Shown here: positions 1 to 64,000 of the stretch, piece by piece | Layout of the letters: each line of letters begins with the position of its first letter | Position numbering within the stretch: the stretch's first letter is position 1 | Assembly: GCA_004195035.1 (NCBI GenBank) | Contig: SGBD01000001.1 | Coordinates: 124,001-188,000, forward strand | Origin: Candidatus Acidulodesulfobacterium ferriphilum | Lineage (GTDB): Bacteria > SZUA-79 > Acidulodesulfobacterales > Acidulodesulfobacteraceae | DNA length: 64,000 bases | Direction: 5' to 3' | The notes under the pieces: generated by a model | What the model was told of the DNA's origin: nothing | What the model saw: only the letters and a program-made list of their open reading frames with translations | The model's database searches: none | Translations under genes and position numbers: made by a program

Positions 1-33
1 TATTTGCAATTTGCAAAGAGGTGTTAAAATAAC

Positions 34-510
34 ATGAGGCTTTCATCAAAGGGACAATATGCGGTAAGGGCTATAATCGATTTATCGTATTATTCTAAAA
101 ATAACCTTATACCCATCAGTTTAAAAGATATAGCCGAAAGAGAATCGATTTCTATCCACTACCTGGAGCAGATATTTTTTACATTAAAAAAAGCGGGCAT
201 CGTTAGAAGTTTAAGAGGGCCGAATGGGGGATATGTGCTTAACAAGAAACCATCGGATATCCTGATAGGCGACATAATAGCTTCCGTAGAACCCATTGAA
301 ATAATCAGCTGTATAAGTAAAGCTAAAAATAAAAAAGAATGCGAGAGAAAATCTATCTGCCTTGCTTTCGATATGTGGAATTCAATTTCTACCAAAATAA
401 CCGGGTTTTTAAATTCGATTACGATAGAAGATGTTATAAATGAATATAAGCAAAAATCTAATAGGAAATTACTGGAAAAACCCGCAAAGATTAGCGCAAA
501 AAATTGCTGA
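34..510 (+). CDS. Rrf2-family transcriptional regulator (IscR-like)
   Basis: This is a 158-residue Rrf2 protein. The winged helix-turn-helix covers about residues 1-70, including the family-typical GPNGGYVL wing at about 62-69. Three cysteines (93, 103, 109) follow, as in the Fe-S-sensing members IscR and NsrR; the spacing of 10 and 6 residues differs from the 6/6 of E. coli IscR, so the cluster type is uncertain. It lies 75 bp upstream of a cysteine desulfurase, which suggests control of Fe-S or sulfur-transfer genes. The start is preceded by GAGGTG at 11-base spacing, and the upstream 33 bases contain two TTTGCAA units that could be a binding site. Confidence 0.9.
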   Translation: MRLSSKGQYAVRAIIDLSYYSKNNLIPISLKDIAERESISIHYLEQIFFTLKKAGIVRSLRGPNGGYVLNKKPSDILIGDIIASVEPIEIISCISKAKNKKECERKSICLAFDMWNSISTKITGFLNSITIEDVINEYKQKSNRKLLEKPAKISAKNC

Positions 511-585
511 ATATGCTTATTAAATTAGGTGCCGTCCGAATACTTTAACGAATAAAGGGTTGATATTTATTTAAAATTTTAATAG

Positions 586-1755
586 ATGCCGAGAATTTAT
601 TTAGATTATAATGCTACAACGCCGTTAGACCCGATAGTTTTGGAAGAGGTGATTAATACATTAAAAAACTTTCAGGGGAATCCCTCAAGCGTATATGAAG
701 AGGGAAGGGCCGCAAGGATTTTAATAGAAGATTCGAGGGATTTCGTTAAATCTTTTTTGGATGCGGGCGGGGAGGGTGAAATAGTTTTTACCTCATCCGG
801 TTCGGAATCGATTAATCTTGCAATCATCGGAGCGGTTTACGCATATAAAAGGCTTAATAAAAATAAAACTCCCCATATAATTACATCTCAGGTAGAGCAT
901 CACGCGGTGCTTAATACATTTAAATTTCTGGAAACCCAGGGGGTCGAGACAAGCTACATCGGCATTAACGAATTTGGCGAACTCATTATAAACGACCTTA
1001 TTTCAAGTATCAAAGAAAACACTATTTTGGTTTCCGTTATGGGGGCGAATAATGAAACCGGCACAATATTCCCTTTAAAACAGATACTTAAAGCGGTAAA
1101 AAATGCAAAAGATAATATCTTATTTCACAGCGACCTGGTTCAAATTATCGGAAAAAGCGGTTTTAGCCTGAAAGATATTCCTCTCGATTTATGCAGTTTC
1201 TCGGGACATAAATTTTATGCGCTCAAAGGGTGCGGGGCATTGTACATAAAAAAGGGGGTAAAAATAGACCCTGTAATATACGGCGGACATCAGGAAAGAG
1301 GCTTAAGGGCCGGAACGGAAAACACGGCAGGGATTGTTTCCATTGCGAAAGGGCTCGGCGTTTTTAAAAACGGCATGGATGATGAACTAAAAAGGATAAG
1401 CGTTTTCGGAGGCATTTTCTTAGACAAACTTTTTTCGGCTATAGAAGGAATCAAGTTAAACGGCCATCCGGTAAACAGGCTCAAAAATACCGTAAATGTC
1501 TCTTTTGACGGCGTTAAAGCAGAGTCTTTATTATTTAACCTCGACCTTTACGGAATAAGCGCATCGGCGGGTTCTGCCTGTAATGCGGGGGCTATTTCTT
1601 TGTCCCATGTTTTAAGAGCGCACGGCTATGATATAAAAAGAATAGAATCGGCCATTAGATTCAGTATAGGGAGATTTACGACTATGGATGACATAGATTA
1701 CGCGATAAGCGCAATAAAAAAGGGGGTATTAAAACTTAGGGCAAATCCCGTATAA
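586..1755 (+). CDS. iscS: Cysteine desulfurase, canonical (NifS/IscS type)
   Basis: This PLP enzyme takes sulfur from cysteine as a persulfide for Fe-S clusters and tRNA thiolation. It is 389 residues, the normal length. The PLP lysine is present in SGHKFYALKG (K209), as are the aspartate and glutamine of HSDLVQ (183 and 186), the histidine of SQVEHHAV, the NNETGT motif, and the catalytic cysteine in the loop AGSACNAG near the C-terminus. It sits between an Rrf2 regulator and mnmA, so sulfur transfer to MnmA for 2-thiouridine is the likely main task. No IscU is adjacent. It contrasts with the second NifS near 22.4-23.6 kb, which lacks the lysine. Confidence 0.93.
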   Translation: MPRIYLDYNATTPLDPIVLEEVINTLKNFQGNPSSVYEEGRAARILIEDSRDFVKSFLDAGGEGEIVFTSSGSESINLAIIGAVYAYKRLNKNKTPHIITSQVEHHAVLNTFKFLETQGVETSYIGINEFGELIINDLISSIKENTILVSVMGANNETGTIFPLKQILKAVKNAKDNILFHSDLVQIIGKSGFSLKDIPLDLCSFSGHKFYALKGCGALYIKKGVKIDPVIYGGHQERGLRAGTENTAGIVSIAKGLGVFKNGMDDELKRISVFGGIFLDKLFSAIEGIKLNGHPVNRLKNTVNVSFDGVKAESLLFNLDLYGISASAGSACNAGAISLSHVLRAHGYDIKRIESAIRFSIGRFTTMDDIDYAISAIKKGVLKLRANPV

Positions 1756-1789
1756 AAATTATTAAGTTTAACGGTATTTGATTATATGG

Positions 1790-1809
1790 ATTCCCGCTTT
1801 TGCGGGAAT
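1790..1809. repeat. Short hairpin copy of the GGATTCCCGC repeat family
   Basis: Arms ATTCCCGC and GCGGGAAT flank a TTTT loop, a perfect 8-bp stem. It is the same core as the longer MITE-like copies at 14.8, 21.4, 24.8, 40.0 and 48.9 kb. It lies between the cysteine desulfurase and mnmA, over the first of two candidate mnmA start codons. Confidence 0.8.
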
Positions 1810-1824
1810 GGCAAGCCAATAAAA

Positions 1825-2907
1825 ATGTTTATAAAATCCAAAAGAACGGTTGCGGTGGCGATGTCGGGAGGCGTTGACAGTTCCGTCAGCGCAATAATAC
1901 TTAAAGAAAAGGGGTACGGGGTAATAGGGGTTTCGATGCACCTATTGAATGCCGGCCATTCCGAAGCAAAAACATGCTGCAGTATAGACGATATTCTTGA
2001 TGCTAAAAAGGTATGTGTCAGGCTCGGCATACCCCATTTTGTCATAAATCTGGAAGAAGAGTTTAGAACCTTCGTTACCCTTCCTTTCGTCTCCGAATAT
2101 ATTAACGGGAGAACCCCAAATCCCTGTATTTCATGTAACCGCATTCTAAAATTCGATATTTTATTAAAAAGAATTAAGGAATTAGGCGCGGAGTTTTTAG
2201 CGACTGGACATTATGCACGGATAACAAAAAATAAAAACGGGCAATATTTCCTTTTAAAGTCAAGGAATGTTCTTAAGGACCAGTCTTATGTCCTTTACAA
2301 TTTAACCCAGAACAGCCTTAAAAGCATTATTTTCCCCGTGGGCGGCTTTGACAAGGAATATACAAGAAAAATCGCTTTGGAAGCGGGTTTTAGCCAAATA
2401 TCAAACAAAAAAGACAGCGTGGATTTATGCTTTATTTCCGAGGGAACCTACTCCGGATTCATCGAAAAACAGATTAAACTTTCTAAAAATAAGGGGCTTA
2501 TAAAAAATTTAAGGGGCGATATTGTAGGCGAGCACAACGGCATTTTTAACTATACGGTCGGGCAAAGAAAGGGGCTTGGCTTACCTTCAAAATCGCCCTT
2601 ATATGTCGTAAAAATATCTGCGGATACCAACGAGATAATTGTCGGAAACTTGGAAAGTTGCTATAATAGCGAATTATATATAAAAGATTTTAATTTTATT
2701 AACCCTTACGGCGGGGCGGAGCTTAATAAAATGGATTTAACCGTTAAAATAAGATATTCTTCGCCGGATTATAAATGTAAAGCCTTTGTTTTGAAAAATG
2801 GGGAGATTAAAGTATTATTTGACGAACCCGTCAAATTTATAACCCCGGGACAATCCGCAGTTTTATATTCGGGGCTTAAGGTTGTCGGCGGCGGAATAAT
2901 ATCGTAA
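1825..2907 (+). CDS. mnmA: tRNA-specific 2-thiouridylase MnmA
   Basis: MnmA thiolates U34 of tRNA-Glu, -Gln and -Lys using ATP and a persulfide relay from a cysteine desulfurase. The PP-loop AMSGGVDSS is at the N-terminus. The two catalytic cysteines are in NPCISCNR and DLCFISEG, and GQRKGLGL is also conserved. I place the start at 1825, giving 360 residues. An in-frame ATG at 1786 would add 13 residues ([13 protein letters not shown]) encoded mostly by a repeat hairpin, and known MnmA proteins begin only about 5-12 residues before AMSGGVDSS. Neither start has a good ribosome binding site. The gene is 69 bp after the desulfurase, consistent with co-transcription. Confidence 0.93.
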
Positions 2908-2922
2908 ATAGTCTTATTAAAT

Positions 2923-4332
2923 ATGGAAAAAATAGAAACTAATAACATAACTGACATAAAAAACGGAATACTCGAATCGTTCAATTTAAATCTTGATGAC
3001 CTTAGGGACATTCAAGACGGTAACGGCGCCGTCAATTGCGCTTTTATCTCCTCAGGCTGCAAGCTTAACCAGTTTGAATCGTCTCAATTCGAGGAAATGT
3101 TTAAGCAATTAAACATAAATATCGTGAAACCTGATTTAACCGCTCAAAATATGCATTTAAACCTTAAATCCAATCCAAAAAATATTCAACTGTTTTTCTT
3201 AAACACCTGTTCCGTAACCGAAAAGGCCGATACCTATACAAATAAAATCATACGAAAGATTAGAAGAAATTATCCCGAAAGCCGCCTCATATTAACCGGA
3301 TGCTCGGCAGAGCTTAATAAAAAAGATTTCTCAAGGCTTCCGAATATAAAATTAATCGATAATATCAGGAAGGCAGGATTGTTAAAAACTGCCTCGGAAA
3401 CGCTCCCCGACACTATATTAAATCAAAAGAGGGTAAGACCCTACCTGAAAATACAGGAGGGGTGCGAAACGGAATGTTCATTTTGCATCATACCGAAAGC
3501 AAGACCCGTAAAGTGGTCTTTAGATATTAAAGCCGTATTAAATTCCGTTAAGGAATTTAATGCTCTCGGTTATAAAGAGGTTATACTTACGGGCGTAAAT
3601 ATAGGCTCATACGAAAGTAAAATCCGGGCGGGCAAAAACGGAAAGGGGCAGGGATTTAAGGAATTATTAAAAAGAATCGAGGAATTAAATATCCCGATAA
3701 AAATCAGAATAAGCTCTATCGACCCGATTTATATCGACGACGAACTAATCGAAATTTTTGCAAATAGCAAGAAAATACAAAACCATTTTCATATTCCCCT
3801 GCAAAGCGCTTCAAACAAAATACTTGCGCTTATGAACAGGCATTATAATTTTGAGGATTATATGAAAATTGCCGAAAAATTAACAGGTAAAATCAAAGAT
3901 GCGGCGATAGGCACAGACATTATAAGCGGATTCCCGGGCGAAACGGAAGAAGATTTTTTAGACGCCGCGGGCAGCCTGAGCAGATTGCCGATATATTACA
4001 TTCACGCTTTTTCATATTCGGACAGGACCGGCACCAAAGCCTGCTTAATGAAACCAAAGATTGACGGGCGGGTTATAAAACAAAGAACTAATAAAATTAT
4101 GGAAATTTCTCTGCAAAAGAAAATAGATTTCCACCTTAAATTTAAAAATAAATCTCTGGAATTTTTAAGCCTTCCGGGCAATAAGGCAGTGAGTTCGAAT
4201 TATATAAAGGCAAAACTGCGCAAAGATAATTTAACGATACCTCCCGGCAAATTGTTTAAAGGTAAAATTATAGAAACCGAAGATTTGCACGCTAAGGACG
4301 AAGTATTAATCGCATTCGAGGATTTTATTTAA
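2923..4332 (+). CDS. mtaB: tRNA t6A37 methylthiotransferase MtaB
   Basis: This radical SAM methylthiotransferase converts t6A37 to ms2t6A37 in tRNAs decoding ANN codons. The three N-terminal cluster cysteines are in SSGCKLNQ, LNTCSVTEKAD and LTGCSAEL. The radical SAM cluster motif is CETECSFC (C-x3-C-x2-C), and GFPGETEEDF is also conserved. The 469 residues include about 40 poorly conserved residues before SSGCKLNQ, so the true start could lie further downstream. It is 15 bp after mnmA and directly ahead of rnc, so this stretch looks like a tRNA/rRNA maturation operon. MiaB is less likely because the GCKxNQxE motif is MtaB-like. Confidence 0.88.
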   Translation: MEKIETNNITDIKNGILESFNLNLDDLRDIQDGNGAVNCAFISSGCKLNQFESSQFEEMFKQLNINIVKPDLTAQNMHLNLKSNPKNIQLFFLNTCSVTEKADTYTNKIIRKIRRNYPESRLILTGCSAELNKKDFSRLPNIKLIDNIRKAGLLKTASETLPDTILNQKRVRPYLKIQEGCETECSFCIIPKARPVKWSLDIKAVLNSVKEFNALGYKEVILTGVNIGSYESKIRAGKNGKGQGFKELLKRIEELNIPIKIRISSIDPIYIDDELIEIFANSKKIQNHFHIPLQSASNKILALMNRHYNFEDYMKIAEKLTGKIKDAAIGTDIISGFPGETEEDFLDAAGSLSRLPIYYIHAFSYSDRTGTKACLMKPKIDGRVIKQRTNKIMEISLQKKIDFHLKFKNKSLEFLSLPGNKAVSSNYIKAKLRKDNLTIPPGKLFKGKIIETEDLHAKDEVLIAFEDFI

Positions 4333-4338
4333 GAGAAT

Positions 4339-5034
4339 ATGAATTTTGAAGATATCGAAAAAAGGATAGGTTATTACTTTAACGACGAAGAGCTTATCAC
4401 GCTGGCGCTGACCCATAAATCTTATAACCCCGAATATAATTACGAAAGGCTTGAGTTTCTGGGGGATGCCGTTATAGGCGCAATTGTCTCCGAATATCTT
4501 TATCTGAATTTTGAAGATTTATCGGAGGGCGAGCTTTCGAGAAGGCGTTCTGTAATAGTCAGTCTCGAGAATTTATACAAAATTGCCAATAATTTAAAAA
4601 TTCCCGAATTTATATTAATGGAAAATATCGAGGAACAAAAAAATAAAAGGATTATCGGCAATGTTTATGAGGCTGTAATAGGGGCGATATTTTTGGACTC
4701 GTCTTATAATAAGTCAAAAGAGGTATTTTTAGAACATTTATCCAGGTTAATACCAAAAGTAAACGAAGAAATTTTTAAGAATAAGGACTTTAAAACAATA
4801 TTGCAGGAACTTGTTCAAAAACAGTATAATACCGTGCCAAAATATTATACAATAAAAAAAGAGGGGCCGGACCACCGTGCTATTTTTACGATATGCGTTA
4901 ACATAAATAATAAAATATTAGGGTACGGCAGCGGCTTATCCAAAAAATTTGCCGAACAGATTGCCGCATCCGAAGCTTTAAAGACATTGCAAACCCAAAC
5001 CCATACTCAATCTCAATCTTATGATAAAAAATAA
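4339..5034 (+). CDS. rnc: Ribonuclease III
   Basis: This is the double-strand-specific endoribonuclease that processes rRNA precursors. It has 231 residues, the usual size. The family signature ERLEFLGDAVIGAIVSEYL is at about residues 37-55 and carries the metal-binding acidic residues, with the second acidic site in NVYEAVIGAIFLDS. A C-terminal double-stranded RNA-binding domain runs from about residue 150 (KTILQELVQKQYNTVPKYY) to the end. It starts 6 bp after mtaB and overlaps der by 14 bp. Confidence 0.95.
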   Translation: MNFEDIEKRIGYYFNDEELITLALTHKSYNPEYNYERLEFLGDAVIGAIVSEYLYLNFEDLSEGELSRRRSVIVSLENLYKIANNLKIPEFILMENIEEQKNKRIIGNVYEAVIGAIFLDSSYNKSKEVFLEHLSRLIPKVNEEIFKNKDFKTILQELVQKQYNTVPKYYTIKKEGPDHRAIFTICVNINNKILGYGSGLSKKFAEQIAASEALKTLQTQTHTQSQSYDKK

Positions 5035-6394
5035 CGATTCTCTAGTAATCCTCGTCGGAAGGCCTAATGTCGGCAAATCTACTATTTTTAATAAAATATT
5101 GGGAGGTTCGCACGCGTTAACTTCAAAGATTTCAGGCACGACGCTCGATTTAAACATTAAACCTGCCTCATATAACGGGGTCAATTTTTTCGTTTCAGAT
5201 AGCGGGGGGTTCAATCTGCATTCTTCTAACGAAACGCCGTTCGAGCTTCGCTCATTGGAAAAAAAGGTACGGGAGCGCGTCTTTAATTACGCCAAAAAGG
5301 CGAAGGTTATTCTTTTTGTCGTAGATTTTAAAAACGGCATGATACCCGAAGATAAAGAAATTTATCTTCACCTTATTAAAAACATTACTCCGCCGCCCGG
5401 AGGGAATGGAGGGACGATTATCCTTGTGATAAACAAAGTCGATTCTTTAAAAAATATTGAAAACGCATACGCCGAATTTTCGTCCCTCGGCATTAAAAAA
5501 GCTATTGCGATAAGCGCCGAAAACGGGTTTGGCATAGACGACCTTTTAGAGCAAATTGCCAAGGAAATAAAGTGTTCAAATAAATCGCCAAGAGATTTTT
5601 ACGAAAGCGGCCTAAAGATTGCAATCGTCGGCAGACCCAACAGCGGCAAATCAACTTTTATAAATTCAATTATGAGGGAAGATTTGCTGTTTACCGATGA
5701 AAAACCCGGCACGACAAGGGATTCGATCGATACTTACCTTAAATATAAAAATCGGATAATAACTATAATCGATACCTCAGGGATAAGAAAAAAATCAAAG
5801 CTGGATATTTATTCGGAGGGCTTTCAGAAACAAAGCTTAAACCAGATAAAAAGGGCGGATGTCATAATTGTCTTTATAGATATTACGGCAGGAATAACGC
5901 ATGACGATTTATCTTTGTTAAAAATGATAAATTTAGAAAAAAAACCGTTTATAATAGCTTTTACCAAATGGGATTTAAGAAACAAAAATATTCAAGTTTC
6001 CGAACTCAAAAAAGATATCGAGGCAGGGTTAAAAGAATTTTCGGAAACGCCCTTTATTTTTATATCTTCTAAAACAAATAAAAACCTTAACAGGCTGATA
6101 GATTTATCCGTTGAAATAAACGATGCGAAAAAGGTAAAAATCAAAACAAAAGATGTCAATAAATTTATAATAGATTCAAAGAACAGCGAGAAAAGAGGGC
6201 GGCTCTTCAAATACATAGCTTACGGCTCCCAAAAGGCCGGAGAAAACATACCCACTTTCATTTTTTTCACAAATAATAAGGGAAAGATATTTGGAATGGA
6301 AGATATAAAGCATTTACGGTCAAGTATAAGAGACTACTTTGAAATAAAAACCAATGTCGAAGTACTCATAGAATATAAAAAATACTCTGCTTGA
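5021..6394 (+). CDS. der: Ribosome-assembly GTPase Der (EngA)
   Basis: Der is the double-GTPase factor for 50S subunit maturation. Two G domains are visible: the first has GRPNVGKSTIFNKI near residue 13, DSGG and NKVD; the second has GRPNSGKSTFINSI near 203, DTSG and TKWD. A KH-like C-terminal domain follows. Length is 457 residues, normal for the family. The start overlaps the 3' end of rnc by 14 bp, so translation of the two is probably coupled. It is the last gene of this plus-strand block and faces the minus-strand genes. Confidence 0.96.
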   Translation: MIKNNDSLVILVGRPNVGKSTIFNKILGGSHALTSKISGTTLDLNIKPASYNGVNFFVSDSGGFNLHSSNETPFELRSLEKKVRERVFNYAKKAKVILFVVDFKNGMIPEDKEIYLHLIKNITPPPGGNGGTIILVINKVDSLKNIENAYAEFSSLGIKKAIAISAENGFGIDDLLEQIAKEIKCSNKSPRDFYESGLKIAIVGRPNSGKSTFINSIMREDLLFTDEKPGTTRDSIDTYLKYKNRIITIIDTSGIRKKSKLDIYSEGFQKQSLNQIKRADVIIVFIDITAGITHDDLSLLKMINLEKKPFIIAFTKWDLRNKNIQVSELKKDIEAGLKEFSETPFIFISSKTNKNLNRLIDLSVEINDAKKVKIKTKDVNKFIIDSKNSEKRGRLFKYIAYGSQKAGENIPTFIFFTNNKGKIFGMEDIKHLRSSIRDYFEIKTNVEVLIEYKKYSA

Positions 6395-6428
6395 TTTCCG
6401 CCGTCATTCCACGGAAGGAAGGAAATCA
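6392..6428. terminator. Inverted repeat between convergent genes
   Basis: TGATTTCC, which contains the der stop codon, pairs perfectly with GGAAATCA 21 bases later. The middle contains GTCATTCC, as in the GGATTCCCGC repeat family, so this is either a decayed repeat copy or a terminator hairpin without a clear U tract. It lies in the short gap between convergent genes. Confidence 0.4.
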
Positions 6429-6460
6429 GGGAGGGCTTTAACAGGAAACGCAAGAATGCT

Positions 6461-6757
6461 CTACTTAATTTTACCGGATAATTCGTCTAATTTGCTTTCT
6501 AATTTTTGAATCTTCCTTGTTAATTCTTCAATATCGTAAGTCGAAGCAAAATGCATTTCGTCAAGTAAAATATCGGCTAACTTTTCTTTTATAGACTTAA
6601 ATATAACGCCCGATTCATATTTTACGGTTTCGATGATTTGGTCGGCGGCTTCCCTGCTCTCCTCATCCGATATATCCACATAATCGTCCAATCTTTCCTG
6701 CGCTATAATCGAAAGACCTTTAAGTGCTTTAAGAACCAAATTTATATTGTCTGACAT
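6461..6757 (-). CDS. Small acidic coiled-coil protein, unknown function
   Basis: The 98-residue product is not recognised. It is helical and acidic, with no cysteines, no signal peptide and no membrane segment. The last 25 residues (from YDIEELTRKIQKLESKL) form a clear heptad coiled coil, a layout like phasin-type and UbiK-type accessory proteins that oligomerise through a C-terminal coil. A ribosome binding site (AAGGAAGG) precedes the ATG. It lies 84 bp downstream of the sdh-like genes and is separated from them by a weak inverted repeat, so it may be transcribed alone. It is not a recognisable SdhF or membrane anchor. Confidence 0.7.
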   Translation of the reverse strand: MSDNINLVLKALKGLSIIAQERLDDYVDISDEESREAADQIIETVKYESGVIFKSIKEKLADILLDEMHFASTYDIEELTRKIQKLESKLDELSGKIK

Positions 6758-6789
6758 CTGAACCTTCCTTTTTTTATTTATTTTTAAGA

Positions 6790-6816
6790 GGGCAAATTTA
6801 AGCCTGCCCCATTTTA
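6790..6816. repeat. Weak inverted repeat after the sdh operon
   Basis: GGGCA and TGCCC flank an AT-rich loop resembling the GGGTCTGATTT palindrome family found at 23.7, 26.7 and 27.1 kb. It follows the stop of the sdh operon on the minus strand and could act as a weak terminator. Confidence 0.3.
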
Positions 6817-6840
6817 TTATATTAAATATATATAAATATA

Positions 6841-7728
6841 TTAAATTTCGTTTTGTCTAACTTTTGCCATTACGGACCTGAGCGAAACATTATGCCGCGA
6901 GAACCCCATTTCGGCATAATCTCCCCCTAACGCAATCCCTATCAGCTGCGGAAGGTGTGTTATCGGCAGCGATAATTTTTTATTGATACTTCTGGCCGCA
7001 ACGGTCTGATATGTGTCAAGGCTTAAATGGCATAATGGACATGGGGTAACCATAACATCCGCCCCTTTCTCCTGAGCTTCAAAAATGGCGTTTCCCGCTA
7101 AAGAAGTGGATGTGGCTTCGTTGACAAGTATCGTTTGAAAACCGCAGCATTTTGTTCTTCGGACATAAGATACCGGTTCTCCGCCCAACGCCTTTATTAA
7201 TTCTTCGAATCCCTGCGGATTTTCGACATCGTCAAATTTAACAACGCTTGATGGCCTCAATATATGACAGCCGTAAAATGGGGCGATATTAATCCCTTTT
7301 AAACTTTTTACCGCTTTTTTCTTAAGATTATCAAAACCTATATCGTCCCTTATAGCATACAACAGGTGCTTTATTCTAACCTTGCCCGAATATTTAAGGC
7401 CGATTTGCGCAAGATATTCGTTTGTCTTATCTAAAGATTCCCTATTATTTATAAGCTCCTCGTTAACTTCGCTAAGGGTTAAAGTGCAGGTATTGCAGAT
7501 GGTTAATATGTCAAGCCCTTCCTTTTCCGCCAAAGCCAGTGTTCTGCCGTTTATAAAAAGCTTCAAATTTTTATCGAATCCGTCGATAACGCCTCCGCCG
7601 CAACATGAAGCCTCCGGCATAGGAATTAAATTAATATCCAACTTTTTTGCGACAAATTTGGTTGCGTTATCAAGTTCTTTTCCGCTTTCCTGCGCCACAC
7701 AGCCGGGATAATAAGCATAACTTATCAT
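6841..7728 (-). CDS. HdrB-like CCG-domain subunit of succinate dehydrogenase/fumarate reductase (SdhE type)
   Basis: The 295-residue protein has two CCG (cysteine-rich) domains. The first has YYPGC near residue 10, SCCGGG near 43 and CNTC near 79; the second has YGCH near 153, KCCGF near 195 and CPLC near 230. Such domains bind non-cubane [4Fe-4S] clusters in heterodisulfide reductase HdrB and in the E subunit of SdhABEF and SdhABE (MfrABE) complexes. It overlaps sdhB by 4 bp (ATGA), so a complex with SdhA and SdhB is very likely. It replaces the usual haem b membrane anchor; I see no membrane helix. Quinone-linked and thiol-linked fumarate reduction are both possible. Confidence 0.88.
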   Translation of the reverse strand: MISYAYYPGCVAQESGKELDNATKFVAKKLDINLIPMPEASCCGGGVIDGFDKNLKLFINGRTLALAEKEGLDILTICNTCTLTLSEVNEELINNRESLDKTNEYLAQIGLKYSGKVRIKHLLYAIRDDIGFDNLKKKAVKSLKGINIAPFYGCHILRPSSVVKFDDVENPQGFEELIKALGGEPVSYVRRTKCCGFQTILVNEATSTSLAGNAIFEAQEKGADVMVTPCPLCHLSLDTYQTVAARSINKKLSLPITHLPQLIGIALGGDYAEMGFSRHNVSLRSVMAKVRQNEI

Positions 7729-8720
7729 TTTTCCTCCAGATCTAATTCTTTATATGCAAGTCTTATATCGTCCATATCTTTGATTAATTTAAGCCTGATG
7801 GGAGGTATTTTCCCTTTTAATCCCGCGCCGAAAGCCATAGGCAAATCGTTGATAAGCCCTGTTATTCCGCCGGTATCGAATGCAACCTTAACTTCGTCGA
7901 GCCTTCCTGTTTCTTCGATGGATTTGGCTATCGAAATAATGTGTTTTGCGCCGCTCGAAAAATTAATGGAATTTTTTATCGCCTTCTCGTGCATTTTAAC
8001 TATTCCTTTCACCGGCGAAATCCCTTTTGGACAGAACTCTTCGCATGCCTGGCAATGAACGCAGTCCCACATGCCGTCGGGTTTTGAGCCGTTTACCAAG
8101 CGGGAGCCGTTTCTGTCGTTGTCTCTCGGGTCCTCGCTATACCTGTATAGCTTGGCAAGAGCGGCAGGTCCCAAATAATTTTTGTTTCCTACGACGCCGC
8201 CGCATTCGGAATAACAGCATTCGCACAAAATGCAGTTCGGGGTATCGTTATTTCCCGTTAAATTTTGAAATTCGGATTTATAATAAACAGGTTGTATTAT
8301 CTTTTCGCCTTCCTTTAAGGCATGAAACTTATGATGTTCTTCGTCCTCTCTTTGACCTAACAGGTATGGCCTGATCTCTTTGATTTTATCAAAAAAACTT
8401 TCCTGCTCGACGATAAGGTCCCTGACGACGGGCATATTGGCAAGAGGTTCCACATTAATTATGCCGAATTTTGTGATTTCAGGGTTTACCTGGGTCTTGC
8501 ACGCAAGCTTGGAAATGCCGTTTATCTTCATGGCGCATGAACCGCATATAGCGCTTCTGCAAGACCTTCTAAAGCTTAAAGTCCCGTCAATCTCGGATTT
8601 TATTTTCATCAAGGCGTTCAAAACGGTCATGCCGGGAAAATCCTGTACCGCATATTCTTTATAATACGGCTTGTCGTCAACCTCGGGATTAAATCTATAT
8701 GTCCTAACCTTAAATTCCAT
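7725..8720 (-). CDS. sdhB: Succinate dehydrogenase/fumarate reductase iron-sulfur subunit
   Basis: The 331-residue subunit carries three cluster motifs in the usual order. CRSAICGSC plus a cysteine 12 residues on binds [2Fe-2S]. CILCECCYSEC and CVHCQACEEFCP bind the two further clusters. It is longer than the typical 230-260 residues because of a tail of about 100 residues after the last motif; a C-terminal extension is also seen in some SdhABE-type enzymes. Electrons would run from the flavin in SdhA through these clusters to the HdrB-like subunit. It is translationally coupled to the downstream subunit and starts 69 bp after sdhA. Confidence 0.93.
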   Translation of the reverse strand: MEFKVRTYRFNPEVDDKPYYKEYAVQDFPGMTVLNALMKIKSEIDGTLSFRRSCRSAICGSCAMKINGISKLACKTQVNPEITKFGIINVEPLANMPVVRDLIVEQESFFDKIKEIRPYLLGQREDEEHHKFHALKEGEKIIQPVYYKSEFQNLTGNNDTPNCILCECCYSECGGVVGNKNYLGPAALAKLYRYSEDPRDNDRNGSRLVNGSKPDGMWDCVHCQACEEFCPKGISPVKGIVKMHEKAIKNSINFSSGAKHIISIAKSIEETGRLDEVKVAFDTGGITGLINDLPMAFGAGLKGKIPPIRLKLIKDMDDIRLAYKELDLEEK

Positions 8721-8732
8721 TATATTACCCCT

Positions 8733-8768
8733 TTATAGGGAACATGCTTAAGTCTGTCCCCTATATAT
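8733..8768. repeat. Degenerate palindrome between sdhA and sdhB
   Basis: TATAGGG and CCCCTATA arms enclose AACATGCTTAAGTCTGTC. The layout resembles the GGGTCTGATTT palindrome family but is decayed. It lies in the 69-bp sdhA-sdhB spacer and could form an mRNA hairpin that alters subunit stoichiometry. Confidence 0.35.
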
Positions 8769-8789
8769 ATTTAAAATTATCCAAAAATA

Positions 8790-10463
8790 TCAATATGTTC
8801 TCGGTTGAGGCTTAAACTTAGTAATAGAAACTTCGGAAAAATCGAATTTTATATTTCCGTTATCGCCTAAAGTTGCCAGAGTATGTTTAAGCCAATTTTC
8901 ATCGTCCCTTTCCGGATAATCGTTTCTATAATGCGCCCCTCTCGATTCTTTTCTTAATATGGCGCCATTTGCGATAACTTCTGCAATCAATAATATGTTG
9001 CTAAACTCAAAAGCCTCGACAATGTCGGTGTTAAACAGTTTTGATTTATCGTCCACCCCGATATTTTTGGCGCGTTCTTTAAGCTCTTCAATCTTTTTAA
9101 CGGCTTTTTTCATGGCCTTTTCTTCCCTGAAGACCCCGACATTAGCCCTCATCTCCTCTTGAAGTTCCGCTTTTAACAGCCCGTGTCTTTCTTTTCCGTT
9201 TGATTTTTTAAGTTTCTCGAAAATTTCCTCGTCCCTTTTTATGAGCGACTCATCAAATTTAGCAAATGCGGCGTCTTTTAAATATTCCGTAATATCGATA
9301 CCTGCTCTTCTTCCAAACACGACTGTATCTAATAAAGAATTGCCGCCGAGTCTGTTTGCCCCGTGAACGCTGACGCATGCAGACTCCCCTGCAGAATAGT
9401 AGCCTTCTATTGCGGTTCTACCGTTATAATCAGTTTTAATACCGCCCATAGAATAATGCATGCCCGGCCTGATCGGAATCGGCTCGTAAATCGGGTTTAC
9501 GCCTTCAAAATCTATCGAGAGCTGCATTATTTGCGGGAGCCTCTCCATAATCCTTTCTTTCCCAAGGTGGCGGACATCCAATAAAATAGCCCCGTCAACG
9601 CCTCTTCCTTCGTTTATTTCCGTCTGTTCGGCTCTTGCCACCACATCTCTGGGGGCAAGTTCCATTGCCTTAGGAGCGTATTTAGACATGAACCTGACGC
9701 CCAATGAATTTAACAGGTAAGCGCCTTCGCCTCTTGCACCCTCGGTGACTAATATTCCTGTACTTTTAAGGGTTGTAGGGTGAAACTGGACAAATTCCAT
9801 ATCCATAAGCGGAACGCCTGCCTTAATCGAAACAGCCATTCCGTCTCCGGTATTTATAAGCGCGTTTGTGTTGGACGAATAGACCTGCCCGTAACCGCCG
9901 GTAGCAAATAATACGGCCTTTGCGGCAATGCCTTCGAACTTCCCTGTTTTTATATCATAAGCAACTACGCCGCTGATCTTGCCGTTGTCAACGACTAAAC
10001 TTGTAACAAAATATTCATACAGTATTTTTGTTTTGTATTTAAGAACATTGTCAAAAAGCCCGTGAAGCATCATATGCCCGACCGCATCGGCATAGTAGCA
10101 TGAACGGGGAAAACTCTGCCCGCCGAACGGCCTCTGTGCTATGCCTCCAAGATCGTTTCTATTGAAAACTACGCCCATCCTTTGAAGCTCTAATATATTT
10201 GCGGGGGCTTCGCTTGTTAAAATTTCGATGGCATCCTGGTCCCCAAGATAGTCGCTTCCTTTAACCGTGTCAAAAAAATGGGACTCCCACGAATCGTTCT
10301 CGTCGAAAGCGGCGTTGACTCCTCCTTGCGCCGCTCCGGAATGAGACCTCGTTGGATAAACCTTGCTGACTATTATTGCGTCTATTCCTTTTTTTCTAAG
10401 CTCGACGCAGGCCCTTAAGCCCGCAAGTCCAGCCCCTACAATAACTACATCATGTTTTAACAT
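8790..10463 (-). CDS. sdhA: Succinate dehydrogenase/fumarate reductase flavoprotein subunit
   Basis: The 557-residue flavoprotein interconverts succinate and fumarate. It has the FAD-binding GAGLAGLRA at the N-terminus, RSHSGAAQGGVNAA (whose histidine is the covalent FAD site in this family), QFHPTT, VTEGARGEGAYLL, RPGMHYSMGG and GGNSLLDTVVFGRRAG. There is no twin-arginine or other signal peptide, so the subunit is cytoplasmic, unlike the periplasmic MfrA of Wolinella. It heads a three-gene operon with sdhB and the HdrB-like gene. The direction (TCA oxidation or fumarate reduction) cannot be read from sequence. Confidence 0.95.
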   Translation of the reverse strand: MLKHDVVIVGAGLAGLRACVELRKKGIDAIIVSKVYPTRSHSGAAQGGVNAAFDENDSWESHFFDTVKGSDYLGDQDAIEILTSEAPANILELQRMGVVFNRNDLGGIAQRPFGGQSFPRSCYYADAVGHMMLHGLFDNVLKYKTKILYEYFVTSLVVDNGKISGVVAYDIKTGKFEGIAAKAVLFATGGYGQVYSSNTNALINTGDGMAVSIKAGVPLMDMEFVQFHPTTLKSTGILVTEGARGEGAYLLNSLGVRFMSKYAPKAMELAPRDVVARAEQTEINEGRGVDGAILLDVRHLGKERIMERLPQIMQLSIDFEGVNPIYEPIPIRPGMHYSMGGIKTDYNGRTAIEGYYSAGESACVSVHGANRLGGNSLLDTVVFGRRAGIDITEYLKDAAFAKFDESLIKRDEEIFEKLKKSNGKERHGLLKAELQEEMRANVGVFREEKAMKKAVKKIEELKERAKNIGVDDKSKLFNTDIVEAFEFSNILLIAEVIANGAILRKESRGAHYRNDYPERDDENWLKHTLATLGDNGNIKFDFSEVSITKFKPQPRTY

Positions 10464-10524
10464 TTATAACCCCTATTTTTATAATCATTCTAAATTAAAC
10501 AGTTTAGTCCGGCAGTTCGGCACA

Positions 10525-10539
10525 GTATCGATTCGATAC
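10525..10539. promoter_or_regulatory. Palindrome upstream of sdhA (candidate operator)
   Basis: GTATCGA and TCGATAC form a perfect palindrome around one T, 62 bp upstream of the sdhA start. A second short palindrome, AATATTGCAATATT, is at 10610-10623. The rest of the 328-bp gap is AT-rich and holds no gene I can support. Confidence 0.35.
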
Positions 10540-10682
10540 CGAATAATTTTTCTATTTTATTACGATTTTTAAGACAATATAGATAAAATATTATAAATTA
10601 AACTAAGATAATATTGCAATATTTTTTTTCGAACTAAAACTACTGCGATAATTAGAAAATTATATAACTATTCAAAAAGAAA

Positions 10683-10733
10683 CCGCCGCTTTATTATCTA
10701 TGGGAAATTTAACCCTTATTTAATAAGCGGCGG
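10683..10733 (-). terminator. Hairpin terminator of the sox-like operon
   Basis: CCGCCGCTTTATT pairs with AATAAGCGGCGG with one bulged base, around a loop of about 26 bases. Read on the minus strand it is followed by TTTCTTTTT. It lies 59 bp after the stop of the ModA-like gene and ahead of the sdh promoter region. Confidence 0.55.
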
Positions 10734-10791
10734 GCTGGTATTTCTTTATTTTTATTGCCTTTTTTTAATCCATTTTCACTTGTTTAATGGA

Positions 10792-11601
10792 TTAAACAGG
10801 TGAAAATCCCCATTGTTTAAGTATTTTTTGACCCGTCTTGGATAATAATAGCTTCTCAAATTCCTTATTAAGTTTTTCTCTTCTATGACTTACAAAATGA
10901 AATGGAGATTTATTTAATATTGATATTGTAAATTTAGCTCTTGTATTGTATTGCGACGATATTGGTATTATATTGATATCCATGCCACATCTTTTGAGCC
11001 CTGCTAATTGCGACGCATAAAGTATGCCGATATCGGTTTTATCATTTTTCAATAATGGCATAATTAACGCCGGACTTAATAGTTGATTGGCATGATCGGC
11101 TATTTTATTAAACGCCCCCTGATGTCTTTTATTTATAGCTCTAAACATGTCCATCGTATAATGTCCTGCAGGGCTAAAGTTTGGCGATGCAACGGTCAAG
11201 CTAACATTTTTATTCGTTAATTTGCTAATTAGGTTAGATTTGGTAATTCCTGCCTGATTAGCATAAGGAGTGGCTGCAGCTAAGTAGTCATACGCAAATA
11301 CCTTGTATGAATTTATAGCGGCCACCTCCATTAAATCATCTTGATATTTTTCATTTGAAGCTATATATATATCCGGCGGTACACCGCCTAATATTCCAAC
11401 TCTAAATACACCTGATGCCGAAAACTCGTAATTCATTTTAACCCCGTGATGTTCTTTCTCAAATATATTGCCGATGATATGCAAAGGTTTTGCAACAGCA
11501 TCTGATGCAAAAATCCTTATTAAAGTGCGGGCATTTGCTCGAGGTATGTAAAAAAAAGTGCTAAATAAAATAAGGATAATTAAAAAAAATATTTTTTTCA
11601 T
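10792..11601 (-). CDS. ModA-like periplasmic oxyanion-binding protein, orphan
   Basis: The 269-residue product has a signal peptide (cleavage probably after RANA, residue 24) and the fold of the molybdate/tungstate-binding ModA/WtpA family. Family motifs are visible: FSASGVFRVGILGGVPPDIY matches the ASGxLxxQIxxGxPxDxF block, SPAGHYTMD matches PAGxY, and DIGILYASQ matches the late oxyanion-site block. No permease or ATPase gene is adjacent. It is the last gene of a cluster of periplasmic sulfur proteins. The ligand could be molybdate, but a sulfur oxyanion or a role as ligand-presenting partner of the nearby histidine kinase are open alternatives. Confidence 0.8.
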   Translation of the reverse strand: MKKIFFLIILILFSTFFYIPRANARTLIRIFASDAVAKPLHIIGNIFEKEHHGVKMNYEFSASGVFRVGILGGVPPDIYIASNEKYQDDLMEVAAINSYKVFAYDYLAAATPYANQAGITKSNLISKLTNKNVSLTVASPNFSPAGHYTMDMFRAINKRHQGAFNKIADHANQLLSPALIMPLLKNDKTDIGILYASQLAGLKRCGMDINIIPISSQYNTRAKFTISILNKSPFHFVSHRREKLNKEFEKLLLSKTGQKILKQWGFSPV

Positions 11602-11683
11602 TTTTCCTCCAAAAAGATATTTAGATAGTTAATGATGGGTATAATAAATTATATTTAAATTCTTTGAATTCACTGATATAGCT

Positions 11684-12181
11684 TTACCAACCTATATTAA
11701 AATAAGCATACCCTTGTTCCTCTTTTTTTATTATGTAGAATATACCGCTTGGATAAGCAACTCCAGCAAAAGGAAACAATTCATTTTTCTTAACATGAAA
11801 AGCAACTAAAGCCGCATGACATGCTAAAAATCTCACGCCTAATTCGCTTAACCTTTTAATTTTATTATAATTTGCTGCATCGTATTTTTTCATCAGATAA
11901 TGTATTGCAGGACCTGGAGCTACAACAACCTCTTTTACATGCACATTGTGGCCTAATGCGGACATAAGATTATGCGTCAGCTGTAGCGTAAAAAGCCCAT
12001 ATTTTTTTGGATTAAACGGAGCCTGCCAAACGGCTTTCAATGCGTGATGCTTAAAATATTGATAAGAGCGCCCGTTAACGGGAACGCTATTTTTTGCAAA
12101 TGCCCGTATAGGCAGTAAATACAATGTTATTGCGAACACCAATAACATTACAAATAAACTTAATTTTCTTAAGTTCATCAT
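11684..12181 (-). CDS. Periplasmic DsrE-family protein
   Basis: The 165-residue protein starts with a hydrophobic signal sequence ending near RAFAK (residue 30), then has the DsrE/DsrF/TusD-like fold: a strand VKEVVVAPGPAIHYL and the helix-strand-Cys block LSELGVRFLACHAAL. Cysteine 121 is the only cysteine and is placed where sulfur-carrying DsrE/TusD proteins bear their persulfide. The well-known DsrEFH and TusBCD carriers are cytoplasmic; here an export signal puts the protein with SoxYZ and a thioredoxin. A persulfide-carrier or sulfane-sulfur chaperone role is inferred. It is 70 bp after soxZ. Confidence 0.78.
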   Translation of the reverse strand: MMNLRKLSLFVMLLVFAITLYLLPIRAFAKNSVPVNGRSYQYFKHHALKAVWQAPFNPKKYGLFTLQLTHNLMSALGHNVHVKEVVVAPGPAIHYLMKKYDAANYNKIKRLSELGVRFLACHAALVAFHVKKNELFPFAGVAYPSGIFYIIKKEEQGYAYFNIGW

Positions 12182-12251
12182 AAATAATACCTCCTAAAAT
12201 TTAAAGTTAATTTAACTCTTAAGCAATTTTAATTACCATAAAGACAGCCCC

Positions 12252-12590
12252 TTAAACTACATTTATCATAACTGTTTTTTTATAAACATTATGATGGGTA
12301 TCGTACATAACGAACTCTAACGGCGCTTTTTTGTCCGCTTTTAAATAAAAAGCAAGAAATGGGTTTGCGGAAATACCTGTCCCATAATGACAGGTTGTGA
12401 TTAATTTTTTATCGTAATAAATATCAACCTTATTAATAATCCACATAGGTATTATTTTTCCTGTTTTTGGGTTTTTAACAAGACCTGTATCCATAGGATG
12501 CTTAGTTAAGCTCAACACCTTTATTATTTTTCCCATTTTCACCCTGCTGGGGACTCTAACTAAAATTGTGCCTAATTTCATATTTTTCAC
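12252..12590 (-). CDS. soxZ: Sulfur-oxidation carrier subunit SoxZ
   Basis: SoxZ pairs with SoxY to form the periplasmic carrier on which sulfur is bound during thiosulfate oxidation. The 112 residues match the family along their length, notably KHPMDTGLVKNPKTGKIIP near residues 31-49, INKVDIYYDKKL and the hallmark SANPFLAFYLKA. It has no signal peptide, as expected, because SoxZ is exported together with Tat-targeted SoxY. It follows soxY by 46 bp. No soxB, soxAX or soxCD lies in this window. Confidence 0.92.
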   Translation of the reverse strand: MKNMKLGTILVRVPSRVKMGKIIKVLSLTKHPMDTGLVKNPKTGKIIPMWIINKVDIYYDKKLITTCHYGTGISANPFLAFYLKADKKAPLEFVMYDTHHNVYKKTVMINVV

Positions 12591-12636
12591 ACTCCTTTGT
12601 AATATGTTAATGTTATAAAATATATTAACTCTAAAA

Positions 12637-13161
12637 TTAACAGCCGCCGACTGTCACTTTAACGAACTTTCTTCCACCATAAACGCTCCCATCGGAATAT
12701 TCGGCAAGGATCTGGACATAAGATTCCTGCTGAAGCTTTATCCTTGTGGATATATAAGCTTTCCCATTGGCAGGCGAAATGTCAAATGACCCTTGAACAG
12801 AGTGTGGATTATTAAGGTCGTATATGTAAAATGTTTTAAGATATTTTTGCGGCTTCATCGGTAGCCCTACCTCCATGGTTAGCGGAACCATAGCACCGTT
12901 TTGAGCAATTAACGGAAGCCTTATTTTTGGAATTAAAAGTTTCTCTTCAGGCGTCGGCGTGCCTTTAACCCATGTAACTTTTTTACCGTTAACTTCTTTA
13001 ACATAAGCTTTGTTGATTTTAATGTGTTTAATTAAGGTTTTTTTACGCTTGGCGAAGGCTTTTCCAGCTTCCCCTAAGATTACATCCGAACCAATTATTA
13101 CTGCAGTGCCTGCCATGGCAGTTTTCTTAATAAAATCTCTTCTCGAAACATGATCGTTCAT
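12637..13161 (-). CDS. soxY: Sulfur-oxidation carrier subunit SoxY, ending in GGC
   Basis: SoxY carries pathway intermediates on a cysteine at the end of a flexible C-terminal arm. The 174-residue product has a twin-arginine signal (SRRDFIKK near residue 5), and the SoxY domain includes PLIAQNGAMVPLTMEV. It ends VTVGGC and then TAA, so the carrier cysteine is the last residue; classical SoxY proteins end GGCGG. The next gene is soxZ, and upstream are a periplasmic thioredoxin and CcdA, which could keep the cysteine reduced. Confidence 0.9.
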   Translation of the reverse strand: MNDHVSRRDFIKKTAMAGTAVIIGSDVILGEAGKAFAKRKKTLIKHIKINKAYVKEVNGKKVTWVKGTPTPEEKLLIPKIRLPLIAQNGAMVPLTMEVGLPMKPQKYLKTFYIYDLNNPHSVQGSFDISPANGKAYISTRIKLQQESYVQILAEYSDGSVYGGRKFVKVTVGGC

Positions 13162-13243
13162 TCTAAAAACCTCCCTTGTTTTTAATCGTTAAGCTGTTTT
13201 AAATATAACATAAGATATATAATACTTGCTGTATTTCTCTATA

Positions 13244-13750
13244 TCATTGGGCGGGGCCCGCAAATTTCCTCAATGTTTCTACTTTATATCTGCCGCTGCC
13301 TATCCATTTTGCTACAAGCAAAAAGTCTTTTGCATTCCAGTATCCCGGCAAAACAAATATCTTTTTATAAGACGGGCTGAAAAAAATATCGTGCGGAACT
13401 CCCGTAACATGAAAAAGCGCCGCAATCTGCGCACCGGACATCATTTTTCCGTTAAAATATTCCGTGGTCCTGTTGCTGTATATGTCAACCATAACGGGAT
13501 GAAAATGCTTGTTAATATAACCTATAAAATCCTTGTCGGTAAAAACATGCTTATCCATCCTTATGCAGTAGGCGCATGTAGGATAATAGAAATGAACCAA
13601 AAAGTATTTTTTATCCGTCTTATTGCGCTTAATGGCAGCGCCAAGGCTCTCCCAGTGAATTTTATCGGAAGCGGAGGCTGTCTTAGGCAAGATTAATGTT
13701 AAAATACATAGTAAAAATAAAAATGCCGTTAATAATCTTTTTGGTTTCAT
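13244..13750 (-). CDS. Periplasmic thioredoxin-like protein (SoxW-like)
   Basis: The 168-residue protein has a signal sequence (residues 1-28) and a thioredoxin fold with redox motif CAYC (59-62) in FYYPTCAYCIRMD and the cis-proline loop near GVPHDIFF. This is the SoxW/thioredoxin_7-like type. It starts 13 bp after the ccdA stop and precedes soxY. In known systems CcdA passes electrons across the membrane to such a thioredoxin, which reduces SoxY, so the order ccdA-trx-soxY-soxZ suggests a dedicated reducing path. The SoxW assignment is from context. Confidence 0.85.
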   Translation of the reverse strand: MKPKRLLTAFLFLLCILTLILPKTASASDKIHWESLGAAIKRNKTDKKYFLVHFYYPTCAYCIRMDKHVFTDKDFIGYINKHFHPVMVDIYSNRTTEYFNGKMMSGAQIAALFHVTGVPHDIFFSPSYKKIFVLPGYWNAKDFLLVAKWIGSGRYKVETLRKFAGPAQ

Positions 13751-13762
13751 AATCTTTTTAAG

Positions 13763-14485
13763 TTATAGAGAGTTTATTATATGCACGGAAAGCAGTTCGA
13801 AATTTCCGGTAATGGTAAGAATGCCCATTAAGATTAAAAATATTCCGGAGACTACCGAAAATAATCTTAAATAGCCCTTTATTCTTTTGAAAAATGCCAT
13901 AAAATATGCCAGAAATAAGCCGGCCAAAATAAACGGCAGTCCGAGCCCGAGGCTGAAGACGGATAAAAGTTCGACTGCCCTCGTTAAAGACGAGCCGATA
14001 GAGGTATAAAGAACGATGGAAGCAAGGATAGGTCCTACGCACGGAACCCACCCCGCCGCAAACGCAACCCCCAGAAATAACGCCCCCAGTATATGCCCGC
14101 CCCTTTTTTTCCATGGAAGAATATTAACCTCCCTGCTTAAAAAACCCAACCTAAATAAGCCGAGGCAGTATAACCCGAAAAGAATAATTACGATGCCGCC
14201 GACTATTCTTACCGTATTTAGATTAGATTTAAGGAAACCGCTGAATATCGTAACGGAACCCATGCCGAGGGCTACGAAAACAATGGAAAATCCTATTACG
14301 AAAGCAAGCGATGCGGTAAAAACCGCTATCATATTCTTGTAATTTTTTTCGGAAGTAATGGTTTCGACGCTGACGCCGCTTATAAACGCGATATATCCGG
14401 GTATTATCGGTATGATGCACGGAGAGAAGAAAGCCAATAACCCGCCGAAAAAAGCAATACCGTAAGTTAGATTAAGATGAAACAT
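13763..14485 (-). CDS. ccdA: CcdA/DsbD-like transmembrane electron-transfer protein
   Basis: The 240-residue protein has six hydrophobic segments and the two conserved CcdA cysteines, in FFSPCIIPIIPGY (C23) and GWVPCVGPIL (about 148). CcdA moves reducing equivalents from cytoplasmic thioredoxin to periplasmic thiol proteins. It is the first gene of the cluster leading to thioredoxin, soxY, soxZ, DsrE and ModA-like. About 100 bp upstream is a consensus sigma-54 promoter, with two palindromes further upstream. A strong AAGGAGG lies 14 bases ahead of the start codon. Confidence 0.92.
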   Translation of the reverse strand: MFHLNLTYGIAFFGGLLAFFSPCIIPIIPGYIAFISGVSVETITSEKNYKNMIAVFTASLAFVIGFSIVFVALGMGSVTIFSGFLKSNLNTVRIVGGIVIILFGLYCLGLFRLGFLSREVNILPWKKRGGHILGALFLGVAFAAGWVPCVGPILASIVLYTSIGSSLTRAVELLSVFSLGLGLPFILAGLFLAYFMAFFKRIKGYLRLFSVVSGIFLILMGILTITGNFELLSVHIINSL

Positions 14486-14587
14486 AATTAATTTAGATGC
14501 CTCCTTAAAATGCTTATTATTGCTTATTATTACTGTTAATGATTTAAAATAATGATTTTAGGTTAAACCTTAAATTCATTATTATGT

Positions 14588-14603
14588 TGCAAAAATAATG
14601 CCA
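14588..14603 (-). promoter_or_regulatory. Sigma-54 (-24/-12) promoter of the ccdA-sox operon
   Basis: On the minus strand the sequence is TGGCATTATTTTTGCA, matching the RpoN consensus TGGCAC-N5-TTGC at all but one position, with exact GG-N10-GC spacing. Transcription would start about 12 bases past the GC, near 14577, leaving a leader of roughly 90 bases before ccdA. The neighbouring regulator belongs to the sigma-54-activator class, which makes a chance match less likely. Confidence 0.8.
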
Positions 14604-14651
14604 TTTTCAAGGCGCAGTTAAAATATGAATCCGATAGAATTCTGCCGCAAC

Positions 14652-14671
14652 ATTGGCCGTTTTGGGACAAT
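14652..14671. promoter_or_regulatory. Upstream activator site 1 (imperfect palindrome)
   Basis: ATTGGCCG, TTTT, GGGACAAT: the right arm is identical to that of the perfect palindrome 33 bp away, and the left arm matches it at 6 of 8 positions. Its centre is about 58 bp upstream of the -24 element. Confidence 0.65.
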
Positions 14672-14682
14672 TTTTAATTCCA

Positions 14683-14706
14683 TAATTGTCCCTTTTGGGA
14701 CAATTA
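14683..14706. promoter_or_regulatory. Upstream activator site 2 (perfect palindrome)
   Basis: Arms TAATTGTCCC and GGGACAATTA flank TTTT with no mismatch. The centre lies 33 bp (about three helical turns) from site 1 and about 91 bp upstream of the -24 element. Paired dyads at this spacing and distance are typical of enhancer sites for NtrC-type activators; the likely ligand is the regulator encoded immediately upstream. Confidence 0.7.
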
Positions 14707-14794
14707 ATATTTTTTTATTTTATATTTAATAATATTTTATACTATGTTACAACATATCACATTTTTTGTAAAAAATAAATATTTTATTTATTTT

Positions 14795-15008
14795 CCCAAA
14801 ATTGCCGATAGAAACCGTTAAAATGGCTTTAAAGTTATATGAACACTGGATTCCCGCTTTCGCGGGAATGACTTTGCAGGTTTTTAGGTTTTCACCCCAC
14901 GGGTGTCATTCCTGTGCAGGCAGGAAAGTTTAGGATAAACTTCACGAGACCAAAGGTCGAGAGCGAAGCGTTAATCCAGATTTAAAATTTTCTATCGGCA
15001 ATTTTGGG
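14795..15008. repeat. MITE-like element, 214 bp, 20-bp perfect terminal inverted repeats
   Basis: The left end CCCAAAATTGCCGATAG continues to 20 bases and is matched perfectly by the right end (14989-15008). Inside are CTGGATTCCCGC-TTTC-GCGGGAATGAC, GTGTCATTCCTG, and a block of about 60 bases (AAAGTTTAGGATAAAC to TTAATCCAGATTTA) shared with the 21.4-kb copy. The right end abuts the stop codon of the response regulator. There is no coding capacity. The rest of the gap (14486-14794) holds the sigma-54 promoter and activator sites. Confidence 0.85.
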
Positions 15009-16367
15009 TTATTTAAGCCTGAAAAGGCCGTATTTTTTCACTTTTGTTATTAACTGCTTTCTTGATATGCCGAGCGAAATCGCCGTTTTAGTTTGATTGT
15101 AATTATTTTTTTTAAGCGCATTTTTAATTAAATTAATTTCCACTTCATCGAGCTTTATATCGCCCTCGTCCGAACCTGTTAAGTTTTTATATGTTTGAAT
15201 CTGTTTGGAAAACATAGTCTTTGGTAAACTCGGCGGCTCGATTACATCCGAAGTAGCAACAACAACGGCTCTTTCGATAATATTTTCAAGTTCCCTTATA
15301 TTTCCCGGAAAATCGTAACTCATCAAAATATTAATCGTATCTTTCGATATGGCCTTAATATTTTTCTTATTAACGGCGCTATATTTTCCGACAAAGAAAT
15401 TGGCAAGGGCTGGGATGTCGTCTCTTCTTTCACGAAGCGGAGGTATTTTAAAATGTAAAACATTTATCCTGTAAAAAAGGTCTTCCCTGAATTTTTTTTC
15501 GATAACGTTTTCCTCCAAATTAACATTTGTAGCACATATAATTCTTGCATTAAGCTCTATTTTTAAGTTAGAACCGAGCCTTGAAAATTCTTTTTCCTGT
15601 ATTACCCTGAGGAGCTTTGCCTGCATCGCAAAGGGCATTTCCCCTATTTCGTCTAAAAAAAGCGAGCCGCCGTTTACAATCTCAAATTTGCCTTTTTGCG
15701 TAAATGACGCTCCGGTAAACGAACCTTTTTCGTGTCCGAATAGTTCGCTTTCCATAAGGTCTATCGGAATGGCGCTTAAATTTATCGGCACAAAATCACC
15801 TTTTCTTTCCGAAAGGAAATGTATTATTTTGGCTAAAACTTCCTTGCCTGTCCCAGTTTCGCCGGTTATCAGAACATTTGAAGCGGATTTGGAGGTTAAA
15901 ACGGCTTCTTTTAAAATTTCCTCCATTTCATTACTTTTAAATATAAAATCTTTTCTGATTTTTTCTATGTTTTCATTATGAAAGTCATCGCTAATCTTTT
16001 TGGGGTTTCTTTTTTGCAGGGCTATTTTTAAATTTTCGATTAGCCCGTCTATATCGACGGGCTTTGAAATAAAATCGTCGGCTCCGAGTTTCATGGCGTC
16101 AACCGCCTGTTTTATTGTCCCGAATGCCGTAATTACGATAAATATTACATCTTTATCGAATATTCTTATTTTGGACAAAAGGTCTATACCGCTCATCCCC
16201 TGCAATTTTAAATCGCAAAGTATAATGTCATGCCGCTTTTCGTTAAAGAGATTAAATCCTTCTTCAGCGCTCAGAGCAGTATCGACAAAAAAACCGCGGC
16301 TGGAAAGATTTAAGCTTACCGTTCTTAAAAGATTTTTTTCATCATCGATTAATAATATTTTCTTCAT
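15009..16367 (-). CDS. NtrC-family sigma-54-dependent response regulator
   Basis: The 452-residue protein has a receiver domain (acidic pocket DDE at 8-10, phospho-acceptor D52), a sigma-54-interacting AAA+ domain (Walker A GETGTGKE at 169-176; GSFTGA at 215-220, a one-residue variant of GAFTGA) and a C-terminal Fis-type helix-turn-helix (TKTAISLGISRKQLITKVKKYG). It activates RpoN promoters when phosphorylated. It overlaps its partner kinase by 4 bp. Downstream, beyond a MITE-like repeat, are two palindromes and a sigma-54 promoter, so the ccdA-sox operon is the likely target. Confidence 0.93.
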   Translation of the reverse strand: MKKILLIDDEKNLLRTVSLNLSSRGFFVDTALSAEEGFNLFNEKRHDIILCDLKLQGMSGIDLLSKIRIFDKDVIFIVITAFGTIKQAVDAMKLGADDFISKPVDIDGLIENLKIALQKRNPKKISDDFHNENIEKIRKDFIFKSNEMEEILKEAVLTSKSASNVLITGETGTGKEVLAKIIHFLSERKGDFVPINLSAIPIDLMESELFGHEKGSFTGASFTQKGKFEIVNGGSLFLDEIGEMPFAMQAKLLRVIQEKEFSRLGSNLKIELNARIICATNVNLEENVIEKKFREDLFYRINVLHFKIPPLRERRDDIPALANFFVGKYSAVNKKNIKAISKDTINILMSYDFPGNIRELENIIERAVVVATSDVIEPPSLPKTMFSKQIQTYKNLTGSDEGDIKLDEVEINLIKNALKKNNYNQTKTAISLGISRKQLITKVKKYGLFRLK

Positions 16368-17773
16368 TTAACGATACCCGACCCGACGGCTTTAGGAATT
16401 ACAAGCACAAACGCGGTTTTATTATCTTTGCTGTAAACATTTATCGTTCCCCCGTGAAGTTTAATTATGCGCATAGATATCGGAAGACCGAGCCCGGAAC
16501 CGTTTTTTTTCGTCGTAAAAAACGGCTTTAATATCTTTTCGATATTCTCTTCGGGTATAACCTCGCCGTTATCGATAATTTCGATATTTATAAAATCGCC
16601 TCTTAAAACCGTTTTTATTTCAATAATTTTATTCCCTGCGTTATATGTTTTATCCATTGCGTTTATTATTAAGTTTAAGATAACCTGTTTAAGCAATTCC
16701 GGGTCTCCCTTAATGACAGGCAGGTCTTCTTGAAACTCTTTTATTAATTTTATATTTAAATTGTCGATTTCTAATTTTAATATTCTTACCGAATCGTCAA
16801 TCAGCCTGTTTATATTTACCGGAACCAGTTCGGGATTTCTTTGTCTGGAAAAACTTAAAAAATCTACGGTCATTTTATCGAGTCTTTTTACTTCATTATT
16901 TATTATATTGGTAACCTCTAATACTATCTTATTTCTTGTTTCGTGGGATATATACGCGTTTGCGGAAGAAATAATATATATGGCGTTTTTAACCTCATGC
17001 GCTATATTAGCCGACATTTCACCCATAATCGCCATACAATTCAATTCGTTCTTTTCTTTATTCACTAAATCAATCTTTTTCGTATAATCCTCGATTGACA
17101 GCGCCATCGAGCTAATCGCGCTTATAACGCTTCCGATTTCGTCGTTTAACCTTTTCGTGAAACTTATCTTATAATCGCCGTTTTTTATCTTTTCGATATT
17201 TTCCTTTATCTCGAGCAAGGGCTTTGTGATAATAACAGTTATAATATAAAACATAAAAAGCCCTAAGGCTATAAAAATGAGCGCTATCAGCGAAAACCTG
17301 ACCCCGACCCAAAAAACACGGTTATTAGTGGCTTCAATCTCTTTTTTTAAATTAAATTTAATTGCAACAAGCCCCAATATTTTGCCGCCATAGTCAATAT
17401 TTCTGATTAAAACCGAACCGTCTTTTTTTTTATCGTTAACGGGATTATGCGCGGCATAAAGCTTTCCGCTATTCATTATTAGTTTCCCTTCCGGATTATA
17501 TATCGAAATACCCTTGATTATGCGGTAATTTTTTATATTAGACTTTAAATATTTTTTCAAAAACCTAATTTTATTGAAATACAAAGAGTATTTTATTTCC
17601 GAGATTAAGATTCTGGCTATCCTTGTATTTTTTAAATAATGTCTGCCTGATAATGTTTTGTAAATAGTATAAAGAAAGACGGCGTCGCTTAGAAAAATAG
17701 TGAAGAAAAAAATAGCAAAAGCGCTTATTAATATTTTCCATTTAATGCTTAAATTTTTAATAAAATGTTCCAT
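16364..17773 (-). CDS. Membrane sensor histidine kinase (NtrB/ZraS-like)
   Basis: The 469-residue protein has a first membrane helix at about 13-36, an extracytoplasmic sensor region of about 115 residues (36-150, no cysteine), a second helix at about 155-182, HAMP at about 182-235, and HisKA with the phospho-acceptor in IAHEVKNAI (H259). The ATPase domain has NLIINAMDKT, DNGEVIPEENI and GSGLGLPISMRI. The signal it senses is unknown; since its probable target encodes periplasmic sulfur proteins, a sulfur compound or the ModA-like protein are candidates. It overlaps the regulator gene by 4 bp. Confidence 0.92.
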   Translation of the reverse strand: MEHFIKNLSIKWKILISAFAIFFFTIFLSDAVFLYTIYKTLSGRHYLKNTRIARILISEIKYSLYFNKIRFLKKYLKSNIKNYRIIKGISIYNPEGKLIMNSGKLYAAHNPVNDKKKDGSVLIRNIDYGGKILGLVAIKFNLKKEIEATNNRVFWVGVRFSLIALIFIALGLFMFYIITVIITKPLLEIKENIEKIKNGDYKISFTKRLNDEIGSVISAISSMALSIEDYTKKIDLVNKEKNELNCMAIMGEMSANIAHEVKNAIYIISSANAYISHETRNKIVLEVTNIINNEVKRLDKMTVDFLSFSRQRNPELVPVNINRLIDDSVRILKLEIDNLNIKLIKEFQEDLPVIKGDPELLKQVILNLIINAMDKTYNAGNKIIEIKTVLRGDFINIEIIDNGEVIPEENIEKILKPFFTTKKNGSGLGLPISMRIIKLHGGTINVYSKDNKTAFVLVIPKAVGSGIVK

Positions 17774-17912
17774 GATTATACTAAATTATAGATGCTCTAT
17801 AGATACTAAAGACAAAGAAAGGCGGGATTGACAGAAATAAAATTATTGCCAAAATCTAAAGGCTGCGGCGGCATTGCTAATCATAAATCATGTAGTTATA
17901 TTATATTATTTA

Positions 17913-18752
17913 TTATTTTATTATATTGTAAACGGTATTATAAGCCTCTTCCGCCGCAAGTCCTTTATGAACGACGGCCTTTACGGCTTTAATCATATTG
18001 ACGGGTTTTTCGGACTGGAATATATTTCTGCCCATATCCACGCCTGCCGCCCCGCGCTTTACGGCATTATACGCAAGCTCCAGAGCCTCCTTTTCACCCG
18101 TCTTTTTCCCTCCGGCAACAACCACCGGAACAGGACAGGTATTTACCACCCTTTCAAAATCATCGCAATAATATGTTTTTACAATGCTTGCTCCGGTTTC
18201 GGCCGCAATCCTGACGGCTAAGGATAGATAGCGGGCATCCCTCGTCATTTCTCTTCCGACCGCCGTTACCGCAAGAACGGGAATGCCGTATCTATTTCCT
18301 TCATCGACCAATCTTGCAAGATTTATTATCCCTTGCTTTTCGTTTTTAGAGCCGATAAATATAGACAAGGCTACGGCGCTCACGTTTAATCTTATCGCAT
18401 CCTCCATAGAAACTGTAATATCTTCGTCCGAAAGGTCGTCTTTCAATATGCTTGTCCCTCCGCTAACCCGCAAAACAATCGGAATATCGATACCCGCATC
18501 GATTTGATTTCTTAATATGCCCCTTGTGAGCATCAGCGAATCCGCATAATTTAAAAGCGGGGTAATAGCGCCTTTAACATCCTCAAGCCCGCCCGTAGGA
18601 CCCATAAAATAACCGTGGTCTATCGCAAGCATGACCGTTCTTTTATCCTTCGGTTTGATAATCCTCGAAAGCCTGTTCTTTAAACCGTAATCCATATACC
18701 CTGCCCCCTTTATAGTTTTAAACTTGTCCCAACCCGCAAGTGAGGGAACCAT
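17913..18752 (-). CDS. lsrF: LsrF-type class I aldolase/thiolase
   Basis: The 279-residue protein resembles LsrF (3-hydroxy-5-phosphonooxypentane-2,4-dione thiolase) of the DhnA/FbaB aldolase group through most of its length: RTVMLAIDHGYFMGPTGGLE, LMLTRGILRN, IVKTYYCDDFERV (the lysine is the expected Schiff-base residue), PVVVAGGKK and GVDMGRNIFQSE. LsrF ends the phospho-AI-2 degradation pathway in enterics. No lsrK, lsrG, lsrR or transporter genes are near, so an autoinducer role is unproven; another sugar-phosphate or acetyl-transfer reaction is possible. It is transcribed alone, 21 bp after the neighbouring small gene. Confidence 0.82.
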   Translation of the reverse strand: MVPSLAGWDKFKTIKGAGYMDYGLKNRLSRIIKPKDKRTVMLAIDHGYFMGPTGGLEDVKGAITPLLNYADSLMLTRGILRNQIDAGIDIPIVLRVSGGTSILKDDLSDEDITVSMEDAIRLNVSAVALSIFIGSKNEKQGIINLARLVDEGNRYGIPVLAVTAVGREMTRDARYLSLAVRIAAETGASIVKTYYCDDFERVVNTCPVPVVVAGGKKTGEKEALELAYNAVKRGAAGVDMGRNIFQSEKPVNMIKAVKAVVHKGLAAEEAYNTVYNIIK

Positions 18753-18772
18753 GCCGTCACCTCTTGCGCGAC

Positions 18773-19141
18773 TTAAAAGTGATGTATAGCCGTCATAGCC
18801 AATAAAGTTCCGACCATAGCCACTAATAGGCCAAGGACGCCAAAGGTCAAATTAGTACTCCATTTTAACCTTTTATCCATGGCATCTATTTTGGTATCTA
18901 AAATATCGATTCTTGTTTCGGCATTACTCAACCGTGCATCGAATTTAATTTCAAGACTGTTAATCCTTTCGTCGAATTTATTTTCGAGGCTGTTAAACCG
19001 TTCATCGAATTGCGTTTTAAGGCCGTTAAACTTCTCGGTAAAAAGCTTCTCCTGACCGTCGAATCTGCTGTCGAAGTATTTTTCGGGAGACACCGAAAGG
19101 CTCATATTCATATAATCATCACCTTTTTTAATTTCTTCCAT
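18773..19141 (-). CDS. Tail-anchored coiled-coil protein with 11-residue repeats
   Basis: The 122-residue product has about 35 N-terminal residues, then four near-identical 11-residue units (FNGLKTQFDER, FNSLENKFDER, INSLEIKFDAR, LSNAETRIDIL), then a C-terminal membrane helix (about 98-118) ending AIHHF. The repeated units form a long coiled coil; the layout recalls Borrelia Bdr and XhlA-like proteins. There are no cysteines. The function is unknown; a membrane-anchored oligomer is inferred. The start is uncertain because a second ATG follows at residue 11. Confidence 0.7.
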   Translation of the reverse strand: MEEIKKGDDYMNMSLSVSPEKYFDSRFDGQEKLFTEKFNGLKTQFDERFNSLENKFDERINSLEIKFDARLSNAETRIDILDTKIDAMDKRLKWSTNLTFGVLGLLVAMVGTLLAMTAIHHF

Positions 19142-19464
19142 TATAACCCCTTTTTTATTATAACATTCAAATTATTTTTTTCAAATCATAAGATTTGCAA
19201 ATTGATAATTATTTTATTATAGCAGGCGAATGTTAAAGGATTATGACGGAAATGTTAAAAAGAGATGAATTTTTTGTTACAGTTCGGTTAAGAAAAGCGC
19301 AGGCGGGAGTAAGGGGATAAATAAATCTGACCCCTTTATTATGCCGAAAGGTCGTCTTATCAATTATTTTAATTATCTTTTATCTTACTCCGATAAGGAG
19401 TATATCACATAAAATATATAAAAAGGAAATTTATAAAGCAAAAATAATTTTGGGAGGAATAAAA
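19142..19464. other. Non-coding gap with one decayed palindrome
   Basis: This gap holds no supported gene. At 19311-19336 there is AAGGGG, ATAAATAAATCTGA, CCCCTT, a degraded relative of the GGGTCTGATTT palindrome family. The remainder is AT-rich leader of the coiled-coil gene. Confidence 0.5.
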
Positions 19465-19498
19465 AAGCGGAAGGGCTTAGAAAGCCGCTTCCGCTTTA
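19465..19498 (-). terminator. Rho-independent terminator of the cytochrome-porin gene
   Basis: A 10-bp stem (AAAGCGGAAG with CTTCCGCTTT) plus an inner GGCT/AGCC pair forms a hairpin. On the minus strand it is followed by a run of T. It lies 41 bp after the stop codon. Confidence 0.85.
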
Positions 19499-19538
19499 AT
19501 TTTATTGCAATCATAATCAGGCAAAAGCCGGATTAGGA

Positions 19539-20987
19539 TTAGAATGCGAAGTCAAGACCCGTGCCTACTGTATCAGCCTGGCTTTTGTTGGTTATTAAAT
19601 ATGCGAGATAAAGATGCGCGTTGTAAGCCAAGTTATATTCAACATTAATGGCAAACGCGTCTTTTATACCTTCATCACAAACACCGGCAAGAGATGTATT
19701 TGTATAAACACTGCCATATAATTGACTATTAACACATGTGCTTGTGGCATTACCGCCAGCCGCTTCTGCTAAATCTTTATGTGTCCATGAATACTGGGCA
19801 TAGTCGGCGGAAAGCATTAAGCCGTTACCTATCTGCGGCAATAAATATCTGCCATAAACTTCAAAGGTTGAATAGCCATTGCTTGAATTAGAACTACCTA
19901 CAATAGTGCCGTCAGGAAGTGTTTCATTTGTAGATGATAGAGATGGATTCCCATATGGATGGTTGTCACTCTGAACCATGTATGTCAAACCCAATTCATA
20001 AATGTCATTTGCAAGGTCAACATCCACGCCATTTACAGTAACCCTATTAGTCCATGATCCAGCATTTCCATTTAAAGGTTCGGCAACCGTTGCGCCGTAA
20101 TATCCAAACTCAAGCTGACCCATAGGAATTGGATAATATTCTTTTAACTGATAAGAATATTCCATTGCATTAGATACAGATTTATCTGTGGTCACATGAT
20201 TTACCAACTTGGTGTAATACGCTGCTTCGCCTGTTCCCGCCCCTGCATCATTCGTAACCGTTACTTTATACCACAAATGATAGCCCGGCGTTCCGTAAAG
20301 GGCAAAACCTGCGTTTCTGGCATGAATTAAAGATGCACCTTCTCCACCACCCTGGTTATCAACAGTTAATCCCTGCCCGTTTCCTGCCGGCCCGCCAAGG
20401 ATATAGAACGGCATCTGCCTGTAAAAATACGGGCTTGCAGTTGTTACCTGACCAAGTTTTAAATTAAACAGGTGCGACGGAGCGCCAAAACCGGAGCCTA
20501 AGCCGTTGATAGACGCGAATATCTGTTTGCCGTTAATATTACCCTTTCCTGCGCCAAATCCATAATGAACATAAAAAGATAAGGAATCCGCAAGAGGCGT
20601 ATATAACTTAAATGCGCCCGCATCGACCACATCTACGCTTGCGCCGAATGCGTCGGTTGCCGAACTGACATTTTCATTGGTGTAGTGCTGATAGCTGATA
20701 ATCGGCTCGACCATTATCGGAATCGGCCATGGGTTCGGAAGGCTCAAACCTTCGGTTATCTGCGTTGCATCAGACGGAGTTCCGTTTGTTCCCGGAAGTC
20801 TGAAGCCGTTTCTCCAGAATGCCCTGCCGAACGGGTTTAAGTTTGGAAATACCGTATGGCAAACTGCGCATGAAAAATGATACTTTTGAGCAAAAGCGGG
20901 AATTGCGTTTGCTTTTTTCGGCGCGATAGCAAAGGAGAACGCCAAAATAAACAAGGCAACCATAGTTACTACTAATTTCTTTTTCAT
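19539..20987 (-). CDS. Outer-membrane monohaem cytochrome-porin fusion (Cyc2-like)
   Basis: The 482-residue protein has a signal peptide (to about residue 28), a single c-type haem motif CAVCH at 40-44 followed by FPNLNPFGRAFWRNGF, then about 420 residues of alternating beta-strand character ending in phenylalanine (GTGLDFAF), the usual signature of outer-membrane barrels. This architecture, one N-terminal haem joined to a porin, is that of the Cyc2 family of Fe(II)-oxidising proteins and related cytochrome-porins. Assignment to true Cyc2 is tentative. It is a single-gene unit with its own terminator and a long upstream region. A role in exchanging electrons with extracellular iron is inferred. 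Confidence 0.82.
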   Translation of the reverse strand: MKKKLVVTMVALFILAFSFAIAPKKANAIPAFAQKYHFSCAVCHTVFPNLNPFGRAFWRNGFRLPGTNGTPSDATQITEGLSLPNPWPIPIMVEPIISYQHYTNENVSSATDAFGASVDVVDAGAFKLYTPLADSLSFYVHYGFGAGKGNINGKQIFASINGLGSGFGAPSHLFNLKLGQVTTASPYFYRQMPFYILGGPAGNGQGLTVDNQGGGEGASLIHARNAGFALYGTPGYHLWYKVTVTNDAGAGTGEAAYYTKLVNHVTTDKSVSNAMEYSYQLKEYYPIPMGQLEFGYYGATVAEPLNGNAGSWTNRVTVNGVDVDLANDIYELGLTYMVQSDNHPYGNPSLSSTNETLPDGTIVGSSNSSNGYSTFEVYGRYLLPQIGNGLMLSADYAQYSWTHKDLAEAAGGNATSTCVNSQLYGSVYTNTSLAGVCDEGIKDAFAINVEYNLAYNAHLYLAYLITNKSQADTVGTGLDFAF

Positions 20988-21062
20988 AACTTTCCTCTCT
21001 CTTAAAGTTAAAATTAAAAATTAATAAAAAAACAGAACTAACAAACATTTATTGAACTGCAA

Positions 21063-21096
21063 CTCCCCCGTCCTGATACTCTGCGGGGATGGCATG
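21063..21096. repeat. GC-rich hairpin repeat upstream of the cytochrome-porin
   Basis: CCCCCG, TCCTGATACTCT, GCGGGGA, then TGGCAT. About 80% of positions match a copy at 41226-41257, upstream of recA in the same orientation relative to the gene. It is 76 bp ahead of the cytochrome-porin start and would lie in its leader. Confidence 0.5.
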
Positions 21097-21429
21097 ATTT
21101 GTTAATCTCTTTCTCCCTCTCCACCTCCTTATATTTAATATTTTAATTTATTTTTCCAAACTTTAATTCCGTGTTTTAACCGTTTTTGTTTCCTCATATA
21201 TTACATCTACAGGCTTAAATACACCGTTATAAGCAATATATGATTTAATATATATAATATATATACTTAAATTTATCGCTTGTCAATACTTAAAATAAAA
21301 TTGTTAATTAATCTATATTGATATATAGATTAATATATCGGTAATATCGTTATTTTTCTTTTATGACTTAATTATATTACCTATTTTGTTAATGTCAATA
21401 CCTTTCTTTAACCCTTTCTTTAACCCTTT
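21097..21429. other. AT-rich upstream region of the cytochrome-porin gene
   Basis: No gene is visible here. At 21307-21334 is a 12-bp-arm palindrome (ATTAATCTATAT, TGAT, ATATAGATTAAT) that could be an operator. At 21401-21435 there are three tandem copies of the 12-base unit CCCTTTCTTTAA, the last running into the MITE-like element. Confidence 0.45.
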
Positions 21430-21665
21430 CTTTAATCCTGCGTTAGAAATTAAATAATGCACACAAATATTATGTATCTCTGGATTCCCGCTTTCGCGGG
21501 AATGACGACTGTAGGGTTAAAACCTTAATCTCCGCATAGTCCCAACCCGCTTCAGCGGGAAAGTTCAGGATAAACTTCACGAGCACGAAGTGCGAGAGCG
21601 AAGCGTTAATCCAGATTTAACATAGCTTTTGAGTATATAATGTAATTTCTAATGCAGGATTAAGG
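21430..21665. repeat. MITE-like element, 236 bp
   Basis: The terminal inverted repeats begin CTTTAATCCTGCGTTAG on the left and match the right end at 21 of 23 positions. The interior has CTGGATTCCCGC-TTTC-GCGGGAATGAC and a block of about 60 bases (AAGTTCAGGATAAACTTC to TTAATCCAGATTTA) shared with the 14.8-kb copy. It ends 9 bp before the tusA stop codon. No target-site duplication is evident. Confidence 0.82.
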
Positions 21666-21674
21666 TATTTTTTT

Positions 21675-21899
21675 CTATTTTTTTACATAAACTATGTACT
21701 CAGGAAGGCTTATTTCATAAGACAGGAACTCGTGGTTAGTTTTTTTGCAGTAGCTTTTTAAATCCTCTACGATACCCTCGTCCGAAGCCACGACCTTCAG
21801 TACGGAACCCTCGGGTATGTTTTTAAACTCCTCCGCCACCTTCATGATAGGCACCGGGCAGGATAAACCGAATGTGTCAATCTCGTAATCGTGCTTCAT
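21675..21899 (-). CDS. TusA-family sulfur carrier protein
   Basis: The 74-residue protein has the TusA/SirA signature: a cysteine in LSCPVPIMK (C14) followed by a two-layer alpha/beta fold. TusA proteins pass persulfide sulfur from cysteine desulfurases or Dsr/Hdr proteins to acceptors. It lies 6 bp after iscU and is part of nifS-iscU-tusA. Given the lysine-less NifS upstream, this protein might bring sulfur to IscU from another source. Whether it acts in tRNA thiolation, Fe-S assembly or dissimilatory sulfur metabolism cannot be told here. Confidence 0.88.
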   Translation of the reverse strand: MKHDYEIDTFGLSCPVPIMKVAEEFKNIPEGSVLKVVASDEGIVEDLKSYCKKTNHEFLSYEISLPEYIVYVKK

Positions 21900-21905
21900 A
21901 ATCTT

Positions 21906-22352
21906 TTACGCATGCTCGAGTAAATCGTGTTCGTTCTCGTCATGCTCCGGCGTTTCCACCCTGCCTATCGGTCCCTTACCCGCCTTTCTTGCCTTGTAAT
22001 CCTCCACGGCAAGATGAAGCGCGTCCGCGGCAAGATTGGAGCAGTGCATCTTAACGGGGGGAAGCCCGTCTAAAGCCTCGGCAACAACCTCGTTAGATAC
22101 TCTTTCCGCCTCTTCGAGCGTCTTTCCTTTTACAAGTTCGGTTACCATTGAACTTGTTGCGATAGCCGCTCCGCAGCCGAATGTTTTAAATTTTATATCG
22201 TCGATTTTATCGTCTTTAACCTTTATATATATTTTCATTATATCGCCACAGGTCGGATTGCCGAGTTCCCCTACCCCGTCCGCATTTTCGATTTCTCCCA
22301 CATTTCTTGGATTTTGAAAGTGATCCATAACTTTTTCCGAATATACCGGCAT
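21906..22352 (-). CDS. iscU: Fe-S cluster scaffold IscU/NifU-N
   Basis: The 148-residue scaffold keeps the three ligand cysteines, in GNPTCGD, TFGCGAA and KMHCSNLA, and has LPPVKMHC, where the family's chaperone-binding LPPVK motif sits. A tail of about 20 acidic and histidine-containing residues (VETPEHDENEHDLLEHA) extends beyond the usual end. It follows the second nifS by 43 bp and precedes tusA. It should build [2Fe-2S] or [4Fe-4S] clusters. The sulfur donor is in question because the adjacent NifS lacks the PLP lysine. Confidence 0.93.
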   Translation of the reverse strand: MPVYSEKVMDHFQNPRNVGEIENADGVGELGNPTCGDIMKIYIKVKDDKIDDIKFKTFGCGAAIATSSMVTELVKGKTLEEAERVSNEVVAEALDGLPPVKMHCSNLAADALHLAVEDYKARKAGKGPIGRVETPEHDENEHDLLEHA

Positions 22353-22395
22353 AATGCTACCTCCGTATTTTTATTATTAAATTTATGATTTAAAT

Positions 22396-23592
22396 TTATA
22401 CTTTATTTTTCTTTTTAACCTCTTCGTAAAGGGGCGACATTTCTCTTAATTTATTTACCACCCCCGGAAGCTCCTTTACAAAATAAGCGGCGTCTTCCAG
22501 CGAATTGTCCTCGCCCAAAGAAATAAGCAGCGAGCCCTGCGCGAGCGCAGGGTCAACCCCTATCGCGCTTAACACATGGGACGACTTTAAAATTTTAGAT
22601 GTGCAGGCTGAACCGCTTGCCACCATAATTCCGTTATTGTTCAGCCACATCAGCATCGATTCGCCCTCGATATATTTAACCACGAAGTTTAAATTGTTAG
22701 GGAGTCTTTTTTCGGGATGCCCGTTAAGATATACCTCGTCTAAGGAACCCAATACCCCGCTTACTATATCTTTTTGAATAGGTAAAAGATGCGCCGTCCT
22801 GTCCTTTAACTCTTTTTTTGCCAGTTCGCATGCAACGCCGGCGCCCGCAACGGCAGGAACATTCTCCGTGCCGGCCCTTCTTCCGAACTCCTGAATGCCG
22901 CCGTCTATTAAAGGCATTATCCTGATTCCCTTTTTAAGATAGAAAAGCCCCGTTCCCTTCGGACCGTAAAATCTGTGGGGAGCGGCCGAAAGCATATCGA
23001 CGCCCATCTCTTTGACATCGGTTTCGATAAAGCCGCATGAAGTATTTGCATCGGTGTGCATGTACGCCGCCGAGTTTTCATGAACTATTTTGGAAATTTC
23101 TTTAATATCCTGAATGGTGCCGATTTCGTTCGATGCGTGCGTTATGCTGACAAGAATCGTATCCTTTCTTAAAGCGTTTTTGACGTCCATAGGGTCAACC
23201 GAACCGTATTTGTCAACAGGGACTTCGCTGACCTCAAAACCAAGTTTGGCCAAAGCCTTAACGGCGTTTAAAACGCTAAAATGTTCTATTTTAGAAACGA
23301 TTATATGTTTTCCTTTATCCATTCTGGCAAAAGCCGTTCCTTTTATCGCAAGATTGTTAGATTCGGAACCGCTCCCCGTAAATATCACCTCGTTACCCGC
23401 CGCATTTAAAAGCTCCGCCGCCTGAAGCCTTGCCTTGTTCAACGCCTCTCTCGGCTCGTCTCCCAGCGTGTGAATGCTCTGCGGATTGCCGTATTCCTGC
23501 ATAAAAAAGGGCTCCATAGCCTCTTTTACCTCCGGTCTCATCTTAGTTGCCGCAAAATGGTCAAAATTTATTATCTTCACTTTTGCCTCCAA
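22396..23592 (-). CDS. NifS/IscS-like protein lacking the PLP lysine (K to R)
   Basis: The 398-residue protein is a clear cysteine desulfurase homologue, with SKIEHFSV, ASNEIGTIQ, RAGTENVPA and an active-site loop cysteine C330 in ASGSACTSK. But the motif holding the Schiff-base lysine reads APHRFYGPKG: arginine 207 (codon AGA) is at the lysine position. The residue equal to E. coli Gln183, usually in DAVQ, is threonine 184 (HTDANT). Activity as a normal desulfurase is therefore doubtful. Archaeoglobus fulgidus IscS also lacks the lysine and works with IscU as a cluster-assembly partner. The order nifS-iscU-tusA supports a sulfide-using assembly role (inference). Confidence 0.9.
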   Translation of the reverse strand: MEAKVKIINFDHFAATKMRPEVKEAMEPFFMQEYGNPQSIHTLGDEPREALNKARLQAAELLNAAGNEVIFTGSGSESNNLAIKGTAFARMDKGKHIIVSKIEHFSVLNAVKALAKLGFEVSEVPVDKYGSVDPMDVKNALRKDTILVSITHASNEIGTIQDIKEISKIVHENSAAYMHTDANTSCGFIETDVKEMGVDMLSAAPHRFYGPKGTGLFYLKKGIRIMPLIDGGIQEFGRRAGTENVPAVAGAGVACELAKKELKDRTAHLLPIQKDIVSGVLGSLDEVYLNGHPEKRLPNNLNFVVKYIEGESMLMWLNNNGIMVASGSACTSKILKSSHVLSAIGVDPALAQGSLLISLGEDNSLEDAAYFVKELPGVVNKLREMSPLYEEVKKKNKV

Positions 23593-23738
23593 ATCTAATC
23601 TAGAATAAATATTATATATAATATATAAAAATTAGTTTCCGGTTGAATGATTTACTTTCTTTAAGTAAAACATACTTTACTAAATTAGTCAAGTATTATT
23701 GCAAAAAAATTTTTTATTTAGAAAAAAGGGGTTAAAAT

Positions 23739-23775
23739 AAAAAAGGGGTCTGATTTCAAATCAGCCCCCTTTTTT
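23739..23775 (-). terminator. Palindromic repeat acting as terminator
   Basis: Two 18-base arms around a central C differ at one position; the left arm is six A then GGGGTCTGATTT. It ends with T6 on both strands and lies 17 bp after the cytochrome c gene, so it can terminate that gene and lies upstream of nifS. Close relatives are inside the GT39 gene at 26659 and 27087. Confidence 0.75.
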
Positions 23776-23792
23776 CTATACAAAAATGATAC

Positions 23793-24182
23793 CTACTTTA
23801 ATGAGTCTAAATAGGACGCAAGCTCAAAAAGCTCTTTTTTGGAAAGCATTTTGTGGTCAGGCATAATAGCCATATATGTTTTGCCGTTTATTTTCACCAT
23901 GGAACCTGGTTTAAAATGCTTTGCGGGCGTCGCAATTTGGACTTCAAGCCATTTAATAGAATGTTTAAGCGCTCCTTCTTTCGAAAGGTCGGGACCGACA
24001 TTGCCGCCCTTCCCGTTTATTGCGTGGCAGGCAAAACAATCGATGCCGTTTTTGTGGGAATGAATGAGTTCGGCTCCAAGCTGCGCGGCCGATAACTTAA
24101 CAGGAGCAGTAATTGCGTGAACGACGATATAACCTATAACAATAACAAGAACGATAAAAATAATCGTAAAACCCTTTTTCAT
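23793..24182 (-). CDS. Membrane-anchored monohaem cytochrome c
   Basis: The 129-residue protein has an N-terminal hydrophobic helix (about 4-24) with no obvious cleavage site, then one cytochrome c domain: haem motif CFACH at 49-53, GKGGNVGPDLS, and methionines in MAIMPDHKML as candidate sixth ligands. The fold matches class I cytochrome c. It should face the periplasm and carry electrons, possibly linked to the outer-membrane cytochrome-porin 3 kb away (inference). It follows apt by 18 bp and ends at a palindromic terminator. Confidence 0.9.
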   Translation of the reverse strand: MKKGFTIIFIVLVIVIGYIVVHAITAPVKLSAAQLGAELIHSHKNGIDCFACHAINGKGGNVGPDLSKEGALKHSIKWLEVQIATPAKHFKPGSMVKINGKTYMAIMPDHKMLSKKELFELASYLDSLK

Positions 24183-24200
24183 AAACCCCCCTTATATAAT

Positions 24201-24749
24201 TTAATAATCAAATTTCATTAAAGAGTTAATGGTATGCGGCTTTAGTTTATCCGTGCCGTTTAAAAACGAAAGCTCGGCTAAAAACGCGGTATCCGCCACC
24301 TCTGCGCCGAACTCTTTCACAAGGTTAATTGCGGCAAGAGCCGTACCGCCGGTTGCCAAAACATCGTCGGCGATAATTACCCTGTCCCCTTTTTTTAATG
24401 CGTCTTTATGAATTTCAAGCGTCGCGCTTCCGTATTCTAAGTCGTAGCATAAAGAATTGCACTCGTACGGGAGTTTGCCCGGCTTTCTGACAATTATTAC
24501 CCCTGCTCCAAGCCTGTAAGCAAGCGCGGAACCCACCACAAAACCCCTCGCCTCTATGCAAACGACATAATCTATCTTTTCGTTCAGATATTTGTTTGCA
24601 AGGCTATCGATGGAAAATGCAAAAGCCTTGGGATTCGCAAGTAGGGGCGTTATGTCTTTAAAATTAATTCCTTTCTTGGGAAAATCTGGAATCTCCCTGA
24701 CAAAGCCCTTTAAATCGTCGATTGAATTGACTGAATTTAACTTATCCAT
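24201..24749 (-). CDS. apt: Adenine phosphoribosyltransferase
   Basis: The enzyme makes AMP from adenine and PRPP. It is 182 residues. EARGFVVGSALAYRLGAG, the APRT-specific LPYECNSLCYDLEYGSATLE and the PRPP loop VIIADDVLATGGTALAA are all present. It heads a short minus-strand unit with the monohaem cytochrome. The upstream 277 bp carry a MITE-like element. Confidence 0.95.
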   Translation of the reverse strand: MDKLNSVNSIDDLKGFVREIPDFPKKGINFKDITPLLANPKAFAFSIDSLANKYLNEKIDYVVCIEARGFVVGSALAYRLGAGVIIVRKPGKLPYECNSLCYDLEYGSATLEIHKDALKKGDRVIIADDVLATGGTALAAINLVKEFGAEVADTAFLAELSFLNGTDKLKPHTINSLMKFDY

Positions 24750-24827
24750 ATTTTATTATACCCCGACTTAAAAAAACTAAATTATTATACAATATCGTAA
24801 AATGAAATTCAAATACAAAAAATATAT

Positions 24828-24992
24828 CCAAATCCCGATTTAGAAAATATTTAAGATATTCCAATAATTAAGTAATTCTGGATTCCCGCTGAAGCGGGTT
24901 GGGACACCCCAAAGGATGAATATTTAAATCGCAGTTCAGTCATTCCTGCGTAAGCGGGAATCCAGAATATAAAATCCTAAATCGGAATTTGG
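24828..24992. repeat. MITE-like element, about 165 bp
   Basis: The terminal inverted repeats are CCAAATCCCGATTTAG on the left and its complement with one mismatch on the right (15/16). ATATAT flanks both sides. The interior has CTGGATTCCCGC-TGAA-GCGGG and GCGGGAATCCAG. It lacks the block of about 60 bases seen in the 14.8- and 21.4-kb copies. Confidence 0.78.
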
Positions 24993-25026
24993 GGATATAT
25001 ACCCATGTATTTACGAGGCAGAGGTT

Positions 25027-25803
25027 TTATTTATAAAGCCCGAGCCTGAGCCTTATTACAGCGAAAAAAGCCTCAAAAATTATGCCGTTTGACATCTTGG
25101 ATTTACCCTTAGTTCTTTCGTAAAATATTATAGGGTATTCCCAGAGGATGCAGTCTGCCTTTTTCATCCTGTATTTCATCTCGATTTGAAAGGCATATCC
25201 CCTCGAACTAATGCCGTTTAAATTTACCTTTTTAAGGCAGTTTACATCGTACATATTGAAGCCGCCAGTCAAATCGCTGATTTTAACTCCCGTAACTAAT
25301 TTGGCATAAATATTTGCAAAATAGGAAATCAAAAGCCTTTTCATACTCCAGTTTATTATTCTTATCCCGCCGTTATATCTTGAACCGACAATCATTCCGC
25401 ACTTTTTATCATTCATAAGATTAATAAAACCCGCAATTTCATCTGGATTATGAGAAAAATCGCAATCCATCGTAATAACATAATCGAAGCCCCCGTCCAT
25501 GGCAAACTTAAATGCCGCAACATAAGCCGTCCCAAGACCTAATTTCTTTTCCCTTGAAATAAGAAACAGATTACCTCCCCTGACCCCTCCCTCAACAGGA
25601 TGGAAACGCTTTTGGTTGCCGAAGGTAAACCCCTTTATGATTTCCTGAGTTCCGTCCTGCGAATTATCGTCTATTATTACAAGGCTAATCGTAACATTCA
25701 GCCCCCTGACCGCTTCATTCTCATTTAGATTTAGAACGGATTCTATCATCCTTCCCACATTTTCTCTTTCGTTATATGTCGGTATTGCCACAAGTATTTT
25801 CAT
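25027..25803 (-). CDS. Polyprenol-phosphate sugar synthase (GT2, DPM1-like)
   Basis: The 258-residue family-2 glycosyltransferase has IPTYNERENV at the start, DDNSQDGT near 48, and the metal-binding MDCDFSHNPDEI near 117, with GGFNMY further on. This is the dolichol/polyprenol-phosphate mannose synthase type, which loads a sugar onto the lipid carrier. The next gene upstream, ending 5 bp away, encodes a GT39-like transferase that would use the product. The sugar cannot be inferred. Confidence 0.88.
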   Translation of the reverse strand: MKILVAIPTYNERENVGRMIESVLNLNENEAVRGLNVTISLVIIDDNSQDGTQEIIKGFTFGNQKRFHPVEGGVRGGNLFLISREKKLGLGTAYVAAFKFAMDGGFDYVITMDCDFSHNPDEIAGFINLMNDKKCGMIVGSRYNGGIRIINWSMKRLLISYFANIYAKLVTGVKISDLTGGFNMYDVNCLKKVNLNGISSRGYAFQIEMKYRMKKADCILWEYPIIFYERTKGKSKMSNGIIFEAFFAVIRLRLGLYK

Positions 25804-25808
25804 ATCTT

Positions 25809-27620
25809 TTAAAACATCCTTTTTTTAATATGCCTTATAGCCCTTTTTGCGTTAAAATCTTTCATTAAATACAGATAATAAACCCTAACCGGTCTAAATT
25901 TAATGTAAATATCCAGCCGGCCGATTTTTTTTATCGATTTAAAATCCTTCTTATATGTCCGCATCGGATTTATAATATATTTGCTATCCATTATAAAGAT
26001 GGCATTCTTTCCGTTTATTTTGTTTAAATTTTGCCACAGGTCGTATTGATTTAAAAACCCCGATATATTATAAATATTCACCGCCGGTTTATAGCCCCCG
26101 TAATACACAAGTTCATCCGCAATAGCATAATGATGCGTTAAAACAAAAAGCGGATGATAAACCGCCTCATATCCTTTATAAACAATACCGATATACCTTG
26201 CCCCTTTCCCCCACCCAAAAAGGTCGTTTGTTATGTCGGCCGTTTTGGGTTTTCCGGGTATATGGGGAATTAATGAAAATATCCAGCGTCTTTTAAGGTT
26301 TTTTTCCTTATCGATATACCTTATTATTTTTCCTATCGGTATCGAATTATAGTATATCTGGTTGTATAATACAAAACTTAAGAAAAAACCGGAAAATATC
26401 GCAAAATACAGATATGATTTGGCGGCCTTCAATTTTAATTTTTCCCACAGTTTTATTTGGCTTCTGCTTTTACTAATCCTATCCGCAACATATCCCATGA
26501 TAGGAAATGCGGACATGTAGCCTATATCCGGCCAGTGAACTAGTATTCTATGGGAATATCCGTTTATAATAAAAAAAACCAGAACAGGAAGCGATAAGCA
26601 GACGGAATACAAAAATCCCCCGGCAATATCCGCGTAAGATGCAGCCTCGGACTTATCTATAAATGGGTCTGATTTCAAATCAGACCCATTTATATTCCTG
26701 CCAAACCATTGCGAAATAAATTTTAAGGAATAAACGAATGTCCCGATTAAAAACAGATAGACGAACGGCGTAACCACTAAAAATTGTCCAAGCCACCCTT
26801 GCATAAATAAAGATATTCCGGGTTTCGGGTGCGAAAAACCGTGCGAGAGCTGAAATTTAAAGGATATAAAATTATGAGTAATATTCCAATAGATTACGGG
26901 CGAAAAAACAAGAAGGGCGGCGGCAAGAGCCAGATACGGATAAAAAGTTTTTAAAACGGCTCTATTTTTTTTAGAAGCTAATAAATATAATAAAACGGAA
27001 GGTGGAATTAAAGCGGCGGTATACTTGCTTAAAAATGCAAGACCTAAAAACAAACCTGCAAGCATCCATAAAATCAGGTTATTACGAAAAAAGGGGGCCG
27101 ATTTTAAATCAGGCCCATTTTTTACATTATTCGAGCTGCCTTTAACGGCTTTATAAAATAATATCAGGAAACACAGGTAGAAAAACAGCAGGGATGCGTC
27201 GGGCAGCATCATAACTGATAGGGCGGTACTAAATATTACCGCCGATAAAAAAAACAAAAAAGCAAAAAAAGACGCCCTCTTATTTTTAAAGAGCAGGTGC
27301 GATAGGTAATATATTAAAAAGCCGTCGAAAAACGAAAAAATAACCGCGCCAAGCCTGACATTAAGCTCGCTTTTTCCAAAAAGCCCCGTAAAAAAATAAA
27401 TAACATAGCCGACGAACGGGGCGTCATCAAGATAACCCAATGACGGCTTTAGCGACCAAACGAAATAGTGGGCTTCGTCATTGCCTAAGTTTAAAGTGGA
27501 GGCAAGGTGCAGATGAACGATAAATGCAAGTATAGATAATGAAACCAAATAAAATTCGTACCTGTACCTGCCGTAATATGTATTAAAATAATCCAAAATT
27601 TTGTCTATTGTGCTTTTCAA
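25809..27620 (-). CDS. GT39/ArnT-like membrane glycosyltransferase with two palindrome insertions
   Basis: The 603-residue protein has about ten membrane helices, and an early loop motif LGNDEAHYFVWSLKP with the acidic pair typical of GT-C/PMT family catalytic loops. It probably transfers a sugar from a polyprenol-phosphate donor made by its neighbour to lipid or protein in the periplasm. It is somewhat longer than common relatives. Two in-frame palindromic repeats encode similar loops, NGPDLKSAPF (about 168) and NGSDLKSDPF (about 312). It overlaps the upstream gene by 38 bp. Confidence 0.85.
   Translation of the reverse strand: MKSTIDKILDYFNTYYGRYRYEFYLVSLSILAFIVHLHLASTLNLGNDEAHYFVWSLKPSLGYLDDAPFVGYVIYFFTGLFGKSELNVRLGAVIFSFFDGFLIYYLSHLLFKNKRASFFAFLFFLSAVIFSTALSVMMLPDASLLFFYLCFLILFYKAVKGSSNNVKNGPDLKSAPFFRNNLILWMLAGLFLGLAFLSKYTAALIPPSVLLYLLASKKNRAVLKTFYPYLALAAALLVFSPVIYWNITHNFISFKFQLSHGFSHPKPGISLFMQGWLGQFLVVTPFVYLFLIGTFVYSLKFISQWFGRNINGSDLKSDPFIDKSEAASYADIAGGFLYSVCLSLPVLVFFIINGYSHRILVHWPDIGYMSAFPIMGYVADRISKSRSQIKLWEKLKLKAAKSYLYFAIFSGFFLSFVLYNQIYYNSIPIGKIIRYIDKEKNLKRRWIFSLIPHIPGKPKTADITNDLFGWGKGARYIGIVYKGYEAVYHPLFVLTHHYAIADELVYYGGYKPAVNIYNISGFLNQYDLWQNLNKINGKNAIFIMDSKYIINPMRTYKKDFKSIKKIGRLDIYIKFRPVRVYYLYLMKDFNAKRAIRHIKKRMF
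26659..26693. repeat. 35-bp perfect palindrome inside the GT39 gene
   Basis: The 17-base arms (left arm ATAAATGGGTCTGATTT) match exactly around a central C. It is in frame and encodes part of NGSDLKSDPF. It is the same family as the terminator at 23739-23775. Confidence 0.85.
27087..27123. repeat. 37-bp palindrome inside the GT39 gene
   Basis: The 18-base arms around a central T match at 15 of 18 positions; the left arm is six A then GGGGGCCGATTT. It is read in the same frame as the 26659 copy and encodes NGPDLKSAPF. Confidence 0.8.
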
Positions 27621-29436
27621 TGCGTAAGGCTTCCATTACATAATTAAACCGCTCGCTTAATTCCAAAGACGCATCCACGGTTATAAAACAAAAACCCCGG
27701 GTTTCCGCATGGTTTTTAAGTGATGATGAGTCTTGAGGCTCAGGCTCCTCAAACGCCTTTTTCTGGTTCAGATAAACCGAAACACCTGCTTCCGAATACT
27801 CTTTCTTGAATTTCCTTTCCCCGCCTCCGGTCTCCTTTTTTAAGTCCTTGATGGCATTTTTATTTGCCAAATGTTCGGCTGACTGCCTGTCTTCAAGCCT
27901 TTTTAATATAACATGCTCTTTATCTTCATATATTTTAGAGTATATAACGACAAAATTACAGTCTTTTTTTTCAAAATAGCTAATAAATTTTTCCCTGTGC
28001 TCTTTTTTTAAAAAAGTTGCGTCGAATATTACGCTTTTACCCTCGTTAAGCCGCTGCGCCCCCTCCTGAAACATATTGTCGTAAACCGTTTCGCTTGCCT
28101 TCCTGCCGTATTTGAATATTTTATCCGTAAAACCGAACATTTCCTGTCTTAATCTATCCGACTTTATGTTTTTGGCATAAAAATAGCTTGCCAGCAAATC
28201 GGAAAGGTTGGTCTTTCCGCTGCCTGACAAACCGATATTAAGAATAACAACAGGTTTTTTAAAAAACAGGGTATAAAACAGGGCTAAATTTAAATGTTTC
28301 AGTCCTCCGCAGTGCCTGCCTGAAAGAAGGTCGATTTTGGCTCTTACGACGGACCTGTATGCCTTAAAAAAGGGGATTATAAAAGGTTCGTATTTTTCAT
28401 ACTTTTCTATATCCTTTTTATAGTTAAAAAATCCCTTATAATAATCAAAGAATTCGGCGGATTCGTAAAAAAAACCGTGAAACTCGAAATCCATAAGCAA
28501 GAACGCAATATCTAAATATAAATCCTGATTTCTAAACTTTTCGTTAAACTCCACGCAGTCCATCAGGCATACGCCTTTAATCCTTTCCCTGCCGCTCACG
28601 GCAATATGCTCCATTCTTAAGTCGCCGTGAAGGTCTCTGATGAAGCTGTTTTTGATTCTTAAATTAACAAACTCGTTAAACATTTCCGATTGCAAAAACT
28701 CATTGTAAAACTTTTCCATATAGTTCAAAATATCAAAAAGACTCTTTATATTTATTTTGAACCGCTCCTCATTGAGCTCTGGATTAACGCCTCCGCGGGA
28801 GTGACAGCGGTCAAAAAAACTTTTTATATTTACCTGTCCCTTTATATCGTCTTTAAAACTATTAAGAAGTTTCCTTACGGCTAAAAAGTTATCGTCCCAG
28901 TTCTCCTTATAAACTTCTGTTTTACCAAAACCGCTTATCCTTTTTGAAGAGTTTGCATTTTTATGAAATAGATAAATTCTTTTGGCAACCTTTTTTAAAA
29001 CATCTAATTTATTAAATTTATAATTTTTAACGCCATTTTTATTAAACGAATCCAATATATTATTTAAAAACCCTTCGTCCGCCGCATATTTCATTCTTAC
29101 AAAAACATCTTTTAATATACCGCCTTTAAAGCCGATAAAATAACCGCCCTTATTTTGCCTTAATTCCTGCAAATCTATATAAATGCCTGAGCAAGCCCTT
29201 CTGTTTAAAGAAAGTTCGCGCCTTGCAAAAAATCTTCTTTTTTCTAAGGACGAATAATCGACAAATCCAAAATTAACGGTTTTTTTTTGCTTATAGACAA
29301 ATTTTGGCGTTATAAAAACGCGTGATATATGGGTTTGGATAATGCGGATTAAGCTTGAAGAGATTTTTTCGTATTTAGATATAGCATTAATAATTTTTTG
29401 GGTTTCCTCAGTTTCCTCGGGGTTAGTTCTTAGCAT
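27583..29436 (-). CDS. Aminoglycoside-phosphotransferase-like/P-loop kinase fusion
   Basis: The 617-residue protein joins an APH-like domain (catalytic loop DLHGDLRMEHIAV near residue 272, then MDCVEFNEKFR) to a C-terminal P-loop kinase domain (GLSGSGKTNLSDLLA near 408, with VIFDATFLKKEHREK). Such pairs are known as bifunctional aminoglycoside phosphotransferase/ATP-binding proteins of unknown substrate; resistance is not implied. Its start overlaps the stop of rpoS (TAATG), and its end overlaps the GT39 gene by 38 bp, so it is translated between a stationary-phase sigma factor and glycosyltransferases. Confidence 0.82.
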   Translation of the reverse strand: MLRTNPEETEETQKIINAISKYEKISSSLIRIIQTHISRVFITPKFVYKQKKTVNFGFVDYSSLEKRRFFARRELSLNRRACSGIYIDLQELRQNKGGYFIGFKGGILKDVFVRMKYAADEGFLNNILDSFNKNGVKNYKFNKLDVLKKVAKRIYLFHKNANSSKRISGFGKTEVYKENWDDNFLAVRKLLNSFKDDIKGQVNIKSFFDRCHSRGGVNPELNEERFKINIKSLFDILNYMEKFYNEFLQSEMFNEFVNLRIKNSFIRDLHGDLRMEHIAVSGRERIKGVCLMDCVEFNEKFRNQDLYLDIAFLLMDFEFHGFFYESAEFFDYYKGFFNYKKDIEKYEKYEPFIIPFFKAYRSVVRAKIDLLSGRHCGGLKHLNLALFYTLFFKKPVVILNIGLSGSGKTNLSDLLASYFYAKNIKSDRLRQEMFGFTDKIFKYGRKASETVYDNMFQEGAQRLNEGKSVIFDATFLKKEHREKFISYFEKKDCNFVVIYSKIYEDKEHVILKRLEDRQSAEHLANKNAIKDLKKETGGGERKFKKEYSEAGVSVYLNQKKAFEEPEPQDSSSLKNHAETRGFCFITVDASLELSERFNYVMEALRIEKHNRQNFGLF

Positions 29437-30356
29437 TACCCCTCCATACCTGCTTCCTCTGCCATTTTTTTAAGTTTTTTTAACGCCTTAACCTCGATCT
29501 GCCTGATGCGCTCTTTGGTGAGATTAAAAATTAACCCTATCTCGTTAAGCGTTCTCGGTTTTTCATAGTTAAGCCCGTATCTCAATATTATGACCTTTCT
29601 TTCTACATCGCCAAGCATAAAAAGCCACTTGTTTAAGAGCTTTAATGTTTCTATTTTATCGAGCATATCAAAAGAGGATGTGCCTTCCTCATCTTCTTTT
29701 ATAATATTTGCAAGGGCTAAATTTTGTTCGCCGTCCTGATTTTGATTTTGCGGAAAGGAAGAATCTAAAGAATACACATTGCCGATAAAACCCAAAATTT
29801 TTTCGAGTTTTTTCTCCTCTATTCCCATGTGTTTTGCGATTTCGCCCATATTCGGCTCTCTTTCCAGTTCGCCGGTCATCTCTTTCGCTGCCCTCGAATA
29901 TTTAAAAAGGTTTTCGGAAATGTGTATGGGAAGCCTTATAAGCCTGCCTGAATTTAATATGCCCCTTTCGATAGACTGTCTTATCCACCATATAGCATAG
30001 GTTGAGAATCTGAAGCCTTTTTTAGGAATAAATTTATCTACGGCCTTCATAAGTCCGATATTTCCTTCCATAATTAAATCGTCGAACGAAAGACCTCTTC
30101 CGAGAAATTTTTTTGCCACATTGATAACAAGTCCAAGGTTAGATTTAATCATTAAATCTCTGGCTTCCTTGTCTCCTTCCTGCACTTTTAAGGCGAGATT
30201 ATACTCCTCTTCCTTTGTTAAAAGAGGGTTTTTTTTAAGATACTTTAAGTATTGACGGGATATAACATTATCATACGACGGGGGTATGGAGACTTTTTCG
30301 CTGTTTTCTAAAACTGCAGGCTTTTCTTCATCTTTATTAATTTTTGTTCCCGGCAT
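29436..30356 (-). CDS. rpoS: RpoS-type sigma-70 family factor
   Basis: The 306-residue group 2 sigma factor has region 2 (LIMEGNIGLMKAVDKF and FRFSTYAIWWIRQSIERGI), region 3 (RLPIHISENLFKYSRA) and region 4 (RTLNEIGLIFNLTKERIRQIEVKALKK). It lacks the large region 1.1 of RpoD. The order surE-pcm-rpoS matches enterobacterial surE-pcm-nlpD-rpoS, without nlpD, which supports RpoS rather than RpoH. It probably drives stationary-phase or stress genes. Its stop codon overlaps the next start (TAATG). Confidence 0.87.
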   Translation of the reverse strand: MPGTKINKDEEKPAVLENSEKVSIPPSYDNVISRQYLKYLKKNPLLTKEEEYNLALKVQEGDKEARDLMIKSNLGLVINVAKKFLGRGLSFDDLIMEGNIGLMKAVDKFIPKKGFRFSTYAIWWIRQSIERGILNSGRLIRLPIHISENLFKYSRAAKEMTGELEREPNMGEIAKHMGIEEKKLEKILGFIGNVYSLDSSFPQNQNQDGEQNLALANIIKEDEEGTSSFDMLDKIETLKLLNKWLFMLGDVERKVIILRYGLNYEKPRTLNEIGLIFNLTKERIRQIEVKALKKLKKMAEEAGMEG

Positions 30357-30434
30357 TATAAATATAAGATAAAAGATTATAATTATTTATAATAATACAA
30401 ATATAATAAAGAAAAATCTTATATGGAAGAACGC

Positions 30435-31079
30435 TCAGGATTTAAAACCGTCCTTGCCTATAAGTCTAACAAAATTTGCAGGGGCAATATTATTAGAATA
30501 CATTTTACCATTTTTTTTTTCTATTACAAAGATATTTTGTGCACCGCTCATTTCAAGGGGCATAATCATTATGCCGCCCTCGCTTAACTGGGCGAAAAGC
30601 GCCTCGGGAACATCGGGGGAACAGGCTGTAACAATTATTCTATCGTAAGGGGCGTATTCTTTAAACCCGATAGTCCCGTCTCCGATAATAAATGTCACAT
30701 TATGAATGTTAAGTTTTTCAAGAATATCCCTCGCCTTTAAAGACAGGTCCCTTATCCGTTCTATCGTAAAAACACTCATGCAAAGCGTGGACAAAATAGC
30801 CGCCTGATAGCCCGAACCGGTTCCTATCTCAAGAATTTTGTGGCTTTTATTTAAACAAAGAGACTGCGTCATTAAAGCAACAGTGTAAATGCCGGATATT
30901 GTTTGATTATGACCTATGGGAAGCGGCGCACCGGTATAACTTAATTCTTTTAACGATTCCTCGACAAACTTTTCTCTCGGAACGGTTCTTAACGCATAGA
31001 GCACATTTTTATCAGTAATTCCTTTCGAAACAAGAGCCTGTTCGGTAGCCCTGTCTGGGGAGTTTTTAAAATTTACCAT
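30435..31079 (-). CDS. pcm: Protein-L-isoaspartate O-methyltransferase
   Basis: Pcm uses SAM to start repair of isoaspartate residues in aged proteins. The 214 residues contain the PCMT block LPIGHNQTISGIY (active-site loop), the SAM-binding ILEIGTGSGYQAAILS, IERIRDLS and the late YDRIIVTA. It lies between surE and rpoS, a conserved stress-survival arrangement. Confidence 0.94.
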   Translation of the reverse strand: MVNFKNSPDRATEQALVSKGITDKNVLYALRTVPREKFVEESLKELSYTGAPLPIGHNQTISGIYTVALMTQSLCLNKSHKILEIGTGSGYQAAILSTLCMSVFTIERIRDLSLKARDILEKLNIHNVTFIIGDGTIGFKEYAPYDRIIVTACSPDVPEALFAQLSEGGIMIMPLEMSGAQNIFVIEKKNGKMYSNNIAPANFVRLIGKDGFKS

Positions 31080-31130
31080 AAAGTTATGCCCTCAAATCCG
31101 GCAATAAGATTCATTAAGCCCTCTTTCTGT

Positions 31131-31940
31131 TCAGGATTTAATATTATAAAGAAAATCGATATTTTTTAATCTTTCCATTGCTTTATAATTTGTCATATCG
31201 AGATGTATGGGCGTAACGGAGATAAGCCCGTTATGGACGGCCTCGTAATCGCTTCCCTCCACATCTTCGAACCTGATATTTTTACCCCAAATCCAGTAAT
31301 ATTTTCTCCCGCGGGGGTCTATCTTTTCGACGACAAAGTCCTCGAAATAACGCTTCCCTTGCCTCGTAATAAGATATTCGAAGCTGTTTTGCTTATTTAT
31401 TATCGTTTGGGGTATATTTACATTGAGCAGGGTATATTCAGGCAAAGAATGCTTATGAACGGCAGAGGCAAGATTGGAAACAAATTCTGCCGCCTTTTGG
31501 AACGATAATTCAAGATTGTCTTCGAGAGAGGGGTCTTTCGGCAGATACCCGCCGCCTTTGTTTACAACCAATGAAACGGCTATCGACTTTATTCCCATAA
31601 TAGCCCCCTCCATTGCCGCGGACACGGTTCCGGAGTAAATGACATCGTCGCAAATATTGCCGCCGTAATTTATGCCGGATATGATTAAATCGGGCTTGGA
31701 CTTTAAAACGGAATGAACGGCAATATTAACGGCATCCGTAGGGGTTCCATCGACTGAAAATATGTCAGGTTTGATTTCATTGACTCTTAACGGCCTATCG
31801 ATGGTTAAAGAATGTGAGCTTGCGCTTCTTTCTCTATCGGGAGCGACAATTACGACATCGGCAAATTTTTTAAGCTCTTCGAATAAAATATTTATACCTG
31901 TTGCATAAACCCCGTCATCATTTGAAAGAAGAATATTCAT
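31131..31940 (-). CDS. surE: 5'/3'-nucleotidase SurE
   Basis: SurE is a metal-dependent nucleoside monophosphatase. The 269 residues start with MNILLSNDDGVYA, carrying the DD metal ligands, followed by APDRERSASSHSLT, the SVDGTPTDAV block and SGINYGGN, which holds the metal-binding asparagine. It is 52 bp upstream of pcm and 3 bp after the merR gene, so a merR-surE-pcm-rpoS operon is likely. Confidence 0.95.
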   Translation of the reverse strand: MNILLSNDDGVYATGINILFEELKKFADVVIVAPDRERSASSHSLTIDRPLRVNEIKPDIFSVDGTPTDAVNIAVHSVLKSKPDLIISGINYGGNICDDVIYSGTVSAAMEGAIMGIKSIAVSLVVNKGGGYLPKDPSLEDNLELSFQKAAEFVSNLASAVHKHSLPEYTLLNVNIPQTIINKQNSFEYLITRQGKRYFEDFVVEKIDPRGRKYYWIWGKNIRFEDVEGSDYEAVHNGLISVTPIHLDMTNYKAMERLKNIDFLYNIKS

Positions 31941-31942
31941 TA

Positions 31943-32275
31943 CTATTTTTTTCTCGATAACAAAAGGGACTTAACAGAATTAAGTTCATTATGAATATTT
32001 TTTATAAGCTTGATATTATCGTCTTTTTGAGATGATTTTGCCTTTATCGCTTTTTTTGCCCCTTCTATCGTAAATTTTTTATTATACAAATAATCCTTTA
32101 TCAGCAAAAGCTTATCGATATCGGATTTTAAATAAAGCCTGTGAGAACTTTTAGATTTATGCGGCTTTAAGAAATTGAATTCTGTTTCCCAGTATCTTAT
32201 GACATAAGGCTCAATTTCTATTATTTTTGCAACTTCCCCGATTTTATAATAAAGCTTCTCATCTACCGGATCCAT
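31943..32275 (-). CDS. MerR-family transcriptional regulator
   Basis: The 110-residue protein has a MerR N-terminal helix-turn-helix (YYKIGEVAKIIEIEPYVIRYWETEFNFL, about residues 9-37) followed by a short dimerisation helix. It has no effector domain and no metal-binding cysteines, like the small MerR proteins often found after ihfA in proteobacteria. Its start overlaps ihfA by 17 bp. The target is unknown. Confidence 0.88.
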   Translation of the reverse strand: MDPVDEKLYYKIGEVAKIIEIEPYVIRYWETEFNFLKPHKSKSSHRLYLKSDIDKLLLIKDYLYNKKFTIEGAKKAIKAKSSQKDDNIKLIKNIHNELNSVKSLLLSRKK

Positions 32276-32564
32276 TTTTATATTTTTTATTTATTTTCGA
32301 TTTCAAGACAACCGAGGACTTAAACTTTAGCACCTTTCTTTCGCTGATATAAATAGGCTCGCCTGTTTGGGGATTCCGTCCCTTTCTTCGCTTTTTTTCT
32401 TTAATGAGAAAACTTCCAAAACCGGTTAATTTAACCTGTCCGTCTATTTCCGCTTCCGATTTTATAAGATCAAAAAAAGAGTTTACATAGGTTAAAGATT
32501 CGGCGGAGGTCAAGCCAACCTTACTGCGAATCTTATTTGTTAAATCGGATTTAGTTAAAGACAT
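32259..32564 (-). CDS. ihfA: Integration host factor alpha subunit
   Basis: The 101-residue HU/IHF-family DNA-bending protein has GFGSFLIKEKKRRKGRNPQTGEPI, which includes the DNA-contacting proline arm. It follows rplT and precedes a merR gene, the usual place of ihfA; in E. coli pheST lies between rplT and ihfA but is absent here. IHF-type bending helps sigma-54 promoters such as the one at 14.6 kb, though that link is inference. Confidence 0.9.
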   Translation of the reverse strand: MSLTKSDLTNKIRSKVGLTSAESLTYVNSFFDLIKSEAEIDGQVKLTGFGSFLIKEKKRRKGRNPQTGEPIYISERKVLKFKSSVVLKSKINKKYKNGSGR

Positions 32565-32629
32565 TTATTATTAAGGTCCTCGTTTATTAAGGTCTAATCA
32601 GGGTTAAATTTAATAGGGCTTTAAAAATT

Positions 32630-32980
32630 TTAATTGGATGTTATTTCTTTAACCAAACCGGAAAACGCGGCCGGATCGGTTAACGCAATTTCAGCCAAAA
32701 CCTTTCTGTTTAAATTAATCTCTTTCTTATTAAGCGCATTAATAAATTTTGAATAAGATATACCGTTTGCCCTGCATGCGGCGTTAATCCTAACTATCCA
32801 TAACCCTCTGAACTGCCTTTTTTTGACTTTTCTATCTCTATAAGCGTAATTAAGCCCTTTTAAGACAGTTTCCTGTGCCGATTTAAAAAGCCTGCTTCTT
32901 GCGCCGTAATAACCTTTCGCAAGTTTTAAAACCTTTTTATGCCTTTTTTTTGTTAAAATCCCTCTTTTTACCCTTGACAT
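32630..32980 (-). CDS. rplT: 50S ribosomal protein L20
   Basis: The 116-residue L20 binds 23S rRNA early in assembly. The N-terminal [29 protein letters not shown] extension and the [15 protein letters not shown] block are characteristic. It sits 17 bp after rpmI in the infC-rpmI-rplT operon. Confidence 0.97.
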
Positions 32981-32997
32981 TATTTAACTCCTTTTTA

Positions 32998-33201
32998 TTA
33001 TAAATAAGGAACAAGCCTTTTGATATTCATAGCGTCAACCGAATTAACGACAGCGCTTTTCTTAAGTTTATTCTTTCTTTTCCGAGCCTTTGAAGTCAAT
33101 ATATGACTTTTGTTCGCCTTATAATGAACCACCTTTCCGTTAGCCGTAATCTTAAACCTCTTCTTTGCTCCCCTGTTGGTCTTAATCTTTATTTTAGCCA
33201 T
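32998..33201 (-). CDS. rpmI: 50S ribosomal protein L35
   Basis: The 67-residue basic protein matches L35 throughout: [24 protein letters not shown] and [17 protein letters not shown]. It lies 82 bp after infC; no L20-binding pseudoknot was worked out in the spacer. Confidence 0.97.
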
Positions 33202-33283
33202 TTTAGAACCCCTTAAAATAATAAATAACGATAACTGTATAGTTTACTATGCTTTATAATAATATATTTTGCGATAAACAGGC

Positions 33284-33838
33284 TTATTGCGCCTTTTTTG
33301 CTTTAACCGGAACGATTACAGTGCTAAATGTTCTTTTAACATCCGGCTTAATCGGGAATTCGGGGATGCCGAATTCTTTAATATCTTCTATGACTCTTAA
33401 TATTACCCTAATTCCTAAATCGGTATGCACAAGTTCTCTGCCTTTAAATGTAACGGCTAGCTTTACTTTGTTTCCTTCTTTAAGAAAGTTAATTATATTT
33501 TTTAGTTTAAACCTGTAATCATGCTCATCGGTATTAGGTCTAAACTTAACCTCTTTTATGTGGATAACAACCTGTTTTTTCTTGGCTTCCTGAAGTTTTT
33601 TGTTTTGCTCGTATCTAAATTTGCCATAATCCATTATCCTGCAAACAGGAGGCGCGGCATCTTTGGACATTTCAACCAGGTCTAAAGACTTTTCCTTTGC
33701 AAGTTTAATAGCAGCAAATAAAGACATTATCCCAACCTGCTTGCCTTCTTCGTCTATAACCCTGACTTCTTTTGCCCTGATGCCTTCGTTAATATCTGTC
33801 TTAGTATTTTTTTGTATGCGAATCTCTCCTTTATTCAT
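33284..33838 (-). CDS. infC: Translation initiation factor IF-3
   Basis: The 184-residue factor has the IF-3 N-domain (GIRAKEVRVIDEEGKQVGIMSL), the linker VCRIMDYGKFRYEQNKKLQEA and the C-domain (VKEVKFRPNTDEHDYRFKLKN). The start is ATG, whereas many infC genes use the rare AUU for autocontrol; a different start further inside cannot be excluded. It heads infC-rpmI-rplT-ihfA. Confidence 0.96.
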   Translation of the reverse strand: MNKGEIRIQKNTKTDINEGIRAKEVRVIDEEGKQVGIMSLFAAIKLAKEKSLDLVEMSKDAAPPVCRIMDYGKFRYEQNKKLQEAKKKQVVIHIKEVKFRPNTDEHDYRFKLKNIINFLKEGNKVKLAVTFKGRELVHTDLGIRVILRVIEDIKEFGIPEFPIKPDVKRTFSTVIVPVKAKKAQ

Positions 33839-33901
33839 TAAATTATAGTTTTAAAATTATTGCATAATTCACGCTTAGTGTCAAGAAAATTTAGCATACC
33901 G

Positions 33902-34651
33902 TTATGCCATTTTCGCATATTTACTTTGCGGATAATCCCGCCGCAGAATATTCTTATAATAATTTTCCGTCTTTTTATCGTTTAAGTTTTTATAGCATAC
34001 CGTTAAATAATATAAAGTCTTTGGAATAATGGGCATCCCGGGGTACTGCTTAAGGACGGTCTTAAACATATAAGCGGCCGGCTTCCAAAGGCTTGCGTTA
34101 AAATAGTAAAGCCCCGTAAAAAAAGTGTTTTCGGATAAATCTGTATTTATTGTTTTAATATATTTAAGAGCCGTTTTAGAATATTTCGAATAAGGATATT
34201 TTGATACCAATTCTTCGAACATAAGCTTGGCATGCTTTAAGGGACTCTGTGTTCTCCCTGCCGCCTCTTTCCTTTTATAATATGACATAGCCGCATAATA
34301 CATCGCAAAAGGGGTATATTTAGAGCTGGGGTGGAGGCGGATAAAATCCATATAAGCCCCCTGCGCCTCTATGAACTTTCCTCCAAGATAATAGGCATCG
34401 CCGAGCTTTAACTCCGCCTCTTGCGTATTGTGATATGTGGGGTAGTTTTCGATAAGGGCTTTAAAGTTTTTAGCCGCACTGGAATAATCATGTTTACCTG
34501 CATAAAAAAGGGCTTTTTTGTAATAAACATCGGGAGGCAGGATATGTTTTTTGACATTTTTAGCGCATCCGGTTAAAAAGATAAGCGATGCCATAAATAC
34601 TGTTATTGTCATTATGGTTATAACCGATAACCGGTATATTTTACTTTTCAT
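33902..34651 (-). CDS. bamD: Outer-membrane assembly lipoprotein BamD
   Basis: The 249-residue protein has a lipoprotein signal (lipobox LTGC near residue 28) followed by tetratricopeptide-like repeats, e.g. YYKKALFYAGKHDYSSAAKNF and AELKLGDAYYLGGKFIEAQGAY. This is the BamD/YfiO pattern; BamD works with BamA to insert outer-membrane barrels. It begins 1 bp after the upstream lipoprotein gene ends, so the two are co-expressed. Confidence 0.9.
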   Translation of the reverse strand: MKSKIYRLSVITIMTITVFMASLIFLTGCAKNVKKHILPPDVYYKKALFYAGKHDYSSAAKNFKALIENYPTYHNTQEAELKLGDAYYLGGKFIEAQGAYMDFIRLHPSSKYTPFAMYYAAMSYYKRKEAAGRTQSPLKHAKLMFEELVSKYPYSKYSKTALKYIKTINTDLSENTFFTGLYYFNASLWKPAAYMFKTVLKQYPGMPIIPKTLYYLTVCYKNLNDKKTENYYKNILRRDYPQSKYAKMA

Positions 34652-34652
34652 A

Positions 34653-35426
34653 TTACTCCCCGTTAAAATCGTTCATATAAAATACCGAGCTGCCTTTTGA
34701 AACCGCCACTTTTATTTTAACATTATAAAGATAATCGTCAACGACTATTTTTAAAGGAACCATGACTCCGCCCTTTAGAATATAATGTTTAAAATAGATA
34801 GTCTCGAGCATCTTTTTATGTTTTACGACGGTGATTTTCTCGATAAGGTATTTTCTGTTGACATAAATATAATAACTATTATGATGACCGTGACGACCGC
34901 CGTGTTTTTTATGATATTCGAAAAAGAATCCGCCGGCCGTATTATAAAAAACATCGGAATTCTTAATTTTATAAAGGCTGTTTAAATTTAAAAAAATTCT
35001 AAACGCCCGAAAAAGTTTTCCATACAAAAGTCTTTTTCCTTGATATTTTTTCCCCGAATCAAGAAAAAAGACTTTATCTTTGCCCTTGATTATTTTAGCA
35101 TAAAAAAGCGGGGTGCCGTACATATCAAGGATAGTAAACTTTATATATTTGTTCTTGATGTATTTATAAAGCCCTGCTTCTTCGAAGGGAAAATACCCGT
35201 CGTTTGCCGTTATTACAAACCTTCCGGACATTCCTTTAAAATTTTCATAATTCTTTGCAAGCCCCGTTAAAACCTCTTTTTTAGTTTTATATGGGGTGTT
35301 AACCGGTTTTTTAAACTTTTCGGTTTTTTTAATGTAATAGCCGCATCCGCTAAAGCCTAAAGATGAAAAAATTAAAATAGTAAGAATAGCGGATATAGCT
35401 ACATATTTCAGCTTTAAAGATTCCAA
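34653..35426 (-). CDS. Outer-membrane lipoprotein, LolB/DUF4292-like, unknown function
   Basis: The 257-residue protein has a lipobox (FSGC near residue 27) and a beta-rich domain starting FKGMSGRFVITANDGYFPFEEAGLYKY, reminiscent of LolB and the DUF4292 group of lipoprotein-sorting folds. It is lysine- and tyrosine-rich. Its neighbour is bamD, so a role in outer-membrane biogenesis is likely. The family assignment is tentative. Confidence 0.65.
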   Translation of the reverse strand: MESLKLKYVAISAILTILIFSSLGFSGCGYYIKKTEKFKKPVNTPYKTKKEVLTGLAKNYENFKGMSGRFVITANDGYFPFEEAGLYKYIKNKYIKFTILDMYGTPLFYAKIIKGKDKVFFLDSGKKYQGKRLLYGKLFRAFRIFLNLNSLYKIKNSDVFYNTAGGFFFEYHKKHGGRHGHHNSYYIYVNRKYLIEKITVVKHKKMLETIYFKHYILKGGVMVPLKIVVDDYLYNVKIKVAVSKGSSVFYMNDFNGE

Positions 35427-35438
35427 AATTTTATTAAT

Positions 35439-35648
35439 TTAATTTTTATAAATATCCCCTTTTTCATCTATTACCAATACCTCCGGCGCGTTAATGCTTC
35501 CTTTAGTAATATCCGAAAATTCAACGCGCGCCTGCTCAAAATTGTCGATATTATAAAGCTTAAAACTCTCCCTTTTAAGCAAAAACTCTCTTATTAAACC
35601 CTCGACCTCAGACATCCCCGAACCCGACCTTCCGTATATCTTTACCAT
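35439..35648 (-). CDS. Small glutaredoxin-fold-like protein without cysteines
   Basis: The 69-residue product begins VKIYGRSGSGMSEV, where glutaredoxins would have CxxC, and has APEVLVIDEKG in the cis-proline region. No cysteine is present. A thioredoxin-superfamily remnant is my best guess, with low certainty. It lies 24 bp after alaS and 12 bp before the lipoprotein gene on the same strand. Confidence 0.5.
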   Translation of the reverse strand: MVKIYGRSGSGMSEVEGLIREFLLKRESFKLYNIDNFEQARVEFSDITKGSINAPEVLVIDEKGDIYKN

Positions 35649-35672
35649 ATTGTTTTAGTAAGCATAAAGTCC

Positions 35673-38321
35673 TTAGACATGGATTTTAGAAGGCAATAAA
35701 TCTCTCAGCATCTTTTCTAAGATTTTTTCGATTTCGTTAAATTTTGAAATATCGGTTGAGCCGCCCTGCGCAAAGTCTCTCTTCCCGCCGCCCTTTCCGC
35801 CGACCTGCCCGTTTAAAAGTTTAACTATTTTGGATGCGTCTATACCGCCTTCGGCGGAGCAGATATAAATTAATCTCTCTTTATTAATTAAAGAAACAAA
35901 AATCACGGCGCTGTCCCCCTCTGGAAAATCCCGCCTCAATTTTAATATGTTAATCAATTCCTTGAGATCGTCCTGAGATAAATCTTCGAACTTAGAAATT
36001 AAACAGGAGGCGGAGCCGATGTTTTTAAATTCTTTAACAAGCCTTTCCGATTCAAAGGTATTCAGTCTTAACTTAATATCGCTGTTCTCCTTTTTCAGAT
36101 ATTCGTAATCATAATAAAGATTGATTATTTTATTATACACATCCGGTTTTGAAGCGCCCAGCAATGAGGCGATATTATTCAGGTTGTCCTCTTCGATATA
36201 TAATTGATTTAAATAGTTGTAACCTGTAACCGCTTCAATCCTTCTTATGCCGGAAGCAACGGAAGACTCGCGCATTATCTTAAAAAATCCTATTTCTCCC
36301 GTTCTTGATACATGCGTTCCCCCGCAAAACTCCTTTGAAACATCCCCCATCGAAACAACCCTGACCGTATCCTCGTATTTCTCGTCGAAAAAATGAAGCG
36401 CTCCCGCGTTAAGCGCGGATTTGACATCAAGCTCTTCAACTTTGACCTCCAAATCGGAAAAAATATATTCATTCGTCAGAGATTCCACCTTGCGCAATTC
36501 ATCGTCAGCAATAGGCTTTGCCTGCGTAAAATCAAACCTCAATCTTTCCGAATCCACGGACGAACCCTGTTGAACGACATAACTTCCCAAAACGGCTCTC
36601 AAAGCGCTCTGCAAAAGATGTGTGGCGCTGTGATTCGATGCCGTTTTTTTTCTGATATTTTTATCGACCGTAAATCTTGCCGCGGCCGGCGCAATATATT
36701 TACCGAATATCCTTCCATAGTGCAATATTATGCCGTTTTTTGTTTTAAAAGTGTTGGAAACCCTTAAGCTCCCGTCTTCCCATTCTATTATCCCCTTATC
36801 CCCAGACTGACCGCCGCCGTCCGGATAAAACGGAGTAATATCGGATATTGCATAGCAGGCATCGCCGTCTTCCAGTCTCCCCGTTAATTCACCTGATTCA
36901 TTCAAAAACCCAAGTATTTTGCCGTGAACGTCAAGATTGTTATACCCGGTAAAGTCTGTCTTTGGAAAATTTAAATCGATATCTAAAATGTTAAATTTTT
37001 CCTTTTTTTGTTTTGAACCCTTTTTCTGAATATCCATAAGTTCGTCGAATCTTTTTAAATCTAAAGACAGATTATTTTCCGATGCAATATCTATAGCCAT
37101 ATCTAAGGGAAAACCGTTAGTGTCGTAAAGTTTAAAGATAAAGTCGCCCGGTATAATTTTCCCCTTGTTGTTTTTTAACTCCGATATTTTTTCTTCGAGA
37201 AGTTTTAAGCCGAAACCGACCGTATCGTTAAATTTATCGTGCTCTTCGGACATTATCTTCTCAAAAACCGTGATGGCGTCCCTTACTTCGGGATAAAACC
37301 CGCCCATTACAATTACGACGATATTTCCCAAATATATTAAGTTTTCCAATGTTAGATTTAGCTTTAAAGAAAATCTGATAAGACGCCTCATTATCCTTCT
37401 AAAGACATATCCTCTGCCTTCATTTGACGGGAAAACCGATTCCGCAGCCAAAAACATCGATGTCCTGATGTGGTCGCTTATCACTCTAACGGCTGTATCG
37501 TAATTTTCGTCGCCGCTGTTATACATTCTGCCCGTGATGCCGTCTATCTCGCTTATGTACGGCTTAAAGACATCGGTGTCATAATTTGATTTTACATTCT
37601 GTAAAACCCTCACAATTCGTTCGAGCCCCATGCCTGTATCTATCGACGGTTTCGGAAGCCTTGCAACGGAACCGTCTCTTTCTTTGTTGAATTCCATAAA
37701 AACAAGATTCCAAATTTCCAGATATCTCCCGCAATCGCAATTTATATCGCACTCTTTATGTCCCGGCTCGGAATAACCCGTATCGAAAAATATCTCGCTG
37801 GAATAGCCGCATGGACCTGTTTCCCCCATCTGCCAGAAATTCGAATCGTCTCCAAGCTTATAAATTTTACTTTCGTCAAATCCGATAATATCTCTCCATA
37901 TCGAATACCCCTCCTCATCTTTTTTGTGAACCGAGACATAAAGATTATTTTCGTCCATCTCCAGAATGTCTTTTAAGAACTTATATGCAAAGATAACGGC
38001 ATCCTTTTTAAAATAATCCCCGAAAGAAAAATTTCCAAGCATCTCAAAAAAGGTATGATGACGGGAAGTCTTGCCCACATTTTCCAGGTCGTTATGCTTG
38101 CCGCCCGCCCTCATGCATTTTTGGACGGTTACGGCTCTTAAAAACGGCGGTTTAACCTGACCCGTAAAATATTCTTTAAATTGAACCATGCCTGCGTTAG
38201 TAAACATAATGGACTCGTCGCCGGCGGGAATTAAAGAGGAACTTGGCACAAAGGTGTGACCTTTCCCCTTAAAATAGTTTATAAATATTTCTCTTAATTC
38301 GCCTGACAGTAAATTTTTCAT
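35673..38321 (-). CDS. alaS: Alanyl-tRNA synthetase
   Basis: The full-length 882-residue enzyme has the class II catalytic domain (MFTNAGMVQFKEYF, RHHTFFEMLGNFSFGDYF), the editing domain with zinc-binding SNHSATHLLQSAL and CGGTHVSRTGEIG, and a C-terminal C-Ala domain ending with GGGKRDFAQGG. It charges tRNA-Ala and clears mischarged serine. It follows recX, the common recA-recX-alaS order, with pilT between recA and recX here. Confidence 0.97.
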   Translation of the reverse strand: MKNLLSGELREIFINYFKGKGHTFVPSSSLIPAGDESIMFTNAGMVQFKEYFTGQVKPPFLRAVTVQKCMRAGGKHNDLENVGKTSRHHTFFEMLGNFSFGDYFKKDAVIFAYKFLKDILEMDENNLYVSVHKKDEEGYSIWRDIIGFDESKIYKLGDDSNFWQMGETGPCGYSSEIFFDTGYSEPGHKECDINCDCGRYLEIWNLVFMEFNKERDGSVARLPKPSIDTGMGLERIVRVLQNVKSNYDTDVFKPYISEIDGITGRMYNSGDENYDTAVRVISDHIRTSMFLAAESVFPSNEGRGYVFRRIMRRLIRFSLKLNLTLENLIYLGNIVVIVMGGFYPEVRDAITVFEKIMSEEHDKFNDTVGFGLKLLEEKISELKNNKGKIIPGDFIFKLYDTNGFPLDMAIDIASENNLSLDLKRFDELMDIQKKGSKQKKEKFNILDIDLNFPKTDFTGYNNLDVHGKILGFLNESGELTGRLEDGDACYAISDITPFYPDGGGQSGDKGIIEWEDGSLRVSNTFKTKNGIILHYGRIFGKYIAPAAARFTVDKNIRKKTASNHSATHLLQSALRAVLGSYVVQQGSSVDSERLRFDFTQAKPIADDELRKVESLTNEYIFSDLEVKVEELDVKSALNAGALHFFDEKYEDTVRVVSMGDVSKEFCGGTHVSRTGEIGFFKIMRESSVASGIRRIEAVTGYNYLNQLYIEEDNLNNIASLLGASKPDVYNKIINLYYDYEYLKKENSDIKLRLNTFESERLVKEFKNIGSASCLISKFEDLSQDDLKELINILKLRRDFPEGDSAVIFVSLINKERLIYICSAEGGIDASKIVKLLNGQVGGKGGGKRDFAQGGSTDISKFNEIEKILEKMLRDLLPSKIHV

Positions 38322-38343
38322 CGGTAAAAAACCATTAACCCTT

Positions 38344-38847
38344 CTAATCGGCTGAACTTATATTTAAAATGTTTTCGATAACATTAGAAGAAAACCCTCT
38401 GCGCTGTAAAAAATCATATAACTTTTTTTTGAATATCAGGTCGTTTTCCTTATATTTAATTAATGAAACCGTTTTTTTGTTTAACGCTTTGACGGCTATA
38501 TCCTTTTCTTCGTCTTTAGTGTAAAATTTATCGATAAGTTCATCTGCAAGCTGCTTATTTATCCCTTTTTTATATATATCATAACTTAGTTTTATTCTTC
38601 CGATAAGTTTCTTCTTGCCGCTTTCTATAAGCCGTTCGGCGAAGGTTTCATCATTTATATAGCCGTATTCCCTTAATTTTTTAACCGTCCTGCTTATTTC
38701 GCAGGTTGAAAATTTTTTTTTAATCAACTTTTCCAGCATCGATTTTTCCGAATAAGATCTTATGGAAAGAAGTTTAAGGGAATAATCCAAAGGCGTCCCC
38801 GCTGTCTTTAATTTTCTTTTCGATATATTATTCGAAAGTACTTTCAA
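38344..38847 (-). CDS. recX: RecA regulator RecX
   Basis: The 167-residue protein has the three-helix RecX repeats (LLSIRSYSEKSMLEKLIKKKF, LREYGYINDETFAERLIESGKKK). RecX modulates RecA filaments. Its start overlaps pilT by 4 bp, and recA is one gene further upstream. The repeats are lysine-rich and divergent but the pattern is clear. Confidence 0.85.
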   Translation of the reverse strand: MKVLSNNISKRKLKTAGTPLDYSLKLLSIRSYSEKSMLEKLIKKKFSTCEISRTVKKLREYGYINDETFAERLIESGKKKLIGRIKLSYDIYKKGINKQLADELIDKFYTKDEEKDIAVKALNKKTVSLIKYKENDLIFKKKLYDFLQRRGFSSNVIENILNISSAD

Positions 38848-39998
38848 CTCTTGCTACCCCAAACGGCTGCCTTACTGCCCAAAGACAAAGACCTGTCCAT
38901 ACCCTCGTCCGTTGCGTTTACGCCGGATATTAATAAAGCAAGGTCGTTTGGCGAAGTGGACTGCGCTAACGCATCTTCATAAGTAATCAGACCCGCCTTA
39001 TAAAAATTGTAGAGGGATTGGTCGAATGTCTGCATTCCATATTGAATATTGCCGCTTTTTATATAGTCCCTGATGCTTGCCGTCTTATTTTCATCGGCGA
39101 TGCAGTCTTTTATCGTCTCTGTCCCAACCATTACCTCGATAGCCGGAAGCCTGCCTTTTTTATTGGCTCTGATAATAAGGCGCTGCGATATTACGGCTGA
39201 AATTACCGACGCAAGCTGCATTCTGATCTGTTTTTGCTGATACGGCGGAAAAACCGCGATAATTCTGTTAATGGTTTCCTGAGCATCGAGCGTGTGAAGC
39301 GTGCTCATAACAAGATGCCCCGTTTCAGCCGCCGTTATCGCGGTCTCGATAGTTTCGAGGTCTCTCATCTCGCCGACTAAAACAACATCAGGATCCTGCC
39401 TTAAAGCTTCTCTTAAGCCGTGCGAAAAGGAATAAACATCCATGCCTAATTCACGCTGGTTTATTATAGCTTTTATATCTTTATGTAAATACTCTATCGG
39501 ATCTTCTATCGTTATCATATGAACTGCCTTATTTTTGTTAATATAATCTATCATCGATGCAAGCGTAGTCGATTTTCCGCTTCCGGTAATACCCGTTACA
39601 AGAACAAGTCCCCTTTCCTTTAGCGCAATAGATTTGATAACTTTCGGAAGATTTAAAGAATCGAAAGAAGGAACGCTGAACGGTATATACCTCATTGCCA
39701 CGCTTATGGAATTTCTCTGGGAAAATATATTTACCCTGAACCTGCCGACTTCGGACAGGCTGTAAGCCAAATCCACATCCCTGTTTTCCTGAAATACCTG
39801 AAGCTGATGTTTGTCCATCATACTCGATGCAATTTTTTCGACCATATCCTTCGACAATATGCCAAAACCCTCTTGATGATAAATTTCCCCGTCTATTCTA
39901 AATATAGGGTATGAATTTACCTTAAGATGCACATCGGATGCCCTCATATCGGTAGCTGTTTTTAAAAGCTTTTCTATAAAAGACGGCTGTTCATTCAT
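38844..39998 (-). CDS. pilT: Type IV pilus retraction ATPase PilT
   Basis: The 384-residue ATPase has Walker A GITGSGKSTTLASM near 138, the Asp box TIEDPIEYLHKD, Walker B DVVLVGEMRDLETI and the His box TGHLVMSTLHT. PilT powers pilus retraction and twitching. No pilin or PilB gene is in the window. It lies between recX and recA, which is unusual, and overlaps recX by 4 bp. Confidence 0.93.
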   Translation of the reverse strand: MNEQPSFIEKLLKTATDMRASDVHLKVNSYPIFRIDGEIYHQEGFGILSKDMVEKIASSMMDKHQLQVFQENRDVDLAYSLSEVGRFRVNIFSQRNSISVAMRYIPFSVPSFDSLNLPKVIKSIALKERGLVLVTGITGSGKSTTLASMIDYINKNKAVHMITIEDPIEYLHKDIKAIINQRELGMDVYSFSHGLREALRQDPDVVLVGEMRDLETIETAITAAETGHLVMSTLHTLDAQETINRIIAVFPPYQQKQIRMQLASVISAVISQRLIIRANKKGRLPAIEVMVGTETIKDCIADENKTASIRDYIKSGNIQYGMQTFDQSLYNFYKAGLITYEDALAQSTSPNDLALLISGVNATDEGMDRSLSLGSKAAVWGSKS

Positions 39999-40025
39999 AA
40001 GTATTCCTCCGAAAGTTAATATTTA

Positions 40026-40131
40026 CTTTGATCCTGCATTAGAAAATAATTAAACGTTTCTATTATTTAATAATTCTGGATTCCCACGAAAGCGGGAATC
40101 CAGAATATAAAATTCTAATGCCGGATTAAGG
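40026..40131. repeat. MITE-like element, 106 bp, with TATTTA duplication
   Basis: The ends are CTTTGATCCTGCATTAG on the left and the complement of CCTTAATCCGGCATTAG on the right. The core is CTGGATTCCCACG-AA-AGCGGGAATCCAG. TATTTA is duplicated directly outside both ends (40020-40025 and 40132-40137); the second copy overlaps the recA stop codon. Confidence 0.82.
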
Positions 40132-40134
40132 TAT

Positions 40135-41193
40135 TTACTTAAGGTTAAATTTTCCCATAATTTTAGAATATATCTCGTCCCTCAAGGCAGGATTATTTTT
40201 AAGCGTTTCTTTAGCCGACTCCCTTCCCTGTCCCAGCCTTTCCTTGCCGTAGCTAAACCATGTTCCGGCCTTTTCTATTATGCCGTTATCTGCCCCCAAA
40301 TCGACCACATCCCCCTCAAGCGATATTCCGCTATCGTATATTATATCAAACTCGGCTTCTTTAAACGGCGGAGCGACTTTATTTTTAACAATCCTCGCTT
40401 TTGTGCGGGAACCTATGACCTCATCCCCTTTTTTAATAGAGCCTGTTCTTCTTATGTCTATTCTTACCGAGGAATAAAACTTCAGGGCATTTCCGCCTGT
40501 CGTGGTTTCCGGAGAACCGAACATAACTCCTATTTTCATTCTTATCTGATTTATAAAAATAACGGCGGTGTTAGATTTTGCTATTGCCGATGTGAGTTTT
40601 CTTAAAGCCTGCGACATCAGCCTTGCCTGAAGACCCATATGCGCATCCCCCATTTCGCCTTCTATTTCGGCCTTTGGAACAAGCGCCGCAACGGAATCTA
40701 TAACCAGCACATCTACCCCCCCTGAGCGGACAAGCGAATCCGCAATTTCTAACGCCTCTTCACCTGTGCCTGGCTGAGAAACCAATAAATCGTCAACATT
40801 AACTCCTATTTTTTTGGCATAATGTAAATCGAGGGCATGCTCGGCATCGATAAAAGCGGCAATCCCTCCCTTTTTTTGGGCTTGGGCGACAATTTGAAGC
40901 GTAAGGGTGGTTTTACCTGAGGACTCCGGTCCGAATATTTCAATAACCCTGCCCTTTGGTATCCCGCCTATACCCAGCGCAATATCTAAAGATAAAGACC
41001 CGGTCGGAATGGCTTGAATATTTTCGGCAGGCGGCTTACCGCCAAGTTTCATTATGGCGCCTACGCCAAACTGTTTTTCTATTTGAGAAATGGCTAAGTC
41101 CAAAGCTTTAAGCTTTTGCTCGTTTACAGGCTCCTTAACCTTATTATCTCTGTTATCTGCCGATTTTGAAGACATTTTAGCTCCTTTATTCAT
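40135..41193 (-). CDS. recA: Recombinase RecA
   Basis: The 352-residue protein has Walker [15 protein letters not shown], the catalytic region IDAEHALD, Walker [13 protein letters not shown] and the signature [14 protein letters not shown]. It drives homologous recombination and the SOS response. No LexA-like box was recognised upstream. A GC-rich hairpin lies 33 bp before the start, and a MITE-like element abuts the stop codon. Confidence 0.97.
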
Positions 41194-41225
41194 ATAATAA
41201 TTATTCTTTAATTAGATTATAGGTA

Positions 41226-41257
41226 ATCCCCCGCCCCGAAACTTCGCGGGGAGGACA
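41226..41257. repeat. GC-rich hairpin repeat upstream of recA
   Basis: CCCCCGCCCCGAAACTTC is followed by GCGGGGAGGACAT. About 80% of positions match the copy at 21063-21096; both are in the same orientation upstream of minus-strand genes. A third related stretch (CCTCCCCCGCCACC) is at 44236-44250 before rodA. Confidence 0.5.
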
Positions 41258-41342
41258 TACGATTTTTATTAAGCCGATTAATTAAAAGTTATAGCTTAAA
41301 AAGAAAATAATATCAAGTTAAATTATGGTTAATATTATTAGT

Positions 41343-42602
41343 TTAGCATTCTTCCTTTATTAAAGACAAAGGTGTTCCGCTAAGCAGCCTGTAAATCCAA
41401 AACAAAGCCATTTTTGCCGTATAAGCCTTAACATCAAGCCTTGAGCCTGTAAACAAATATTTTCTTACTTCTTTTACTTTGGCCGAGGATAAGGCTATAA
41501 AAACCGTTCCCACAGGATAATTGTCTAACGGGGTTTTTGGTCCAGCAAAACCGGTTACCGCAAGACCGATATCGCTTTGAGCCTTTTTTCTTACCTGATT
41601 TGCCATCTCCATAGCGCAGCTTTCGGAAACCGCCCCGTCTTTTTCTATAATGCCGCTATCAACCCCCAGTATATCGGTTTTGGAATAATTTGAATATACT
41701 ACGCCGCCGTAAATAAAATAACCGGACGAGCCGGGTAAATCGGTAAGCTTATTGGATATATAGCCCCCCGTCAAAGACTCGGCCAAAGCAATGCTGACGC
41801 CCTTTTCTCTGAGCAAATAAGAACAGACTATATTGAGCTCGTCGTCGTCATAACCGTAAAGATATTCCTTGAATATTCCTAAGACTGCCGCATCGGCCGC
41901 TTTTATATTTTCATTAAGTTTTTGCGTTGAAATTCCGTTTATATAGACGCTCAAAATAATCTCGCCGTAAGAATATTCAAAATTAAAATTATATTCCGAA
42001 TCGTTCTTTAATCTTTCGAAAAGCCTTTCGAATTCCTTTTCTTTTAAACCAAACAGCTTATATTTCCTGGATTTTATAAAATAATTAATTCCCAATTTCC
42101 CGAGCATTTTTCCCAAAATATGGCTTTTGAACATATTGACGGCGTTTTTAGGTTCAAGCGGCATAGCGGCAAAAAATATAGGCTCCGTCAGATAAAAACC
42201 GGAAATTCCGGAGTTTTGATTGGGGATAATAAAAGAATTCTCAGGAAAATAACATGCCTTTTCATTTGAGGAGTTTAACTGCTTTTTATTAAACTCATAC
42301 ACAAGCCTCATTAAATCTGCGGCATCCTTGCTTCTCGCCAACCCTTTTTTAAAAACCTCGGAGGCGATATTTTGGGTGATACAGGTATCTTCCTTCATTC
42401 CCCCGCAAACTATCACAAACGAACCCTCCGACGCCATATACGACACTACCTTGTAAATGCTGTCTCTTTCGGTTTGAGGAAGTATGACAGCCTCTTTAAA
42501 TCTAAGGTTATAGTGTAAAAGCACCTCCGATAGACCCTTAATAGCCTCTCCTGCATCGGCAAAATTATAATCATCCACTATGACAAGAATCTTAATATCC
42601 AT
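41343..42602 (-). CDS. cinA: CinA-family protein, PncC domain with degenerate N-terminal domain
   Basis: Of 419 residues, the C-terminal part is a clear PncC (nicotinamide-nucleotide amidase) domain: ALAESLTGGYISNKLTDLPGSSGYFIYGGVVYSN and GLAVTGFAGP. The N-terminal half follows the CinA/MoCF-like layout (VCGGMKEDTC in place of GGLGPTxDD) but the motif is eroded, so that domain may be inactive. PncC deamidates NMN in NAD recycling. It lies between pgpA and recA, as cinA-recA do in many bacteria. Confidence 0.85.
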   Translation of the reverse strand: MDIKILVIVDDYNFADAGEAIKGLSEVLLHYNLRFKEAVILPQTERDSIYKVVSYMASEGSFVIVCGGMKEDTCITQNIASEVFKKGLARSKDAADLMRLVYEFNKKQLNSSNEKACYFPENSFIIPNQNSGISGFYLTEPIFFAAMPLEPKNAVNMFKSHILGKMLGKLGINYFIKSRKYKLFGLKEKEFERLFERLKNDSEYNFNFEYSYGEIILSVYINGISTQKLNENIKAADAAVLGIFKEYLYGYDDDELNIVCSYLLREKGVSIALAESLTGGYISNKLTDLPGSSGYFIYGGVVYSNYSKTDILGVDSGIIEKDGAVSESCAMEMANQVRKKAQSDIGLAVTGFAGPKTPLDNYPVGTVFIALSSAKVKEVRKYLFTGSRLDVKAYTAKMALFWIYRLLSGTPLSLIKEEC

Positions 42603-42629
42603 TTACTTTACTTGCCTCAAAGTTAAAAA

Positions 42630-43106
42630 TTAAATACCGGCGGTTAAAATAATTATAAACCTTAAAATAATTGCCGAAAATACGGCGGCAACGACATCGT
42701 CGAGCATTATACCCAATCCGGAGCCCATTTTTTCATCCACATATCTAATGGGAAAAGGCTTTAATATATCAAAAACCCGAAACAACAAAAGCCCCGCAAA
42801 CGCGTAAAGAATCGAAAAGGGCAGCCAGAATCCCCCCGCCATGGTTATAAAATATCCCAGAACCTCGTCGATAACGACGGGCGGCGGATCTTTAACCTTG
42901 AGCAGCTTTTCCGCTCTGGAGGAATAATACACTCCTGCGGTAAAAACAAACAGGCAGATTATTATATATTCGTACGGGTTTAGCAGTCTCATTAATAAGA
43001 CATATACAATAAAGCCTGCAATAGAACCGGCCGTTCCCGGCGCGTAAGGGAATAAGCCGACATAAAAAAATGTTGAAATAAATAACGATAAATTAAATTT
43101 CTTCAT
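42630..43106 (-). CDS. pgpA: Phosphatidylglycerophosphatase A
   Basis: The 158-residue membrane enzyme removes phosphate from phosphatidylglycerophosphate. Family motifs are PYAPGTAGSIAG near residue 20 and the acidic IDEVLGYF and MLDDVVAAVFSA. It has about four membrane helices. It starts 5 bp after rodA and is followed by cinA. Confidence 0.9.
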   Translation of the reverse strand: MKKFNLSLFISTFFYVGLFPYAPGTAGSIAGFIVYVLLMRLLNPYEYIIICLFVFTAGVYYSSRAEKLLKVKDPPPVVIDEVLGYFITMAGGFWLPFSILYAFAGLLLFRVFDILKPFPIRYVDEKMGSGLGIMLDDVVAAVFSAIILRFIIILTAGI

Positions 43107-43111
43107 AGAAA

Positions 43112-44227
43112 TTATGCCGACTGAAATTTATATCTTCTCACCTTTATATTTAAAAGTATCGCGACCGCCGACATATCTACGATAATGGATGTTCCGCCGT
43201 AACTAAAAAACGGCAGCGGAACACCGACAACCGGCAGTAAACCAATCGTCATGTAAATATTTATTATCGTATGAAGCACAAGTATGCTGAGCGCTCCGGC
43301 CCCAAGCAAAAATCCCTGTATTTTTTTTGTCTGATATACGATTTTAAATCCCCTTATTATGAGTATAAAATATAAAACGATAAGAACTAATCCTCCGATA
43401 AAACCAAACTGCTGAGAAAATGTGGAAAATATAAAGTCGGTATGCTTTGCGGGTAAAAAATTTAAAGTGCTCTGAGAACCATTGCCGAATCCGTTCCCAA
43501 AAAGCTTCCCCGCTCCGACCGCAACCTCCGATTGTATTATATTGTAGCCGGCTCCCAAATAATCTTTAGCGGGATGTAAAAAAATCAGTATCCTGCTTTT
43601 TTGGTACGACTTTAGATGAAACCATAAAACAGGTCCTAAAAATAGCGCTATGCCGGTTAAAATTAAAATAGCGCTTCTTTTAATACCTGCAAGATAAATT
43701 ATGATAATACCGACAAAAAAAACTATTAACGCCGTCCCCAAATCGGGCTCTTTAGCAATTAACAGCGCCGGCAAAAGGATTATAATAAACGGAATTATTA
43801 ATTCCTTAACGGAATAACAATTTCTGTTTTCATAAGAGGTTAAATATTTAACAAGAGCGAATACCAATCCAATTTTCATAAATTCGGACGGCTGAAACGA
43901 AAGCATGCCGAGAGAAATCCAGCGGGAAGCGCCGTGGGTAATTCTGCCCTTTAGCAGCACGGCTATTATTAATATGAATATAAATCCGTAAATATAATAG
44001 GCAATTTCTATAAGGGTGTTATAATCTATTGATATAATTGCAAACATCAGGAAATAGGCTATCATAAGCCAGATAATCTGCTTAATCACATAAGGGTCAA
44101 AAAAGTCTTTATGGTTTACGCTTAACGACCCGTAAAGATTTATAATGCCTATAAAAGAGATTATAATAACGGTAAAAAATATTACAAAATCAAAATTTTT
44201 TGCGTATTCGTTGTCTAATAATTTCAT
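43112..44227 (-). CDS. rodA: Peptidoglycan polymerase RodA
   Basis: The 371-residue SEDS protein has about ten membrane helices and the family blocks HGASRWISLG, QPSEFMKI, KEPDLGTAL and the C-terminal GVPLPFFSYGGTS. RodA polymerises glycan strands with PBP2, encoded just upstream. The 48-bp spacer to mrdA contains CCTCCC-ATAAAA-GGGAGG, a small hairpin. Confidence 0.95.
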   Translation of the reverse strand: MKLLDNEYAKNFDFVIFFTVIIISFIGIINLYGSLSVNHKDFFDPYVIKQIIWLMIAYFLMFAIISIDYNTLIEIAYYIYGFIFILIIAVLLKGRITHGASRWISLGMLSFQPSEFMKIGLVFALVKYLTSYENRNCYSVKELIIPFIIILLPALLIAKEPDLGTALIVFFVGIIIIYLAGIKRSAILILTGIALFLGPVLWFHLKSYQKSRILIFLHPAKDYLGAGYNIIQSEVAVGAGKLFGNGFGNGSQSTLNFLPAKHTDFIFSTFSQQFGFIGGLVLIVLYFILIIRGFKIVYQTKKIQGFLLGAGALSILVLHTIINIYMTIGLLPVVGVPLPFFSYGGTSIIVDMSAVAILLNIKVRRYKFQSA

Positions 44228-44275
44228 AAATTTCCTCCCCCGCCACCTCCCATAAAAGGGAGGGGAAATAAGGAA

Positions 44276-46183
44276 TTAAAAACTTGTATAGATAAAGCTC
44301 GGCACTTTGCTTTTACTCTTAACCTTGCCGTTAACTTTTTTACGGACGGGCGGCTTCCATAAGCCTTTTTGTTCCAGATATTTTTCGACTATTTTTTTAG
44401 CTATGACCGCCGCATTTGCGCCGAGAAAATTTGCATGCATATCTAAAACGACGACGGCTATTTTTGGATTTTTAAGCGGGGCAAACCCGACAAACCATGC
44501 ATTATCCCTGTATTTTCTAGGTATCTTTTTAATGTCGTAAATCGAATAAGTTTTCGATATAATCTGCGCCGTTCCCGTTTTTCCGCAAAAAGTTATACCG
44601 TCGATCCTGCCGTTTACCGCGGTTCCGTAGTCTTTGTTCACGACATCGCAAAGCCCCTTTTTTACCGCCGATAAATAACTTTTTTTAATATCTATATGTT
44701 TGATAAGCTTCGGCTTCATCTCCTTTAAAATCCTGCCGTTCTGCGAGACGATTTTTTTTAATAAATAAGGCCTGTACATATTTCCGCCGTTGGCGATAGA
44801 GCTATACGCCGTCACAAGCTGAATCGGGGTAACAATATCGTAGCTTTGCCCAATAATTGCCGAAAGGGTGGAACCTTTATACCAGTGCCTGTGATATATT
44901 TTATAAACAAGCTGCCTCGTCGGTATAAAACCTGGGTTTTCATCGGGCAGGTCTATTCCCGTCTTTCTTCCAAAACCAAACTTAAACGCATAATTTGCCA
45001 GTTTATTCACGCTTATTTTTACCCCTATAGAATAGAAATAAGTATCGACGGACTCCGCAATTGCCCTGTAGAGATTTATTTTAGATTTCTGGTTGGGATT
45101 CCAGTTGTAAAAAACGGCATTGCCTAATTTAAAAGTAGAACCGGAATAAATTTTTTCTTTCGGCGTTATTAAATGCAAAGAAAGAGCAGCTAAAGCGCCT
45201 ATCACTTTAAAAGTGGAACCTGGGGCAAGCGCATTTTGAATAGCTTTGTTTTCCAAAGGATGCTGGTCGTTTTTTATAATTTTATCCCAGCGTTTTTGGC
45301 TAATCCCTTCGGAAAAATAAAACGGATTAAAAGAAGGTGTGGAAACCATGGCAAGTATTTTTCCGTTGTTTGGATTTATGGCAATTACCGCCCCTTCCCT
45401 TTTTTTCATAAGTTTATACGCAAGCCTTTCGAGCGGCAAATCAAGAGTCGTATATAAATTTGCCCCCATGACAGGCTTTTTGATAATAATTTTGCCGATA
45501 GGCTCGCCATGGGAATTTACGACAACCCGTTTTTCCCCGTCCTTGCCATGCAAATATTTTTGGTAATAATATTCAAGTCCCGTTTCACCGACAATATCGG
45601 AAGAATTAAGATAATCGTATTTTTTTTCTTTAAGCTGCGAAGACGAAACGGGGCCGACATATCCGAAAATTTGGGCTCCGATTTTCTTATAAGGGTAGTG
45701 CCTTATCGGAATTTTTGCAATAAAAAAACCGGGTAAAAACAGCTTATTTACTTCAAACTTCGATAACTCCTTAACGGAAATATTGCGCATAAGAATAATC
45801 GGTTCATAAGAGGGTAAAAACTCCTCTTTTTTAACCGTCTTTAAAAACTTATTATAATTTTGATGCATTAACCTTGCTAAAAATATTAATTCCGCCTTTA
45901 AATTTTCTATATGCGCAAGGGTAATTGCAATGTTAAACGAGGATTCGTTATCTACTAAAATTTTACCTTTGCTTGAAAGTATATTGCCCCTTGGAGCCGT
46001 AAGATATATAATTCTGGTGGCATTATTCTTTGCCAGCTTATAATAATAACCGCCCCTAATTATCTGCAAATAAAATAATCTGGCAATTAAAATAAAAATT
46101 AAAACGGTAAATATGATGGCTAATAAATTAATCCTGTTTTTTTGCCCTTTTAATATTCCGTTTTCATTATATAATGACGACAT
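44276..46183 (-). CDS. mrdA: Penicillin-binding protein 2
   Basis: The 635-residue protein has one N-terminal membrane helix (about 18-38), the dimerisation domain with APRGNIL, and a transpeptidase domain with active-site STFK (in APGSTFKVIGA), SVD as the SxN-like motif and KTGTAQ. It crosslinks lateral-wall peptidoglycan together with RodA. It begins 7 bp after suhB. Confidence 0.95.
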   Translation of the reverse strand: MSSLYNENGILKGQKNRINLLAIIFTVLIFILIARLFYLQIIRGGYYYKLAKNNATRIIYLTAPRGNILSSKGKILVDNESSFNIAITLAHIENLKAELIFLARLMHQNYNKFLKTVKKEEFLPSYEPIILMRNISVKELSKFEVNKLFLPGFFIAKIPIRHYPYKKIGAQIFGYVGPVSSSQLKEKKYDYLNSSDIVGETGLEYYYQKYLHGKDGEKRVVVNSHGEPIGKIIIKKPVMGANLYTTLDLPLERLAYKLMKKREGAVIAINPNNGKILAMVSTPSFNPFYFSEGISQKRWDKIIKNDQHPLENKAIQNALAPGSTFKVIGALAALSLHLITPKEKIYSGSTFKLGNAVFYNWNPNQKSKINLYRAIAESVDTYFYSIGVKISVNKLANYAFKFGFGRKTGIDLPDENPGFIPTRQLVYKIYHRHWYKGSTLSAIIGQSYDIVTPIQLVTAYSSIANGGNMYRPYLLKKIVSQNGRILKEMKPKLIKHIDIKKSYLSAVKKGLCDVVNKDYGTAVNGRIDGITFCGKTGTAQIISKTYSIYDIKKIPRKYRDNAWFVGFAPLKNPKIAVVVLDMHANFLGANAAVIAKKIVEKYLEQKGLWKPPVRKKVNGKVKSKSKVPSFIYTSF

Positions 46184-46190
46184 ATTGCAC

Positions 46191-46994
46191 TTATCCGCAT
46201 AAAATTTTTGACAGTTTATCGTGGATTAGGCCGTTAGACGCCAGTATCCTGCGGTTATAAATATTAAGCGGTTTTTGGCAGAAATCGCTTATGATGCCGC
46301 CAGCTTCCTTAACCATTAAGCTTCCTGAAGCCATATCCCACGGATTTAAATTGAGTTCCCAATATCCGTCGAGAAAACCCGCTGCGGTATAACATAAATC
46401 GAGAACGGCGGACCCCAGCCTTCTAATGCCTCTGACGCTGATAGAAATATCCCTGAAATGATCGAAATTATTATCAGGATTCGTCTTTTTATCGTAAGGA
46501 AACCCCGTCGATAAAAGGCTTTTTTCGAAACAATCGTTTTTTGAAACATTTACTTTTTTTCCGTTGAAATATGCCCCCTGCCCGCTCAAAGCATAAAAAA
46601 GTTCATTTAAAACAGGATTATAAGCACATCCCAGTACAACTTCCGAATCTACTTCAAGCGCAATGGAAAAACAAAAAATTGGAACCCCGTGGGCGTAATT
46701 GGTGGTCCCGTCTAAGGGGTCTATAATCCATTTAAATTTTGTTTCGTTTGAAATAAGAGTGTTTTCTTCTTCCGCCAGAATAGAATGATGCGGAAATGCT
46801 TTTTTAATGCCGCCGACGGCTAAATGCTGCGAGGCGATGTCAACCTCCGTAACAATATCCACGGGTCCCTTATATTTAATGGAATGTGTTTTCCTGAAGG
46901 ATTTAGATATAATTTTGCCGCAATCTTTTGCAAGGGATACCGCAAAATCCAAAAATTTTTCCATATCCATTGAATCATGGCCGGGTCTTAACAT
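46191..46994 (-). CDS. suhB: Inositol monophosphatase family protein SuhB
   Basis: The 267-residue sugar phosphatase has the metal-site motifs LAEEEN, WIIDPLDGTTNYAHG and NPWDMASGSLMVKEAGG. The family includes SuhB, which also acts in rRNA antitermination in enterics. An alternative start at residue 8 or 10 (MDMEKFLDFA) is equally plausible. It lies between larE and mrdA, interrupting the usual mre-mrd cluster. Confidence 0.92.
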   Translation of the reverse strand: MLRPGHDSMDMEKFLDFAVSLAKDCGKIISKSFRKTHSIKYKGPVDIVTEVDIASQHLAVGGIKKAFPHHSILAEEENTLISNETKFKWIIDPLDGTTNYAHGVPIFCFSIALEVDSEVVLGCAYNPVLNELFYALSGQGAYFNGKKVNVSKNDCFEKSLLSTGFPYDKKTNPDNNFDHFRDISISVRGIRRLGSAVLDLCYTAAGFLDGYWELNLNPWDMASGSLMVKEAGGIISDFCQKPLNIYNRRILASNGLIHDKLSKILCG

Positions 46995-47043
46995 TGAGCG
47001 CAGAGCGAACCTCGTTTGACGTTTCCCGTTTTTAATATAGGCG

Positions 47044-47856
47044 CTATATTGTGTAGCCTTCCAGGTCTATCGCGACATATTTAAAACCGGTATGCTTAAT
47101 ATCTTTTATCAGGCTGCCTATTGAACCTGAATTAACAAGTAACGCCGCATGTTCCTTAGGTAATTCTATTTTAGCAAGTTTACCGTAATGACGAACTTTA
47201 GCCTCTTTAAAACCATTTTCCGCTAAAATCTCTTCCGATGCGGCAATCATCTTAATTTTATCATGCGTTATTATGTTTCCAAACGGTATTCTTGTCGCAA
47301 GACAGGTCGTTTGAGGTTTATCCCATATATCTATGCCAAAAAATTTTGACGCCTGCCTTATATCCGACTTGCAAAAATAGGCCTCTTTTAGGGGGGACAA
47401 AATATCGAATTCCTTTTCGGCAAGCATGTCCGGTCTGTCGTTTACTCTCAAAGCATCGTCTGCATTGGTTCCAACCGCCGCGCCGTATGTTTTTGGGATA
47501 TAAGCAGTTATCGTTTTAAACAGCGAGATTTTGCAAAAATAACACCTCATCCTGTCATTTTTAATATAAGATTCCTCTAAAAATTCTGAAGTTCTTACGA
47601 CTATATGTTTTATTTCAAGTTCCTTAGCCCTTTCTTTGCAAAAACTAAGCTCTTTTTCAGGAATGGCAAAAGAATTTCCAGTAATAGCGATAACATTTTT
47701 ATTGCCGAGAACCTTTTTTGACATAAATAATAAAAATGTAGAATCGATTCCGCCGCTAAACGCAACGGCAATCTTTCCCGTATTTTCTATTAACTTTTCG
47801 AGATTGTTTATCTTATCTTTTAAGATATTCTCCATCTTAGAAATTAAAGGCGGCAA
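47044..47856 (-). CDS. larE: ATP-dependent sacrificial sulfur transferase LarE
   Basis: LarE donates the sulfurs of the nickel-pincer cofactor used by lactate racemase-like enzymes. The 270-residue PP-loop protein has VAFSGGIDSTFLLFM near residue 31, DRMRCYFCKISLF with C105 and C108, and KPQTTCLATRIPFG, whose C185 aligns with the sacrificial cysteine. No larA, larB or larC is in the window. It overlaps the SurA/PpiD-like gene by 20 bp and is 49 bp before suhB. Confidence 0.9.
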   Translation of the reverse strand: MPPLISKMENILKDKINNLEKLIENTGKIAVAFSGGIDSTFLLFMSKKVLGNKNVIAITGNSFAIPEKELSFCKERAKELEIKHIVVRTSEFLEESYIKNDRMRCYFCKISLFKTITAYIPKTYGAAVGTNADDALRVNDRPDMLAEKEFDILSPLKEAYFCKSDIRQASKFFGIDIWDKPQTTCLATRIPFGNIITHDKIKMIAASEEILAENGFKEAKVRHYGKLAKIELPKEHAALLVNSGSIGSLIKDIKHTGFKYVAIDLEGYTI

Positions 47857-48880
47857 GCGCTTTTTTATTTATCTTGATGCTTGTTTTCGATTCAAGATAG
47901 TTTACATAATTATATAAAAATTCCTGTTCCTTTTGAAGCGCGTATGCCTCCTTTTGCTTTAACATTGCATTCTTTTTATTTTTACCGCTATTTACGGCCA
48001 CATACTTCGGAAAATAAACCTTCGATACCTTAATTACGGCAAACCCGGATTTCACGGGAAAAACCCTGCTTATCACGACATTAACGGGGGTTGAAAAGAC
48101 AGCCTTCGATATATCCTCGTTTAACCCATACTTTTTAAAATAACTTGATTTGACAAGGTCAATTTCGGAATATAACGGGGCAGATTTTACGGTTCCTTTA
48201 AATTCTTTTGTCAGCCCTTTAAAATTATTGTTAGATAGAATAGACCTTTGAAGAAAACTATTTGCGTCCTTTTGAGATTTAAAAATCGCAATTTCGAAAG
48301 CAACGGATTTATTGTCGATACTGTAATTGTCAAAAAACTGTCCATCAGCCATACTGAAAGATTCTCCTATTATTCTTCTGATGTAAGACCTTGCTATTTC
48401 GGATTTATAAGTCTTTTCGAAAGCGGACGGCGTGGTGTGGTTTGCCAGCAAAACGGAATTGAATAGTTTATTGCTAAACTCCCCGTTTTTTTGAAATGCG
48501 GAAAATAAGGCGATATTTCTTGCTATAAAACCTTTAGAGACATAAATTCCAAATGTATCTGTTCTGGATTCAAGAACTTTATCCGCGATTAACGAAGATA
48601 GCGCCTCTCCCGATAAATTTAGTTCTTTTAATTGTTTTTGGCTTAATTTATTGCCGTATAACCGTTCATATTCATTTTCAAGCGATACGTAATACCTGTT
48701 AAATTCATCCATAGAGATTCCTTTGCCGTTGACGGTGGCGACATCCGAGGGCGAAACTCCTCCGCCGGTCCCGATAATGTAAGGAAGAAAACTAAAACCC
48801 ACGACAAACAACACCCCTACAAGGATTGTAATAACCTTGCCTAAGGCAGAGGCATAAAATTTTCTTAAAAAATCCAGCAT
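47837..48880 (-). CDS. SurA/PpiD-like membrane-anchored periplasmic chaperone
   Basis: The 347-residue protein has a membrane helix at about 14-38 (signal anchor), then a SurA-N/PpiD-like helical domain (VATVNGKGISMDEFNRYY onward). The later part (about 200-300) includes only a partial, divergent parvulin-like stretch (VISRVFPVKSGFAVIKVSKVYFP). It is little over half the length of E. coli PpiD. A chaperone for outer-membrane or secreted proteins is likely. It lies between mreD and larE. Confidence 0.8.
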   Translation of the reverse strand: MLDFLRKFYASALGKVITILVGVLFVVGFSFLPYIIGTGGGVSPSDVATVNGKGISMDEFNRYYVSLENEYERLYGNKLSQKQLKELNLSGEALSSLIADKVLESRTDTFGIYVSKGFIARNIALFSAFQKNGEFSNKLFNSVLLANHTTPSAFEKTYKSEIARSYIRRIIGESFSMADGQFFDNYSIDNKSVAFEIAIFKSQKDANSFLQRSILSNNNFKGLTKEFKGTVKSAPLYSEIDLVKSSYFKKYGLNEDISKAVFSTPVNVVISRVFPVKSGFAVIKVSKVYFPKYVAVNSGKNKKNAMLKQKEAYALQKEQEFLYNYVNYLESKTSIKINKKALAAFNF

Positions 48881-48916
48881 AATGGTTTAAAACCCCTCAA
48901 AGAATTTTATCTATTT

Positions 48917-49079
48917 CCCAAATCCCGATTTAGGATTTTATATTCTGGATTCCCGCTTTCGCGGGAATGACAATGCAGTGATTTATAATTTCACCCGTTG
49001 GGTGTCATTCCTGCGAAAGCAGGAATCCAGTGTTATTTAGCATTAAAACTTATAAATATTTTCTAAATCTGGATTTGGG
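48917..49079. repeat. MITE-like element, 163 bp, with TATTT duplication
   Basis: The terminal repeats CCCAAATCCCGATTTAG and the complement of CCCAAATCCAGATTTAG match at 16 of 17 positions. TATTT is directly repeated outside both ends (48912-48916, 49080-49084). The interior has CTGGATTCCCGC-TTTC-GCGGGAATGAC and GTGTCATTCCTGCG-AAA-GCAGGAATCCAG. Confidence 0.85.
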
Positions 49080-49168
49080 TATTTTTTCGTCCCCATACAG
49101 TTTTATTTTATATGGCAATACAATTTTATGCAAATAAAAAATGAGACATGCTTAAAATCTAATCGATG

Positions 49169-49723
49169 CTAATCAAAAATTATTTTATTTCTTTTTAAAA
49201 AAATTTTATAACCTATCTTTTTAAAGACTAAAAATATCAACGGAGAAATTAGTGAAGTAGTTATGGATGCGGGAAGGCTGTATAAAAGAAAAAAATTCAG
49301 GTAATTAAAATGAATGCCGATGGAGTAAAAAACTATTAAAAAGAGAATAAGGTAGTAAATTATGGATGAAAAAAAGGTAATTAAAATCTCGTTCATAGAA
49401 TTTTCCGTCGAAACTTTCCGCCATAGAACATAAGAAACGCTGTAAGAGACGACGCCGGCAAGCGAGAAAACCGCCGGATTCAAAGCGGTCATAGAACCGT
49501 AAATATAAAATAACAGATACGATAATATTACGCCAGGATAGACATCTAAATATGCCGAAAGATATATTAAAGTTATAAGGGAAAGATTTGGGAAAATGCC
49601 GATTTTATTAAAATTATTAAAATTATTTGCTAACACTAAGGACATTAGTATTAAAAACAAAGAAAAACAAAATATGTAAATATATTTTACCGTATTATTC
49701 TTCGACAAGGACATGTTTGGCAT
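49169..49723 (-). CDS. mreD: Rod-shape protein MreD
   Basis: The 184-residue hydrophobic protein has about five membrane helices and is the expected MreD by position: it overlaps mreC by 29 bp. The sequence itself is poorly conserved, as usual for MreD. The downstream gap holds a MITE-like element before the SurA/PpiD-like gene. Confidence 0.85.
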   Translation of the reverse strand: MPNMSLSKNNTVKYIYIFCFSLFLILMSLVLANNFNNFNKIGIFPNLSLITLIYLSAYLDVYPGVILSYLLFYIYGSMTALNPAVFSLAGVVSYSVSYVLWRKVSTENSMNEILITFFSSIIYYLILFLIVFYSIGIHFNYLNFFLLYSLPASITTSLISPLIFLVFKKIGYKIFLKRNKIIFD

Positions 49724-50519
49724 TAAATAAATTTTTATGGGGAATTATAGTTATTCTTTGAAATATTTTATACCCTCTTCTTTTTACCGAAGATACTTTA
49801 CCGACATTTATGCCCGAGGTAAAAATCCCTCCCAGTCCCGAGGTTAAAATTTCGTCGCCCACTTCGACTTTTTGGGAATTAAATACGAACCGCATTTTAA
49901 GATAGCCGTTTCCAAGCCCCTGCGCTATGCCAAGGGTTCCCGTATTTGCATCCACTACGGAAAAGACGCATTTAGGATTGGTAACAGGGATAACTTTCGC
50001 ATTATTATTTCCTTCGTAAACAACCCTTCCAACAACACCGCTGTAAGAGATAACTCCGTCTCCCACCTTAATCCCGTCTTTCTTCCCTTTATTTATACGA
50101 AGACTGTCCCACCACCCTTCTATCCCGTGAAGCGTGATGGATGCGGGGATGGATTTTTTGGATATGGTGTCTTTTAAAAATAAAAGGGCTTTTAGTTTTT
50201 CATTTTCTATTTTATAAGCTCTGTATTTATTTAATTTATATTTAATGATTTTTATTCTGGCTTTAAGCAATTTATTATCGCTTTTGACGGACAGGATATT
50301 TAAATAATTTCCATATAATCTTTGGGAAATATTTAACGGATAGTCTGCCGCTTTATATATATTATATAAAGAGTTATTTATAAAATTAGAAAACAAGCCG
50401 CCAAATTTAAAACCGCTGATAGAGAGGATATATAAGGAAACGGATATTGCAACGACTGCAAATAGGACTATCACATCCTTATACTTTTTAATCTTTACAT
50501 TCTTAAAAAATTTTCCCAC
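49695..50519 (-). CDS. mreC: Rod-shape protein MreC
   Basis: The 274-residue protein has a membrane helix at about 15-35, a coiled coil (about 75-110) and the MreC beta domain with INKGKKDGIKVGDGVISYSG, GRVVYEGNNNAKVIP and VGDEILTSGLGGIFTSGI. MreC links the MreB cytoskeleton to periplasmic wall enzymes. It begins 2 bp after mreB. Confidence 0.95.
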   Translation of the reverse strand: MGKFFKNVKIKKYKDVIVLFAVVAISVSLYILSISGFKFGGLFSNFINNSLYNIYKAADYPLNISQRLYGNYLNILSVKSDNKLLKARIKIIKYKLNKYRAYKIENEKLKALLFLKDTISKKSIPASITLHGIEGWWDSLRINKGKKDGIKVGDGVISYSGVVGRVVYEGNNNAKVIPVTNPKCVFSVVDANTGTLGIAQGLGNGYLKMRFVFNSQKVEVGDEILTSGLGGIFTSGINVGKVSSVKRRGYKIFQRITIIPHKNLFNAKHVLVEE

Positions 50520-50521
50520 AA

Positions 50522-51559
50522 CTAATTCTCAAGCATTATATCTTTTAACACATTAATTTCGTTTAATGCTTTGCCTGCCCCCCTTACAACGCATGTAAGC
50601 GGATCGTCGGCTATTATAACAGGAAGCTCGGTATGTTCCCTTATAAGTACATCGATGTTTTTTAAAAGAGCCCCCCCGCCGGCAAGAACGATTCCCCTGT
50701 CAACGATATCGGACGAAAGCTCCGGCGGTATATTTTCAAGGGTGGTTCTTATTGCATCGACTATCTGACCAGCCGGTTCCGATATTGCTTCCAGTACTTC
50801 CGACGATGTTATCTCGATAATTTTAGGTATTCCGCTAACCAGGTCCCTCCCCTTTATATTCATTTTCGATTCTTCTTCGACGGGATAGACCGTTCCTATC
50901 GTCATTTTTACGAGCTCGGCGGTTCTATCTCCTATAAGCAGGTTATACTTTTTCTTAACATACTGTATAATGGCATCGTCTATCTTGTCGCCCCCGACCC
51001 TGAGCGATTTAGCGTAAACTATACCCGACATAGAAATCACGGCAACCTCCGTTGTGCCTCCACCGATATCGACTATCATATTGCCGGCGGCTTCCGTAAT
51101 TGGAAGTCCCGCTCCAATGGCGGCGGCAACAGGTTCTTCCAGAAGGTAAACGACCCTTGCCCCGGCGGCTTCCGCTGATTCTTTAACGGCTCTTCTTTCG
51201 ACGGCGGTAATACCTGAAGGAATTGCCACGATAACCCGCGGCCTTATCATAGTCTTTCTGTTATGAATCTTTCTTATAAAATATTTAAGCATGGCTTCGA
51301 CAACCTCGAAATCGGCAATCACGCCGTCTTTCATAGGCCTGATCGCAACAATGTTTCCGGGCGTTCTGCCAAGCATTTTTTTAGCGTCTTTTCCCACGGA
51401 AAGAATCTTTTTATCCCCCCGCGAATCGATATGGACCGCAACAACGGACGGTTCGTTTGAAACAACGCCTTTATCTTTAACATAAATAAGCGTATTTGCG
51501 GTACCGAGGTCAACCGCAAGGTCGTTGCTGAATAAGCCGATTAAATTGTCAATAAACAT
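50522..51559 (-). CDS. mreB: Actin-like cell-shape protein MreB
   Basis: The 345-residue actin homologue has phosphate-1 [10 protein letters not shown], phosphate-2 [14 protein letters not shown] and the adenosine motif [13 protein letters not shown]. It directs lateral wall growth, so the cell is likely rod-shaped. It heads mreB-mreC-mreD and is divergent from the YhaM-like gene across 141 bp. Confidence 0.97.
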
Positions 51560-51700
51560 AACATTCCCTCTTTATCATATAAAATAGAATTTTTTTGATT
51601 TTTATCCAAATATCTTTTAGATGTTATACTATCTTATCTTTTTTGGCAACAAAAAAGTTAATTTTGATTTTTAATGTCAGTTTTGCTAATATGAATAGCT

Positions 51701-52852
51701 ATGGAAAAAATTTTAGTTTCGGATATAAAAGAAAATCAAAAAGTCGAATCTATTTTTCTTGTTAAAAGCAAATCCCATGCGACCGGAAAAACGGGAAAGC
51801 CTTATATCTATCTCAAACTATCCGATAAAACGGGTGAAATTAAGGGATACATTTGGGATAACATCGAAAAATACAATGAACTCTTTGATGCCGGAGACTT
51901 AATTAAAATAAAATCAAAATCGAATATATTTCAGAACGAGCTTCAGCTTAGCATTTCGGAACTGGAAAAGCTGGACGGAGCCGGCATAGACGAAAATCTT
52001 CTCAGGCTGTTTCTAAAATCAACCAAATATGACATAGAGACTATGTTTTCGGAACTTTCAAACCTTTTAAGCGAAACGCTGACCGATGAATACATTATAC
52101 AACTCACCAAAAAATTTTTAAACGACGAGAATTACATTAAAAAATTAAAAACAATGCCTGCCGCAAAATCCATTCATCACGGTTATATAGGGGGGCTGCT
52201 CGAACATACTTTGAGCATGTTAAATATCGGACTTTTTCTCTCAAAACACTATGGAACAGGTGTAAATAAGGATATCCTGATTGCGTCTATTCTCCTTCAT
52301 GATGTCGGTAAAATGGAAGAGTTAAGCAATAAAAACAATATAACAGAATATTCCGATGACGGAAAACTATTGGGACATATAGTTCTTGGGGCAAACATTA
52401 TAGATAAAAAAATCGATGAAATTCAGGGTTTTCCTAAAAATTTAAGGACGCTGCTGCTCCACTCCATTATATCCCATCACGGGGAATTGGAATTCGGCTC
52501 GCCGAAAAGGCCAAAAACCGTTGAGGCTCTTTTACTTCATTTTATAGATAATATGGATGCAAAAACAAATCAATTCATAGATGCGACGGAAAGCCAGAAC
52601 ACGCCGTGGAGTCCATATTCGAAACAGCTTGACAGGTACCTGTTAAATTCAAAAATATTTTATTCGCAAAAATTAAAAGAAACGGAACGGCACGCGCGGA
52701 GCAAGGCAATGAGCAGTCTTAAGGGTTATCCTGATGCCGAAGAAGAAAACGGCGCAGGCTGTAAAGACATAAATGAAAAAAACGGCAGCAATAATGATGC
52801 CGGCAATGACGATAATAATCCGAACGAAGTCTTTACCGGCGAATTATTTTGA
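51701..52852 (+). CDS. YhaM-like 3'-5' exoribonuclease (OB fold plus HD domain)
   Basis: The 383-residue protein has an N-terminal OB-fold (about 1-90: KPYIYLKLSDKTGEIKGYIWD) and an HD hydrolase domain (SIHHGYIGGLLEHTL, LLHDVGKMEEL, SIISHHGELEFGSPKRP). This matches the YhaM/CBF1 exoribonucleases. The last 40 residues are Asn/Asp/Glu-rich low-complexity sequence. It is a lone plus-strand gene between mreB and the TatD-radical SAM gene, with which it converges. Confidence 0.88.
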   Translation: MEKILVSDIKENQKVESIFLVKSKSHATGKTGKPYIYLKLSDKTGEIKGYIWDNIEKYNELFDAGDLIKIKSKSNIFQNELQLSISELEKLDGAGIDENLLRLFLKSTKYDIETMFSELSNLLSETLTDEYIIQLTKKFLNDENYIKKLKTMPAAKSIHHGYIGGLLEHTLSMLNIGLFLSKHYGTGVNKDILIASILLHDVGKMEELSNKNNITEYSDDGKLLGHIVLGANIIDKKIDEIQGFPKNLRTLLLHSIISHHGELEFGSPKRPKTVEALLLHFIDNMDAKTNQFIDATESQNTPWSPYSKQLDRYLLNSKIFYSQKLKETERHARSKAMSSLKGYPDAEEENGAGCKDINEKNGSNNDAGNDDNNPNEVFTGELF

Positions 52853-52858
52853 GGCAGA

Positions 52859-54310
52859 CTATCCCACATCGTTATATTTGCGGAGTTTAAACTTTACGCC
52901 CAATTCATGGGCAAGGTTTTCGACATATGGGACATCGAGGCCTGGCAAATCGACGGCGGTTGCAGTAACCTCTTTTATGTATTTTTTCGATTCTTTTATG
53001 AAGGAGATAACTACTGCATAAGCATCTGCCCCTTTCTTGTTCAAATTTGGAAGACAAATCCTGTCGTAAAAATCGCTGTTATGAGCATTAAGGCTGACAC
53101 TCACGCTATCTATAAGCCCTTCTAATTCATGAGCGATGTTTCTGTTATAGACGGCGCCTGCTAACCCGTCCGTATCGAGCCTCACTTTTATTCCGCCACC
53201 CCCTTTTTCTTTGACGGCCTTTGCGACATCCTTAAGGGTTGCCAGCCGCAGTGTCGGTTCCCCGAGTCCGCAAAAAACCGCCTCGTTAAAATCATAGTAA
53301 TGGAAAACGGACGAAATAACCTCCGAAGCAGAAGGTTCTTTTTTTAATTCAAGGTTGTAACCCCGGACATTGAAATTATTCTGTCCGTTTTGATTTTGAT
53401 ATTTCGGACAAAAGGAGCATCTGTTGGTGCATTTATTTGTTAAATTTATATAGACCGAGTTTCTAATTTTATAAGCAACGGCGGGATAAAAGCCCTGTAC
53501 CCCGTCAATGGAAAAAAGATTTACGGTGTTTTGCACCGTAAGCTCATCGAATCTTTTTTGTTCAATTCCTTTTAATCCTGCAATCTCCTGCAAGACAAAA
53601 CGAACATACGACGGCTCGTTCCTTTTACCCCTAAAAGCCTGCGGCGCAAGATAAGGGCTGTCCGTTTCCGTTAAAATCTTTTCATCGGGAATATTCTTTG
53701 CTATCAACCTGATATGTTCATTTTTTTTATATGTAATATTTGCCGAAAAAGAGATAAAAAAGCCTAATTTTATAAATTCCATGGCAATGCCTAAATCGTC
53801 AGCCGAAAAGCAGTGTATAACTCCGCCAAAAAACCCTGCCGGCGCATTTATGCAGCTCTTTAAAATATCGAGAGCCTCCTTATAGGCATCTCTTATGTGA
53901 ACTATGATGGGAAGCCTGTTGGTTAAAGCAAGTTCTATCTGAAACCTGAACAGTTCTTCCTGTAATCTTTTGATTTCATTAATATCCCCCGCGAGCCTTC
54001 CGTTAAAAAAATAATCGAGTCCGATTTCGCCCACGGCAACAATCTTTTCCTTGTTATTCGAATAGTAATTTTCAAACGATTTCAGGATGCCCTCAAAATT
54101 AGTATAAGGGCTTTTAGGATGAACCCCGAGCGTGGTATAAATAAAATCGCGGGAGTTGACAATATCCATGGTTTTTCCTATTCTTTCATTTTGAGCTAAA
54201 GAACCTATGGAAATGGCGTGCGTTACGCCGTTTTCGCGCATTCTGTCTAAAACGGATTGAAAATCGCTTTCAAAATCAGGCATTTCTAAGTGGCAGTGTG
54301 AATCTATCAT
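52859..54310 (-). CDS. TatD-family nuclease fused to a radical SAM domain
   Basis: The 483-residue protein has an N-terminal TatD metal-dependent DNase/hydrolase domain (residues 1-265: MIDSHCHLEM, GEIGLDYFF, IVHIRDA, VIHCFSADD, LTETDSPYLAP) and a C-terminal radical SAM domain with CTNRCSFC (C294, C298, C301) and FCGLGEPTLR. TatD-associated radical SAM proteins are known as separate or fused genes of unknown reaction. Its start overlaps metG by 4 bp (ATGA), so it is translationally coupled to the synthetase. Confidence 0.9.
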   Translation of the reverse strand: MIDSHCHLEMPDFESDFQSVLDRMRENGVTHAISIGSLAQNERIGKTMDIVNSRDFIYTTLGVHPKSPYTNFEGILKSFENYYSNNKEKIVAVGEIGLDYFFNGRLAGDINEIKRLQEELFRFQIELALTNRLPIIVHIRDAYKEALDILKSCINAPAGFFGGVIHCFSADDLGIAMEFIKLGFFISFSANITYKKNEHIRLIAKNIPDEKILTETDSPYLAPQAFRGKRNEPSYVRFVLQEIAGLKGIEQKRFDELTVQNTVNLFSIDGVQGFYPAVAYKIRNSVYINLTNKCTNRCSFCPKYQNQNGQNNFNVRGYNLELKKEPSASEVISSVFHYYDFNEAVFCGLGEPTLRLATLKDVAKAVKEKGGGGIKVRLDTDGLAGAVYNRNIAHELEGLIDSVSVSLNAHNSDFYDRICLPNLNKKGADAYAVVISFIKESKKYIKEVTATAVDLPGLDVPYVENLAHELGVKFKLRKYNDVG

Positions 54311-55911
54311 GTACTTATTATCTTTGGAAATAAAATTTCCCTGCTTTCGTTGATTTTATGCCCGTCTTTAAATAATGCCCCGCTGCTGTCAAAAATATTT
54401 TCCGGAACGATTGAAGACTTAAAAAATGCAAAAGCCTCTACATTTAATATCTTGCTAATCCTTGCCGCCGTATCCGGCATAAACGGGTATATTAAATATG
54501 ATATGCAATATATCGAAACAACCGCGCTTCTTAAAATTTTATATAAATTTCTTTTGCCTTCCTGCGAAGAAATATCTATTTTCCATGGAGCGCTATCGTT
54601 TATATATTTATTTACCGTATTGATAAATTTAAAAGTTTCTTCCAAAATCCTTGCAAAATCATAATTGTCATATCTTTCGTTCAGGGTAGAAGTTATATTG
54701 CAAATCGCTTTGCTTAAATGTTCATCGATGCTCCCCGCTTCGCCGAAACCCGGCAATTTGCCCCCCGTATATTTTTGAAGCATGGCGGTTGTCCTCGAAA
54801 CCAGATTTCCTAAATCGTTTGCAAGCTCGGAATTATATCTTGTAATGAAATTATCCATATTAAAATCGCCGTCCAAACCTAATGTTATCTCTCTTAAAAG
54901 ATAAAACCTTAAGGCATCCGCTCCGTAATTATTTATCAAATAAACCGGGTCTATAACATTGCCGAGGGACTTTGACATTTTTTTATTGTCCATAAGCCAC
55001 CAGCCGTGGGCGAATATTGTTTTTGGAAGCGGCAAATCTAAAGCAAAAAGCATAACCGGCCAGTAAACGGCGTGAAACTTAAGAATATCCTTGCCTACGA
55101 TATGGTTTGCGGTTTTAAAAAACAAATTAAAATCGTTATCCCCTCCCTCCAGAAACTCTTCAAAACCTATTGCCGTAAGATAGTTTAAAAGGGCATCGAA
55201 CCAGACATATATAATATGTTTATCGTTTCCGGGAACGGGAATGCCCCAGCTGAAAGATGTTCTTGAAACGCTTAAATCGTTTAATCCCTCTTTAATAAAG
55301 GATAAAACCTCGTTTTTTCTGAAAGGCGGCTTAATAAATTCGGGGCGGCTTTCGATATATTCCTCCAGCCTTTTTTCATATTTGTTCAATTTTAAAAAAT
55401 AACTTTCCTCTTTAACCCTCGACGCAGGTCTTCCGCATTGAGGACAGTTGCCGTCTATAAGGATCTTGCCGGTCAGGAAAGTTTCGCAGGGAGTGCAATA
55501 CCAGCCCTCATATTCGGAAAGATAAATATCCCCCTTTTCCATTAACGCGGAAAATGCGAGTTGAACCGTTTTTATGTGGTCTTCATCGGTAGTTCTAATA
55601 AACCTGTCATAAGATATGGAAAGCATCCCAAAAAGGTCCTTGAACTTGATATGAACGGCATCGGCAAGCTCTTTCGGGCTTATCCCCCTTGCGTCTGCTT
55701 CTTTTTCTATTTTTAATCCGTGTTCGTCGGTCCCTGTCAGAAAAAATACCTTATAGCCGGATAACCTTTTAAACCTTGCGATAGAATCGGCAATAACCGT
55801 TGAATACGCATGACCGATATGAGGTTTATCGTTTACGTAATAAATAGGCGTAGTAACATAAAAATAGTTTTTATAATTATCTTTATTTGCCATAACTTTA
55901 TTCTTCTTCAC
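54307..55911 (-). CDS. metG: Methionyl-tRNA synthetase
   Basis: The 534-residue class I enzyme has the HIGH motif in YVNDKPHIGHAYS, KMSKSLGN near 315, and the zinc knuckle CTPCETF with CPQCGRP. It lacks the C-terminal tRNA-binding (Trbp111-like) domain found in many bacterial enzymes. The start codon overlaps the ricT stop (ATGA); a second ATG at residue 7 is possible. Confidence 0.95.
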   Translation of the reverse strand: MKKNKVMANKDNYKNYFYVTTPIYYVNDKPHIGHAYSTVIADSIARFKRLSGYKVFFLTGTDEHGLKIEKEADARGISPKELADAVHIKFKDLFGMLSISYDRFIRTTDEDHIKTVQLAFSALMEKGDIYLSEYEGWYCTPCETFLTGKILIDGNCPQCGRPASRVKEESYFLKLNKYEKRLEEYIESRPEFIKPPFRKNEVLSFIKEGLNDLSVSRTSFSWGIPVPGNDKHIIYVWFDALLNYLTAIGFEEFLEGGDNDFNLFFKTANHIVGKDILKFHAVYWPVMLFALDLPLPKTIFAHGWWLMDNKKMSKSLGNVIDPVYLINNYGADALRFYLLREITLGLDGDFNMDNFITRYNSELANDLGNLVSRTTAMLQKYTGGKLPGFGEAGSIDEHLSKAICNITSTLNERYDNYDFARILEETFKFINTVNKYINDSAPWKIDISSQEGKRNLYKILRSAVVSIYCISYLIYPFMPDTAARISKILNVEAFAFFKSSIVPENIFDSSGALFKDGHKINESREILFPKIIST

Positions 55912-56624
55912 TCCTGCTCATCAGGATTATCGCTATAAGAGTCAAAGCTGCTATGGTAAAAAACATCGCTTCTCTCTTTTACCGTTTTGCAAATATCTTC
56001 ATCCGGGTTTAGCGGGTCAAAAGCAAGACAGCATAAAAGCCTGCCGCAATATCCTACAAGTTTACCCGCATTCTGACATTGTAGTTTTGTGATTTTTGAG
56101 GCTACATAATTAGACTCTTTGCCAACCGAGCTGCAGCAGCATGCTCTTCCGCATAAGCCTATCCCCCCTAAAAGTTTACATTCATCCCTGATATTAATCT
56201 GACGCATTTCGATTCTTAAATGAAATTTTCCGGCAAGTATTTTTACAAGCTCTCTAAAGTCCACTCTTTCTTCGGCGCTATAAAAAAATATAAGTTTGTT
56301 TTCGGAAGGCAAATATTTAACTTTAAGGAGTTTCATTATAATTTTAAGCTTGTCTATGTTTTCCTTGCAGAAAGAGAAACCCTCGCTCTCGATAGGGTAA
56401 AATACAAACCTTTCCCCCGTTTCGAAACCGTAAATTTTTCTGATTATCCGTGGTGTGGTTTTGGGGTCTTTATCGGCAATTTTAATGTCTTCCGCAATTG
56501 TCCCCAAAAAAATTCCGCTGTCTTTCTCGACAAGCACTTTATCATCAAGCTTTAATTGCAGCGCTTTTGCATTAAATTCCTCGATATTGGCTTTTTCGTG
56601 TATCTTCACTCCTGCTATTCTCAT
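55908..56624 (-). CDS. ricT: PSP1-domain protein (RicT/YaaT-like)
   Basis: The 238-residue protein has the PSP1 C-terminal domain with the cysteine-rich segment GGIGLCGRACCCSS and LQCQNAGKLVGYCGRLLCCLAFD. RicT in Bacillus forms an Fe-S complex that affects RNA processing; the cysteines here suggest a similar cluster site. It lies holB-ricT-metG-tatD, the same order as Bacillus holB-yaaT and nearby metS. Confidence 0.85.
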   Translation of the reverse strand: MRIAGVKIHEKANIEEFNAKALQLKLDDKVLVEKDSGIFLGTIAEDIKIADKDPKTTPRIIRKIYGFETGERFVFYPIESEGFSFCKENIDKLKIIMKLLKVKYLPSENKLIFFYSAEERVDFRELVKILAGKFHLRIEMRQINIRDECKLLGGIGLCGRACCCSSVGKESNYVASKITKLQCQNAGKLVGYCGRLLCCLAFDPLNPDEDICKTVKERSDVFYHSSFDSYSDNPDEQE

Positions 56625-56695
56625 ATTTATAGTATATATCTCCTTGACCTTTGATTGTTTAAAAATTTAAAAAATTAAAATTGCCGCGACATGCC

Positions 56696-57868
56696 TTACG
56701 CTAAAATATCCGAAAAATAGGCGTCCATCGCAATAGTTTTATTTAAATTATAACCGGTTTTGTCTATATATTCCGCCGTTAGCTCAATCATATTTAATAA
56801 TCTTTGCGGAGTAATCTTAGAATCTTTTATAAACTTCCCGATGCTTTCGCAAATATCTATATTATATAATAATTTTTTATTTTTTGTCATACGATAAATA
56901 TAAACATCCCTCAGGATGAACAAAAATATTTCAAATAATTCGGCCTTATTTTCATTATCTTTATCTTTATTCTTTTCGTTCAAATTTTTTAAAACCCTGT
57001 TAAACTCGTCCGACATATCATATCCAAGCAATGCCGGGTCGCTATAAAAGGGTTCGTTAAAAATCAGCGTTAAAATCGATTTTCTTGTTTCAAAATATTG
57101 GCCGCCTGCCAACTTTTCGAAATTTGAATAACTGCCTTTCGCAAGCCTTGAGTAAACCGTTAAAATATCGTCAGGCGTTTCCGTTAACACGGCTTTAAAG
57201 GCATCAAATAAAACCTCATCGGGAACAGGTTTAAAAGCGAGCAGGGAGCATCTCGAAACAATGGTCGGCAAAAGGCCGTTTATAACAGGTGAAATTAAAA
57301 TAAAAACGGTCTTATCCGGCGGCTCTTCAAGGATTTTCAAGAGGGCATTCATTGCGTTTGGATTCATTGCCTGCGCATCGTCTATTATGACAAACCTGTG
57401 ACCCCCGAAGGAGGGTGTTAAACTTAAAAGCGAATTAACCTGATGAATTTTTTCAATTTTTATTGAATTTCCAGAAGGTTCCACAATTATCAGATTCTGG
57501 TTTGTTTCGTTTAATACCCCGATGCACGAAGGGCATTTCCCGCAAAAATACCCGCTTAATGTTTTGGCGCCCGCGGTTTTATAGTTGCCTGATTCCTCAT
57601 TCTTGGGATCTTTATAATCTTTCTCTTCAAAAAGAGACAAAGCAGGGGGATTTTCTGGATTTTCTTTAATCACTGTCCTGCTGCCGGTGCAATATGAGTA
57701 GTCTCTGCATAAAACGGAAGCGGCGAAAGATGTCGCGACAAGCCTTTTTCCGATATTCTTTTGCCCGTAAAATAAAAGCCCCTGAGGTATCCTGTCGTTT
57801 ACGAACAGCTCATTTAAAAACCCTATAGATTTTTCATGCCCTATTATTTTAGAAATGCCGTAATCCAT
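56696..57868 (-). CDS. holB: DNA polymerase III delta-prime subunit
   Basis: The 390-residue clamp-loader subunit has GQKNIGKRLVA in place of a full Walker A, the zinc cysteines CGKCPSC, and the family block AQAMNPNAMNALLKILEEPP with SRC downstream. An insertion of about 50 polar residues separates an early CRDYSYC from CGKCPSC, which are normally close. It lies 135 bp after tmk; tmk-holB pairing is common. Confidence 0.88.
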   Translation of the reverse strand: MDYGISKIIGHEKSIGFLNELFVNDRIPQGLLFYGQKNIGKRLVATSFAASVLCRDYSYCTGSRTVIKENPENPPALSLFEEKDYKDPKNEESGNYKTAGAKTLSGYFCGKCPSCIGVLNETNQNLIIVEPSGNSIKIEKIHQVNSLLSLTPSFGGHRFVIIDDAQAMNPNAMNALLKILEEPPDKTVFILISPVINGLLPTIVSRCSLLAFKPVPDEVLFDAFKAVLTETPDDILTVYSRLAKGSYSNFEKLAGGQYFETRKSILTLIFNEPFYSDPALLGYDMSDEFNRVLKNLNEKNKDKDNENKAELFEIFLFILRDVYIYRMTKNKKLLYNIDICESIGKFIKDSKITPQRLLNMIELTAEYIDKTGYNLNKTIAMDAYFSDILA

Positions 57869-57926
57869 ATAATCCGTAAAATCCGTAAATTTTATATTTA
57901 TCTGAATTTAAAAACTTAATATAAAG

Positions 57927-58009
57927 CCTTAACTCACTGTTAGAACCTATTAAAATGGTTTCAACATATTATAAATCCAGAAAAAGAAATTTCTAATGGT
58001 GATTTAAGG
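57927..58009. repeat. Short MITE-like element, 83 bp, with TAAAG duplication
   Basis: Ends CCTTAACTCACTGTTAGAA and the complement of CCTTAAATCACCATTAGAA match at 16 of 19. TAAAG flanks both sides (57922-57926, 58010-58014). It has only AATCCAG of the usual core. The right end supplies the tmk stop codon. Confidence 0.65.
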
Positions 58010-58690
58010 TAAAGCATTAATTAATTCTACAATATCTTTAATTATTATATTCGCCGTATCTTTAACTGGGGCGGCTGCGTCGATTTTTTTAATTCTGCTT
58101 TTAAATCTGTCCGCAAGATATATGTAATTAGTTCTGACCCTGTCGAAAAAATCTAAGGGTTCGCTGTCAAAACCGTCAAACTTGCCTGCCCTTCCGTTTA
58201 ATCTCTTCAAGGCGTCCTCCGGCTTTAAATCGAAAAGGTAGGTTCTGCTTATGCCGACATTTTTTTGCCCGAGGACAAAATCGTTTATAGTTAAAATAAG
58301 CTCTTCAAAACTTTTATCGTCTTTACCGCTCGAGTAAGCCGCCTGATAGGCGTATGTGGAATCGATAAACCGATCGCACAGTATAACATCAAAATCCTTT
58401 AGTTTTATTGAAATTTCTTCCAAATGGACTACTCTATCTGCCGAAAATAAAAATAAGGCCATAATAGAGACTGTTTTTTTGCTCGATGTTTTTAAAAAGG
58501 ATAAATCTATATTCTTCCCGAAGTCTCTCCCGATAATAATATCTTTGACAACCGTTCCCAGATAAGTGCCTGTCGGCTCCTGCGTGAGCAAGACTCTATA
58601 CCCCGCCTCTCTTAAAGAATCTGCTATCAAATTTGCGGCGGTGGTTTTGCCCGCTCCGTCTATACCTTCAAGCGTTATAAAAATTCCCAC
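58004..58690 (-). CDS. tmk: Thymidylate kinase
   Basis: Tmk phosphorylates dTMP for DNA synthesis. The P-loop LEGIDGAGKTTAA, TQEPTGTYLG, the DRF motif CDRFIDSTYAYQ and the lid region LKRLNGRAGKFDG are present. I place the start at a GTG (58690), giving 228 residues starting GIFITLEGIDG, with CGGA 7-8 bases before it. An ATG at 58747 would add 19 hydrophobic residues not expected in this family. The stop codon lies inside the end of a short MITE-like repeat. Confidence 0.9.
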   Translation of the reverse strand: MGIFITLEGIDGAGKTTAANLIADSLREAGYRVLLTQEPTGTYLGTVVKDIIIGRDFGKNIDLSFLKTSSKKTVSIMALFLFSADRVVHLEEISIKLKDFDVILCDRFIDSTYAYQAAYSSGKDDKSFEELILTINDFVLGQKNVGISRTYLFDLKPEDALKRLNGRAGKFDGFDSEPLDFFDRVRTNYIYLADRFKSRIKKIDAAAPVKDTANIIIKDIVELINALP

Positions 58691-58809
58691 GATAAATTCC
58701 GTAATTATGCTATAATTAAAAAGTTTGAATAAAAAATCTAAAATCATATCATAACATAAAAATTATAAAAATTTAAAAAATATATGGGGGGGGTCCGGTT
58801 TTTCCGTTT

Positions 58810-59931
58810 ATGGAATTAGATTTATTCGATTATAAATTCGACGAAAAATTAATCGCAAAATACCCGCTTAAAAAACGAGATGAAGCAAGGCTTCTTGCGG
58901 TAGATGTAAAAAATTTTAAAATGGAGCACAAGAAATTTTACGACATAACAAATTATATAAATAAAAACGACGCCGTCATAGTCAACAACTCTTTCGTCAA
59001 GAAAGCAAGAATATTCGGCAGGAGGCAGACGGGAGGAAAAGTAGAAATATTTATCACCGAATTCCCTTTTAACATATCGTTTCCGCTCAGGCTGAACGCC
59101 CTTATAAAATCGCATAAAACCGTTAAAGAGGGGGAAAAAATACTGATAACCGAAGAAAATAAAACGGAAAATAAAGCCGGCGAAGAAGGCGATAGAGAAA
59201 ATACCTTTATAAAAAGTGGGAATTATCTTAAAATTACCGCTCTGAAGAATCACGGAAACGGAAATTACGATATTCTGATAAATAACAAAGAAGACGGCGA
59301 TTTCCTGTTCGATAAATGCGCGGGAATACCCCTTCCTCCCTATCTTAAAAGGAGTCCCGAGAATATAGACGAGTCGTACTATCAAACGGTTTACGCCGAT
59401 AATTTAAGCGGTTTTTCCGTTGCGGCTCCAACCGCAGGACTTCATTTTACCGACGATCTGATAAATAAAATTAACGGAAAGGGCGGAATCTTTGCGAATG
59501 TTTCTTTAAATATCGGGCTTGGAACATTTATGCCCGTCAGGGAAAAAGACATAAGCAAACATAATATACACCCTGAAACTTATACGATTTCGGAAAAAAC
59601 AGCTCGTTTAATTAACGAAACATTGAAGTCTGGCAATAAAATCATAATTACGGGAACATCTTCGGTCAGGTGCCTCGAATCAGGCGCGGATAGCGGCGGA
59701 ATTTTAATTCCGGCCGCGGAAAAATCGACATCTTTGTATATCCGTCCAGGCTATAAATTTAAAATAACAAAAAACCTTATAACAAACTTTCATCAGCCAA
59801 AATCGTCCCTATTTATTATGATTTGCGCCTTAATAGGCATAGACAAAACAAAAGCCGTTTACGAAGAGGCTGTAAAAAACGGCTATTCCCTTTTTAGTTA
59901 TGGGGATGCCATGTATTTATATAATATTTAA
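58810..59931 (+). CDS. queA: tRNA ribosyltransferase-isomerase QueA
   Basis: QueA adds the epoxycyclopentane ring of queuosine to tRNA from SAM. The 373 residues begin with LFDYKFDEKLIAKYPLKKRDEARLL, and the conserved SVAAPTAGLHFT, NVSLNIGLGTF and FHQPKSSLFIMI are present. It starts queA-tgt-yajC-secD-secF. The leader has a run of eight G (58785-58797 region). Confidence 0.95.
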   Translation: MELDLFDYKFDEKLIAKYPLKKRDEARLLAVDVKNFKMEHKKFYDITNYINKNDAVIVNNSFVKKARIFGRRQTGGKVEIFITEFPFNISFPLRLNALIKSHKTVKEGEKILITEENKTENKAGEEGDRENTFIKSGNYLKITALKNHGNGNYDILINNKEDGDFLFDKCAGIPLPPYLKRSPENIDESYYQTVYADNLSGFSVAAPTAGLHFTDDLINKINGKGGIFANVSLNIGLGTFMPVREKDISKHNIHPETYTISEKTARLINETLKSGNKIIITGTSSVRCLESGADSGGILIPAAEKSTSLYIRPGYKFKITKNLITNFHQPKSSLFIMICALIGIDKTKAVYEEAVKNGYSLFSYGDAMYLYNI

Positions 59932-59962
59932 AAATTAATTTTTTTAATATATAATTTTTAAG

Positions 59963-61072
59963 ATGTTTAAAATAATTAAAAAAGATGAATGCACAGGCGC
60001 CAGAATAGCCGAGCTTTCCACTAAAAACGGCATTATAGAAACGCCGGTTTTTATGCCTGTCGGGACAATAGGAACGGTAAAATCGTTATCCCCTTTCGAA
60101 ATCTATGACGAGGGTTTTAAGGTTATGCTCGGAAACACTTACCATCTTTTTTTGCGTCCCGGCATAGACATAATAAAAAAATTCGGCTCTTTAAGGAATT
60201 TTACAAGATATAAAGGAATGATTTTAACCGACTCCGGCGGGTTTCAAATTTTTAGCCTCGCTAAATTTGCCAAAGTTAAAGACGACGGGGTTTCATTTAT
60301 GTCCCATATAGACGGCGAGACGCACTTTTTTACCCCTGAGCGCGTCGTTGAGATACAGGAGGCGCTTGATTCCGATATAATGATGCAGCTGGATGTATTT
60401 TCAGGACCTGAAGCCTCAAGGGATAAGGCGGAAAAAGACCTTGACATAACGATAAAATGGGCAGAAAGATCAATGTCGGCAAAAAAAAAGGACGGCAATC
60501 TCCTTTTTCTTATATCCCAGGGCAACTTTTTTGAAGACCTGAGGGAAAAATCGGCCAAAATCATGTCAGGGTTTGATGCCGACGGTTATGCGATAGGCGG
60601 GTTGGCCGTCGGGGAAACAAAAGAAATTATGTTTAAAATGTTAGCCTCGTCGGCATCAAATCTTCCCGAAAATAAGCCGAGATACCTTATGGGCGTCGGA
60701 ACGCCAGAAGATATTATAAATGCGGTATCTCTGGGCGTCGATATGTTTGATTGCGTAATGCCCACAAGAAATGCAAGAAACGGTTTCGTGTTTACATCCT
60801 CCGGCACACTGAACATTAAAAACTCAAAGTATAAATCCGAAACGGGACCGCTTGATGCAGGTTGCGGCTGTTTTTGCTGTAAAAATTTTAGCGCCGCTTA
60901 TGTAAGGCATATCTTTATGACAAAAGAAATATTTTCGCAAAGACTTTTAACATTGCATAATCTTCATTTTTATCAGAATCTAATTGTAAAAATAAGGCAG
61001 GCGATAAAGGAAAACAGTTTTCTTAATATGTTAAACAAAATAAATATGCAAAAACCTTCATCTTTGTTTTGA
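59963..61072 (+). CDS. tgt: tRNA-guanine transglycosylase
   Basis: Tgt swaps G34 of GUN-anticodon tRNAs for preQ1. The 369 residues have VKSLSPFEI, the catalytic LTDSGGFQIFSL, VGGLAVGE-type block (IGGLAVGETKEIM), DCVMPTRNARNG and the zinc site CGCFCCKN with a later histidine (LHNLHFYQ). It lies 31 bp after queA. Confidence 0.96.
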   Translation: MFKIIKKDECTGARIAELSTKNGIIETPVFMPVGTIGTVKSLSPFEIYDEGFKVMLGNTYHLFLRPGIDIIKKFGSLRNFTRYKGMILTDSGGFQIFSLAKFAKVKDDGVSFMSHIDGETHFFTPERVVEIQEALDSDIMMQLDVFSGPEASRDKAEKDLDITIKWAERSMSAKKKDGNLLFLISQGNFFEDLREKSAKIMSGFDADGYAIGGLAVGETKEIMFKMLASSASNLPENKPRYLMGVGTPEDIINAVSLGVDMFDCVMPTRNARNGFVFTSSGTLNIKNSKYKSETGPLDAGCGCFCCKNFSAAYVRHIFMTKEIFSQRLLTLHNLHFYQNLIVKIRQAIKENSFLNMLNKINMQKPSSLF

Positions 61073-61136
61073 CTTTATTTTAATTTAAATATAATATTAA
61101 TAAAACCTGATAAAAATTTATAAAAATAAAATCAAA

Positions 61137-61182
61137 AAGGAGGTAACAGGGCTTAATCTAAAACTTAAAACAGCATTAAGCC
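61137..61182 (+). promoter_or_regulatory. Distant ribosome binding site plus hairpin ahead of yajC
   Basis: AAGGAGG (61137-61143) lies 50 bases before the yajC ATG, too far for normal initiation. Between them GGCTTAAT (61150-61157) pairs perfectly with ATTAAGCC (61175-61182); folding this hairpin would shorten the gap to about 17 bases. No in-frame start near the AAGGAGG was found; an in-frame TAA precedes the ATG. Confidence 0.5.
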
Positions 61183-61193
61183 TTTAAACTATT

Positions 61194-61544
61194 ATGGAAA
61201 ATTTATCCAATCTGTTTAATCTATTTACCGTAAAAAATGCCTATGCGGCATCCGCCGCATCTTCCGGGCAGGGCGGCTGGGAGGGAACATTGTGGAGTTT
61301 TGCCCCGCTAATCGCTATCGTGGTTATCTTTTACCTGTTGGTAATATTGCCCCAGCAAAAAAGAACAAAAGACCATAAGAAAATGATAGACTCTTTAAAA
61401 GTGGGAGACGAAATTCTTACTAACGGCGGTATTTACGGCATTATATCCGGAATAGCGGACCAGGTCTTTACGATAGAAATAGCAAAAGACGTTAAAATCA
61501 AAATTGCAAAAAATGCCATAGCGACAAAGACTTCTAAATCATAA
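61194..61544 (+). CDS. yajC: Sec translocon accessory protein YajC
   Basis: The 116-residue protein has one membrane helix (about 39-57: IAIVVIFYLLVILPQQKRTK) and a cytoplasmic domain with LKVGDEILTNGGIYGII. YajC joins SecDF. The 38-residue part before the helix is Ala/Ser/Gly-rich. It sits between tgt and secD. Confidence 0.93.
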   Translation: MENLSNLFNLFTVKNAYAASAASSGQGGWEGTLWSFAPLIAIVVIFYLLVILPQQKRTKDHKKMIDSLKVGDEILTNGGIYGIISGIADQVFTIEIAKDVKIKIAKNAIATKTSKS

Positions 61545-61624
61545 ATGAGCTTTAAGATCCTGCGGCGTCTATTATTTTACAAAAATTAAAAACCATAATA
61601 TTCACATATTCATAGGAAAACCCG

Positions 61625-63190
61625 ATGAAACCTGTTAAAACCAGATTAATTTTAATAATTTCTCTTATAGTTATATCTATTTTTTCGGTAATTCCCTCGA
61701 TTTATCCAAACACGCCGGGCTGGTGGAAAGCCGTCATCGGCAACGCGGAGATGCGTTTAGGACTCGATCTTCAGGGCGGCGTTTATCTTGTCGAAAGAGT
61801 CGAGACCGGCAAAGCGGTAAAAGAAAAACTTTATAAGGATTATACGGATATAAAATCATTCGTTGGGAGTAAAGGCTACGGCAAAGATGCCGTAAGTTTC
61901 GAAGATTCACATATAAAAATTAAGGGAAAACTTTTAAAAAATACGCAGGAACTGACAAAATATCTTGCGGAACATCACGGCTCCCTGCAGCTTATGGGCG
62001 ATAAAATATATTTTGAAAAATCGGCTCTTTCAAAATATAAAGAAGAGGCGGTAAGCGGCGCCGTGGAGGTTATGAGAAACAGGATCGACCAGTTTGGCTT
62101 AGTCGCTCCAAAAATTGCCAGACAGGGCAAAAATTTAATAGTCGTGGAACTGCCCGGCGTCAAGGATGTTAAACAGGCCGTTAAGCTTATAGGAAAAACC
62201 GCAAGATTAACATTTAAATTAGTTGACGATAAACACAGCCTGCTAAAAGCATTAAACGGAAAAATCCAGAAAGGAGACGAAATTCTTTACCATACAACCT
62301 ACAACAAATTTTCTCATAAAACGACAAAAAGGCCGTATCTTATAGAAAAGCCGATTTTAATGAGCGGGGCCGAAATTTCAAGCGCAAATGTCCAGATAAA
62401 CCGTTACAATCAGCCTATTGTCGAGGTCGCTTTGAATTCGGACGGGGCAAAAAAATTTGGGGATATAACTACAAAATACACGGGCAAAAGGCTTGCCATT
62501 ATACTCGACGACAATGTAATCTCGGCTCCTGTTATAGAAGAACCCATACTGGGCGGAAACGCTTCTATTTCAGGAAGATTTACCATGGCTCAGGCTAATA
62601 ATCTCGCAATAGCCCTTCGTTCCGGGGCATTACCCGCTCCGGTAAAAATAATCCAGAATGAAACGGTAGGCCCTACTCTGGGGGCAGACTCCATACATGC
62701 GGGCATACTTGCCGCCATTGTCGGAACTATCTTAGTTATCGGATTTATGATATTTTATTACAAACTATCGGGATTAATCGCAGATTTTGCCCTTCTTGAA
62801 AATGTATTATTCCTTATGGCCGCTCTGTCCTTGTTCGGCGCGACCTTGACTCTTCCCGGCATCGCAGGAATAATTCTTACTATAGGTATGGCGGTTGATT
62901 CGAATGTCCTCATTTTTGAAAGGATAAGGGAGGAATTAAGAGAAAATAAACCGGTGGTTATTGCTATCGAAAACGGGTATAACAAGGCATTTTTTACGAT
63001 TTTAGATTCTCATGTCACCGCTCTTATAACCGCCGCCGTCTTATTCTATTTTGGTTCCGGTCCAGTAAAAGGCTTTGCCGTAACATTATCTCTCGGCATT
63101 ATTATAAATCTGTTTACTTCGTTAGTCGGCACAAAAGTTATATTCGACATTATATCGAACAAAAGGGAACTTAACAAATTAAGCATTTAA
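61625..63190 (+). CDS. secD: Protein translocase subunit SecD
   Basis: The 521-residue membrane protein has an N-terminal helix, the motif LGLDLQGGVYL, a large periplasmic domain including VMRNRIDQFGLVAPKIARQG, and the C-terminal RND-like helices with AVDSNVLIFERIREELR. SecDF uses the proton-motive force to assist export. It lies between yajC and secF. Confidence 0.96.
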   Translation: MKPVKTRLILIISLIVISIFSVIPSIYPNTPGWWKAVIGNAEMRLGLDLQGGVYLVERVETGKAVKEKLYKDYTDIKSFVGSKGYGKDAVSFEDSHIKIKGKLLKNTQELTKYLAEHHGSLQLMGDKIYFEKSALSKYKEEAVSGAVEVMRNRIDQFGLVAPKIARQGKNLIVVELPGVKDVKQAVKLIGKTARLTFKLVDDKHSLLKALNGKIQKGDEILYHTTYNKFSHKTTKRPYLIEKPILMSGAEISSANVQINRYNQPIVEVALNSDGAKKFGDITTKYTGKRLAIILDDNVISAPVIEEPILGGNASISGRFTMAQANNLAIALRSGALPAPVKIIQNETVGPTLGADSIHAGILAAIVGTILVIGFMIFYYKLSGLIADFALLENVLFLMAALSLFGATLTLPGIAGIILTIGMAVDSNVLIFERIREELRENKPVVIAIENGYNKAFFTILDSHVTALITAAVLFYFGSGPVKGFAVTLSLGIIINLFTSLVGTKVIFDIISNKRELNKLSI

Positions 63191-63215
63191 TTCTAATTCA
63201 AGGAGTTAAAAAAAA

Positions 63216-64000
63216 TTGGAATTTATAAAAAACACAAATTTTAATTTTATCGGCAAAAAAAAATATTCGTTCGTATTATCGTCTATTCTTGTAGTACTCG
63301 GATTAATCGAATTAATTACGATGATTTTAGGCACGGCAAGAATCGGAATAGATTTTACCGGCGGGCTGTCTTTGCAGCTTTCGTTTCAACATAAAATATC
63401 CGTCGCGGATGTCAGGAAGGAACTTCTGTCAAAAGGGTTTAAAGATGTAAAAATCGTTAAAATAAAGGGTAAAAACGATATTATAATCCAAACTAAAGCG
63501 GTGGCCAAGGATTTAAATAAATATACGGATGAAATAAAGACAACTGTACAAAATGCCTTTAAAAACAATCCGTCCAAAGTGTTAAATAATGAAATGATCG
63601 GTCCCTCCGTCGGTAAAAAATTAGCTAAAGACGCTATTGTCGCAATTATAATATCGATTATTGCAATCATACTTTATATAACATGGAGATTTGAATTTAG
63701 ATTCGGCCTTGCCGCCGCTATCGGTCTTGCCCACGATGTCCTTGCGCTTATGGGAATTATTTTTATTTTTCAGAAAGAAATAACCCTTCTTGTTATTACG
63801 GCTATTTTAACCGTTGCGGGTTATTCCCTTACCGATAAAGTCGTTGTTTTTGACAGAATTAGAGAAAACTTGAAAAAAAGAGCGGAGAAGACAGAGCAAA
63901 TTAATTTAAATGACCTGGTAAATAAAAGTATAAACGAGGTTTTGACAAGAACTGTCGTTACATCGCTTACGGTAATCTTAGTGGTTTTATCTTTGTTTTT
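63216..64000 (+). CDS. secF: Protein translocase subunit SecF, 5' part
   Basis: This is an open frame from a TTG start to the window edge (261 codons seen). AAGGAG lies 10 bases before the TTG. The translated protein begins MEFIKNTNFNFIGKKKY, has an N-terminal helix, the SecF motif IGIDFTGGLSLQLSF, then GPSVGKKL and the RND block SLTDKVVVFDRIRENL. It follows secD by 25 bp. It is partial only because the window ends. Confidence 0.94.
   Translation, partial: MEFIKNTNFNFIGKKKYSFVLSSILVVLGLIELITMILGTARIGIDFTGGLSLQLSFQHKISVADVRKELLSKGFKDVKIVKIKGKNDIIIQTKAVAKDLNKYTDEIKTTVQNAFKNNPSKVLNNEMIGPSVGKKLAKDAIVAIIISIIAIILYITWRFEFRFGLAAAIGLAHDVLALMGIIFIFQKEITLLVITAILTVAGYSLTDKVVVFDRIRENLKKRAEKTEQINLNDLVNKSINEVLTRTVVTSLTVILVVLSLF

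Follow-up and report, generated by a model that had tools for sequence, protein, structure and literature searches.

What controls the ccdA-sox operon of Candidatus Acidulodesulfobacterium ferriphilum? In the window analysed here (the whole 64,000-nucleotide stretch of contig SGBD01000001.1, positions 124,001 to 188,000), genes for a kinase and an NtrC-type regulator lie directly upstream of sox genes, a layout shared by relatives, and the 523-bp intergenic region between the regulator gene and ccdA carries a -24/-12 element and a pair of dyads. Judged from the DNA and from its conservation, activation of the ccdA-sox operon through sigma-54 by this adjacent two-component system appears well supported, and the locus very probably holds a TspS/TspR-type sigma-54 switch dedicated to the sox operon.

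Architecture of the ccdA-sox locus

On the minus strand, the genes run in the order aldolase, kinase, regulator, intergenic region, ccdA, thioredoxin-like, soxY, soxZ, DsrE-like and ModA-like solute-binding protein (SBP; Table 1). The gaps of 12–82 bp between the genes from ccdA to that for the SBP suggest that these form one operon. From what is known of these families, the probable role of CcdA and the thioredoxin is to maintain the SoxY cysteine in its reduced form. The SoxY protein ends in VGGC instead of the usual GGCGG and scores under the SoxY equivalog cut-off. Two copies of soxB (L286 and L287) are found outside the window operon, a complete one near a contig end (G000:C4:225158-226849) and a second, partial one at a contig start (G000:C6:75-569).

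The NtrC-type activator and kinase that an earlier, sequence-only reading had placed upstream are both recognised by their Pfam domains. The regulator consists of a receiver domain, a sigma-54 AAA+ domain and a Fis-type HTH, and displays the features of the NtrC family, including the phospho-acceptor Asp and the Walker A and B motifs, with a contact loop, GSFTGA, that is a variant of GAFTGA. The kinase and regulator genes overlap by 4 bp. The genome encodes a single copy of rpoN and about nine full sigma-54 activators.

Table 1. Positions of the features discussed in the text
Feature	Position or locus	Strand	Basis or remark
ModA-like extracellular solute-binding protein, final gene of the probable operon	10792..11601	-	PF13531; TIGR01256 at cutoff
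DsrE-like periplasmic protein	11684..12181	-	weak PF02635, below cutoff; paralogs in relatives' sox operons
SoxZ	12252..12590	-	PF08770; TIGR04490 above cutoff
SoxY carrier, Tat signal, C-terminus ...VGGC	12637..13161	-	PF13501; below TIGR04488 cutoff
Periplasmic thioredoxin-like protein	13244..13750	-	PF13098
CcdA/DsbD-TM membrane thiol transporter, operon gene 1	13763..14485	-	PF02683; orthologs found
Predicted transcription start	14577	-	placed from -12 spacing, 12 nt past -12 C
Sigma-54 -24/-12 promoter element TGGCATTATTTTTGCA	14588..14603	-	GG-N10-GC, sequence read
Putative proximal activator dyad ATTGGCCGTTTTGGGACAAT; minus strand TTGTCCCAAAACGGCCAA	14652..14671	.	imperfect
Putative distal activator dyad TAATTGTCCC-TTTT-GGGACAATTA; minus strand TAATTGTCCCAAAAGGGACAATTA	14683..14706	.	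perfect 10-bp arms
NtrC-type response regulator, TspR-like	15009..16367	-	Pfam, motif alignment, tree
Membrane histidine kinase, TspS-like	16364..17773	-	two TM segments, HAMP, HisKA, HATPase; Pfam, topology, H-box
Aldolase	17913-18752	-	upstream of kinase gene
GSFTNA regulators of genus g2	L238, L239, L243, L244, L284, L285		genomes G009, G011, G017b, G015, G004b, G019b

A -24/-12 element preceded by paired dyads

The minus-strand element with exact GG-N10-GC spacing and the two dyads 33 bp apart had both been claimed from the sequence, and both are borne out. The element is read directly and is the only exact match to TGGCAYN5TTGCW in the window, the 1.87-Mb genome containing 15; the predicted start would leave a leader of 92 nt to ccdA. 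The centre-to-centre distance of the dyads is exactly 33 bp. The distal dyad is perfect, with exact TGTCCC-N4-GGGACA half-sites, and the proximal one is imperfect, a degenerate copy with two mismatches to TTGTCCCN4GGGACAA. They are positioned 67 bp (proximal) and 100 bp (distal) before the TGG of the -24/-12 element. Centres previously given as 58 and 91 bp upstream are correct when the -24 end is the reference; relative to the predicted start they fall instead at about -85 and -118. Among 2,000 first-order Markov (Markov-1) sequences modelled on the intergenic region, a -24/-12 element arose in two, a comparable GC-containing palindrome in one, and both together in none.

The stretch from the regulator stop to the distal dyad includes, at positions 14802-15001, an element of 200 bp with inverted ends of 13 bp, TTGCCGATAGAAA...TTTCTATCGGCAA. 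As the same region of the relative G002 is shorter by exactly 200 bp, the element looks like a MITE-type insertion. Other repeats of the window include a short palindrome, TTCCCGC...GCGGGAATGA, present three times (14851, 21485 and 48950) and resembled by one in the relative G022, and a perfect 37-bp palindrome with 18-bp arms, TATAAATGGGTCTGATTTCAAATCAGACCCATTTATA, at 26658-26694.

Conservation of the sites within the family

CcdA orthologs were collected within the family and the sox promoters aligned. Close homologs of the regulator (56% or more identity) occur in 20 of the family's 30 genomes. Both dyads and the -24/-12 element are kept before the sox operons of ten genomes from four clades, with the dyads always 33 bp apart and starting 65–70 bp (proximal) and 98–103 bp (distal) before the TGG. 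Absence of the sites from orthologous ccdA-sox clusters had been named at the outset as what would speak against a sigma-54 promoter whose two enhancer sites serve the adjacent regulator; their retention before ccdA-sox in these ten genomes strongly supports that reading, in which the regulator is the predicted ligand of the dyads.

Conservation in the intergenic DNA is strictest at the -24/-12 element, where mean between-clade identity is 0.96 (96%), compared with 0.65–0.66 over the 18-bp dyads, their free 6-bp centres included, and 0.33–0.34 over the spacer and downstream DNA. Other spacings are also seen: a clear dyad lies at 79 bp in four g2 genomes, the two dyads of G021 are spaced by 22 bp, and in each of G003 and G005 a single clear dyad is located farther out.

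The sites follow sox

The sites go with sox and not with the regulator gene. In three genomes (G008, G014 and G028) the regulator is parted from ccdA by a divergent gene, and the sites remain beside ccdA; in two others (G009 and G011) the regulator lies on a different contig and the sites still precede ccdA-trx-soxY-soxZ-DUF302-like-soxB, with the -24/-12 element about 390–500 bp upstream of ccdA. The regulator of G009 and G011 groups in the tree with the sox-linked g2 regulators. G004b and G015 show a further variant, the first gene encoding a 585-aa protein that is followed by soxYZ and soxB.

These arrangements bear on the possibility that the operon is transcribed mainly from a sigma-70 promoter, or by read-through from the regulator gene, which is located upstream in the same orientation, with the sigma-54 site playing a minor part. 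We consider this unlikely: it is the -24/-12 element that is most strictly conserved between the genes, and read-through is unlikely in the five genomes just described because a divergent gene or a separate contig intervenes.

Motif specificity and extent of the regulon

A strict composite pattern of dyads and -24/-12 element matches 10 of the 30 family genomes, every match being at a sox promoter, and neither any of 356 genomes of other families nor the reversed-pattern controls. In the window genome, G009 and G011, a base or the spacing departs from this strict pattern, and these three were recognised by inspection. Within the window genome, the perfect dyad TTGTCCC-N4-GGGACAA occurs once, at the distal site, and the DNA upstream of the other 14 perfect -24/-12 sites contains no dyad scoring 10/12 or better. 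A wider regulon, as proposed earlier, finds no counterpart in these genome-wide scans for the dyad and for the dyad with -24/-12, which return this site only; by this measure the system resembles a local switch with a single target.

A relaxed composite scan of named genomes returned at least 120 stretches; most of them come from Massilia, Sphingomonas, Xanthomonas and Bacteroidales and lack sox genes. Since most of the listed matches have no sox genes nearby, the relaxed dyad is not sox-specific; at the level of pattern matches, sigma-54 promoters are commonly preceded by TGTCC-N6-GGACA. Homologs of the regulator in other families (45–53% identity) have neither sox genes nor a convincing UAS within their 1.5-kb flanks, and a plasmid search with the regulator gave only generic EBPs near 40%. 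A second group of regulator paralogs (L272, L274, L276 and L278, in G004a, G019a, G010 and G017a), each with its own kinase, has no sox genes or matching sites nearby.

Because TGTCC-N6-GGACA dyads precede sigma-54 promoters in several other EBP lineages, the dyad alone names no binder. The -24/-12 promoter could thus be real and the dyads be bound by another regulator, either one of the other full sigma-54 activators of the genome or a repressor, just as similar dyads serve other EBPs elsewhere. We judge this improbable: all family genomes in which the sites were found in front of sox carry a regulator of the adjacent type as well, usually adjoining, and A. caldus TspR is reported, in the account given by PMC6335251, to bind identical half-sites. 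The idea that the perfect dyad forms a hairpin terminating transcription of the regulator gene, as its GC-containing stem downstream of the regulator stop might indicate, is scarcely credible, given that the regulator's strand has no T-run after it and that paired copies lie at a fixed distance from -24/-12 and remain with sox when the regulator is elsewhere.

Proposed mechanism

In the favoured reading, a sigma-54 switch operated by the adjacent two-component system, the membrane kinase would sense a sulfur signal in the periplasm, probably thiosulfate or a related compound (the signal being borrowed from A. caldus), and would phosphorylate the NtrC-type regulator. Regulator dimers would then occupy the two dyads, three helical turns apart on the same face of the DNA, and oligomerise. 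The bound regulator would loop to RpoN-polymerase at -24/-12 and open the promoter at the expense of ATP, allowing transcription from near 14577 through ccdA-trx-soxY-soxZ-dsrE-like-SBP.

The g2 orthologs of the regulator have GSFTNA in place of GAFTGA (Table 1), and their own sox promoters retain the -24/-12 element; paralogs in three of the GSFTNA-bearing g2 genomes retain GSYTGA. A more far-reaching and rather doubtful proposal is that TspSR, UAS and sigma-54 constitute an old cross-phylum device of soxYZ operons, with two sites in strict helical phasing, and that the g2 activator may work through its altered loop on an intact target promoter.

Comparison with known systems

Outside the family, the sole on-target match among the matches listed comes from a Sulfurihydrogenibium sp. 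ARK-13 MAG (L206). The order there is PhnD-like binding protein, kinase, regulator, paired dyads, -24/-12 element, cytochrome-like protein, thioredoxin, soxY and soxZ. The regulator is 49% identical and sister to those of the family (tree support 96/94), and the paired dyads are 22 bp apart.

RpoN control of soxYZ had been thought new, but a precedent exists in Acidithiobacillus caldus, where the sigma-54-dependent TspS/TspR system, located upstream of sox-II, is reported to bind the UAS TGTCCCAAATGGGACA and to activate sox, with thiosulfate as its proposed signal (PMC6335251, citing Li et al. 2017); such control of sox by sigma-54 and TspSR in A. caldus also appears in PMC12194929. As that system is described in these sources, the window shares with it a sigma-54 two-component system upstream of a sox cluster, a sigma-54 promoter and TGTCCC/GGGACA half-sites, which the distal dyad matches exactly, the likeness to TspR resting on layout and on the described UAS, not on protein comparison. 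The window system differs from the one described there in its distinct lineage, in having two sites at a fixed 33-bp spacing, and in an operon led by ccdA and thioredoxin that contains soxYZ without soxXAB.

Like ZraSR/HydHG and AtoSC, the window system pairs a kinase and an NtrC-type activator with an adjacent sigma-54 target operon. However, its target is a sulfur operon, and the regulator scores below the curated cut-offs for AtoC (423 vs 714 bits) and ZraR (349 vs 760). PrsR of the PEP-CTERM RpoN system PrsK/PrsR is likewise an NtrC-type regulator, and genomes that probably use PrsK/PrsR contain TGTCC-N6-GGACA-like dyads together with -24/-12; the window regulator, in contrast, reaches 338 bits against the TIGR02915 cut-off of 502.6 and is without a PEP-CTERM target.

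Sox genes have been reported in Ca. Acidulodesulfobacterales (PMC6776010), in a paper whose main text mentions neither two-component systems nor rpoN. Sigma-54 two-component control of sox is known; what is new is the lineage, the double-site geometry and the target operon headed by ccdA and thioredoxin. Beyond Acidithiobacillus and the few other sulfur oxidisers in which it is known, control of this kind reaches a distant lineage, represented mostly by draft genomes, and extends also to a Sulfurihydrogenibium MAG, and the double-site geometry, together with the natural series of promoters and regulators, provides a test set for activator placement on DNA and for the signal.

Follow-up and report, generated by a model that had tools for sequence, protein, structure and literature searches.

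A lineage-specific cytochrome-porin of the Cyc2/Cyt572 type in Candidatus Acidulodesulfobacterium ferriphilum, with a likely role in iron oxidation

A gene on the minus strand of the DNA analysed here, a 64,000-nucleotide stretch of a contig of the uncultured acid-mine bacterium Candidatus Acidulodesulfobacterium ferriphilum (the window), raises the question of whether this bacterium, as some others do, draws electrons from Fe(II) through an outer-membrane cytochrome-porin. A sequence-only reading had placed a Cyc2-like protein at 19539–20987, and the open reading frame found there coincides with these limits exactly, running from an ATG at 20987 to a stop at 19539 and encoding a protein of 482 amino acids that reads AIPAFAQKYHFSCAVCHTVFPNLNPFGRAFWRNGF. 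The protein begins with a signal-like leader (residues 1–28; 20904–20987), recognized by eye from a basic start, a hydrophobic stretch and an AxA and ending in ANA, for which the AlphaFold2 model gives a helix at residues 2–19. The segment after the leader, IPAFAQKYHFSCAVCHTVFPNLNPFGRAFWRNGF, holds the only CXXCH of the protein, CAVCH (residues 40–44; 20856–20870), in agreement with the single N-terminal haem motif that had been claimed. This motif lies in the cytochrome part (residues 29–66; 20790–20903), and a long strand-rich part then extends to the C-terminal LDFAF. On the same strand, a ribosome-binding-site-like AGAGAGGAAAG (20990–21000) stands just 5' of the ATG and is kept upstream of orthologs, and a conserved AAGGAGGTG (21122–21130), seen in an upstream alignment of 17 sequences about 135 bases 5' of the start codon, is possibly a leader element.

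Orthologs were found in 28 of the 30 genomes of the host family, own genome included, and the frame is therefore no chance occurrence; the two genomes with no match are 86% (G020) and 59% (G029) complete. Among the members of the family is Candidatus Acididesulfobacter, of the order Ca. Acidulodesulfobacterales known from acid mine drainage, and contig SGBB01000015.1 of Candidatus Acididesulfobacter diazotrophicus AP1 carries an ortholog. No Pfam or NCBIfam model matched the porin at E values up to 1, phmmer against solved structures returned chance-level matches only, a plasmid search with the protein gave no match, and an Rfam scan of the 64-kb window found none.

As set out by Keffer et al. 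2021 (PMC8406198), Cyc2 carries AXPXFAR[QK][TY], a CXXCH and a PXL, is at least 365 amino acids long and has a porin barrel, which those authors likened to OprP and OprO porins; sequences lacking PXFAR[QK][TY] were discarded in that work. In the window protein, a PXL stands four residues after the haem motif (CAVCH-TVF-PNL), the length exceeds the bound, and the predicted model has an OprO/OprP-like barrel of 16 strands. The first motif reads AIPAFAQKY, with Gln replacing Arg, so that the screen of Keffer et al. would have missed this protein. The Arg site was counted in 144 proteins, from which partial, duplicate and short ones had been dropped beforehand. It holds Gln or Glu in all 31 host-family proteins (28 Q, 3 E), and Arg is present in 108 of the 113 proteins outside the family and absent in 5, figures that serve as a rough guide, because the 80 named loci had been found with a pattern demanding Q, R or E at this site and the outside-family count therefore also leans on profile-found rows. 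The protein thus shares with Cyc2 of Acidithiobacillus ferrooxidans and Mariprofundus, as these have been described, an N-terminal CXXCH, a PXL, more than 365 residues and 16 predicted strands, but has FAQKY where they have FARQT. MtrAB, MtoAB and PioAB, in which by description a 26-strand barrel holds a multihaem cytochrome that is a protein of its own, are of another build, since the window protein has one haem motif, fused to a barrel of 16 strands.

Loss of the motif Arg might be taken to mean that the protein is an ordinary porin whose haem site is a relic and which transfers no electrons. However, conservation is highest in the haem part, with a mean pairwise identity of 96% over residues 28–66 versus 64% in the barrel among 26 aligned host-family proteins, CXXCH is kept in 31/31 host-family sequences, and the porin is accompanied by a cytochrome c gene (see below); we consider such a decayed function very improbable.

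The AlphaFold2 model, built from 37 aligned sequences, has a mean pLDDT of 70.3 and a pTM of 0.73, and predicts a barrel spanning residues 91–480 (19548–20717, minus strand) with 16 strands, the strand count that had been proposed as a check. Solved porins match the model barrel with Z of about 23 and are all tied, OprP (2o4v, Z 22.9) and OprO (4rjw, Z 22.6) standing level with porins of the OmpF and OmpC types; among the matches listed by Foldseek and VIA there was no solved cytochrome-porin. The haem motif is flanked by three short helices in a low-confidence stretch of the model.

In a phylogenetic tree built from 87 proteins over 405 columns (a hand-picked subset of the 144 proteins, with SH-aLRT supports only), the host-family porins form one clade (support 100) on a long branch. 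This clade adjoins the FARKY cytochrome-porins (97), which occur in Ignavibacteria, Bacteroidota, Myxococcota and other groups and which, judging from their motif alternatives, would correspond to cluster 3 of Keffer et al. It is set apart from the Gallionellaceae sequences (100), genome-derived stand-ins for cluster 1 whose cluster status follows the text of Keffer et al., and from the rus-operon group (98), whose reference is a Cyc2 in locus L195 that has a rusticyanin-like gene about 7 kb downstream in the same orientation, the rusticyanin match being below the curated cut-off. Forcing the host family together with the Gallionellaceae cost 6.8 log units (AU p 0.357) and with the rus group 7.5 log units (AU p 0.349); as neither grouping was rejected, the deep position of the clade is not fixed. 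With the cytochrome part only and six long-branch rows dropped, the host family is still one clade, in a tree with too few columns for placement. A phylogeny outside Cyc2, among cytochrome-porins of other function, had been named as evidence against the sequence-only reading, and on this point the outcome is divided: the protein does not join the Gallionellaceae or rus groups, but its nearest relatives are FARKY proteins and not cytochrome-porins of an assigned other function. The Cyc2-like identity is supported as to the fused monohaem cytochrome-porin architecture, and is not supported by the motif Arg or by a grouping with Gallionellaceae and rus-operon sequences in the tree; we class the window protein as a variant of the Cyc2/Cyt572 type specific to its lineage.

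The FARKY proteins are the nearest group by profile score as well, home-made profiles giving the window protein 161 bits (FARKY), 66 bits (rus-type) and 45 bits (Gallionellaceae). These scores were rejected as a membership test, because the broad FARKY profile gives a Gallionellaceae Cyc2 row 159 bits. When 361 genomes from across the domain, all outside the family, were sampled, 50 had a match to a host-family profile, nearly always through the cytochrome part. Another genome scan used a 9-row alignment, a mixed one of 24 rows being too diverse.

The monohaem cytochrome that had been reported about 3 kb away is real: a gene for a 129-residue cytochrome c (23793–24182, minus strand; Pfam Cytochrom_C, 35.3 bits) lies upstream of the porin, and a cysteine desulfurase of IscS/NifS type (22396–23592, minus strand) stands between the two in this genus and in AP1, together in the window with an IscU/NifU-type scaffold protein identified by Pfam and locus comparison (21906–22352, minus strand). 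A homolog of this cytochrome c (75–99% identity) is found upstream of the porin on the same strand in 16 of 22 host-family loci (L081–L102), and three others of the 22 are truncated by contig ends (L089, L090, L096). It is directly adjacent to the porin in nine loci, with Apt before it; in the others, IscS and IscU stand between cytochrome c and porin or elsewhere. The diverged porin of L101 comes right after a small cytochrome c of another kind (about 40% identity), L098 has only a weak cytochrome c match 5.5 kb away, and no homolog of the window cytochrome c was found at locus L100. No rus operon adjoins the window porin. The cytochrome c at 23793–24182 is thus the likely periplasmic electron partner of the porin, a physical partnership that we infer from the gene pairing.

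The conserved neighbours of the porin in the host family are cytochrome c, Apt and IscSU, and not sox genes. The sulfur-cycle genes noticed in this bacterium are present: the window encodes SoxZ and SoxY, and another part of the genome has a dsrA match above the cut-off; the link between iron and sulfur metabolism at which the sequence-only reading hinted has nothing in the sequence behind it beyond this co-presence. A substrate other than iron, such as a reduced sulfur compound, Mn or a redox mediator, with the porin serving that extracellular donor or acceptor, would suit the presence of SoxYZ and dsrA, the weak score that the SoxX model gives the partner cytochrome c (35.5 bits, with a cut-off of 61) and the spread of the FARKY relatives over many phyla. 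Yet sox genes occur near the porin in only one of the 22 loci (L084, about 7 kb off), 10 of the 22 holding at least 7 kb on that side, and Tan et al. 2019 (PMC6776010) found the order to follow ferrous iron in acid drainage; we regard this alternative as doubtful. The sulfur block of the window (10792–14485) contains SBP_bac_11, DsrE-like, SoxZ, SoxY, thioredoxin-like and DsbD-like genes, and L084 keeps the SoxZ, SoxY, thioredoxin-like and DsbD-like genes within its 17 kb.

The FARKY cytochrome-porins keep the Arg that the window protein lacks, and differ from the host family in their neighbours. A CXXCH gene lies within 2.5 kb of the porin in 39 of 56 FARKY loci, and in many (L103–L160) a gene for a cytochrome of 4–5 haems (about 460 amino acids) ends 3–46 bases before the porin, whereas the host-family partner is a monohaem cytochrome c. 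Four scanned multihaem neighbours match Cytochrome_C554/C7 models, one of them also passing the NapC/NirT cut-off. Such neighbours would also fit electron export, with the porin handing electrons from respiration on to Fe(III) or another external acceptor, and Tan et al. suggested Fe(III) respiration under anaerobic conditions for the order as well. Against export, PF03264 (NapC/NirT type) matches 0 of 30 host-family genomes versus 15 of 31 others, so that the family seems not to use the NapC/NirT route to or from quinol, which would speak against electrons leaving by that route. In addition, no multihaem neighbour was found in the host-family loci whose gene lists were examined, and the conserved partner has a single haem. 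We rank export as the main rival to an Fe(II) inlet and hold it to be unlikely.

Iron oxidation has already been proposed for this order by Tan et al., who found cyt572-like genes in all four genomes of Ca. Acidulodesulfobacterales and a correlation of the order with ferrous iron; in AP4, one cyt572-like gene ranked within the top 20 by transcript level. That the order has such an iron-oxidising cytochrome is thus not a new idea. Since searches of the host-family genomes found one cytochrome-porin in AP1, the cyt572-like gene of AP1 probably belongs to the same gene family as the window porin, and the other cyt572-like genes of the order probably do so too. Cyt572 of Leptospirillum, assigned to cluster 3 and reported to oxidise iron (Keffer et al. 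2021, PMC8406198; McAllister et al. 2020, PMC7029218), is by description likewise a cytochrome-porin of an acidophile; no sequence of it turned up in the collections searched.

We therefore favour, at a probability of roughly 55%, the reading that the porin carries electrons from Fe(II) to the encoded cytochrome c as a variant of the Cyc2/Cyt572 type. The protein would form a porin in the outer membrane, closed at the periplasmic mouth by the small cytochrome c domain that it carries itself; Fe(II) in solution would enter the pore and hand one electron to the single haem, from which it would pass to the periplasmic monohaem cytochrome c of the same gene block and then to oxidases such as the cbb3-like enzyme. 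The genome encodes cbb3-like (a PF00115 match, with a CcoO-like gene by eye), bd and NorB-like genes. We infer Fe(II) as the donor from family resemblance, habitat and published expression, and the steps after the haem from gene pairing; the direction of flow and the placement of the haem are likewise presumptive. In favour of the Fe(II) inlet are the near-invariant electron-transfer part beside a drifting barrel and the conserved cytochrome c neighbour, the diverged copy of L101 again lying beside a small cytochrome c. Against it may be set the replacement of the diagnostic Arg throughout the host family, the apparent separation of the family in the tree from tested and from neutrophilic iron oxidases, the possible electron export by FARKY relatives, and the low predicted confidence of the cytochrome part. 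A role of the window protein in iron oxidation is likely; a tuning of the haem to acid by the Arg change is a guess. If the protein does oxidise Fe(II), a widespread and largely uncultured order of acid mine drainage would link its iron and sulfur chemistry by way of a cytochrome-porin that escapes the strict published motif, and surveys of iron oxidation based on motifs would undercount. The fixed pairing with cytochrome c makes a two-gene unit, small enough for expression tests.

The genome (1.87 Mb, 97.3% complete) encodes two cytochrome-porins, and the second is the more surprising lead. This 555-residue paralog, 52% identical to the window protein, lies at about 805–807 kb of contig C1 of the genome (G000), in locus L033, whose relevant stretch (912–16956) corresponds to C1 at about 797.9–814.0 kb. 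It is followed by DsbD_2-type and YtkA-like genes, and the same stretch encodes NosZ (TIGR04244, 766 bits, over the cut-off), NosL, a NosR-like protein, cytochrome bd, an Rrf2 regulator, an iron-sulfur repair protein, a small cytochrome c and a NorB-like oxidase. In a second species of the genus (L100, 3995–17346), genes named by likeness to L033 comprise bd, Rrf2-like, porin, DsbD_2-type, YtkA-like, NorB, small cytochrome c and NosZ. In two species of the genus, the second cytochrome-porin thus has cytochrome bd to one side and NO/N2O-reductase genes to the other, a link that rests on two related genomes. NosZ was found in 4 of the 19 host-family genomes searched; no cytochrome-porin was seen in the 19 kb examined around NosZ in G005, and the contig of G007 is too short to show the neighbourhood. 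Near the distant FARKY porins, no homologs of NosZ, NosL or NorB were found in 58 loci (L103–L160), where the clear single matches are cydA, some 3 kb from the porin in L125, and CcoN, some 1 kb from it in L149, and the weak ones are to NosR, a TauE/DsbD-like protein and the cytochrome c of the window. The genome search gave no match for NirK and, for NirS, a partial Cytochrom_D1 match only (26.8 bits). In the parts of the literature on Cyc2 and nosZ that were consulted, no report of a gene neighbourhood of porin and N-oxide reductases was found, though Cyc2 and nosZ appear together in some papers, PMC8114936 among them.

One speculative reading, to which we give little credence, is that the lineage has two dedicated iron ports, the window copy feeding cytochrome c and oxygen reduction and the second copy NO and N2O reduction, with the Arg change tuning the haem for acid. 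If so, N2O would be removed at low pH directly at the expense of Fe(II), in a bacterium that has dsrA but neither a NirK match nor a convincing NirS. With the second copy beside Nos and Nor genes, it becomes testable whether Fe(II) drives the reduction of N2O at low pH.

Several porin copies, fragments and copies with in-frame stops were seen elsewhere in the host family (contigs G008:C36 and G025:C86, and genome G006), where the gene seems often to duplicate and decay. The diverged copy in L101 (8001–9407) carries, besides its N-terminal CXXCH, a second one (CSGCH) inside the barrel part.

Follow-up and report, generated by a model that had tools for sequence, protein, structure and literature searches.

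A NifS/IscS homologue without its PLP lysine in an operon with iscU and tusA: a candidate sulfur relay for iron-sulfur cluster assembly in Candidatus Acidulodesulfobacterales

A 64,000-nucleotide stretch of the genome of Candidatus Acidulodesulfobacterium ferriphilum (the window) contains, on its minus strand at 22396..23580, a gene encoding a 394-residue homologue of NifS and IscS that lacks the lysine to which pyridoxal phosphate (PLP) is normally attached. The gene was defined by its open reading frame, the only one at the locus since the plus-strand frame is full of stops, and by Pfam and NCBIfam profiles. The protein matches PF00266 with 229 bits, and its best NCBIfam match is TIGR03402 (NifS) at 443.5 bits, below the equivalog cut-off of 530.75. 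Translation probably starts at the GTG at 23580, which is preceded by the Shine-Dalgarno-like sequence TTGGAGG; the TTG that opens a longer, 398-residue reading frame is a doubtful start because it belongs to this same Shine-Dalgarno sequence ahead of the GTG. Residues R207, T184 and C330 of the 398-residue frame correspond to R203, T180 and C326 of the 394-residue protein, the numbering used here for the lysine-less NifS.

Two further genes follow on the same strand, iscU after a spacing of 43 bp and tusA after another 6 bp, so that the three form an operon in the order nifS-iscU-tusA. The IscU/NifU_N scaffold (21906..22352, minus strand) keeps the equivalents of C37, D39, C63, H105 and C106 together with the LPPVK motif. 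The predicted sulfur carrier TusA (21675..21899, minus strand) matches PF01206 with 71.8 bits and carries the expected CPxP motif as CPVP. The operon is flanked on the minus strand by a gene for a small c-type cytochrome-like protein upstream (window 23793-24182) and by one for a 482-residue exported CxxCH protein downstream (window 19539-20987); the linkage of these two genes to the operon is kept in most genera of the order, the exception being genus g6.

The active site of the lysine-less NifS was compared with that of Escherichia coli IscS, using E. coli IscS and IscU reference sequences on which the key residues fell at their known positions. The site of the PLP lysine, E. coli K206, is occupied by R203 (codon AGA, 22972..22974, minus strand) in the motif APHRFYGPKG, and the site of Q183, which contacts O3' of PLP, by T180 (codon ACT, 23041..23043, minus strand) in the motif DANT. 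Where E. coli has R354, the arginine that binds the carboxylate of the substrate in the IscS family, there is a leucine, L352 (codon CTT, 22525..22527, minus strand), and the equivalent of S203 is alanine. The equivalents of H104, D180, H205, T243 and N155 are retained, as is the loop cysteine that carries the persulfide, C326 (E. coli C328; codon TGC, 22603..22605, minus strand), and the C-terminal IscU-binding segment is present, as it is in lysine-less proteins generally. The initial annotation had described the arginine motif with its AGA codon, the DANT motif, the surviving loop cysteine and the operon with iscU and tusA, all of which are borne out by the minus-strand sequence; it had overlooked the change of S203 to alanine and, above all, the loss of R354. 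With neither the Schiff-base lysine nor the substrate arginine left, the protein is predicted not to carry out desulfuration, and we are highly confident that it is not a cysteine desulfurase. Its pocket may still hold pyridoxal or pyridoxamine phosphate non-covalently, since H104 and D180 are invariant.

These replacements are fixed features of the order Ca. Acidulodesulfobacterales, whose members are acid-mine bacteria that reduce sulfate and fix nitrogen, the sulfate reduction pathway being reported for the order in PMC6776010. All 27 distinct orthologues of the order, among them those of Ca. Acididesulfobacter diazotrophicus and SZUA-79, have arginine at the lysine site, encoded by AGA in 16 and by AGG in 11, and all 27 have leucine at the R354 site. 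The Q183 site is threonine with two exceptions that carry serine or alanine, the S203 site is alanine in 24 of the 27, and no variation is seen in the loop cysteine, H104 or D180. Relative to the window copy, dN/dS ranges from 0.024 to 0.095 in those cases where an estimate of dS, itself near saturation, could be obtained. The sharing of arginine by every orthologue, its two codons and a dN/dS below 0.1 show that the change from lysine is not private to this genome, and a sequencing error is thereby excluded, as is the private mutation that the initial annotation had named as grounds against its proposal.

The lysine-less state extends well beyond this order. An alignment of lysine-less proteins was used to query 386 genomes of bacteria and 300 from around an archaeal relative, with one genome per species, and 174 distinct homologues were read, chosen by score rather than as a random sample. 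The PLP lysine is missing from 74 of them, 26 or 27 of which belong to the order; the others come from archaea and from 21 further family groups of bacteria. Its place is taken by D, N, Q, R, S, V, H, T or G, so that a special catalytic role for arginine is ruled out as a general explanation. R354 is absent from every one of the 74 lysine-less proteins and present in 99 of the 100 that keep the lysine, while homologues of both kinds retain the persulfide cysteine, H104 and D180 without exception. The loss of lysine on which the initial annotation had centred is real, but other losses are linked to it, and the arginine that replaced it is not itself distinctive. The single lysine protein without R354 (L171, 2491-3660 in genome G126) has leucine in its place, and no other lysine protein lies near tusA, which is 1.3 kb away from L171; this protein is possibly an intermediate between active and dead forms of IscS. 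In a quick tree built without the active-site columns, the lysine-less proteins fall into clade A, which is Archaeoglobus-like and mostly has aspartate at the lysine site, and clade B, which holds the lysine-less NifS of the window and L171; a single lysine-less clade, and with it one origin, was not rejected (AU p 0.233). The Archaeoglobus chain 4eb5 was placed outside the tree by BLAST only, its best matches lying in clade A.

Linkage to tusA separates the two kinds of protein. Within the order, tusA is linked to the lysine-less gene at all 23 loci with more than 1 kb of flank, and the triad with iscU occurs in two gene orders, split by genus. For the wider comparison we counted same-strand neighbours within 3 kb at loci flanked by 1 kb or more, with the order cut to four representatives. 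By this measure tusA lies near 32 of 43 lysine-less loci as opposed to 1 of 86 lysine loci, and near none of the 29 lysine loci that have an adjacent iscU (Fisher p 9e-20 and 2e-11, respectively, with ancestry ignored in both). A dsrE2-like gene (PF13686) accompanies 23 of the 43 lysine-less loci and 0 of the 86 lysine loci. The linkage holds through several gene orders, namely tusA-dsrE2-iscS-iscU, dsrE2-iscS-iscU-tusA, iscS-dsrE2-tusA, iscS-iscU-tusA and iscU-tusA-iscS. The window operon has no adjacent dsrE2, but dsrE2 and further copies of tusA are found elsewhere in the genome. Neither gene was found beside nine well-flanked clade B loci. In genome G030 a wider flank revealed dsrE2 and tusA beyond the distance first searched, so that a short flank accounts for some of the absences; in four further clade B cases tusA was still lacking after widening or lay only farther off. 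Because the lysine-less proteins form just one or two clades, all of these associations rest on few independent origins, and phylogenetically independent contrasts number only one to three, too few for a test of any power. We found no report in the open-access literature of a lysine-less IscS linked to TusA.

The scaffold encoded beside the lysine-less NifS appears to have no counterpart in these bacteria. Its gene is the sole NifU_N gene of the genome; across the order NifU_N was matched in 18 of 19 genomes, once in each except for one genome with two fragments, and the profile search gave no NifU_N match in the nineteenth. IscU partners of lysine-less IscS keep all of their ligands. SufB and SufD were detected in none of the 19 order genomes and in all 14 control genomes, and they are likewise missing from 30 of 40 further genomes that have a lysine-less (or arginine-less) IscS. 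The C-terminal domain of HscB was not detected in six order genomes, the E. coli control being positive. A hidden second iron-sulfur system in the genome of the window is ruled out by the lack of SufB and SufD and by the single IscU, and a third class V aminotransferase (C1:451177, L003) was rejected as a desulfurase, being of alanine-glyoxylate type by eye. The operon of the lysine-less NifS and IscU thus appears, from gene content, to be the only scaffold-based iron-sulfur system of the order. In an acid-mine metatranscriptome of the order, nifU and nifS both rank within the 20 most abundant transcripts, and sirA (tusA) genes likewise feature in the top lists (PMC6776010); its authors attribute this to the maturation of nitrogenase. 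With a single NifU_N gene in each genome, the abundant nifU transcript probably comes from the operon discussed here, the nifS copies not being told apart.

A second NifS homologue lies at 586..1755 on the plus strand, preceded by a gene for an Rrf2-family regulator (34..510, plus strand) and followed by one for the tRNA 2-thiouridylase MnmA (1786..2907, plus strand), both assigned by eye and both conserved as neighbours. The initial annotation had called this enzyme fully canonical. Its catalytic residues are indeed complete, with the PLP lysine, Q183, R354 and C328 all kept, but its motif is GHKFYALKG instead of GHKxYGPKG and the IscU-binding C-terminus is missing. In E. coli IscS, residues 379-391 are in contact with IscU, which no longer binds once residues 376-404 are deleted (PMC2854127). 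The canonical NifS stops short of this SPLWE-type segment in all nine relatives compared, all of which keep GHKFY and have the gene beside mnmA and/or mtaB. The full Rrf2-NifS-MnmA/MtaB setting is seen in eight of the nine, the ninth (G004) having mnmA apart and on the other strand. The gene is not linked to tusA. The missing IscU-binding tail and the MnmA context suggest that tRNA thiolation is the most likely task of the canonical NifS, with IscU served by the dead enzyme. The canonical NifS, fully catalytic and encoded beside MnmA, corresponds to the Bacillus-type NifS-MnmA pair (YrvO-MnmA); the lysine-less NifS does not.

Taken together, these observations favour a model in which the lysine-less NifS is a catalytically dead IscS on which IscU docks and which relays to it sulfur that comes from TusA and not from cysteine; we give this reading a probability of roughly 0.6. 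The inactivity of the protein, the direction of sulfur flow and the source of the sulfur are what we infer. That the protein works with IscU in cluster assembly is very likely, and TusA is the probable sulfur donor, though with distinctly less assurance. In the proposed mechanism, a former desulfurase, without the lysine that forms a Schiff base with PLP and without a grip on the carboxylate of cysteine, would have been kept as a relay; it retains the dimer fold, the mobile cysteine loop and the IscU dock. Sulfane sulfur derived from sulfide, thiosulfate, polysulfide or another sulfurtransferase would form a persulfide on TusA, with DsrE2 assisting the loading in relatives. The TusA persulfide would then pass to C326 on the mobile loop, or straight to docked IscU, where the sulfur would undergo reduction and become part of a [2Fe-2S] cluster. 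C326 might also be a temporary ligand of the cluster, as proposed for Archaeoglobus IscS. The E. coli TusA accepts sulfur from IscS, so that linkage alone leaves the direction of flow unsettled, and the TusA-contact positions of E. coli IscS (45, 49 and 52) gave no clear signal in our comparison.

The closest precedent is the Archaeoglobus fulgidus IscS2-IscU2 complex (PDB 4eb5, 4eb7, 4hvk and 4r5f), in which IscS likewise lacks the PLP lysine, has leucine at the R354 site, keeps the loop cysteine and partners IscU. This IscS is reported to have no desulfurase activity, yet to donate a cysteine ligand to the IscU-bound [2Fe-2S] cluster (PMC7585200). It differs from the protein of the window in having aspartate in place of the lysine and asparagine in place of H205, which the latter keeps next to its arginine, and its nearest sequences are in clade A rather than clade B, although one origin is not rejected; we found no mention in the open-access literature of TusA linkage for it. 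The resemblance to Archaeoglobus and the supply by TusA that the initial annotation had suggested fit all of our findings, and the linkage to TusA proves general to lysine-less IscS. Methanosarcina acetivorans also has a lysine-less IscS1 beside IscU1, possibly of the Archaeoglobus kind (PMC7585200), but it has three IscSU copies and SufBC where the order discussed here has a sole scaffold system, and the neighbours of its pair are described just as genes of unknown function. E. coli IscS shares with the lysine-less NifS its fold family, its IscU and TusA partners and the C-terminal IscU-binding segment (PMC2854127); however, it is an active PLP-dependent desulfurase for which TusA is an acceptor, the reverse of the direction proposed here, and the full ISC system of the E. 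coli type includes HscB and HscA. The minimal SufBC/SMS system of Methanococcus maripaludis resembles our proposal in assembling clusters without a cysteine desulfurase, but on a different scaffold.

Free sulfide, plentiful inside the cell, might instead feed IscU directly, with the lysine-less NifS as a structural subunit that lends a cysteine ligand and TusA at work elsewhere. We regard this as unlikely, though it has the precedents of Archaeoglobus IscS (PMC7585200) and of M. maripaludis, which makes clusters from sulfide without a desulfurase (PMC10500019), and it suits a genome that has a full-score dsrA and an order for which PMC6776010 reports sulfate reduction. The absence of tusA from about a quarter of the well-flanked lysine-less loci also accords with it. 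The strong, repeated linkage to tusA and dsrE2 is limited, however, to iscS genes without the lysine or the arginine, and a full-score dsrA is absent from most lysine-less genomes tested: of the 30 whose IscS lacks the lysine (or Arg354), 5 have it, as against none of the 29 in which all hits are of the lysine type. The tie to dissimilatory sulfidogenesis drawn in the initial annotation is, on these counts, weak. Less probable again is that cysteine sulfur arrives in trans, the canonical NifS loading TusA or IscU on a docking platform provided by the lysine-less NifS; the catalytic residues and conserved HK motif of that enzyme would allow it, and the order has cysE and cysM (PMC6776010), but its missing IscU-binding segment, its constant place beside mnmA and/or mtaB and its lack of tusA linkage argue for another role. 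That the lysine-less NifS is still a desulfurase, with PLP bound non-covalently and R203 or another base giving slow cysteine desulfuration, is compatible with the surviving cofactor pocket but most improbable, in that the lysine, Arg354 and Q183 are jointly missing throughout the order and the lysine-less Archaeoglobus IscS is reported to be inactive (PMC7585200).

Textbook iron-sulfur cluster assembly begins with a cysteine desulfurase. A diazotrophic, sulfate-reducing bacterial order seems, by contrast, to run all of its scaffold-based assembly on a dead one, and TusA, an acceptor in E. coli, would here turn donor. We see an even chance of a broader proposition, that a cysteine-independent ISC pathway is widespread in bacteria and archaea, in which IscS without the lysine and arginine relays persulfide from TusA (and DsrE2) to IscU, and that some bacteria, the acid-mine sulfate reducers described here among them, have it as their sole iron-sulfur system. 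Archaeoglobus IscS, with lysine replaced by aspartate, is already known as a precedent; the bacterial spread, the linkage to TusA and DsrE2, the paired loss of the arginine and the sole-system status appear to be new. The linked loss of K206 and R354 offers a simple two-residue signature of misannotated desulfurases, and the linkage to TusA and DsrE2 makes the sulfur supply of Archaeoglobus-type IscS directly testable.

Several lysine-less loci showed additional features. In one member of the order (L025, genome G027) tusA and the lysine-less nifS occur without a detected adjacent iscU reading frame. A cysteine-rich small protein of about 65-75 residues recurs only beside lysine-less iscS (L211, L213, L217 and seven more); it gives weak YHS, TRASH and zinc-finger matches and, judged by these, could be a metal-binding partner. 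Finally, in a genome from the archaeal search (L222, 955-2517, G449), a large insertion of LAGLIDADG type, resembling an intein, lies within the IscU that adjoins a lysine-less IscS, between two matched NifU_N stretches.
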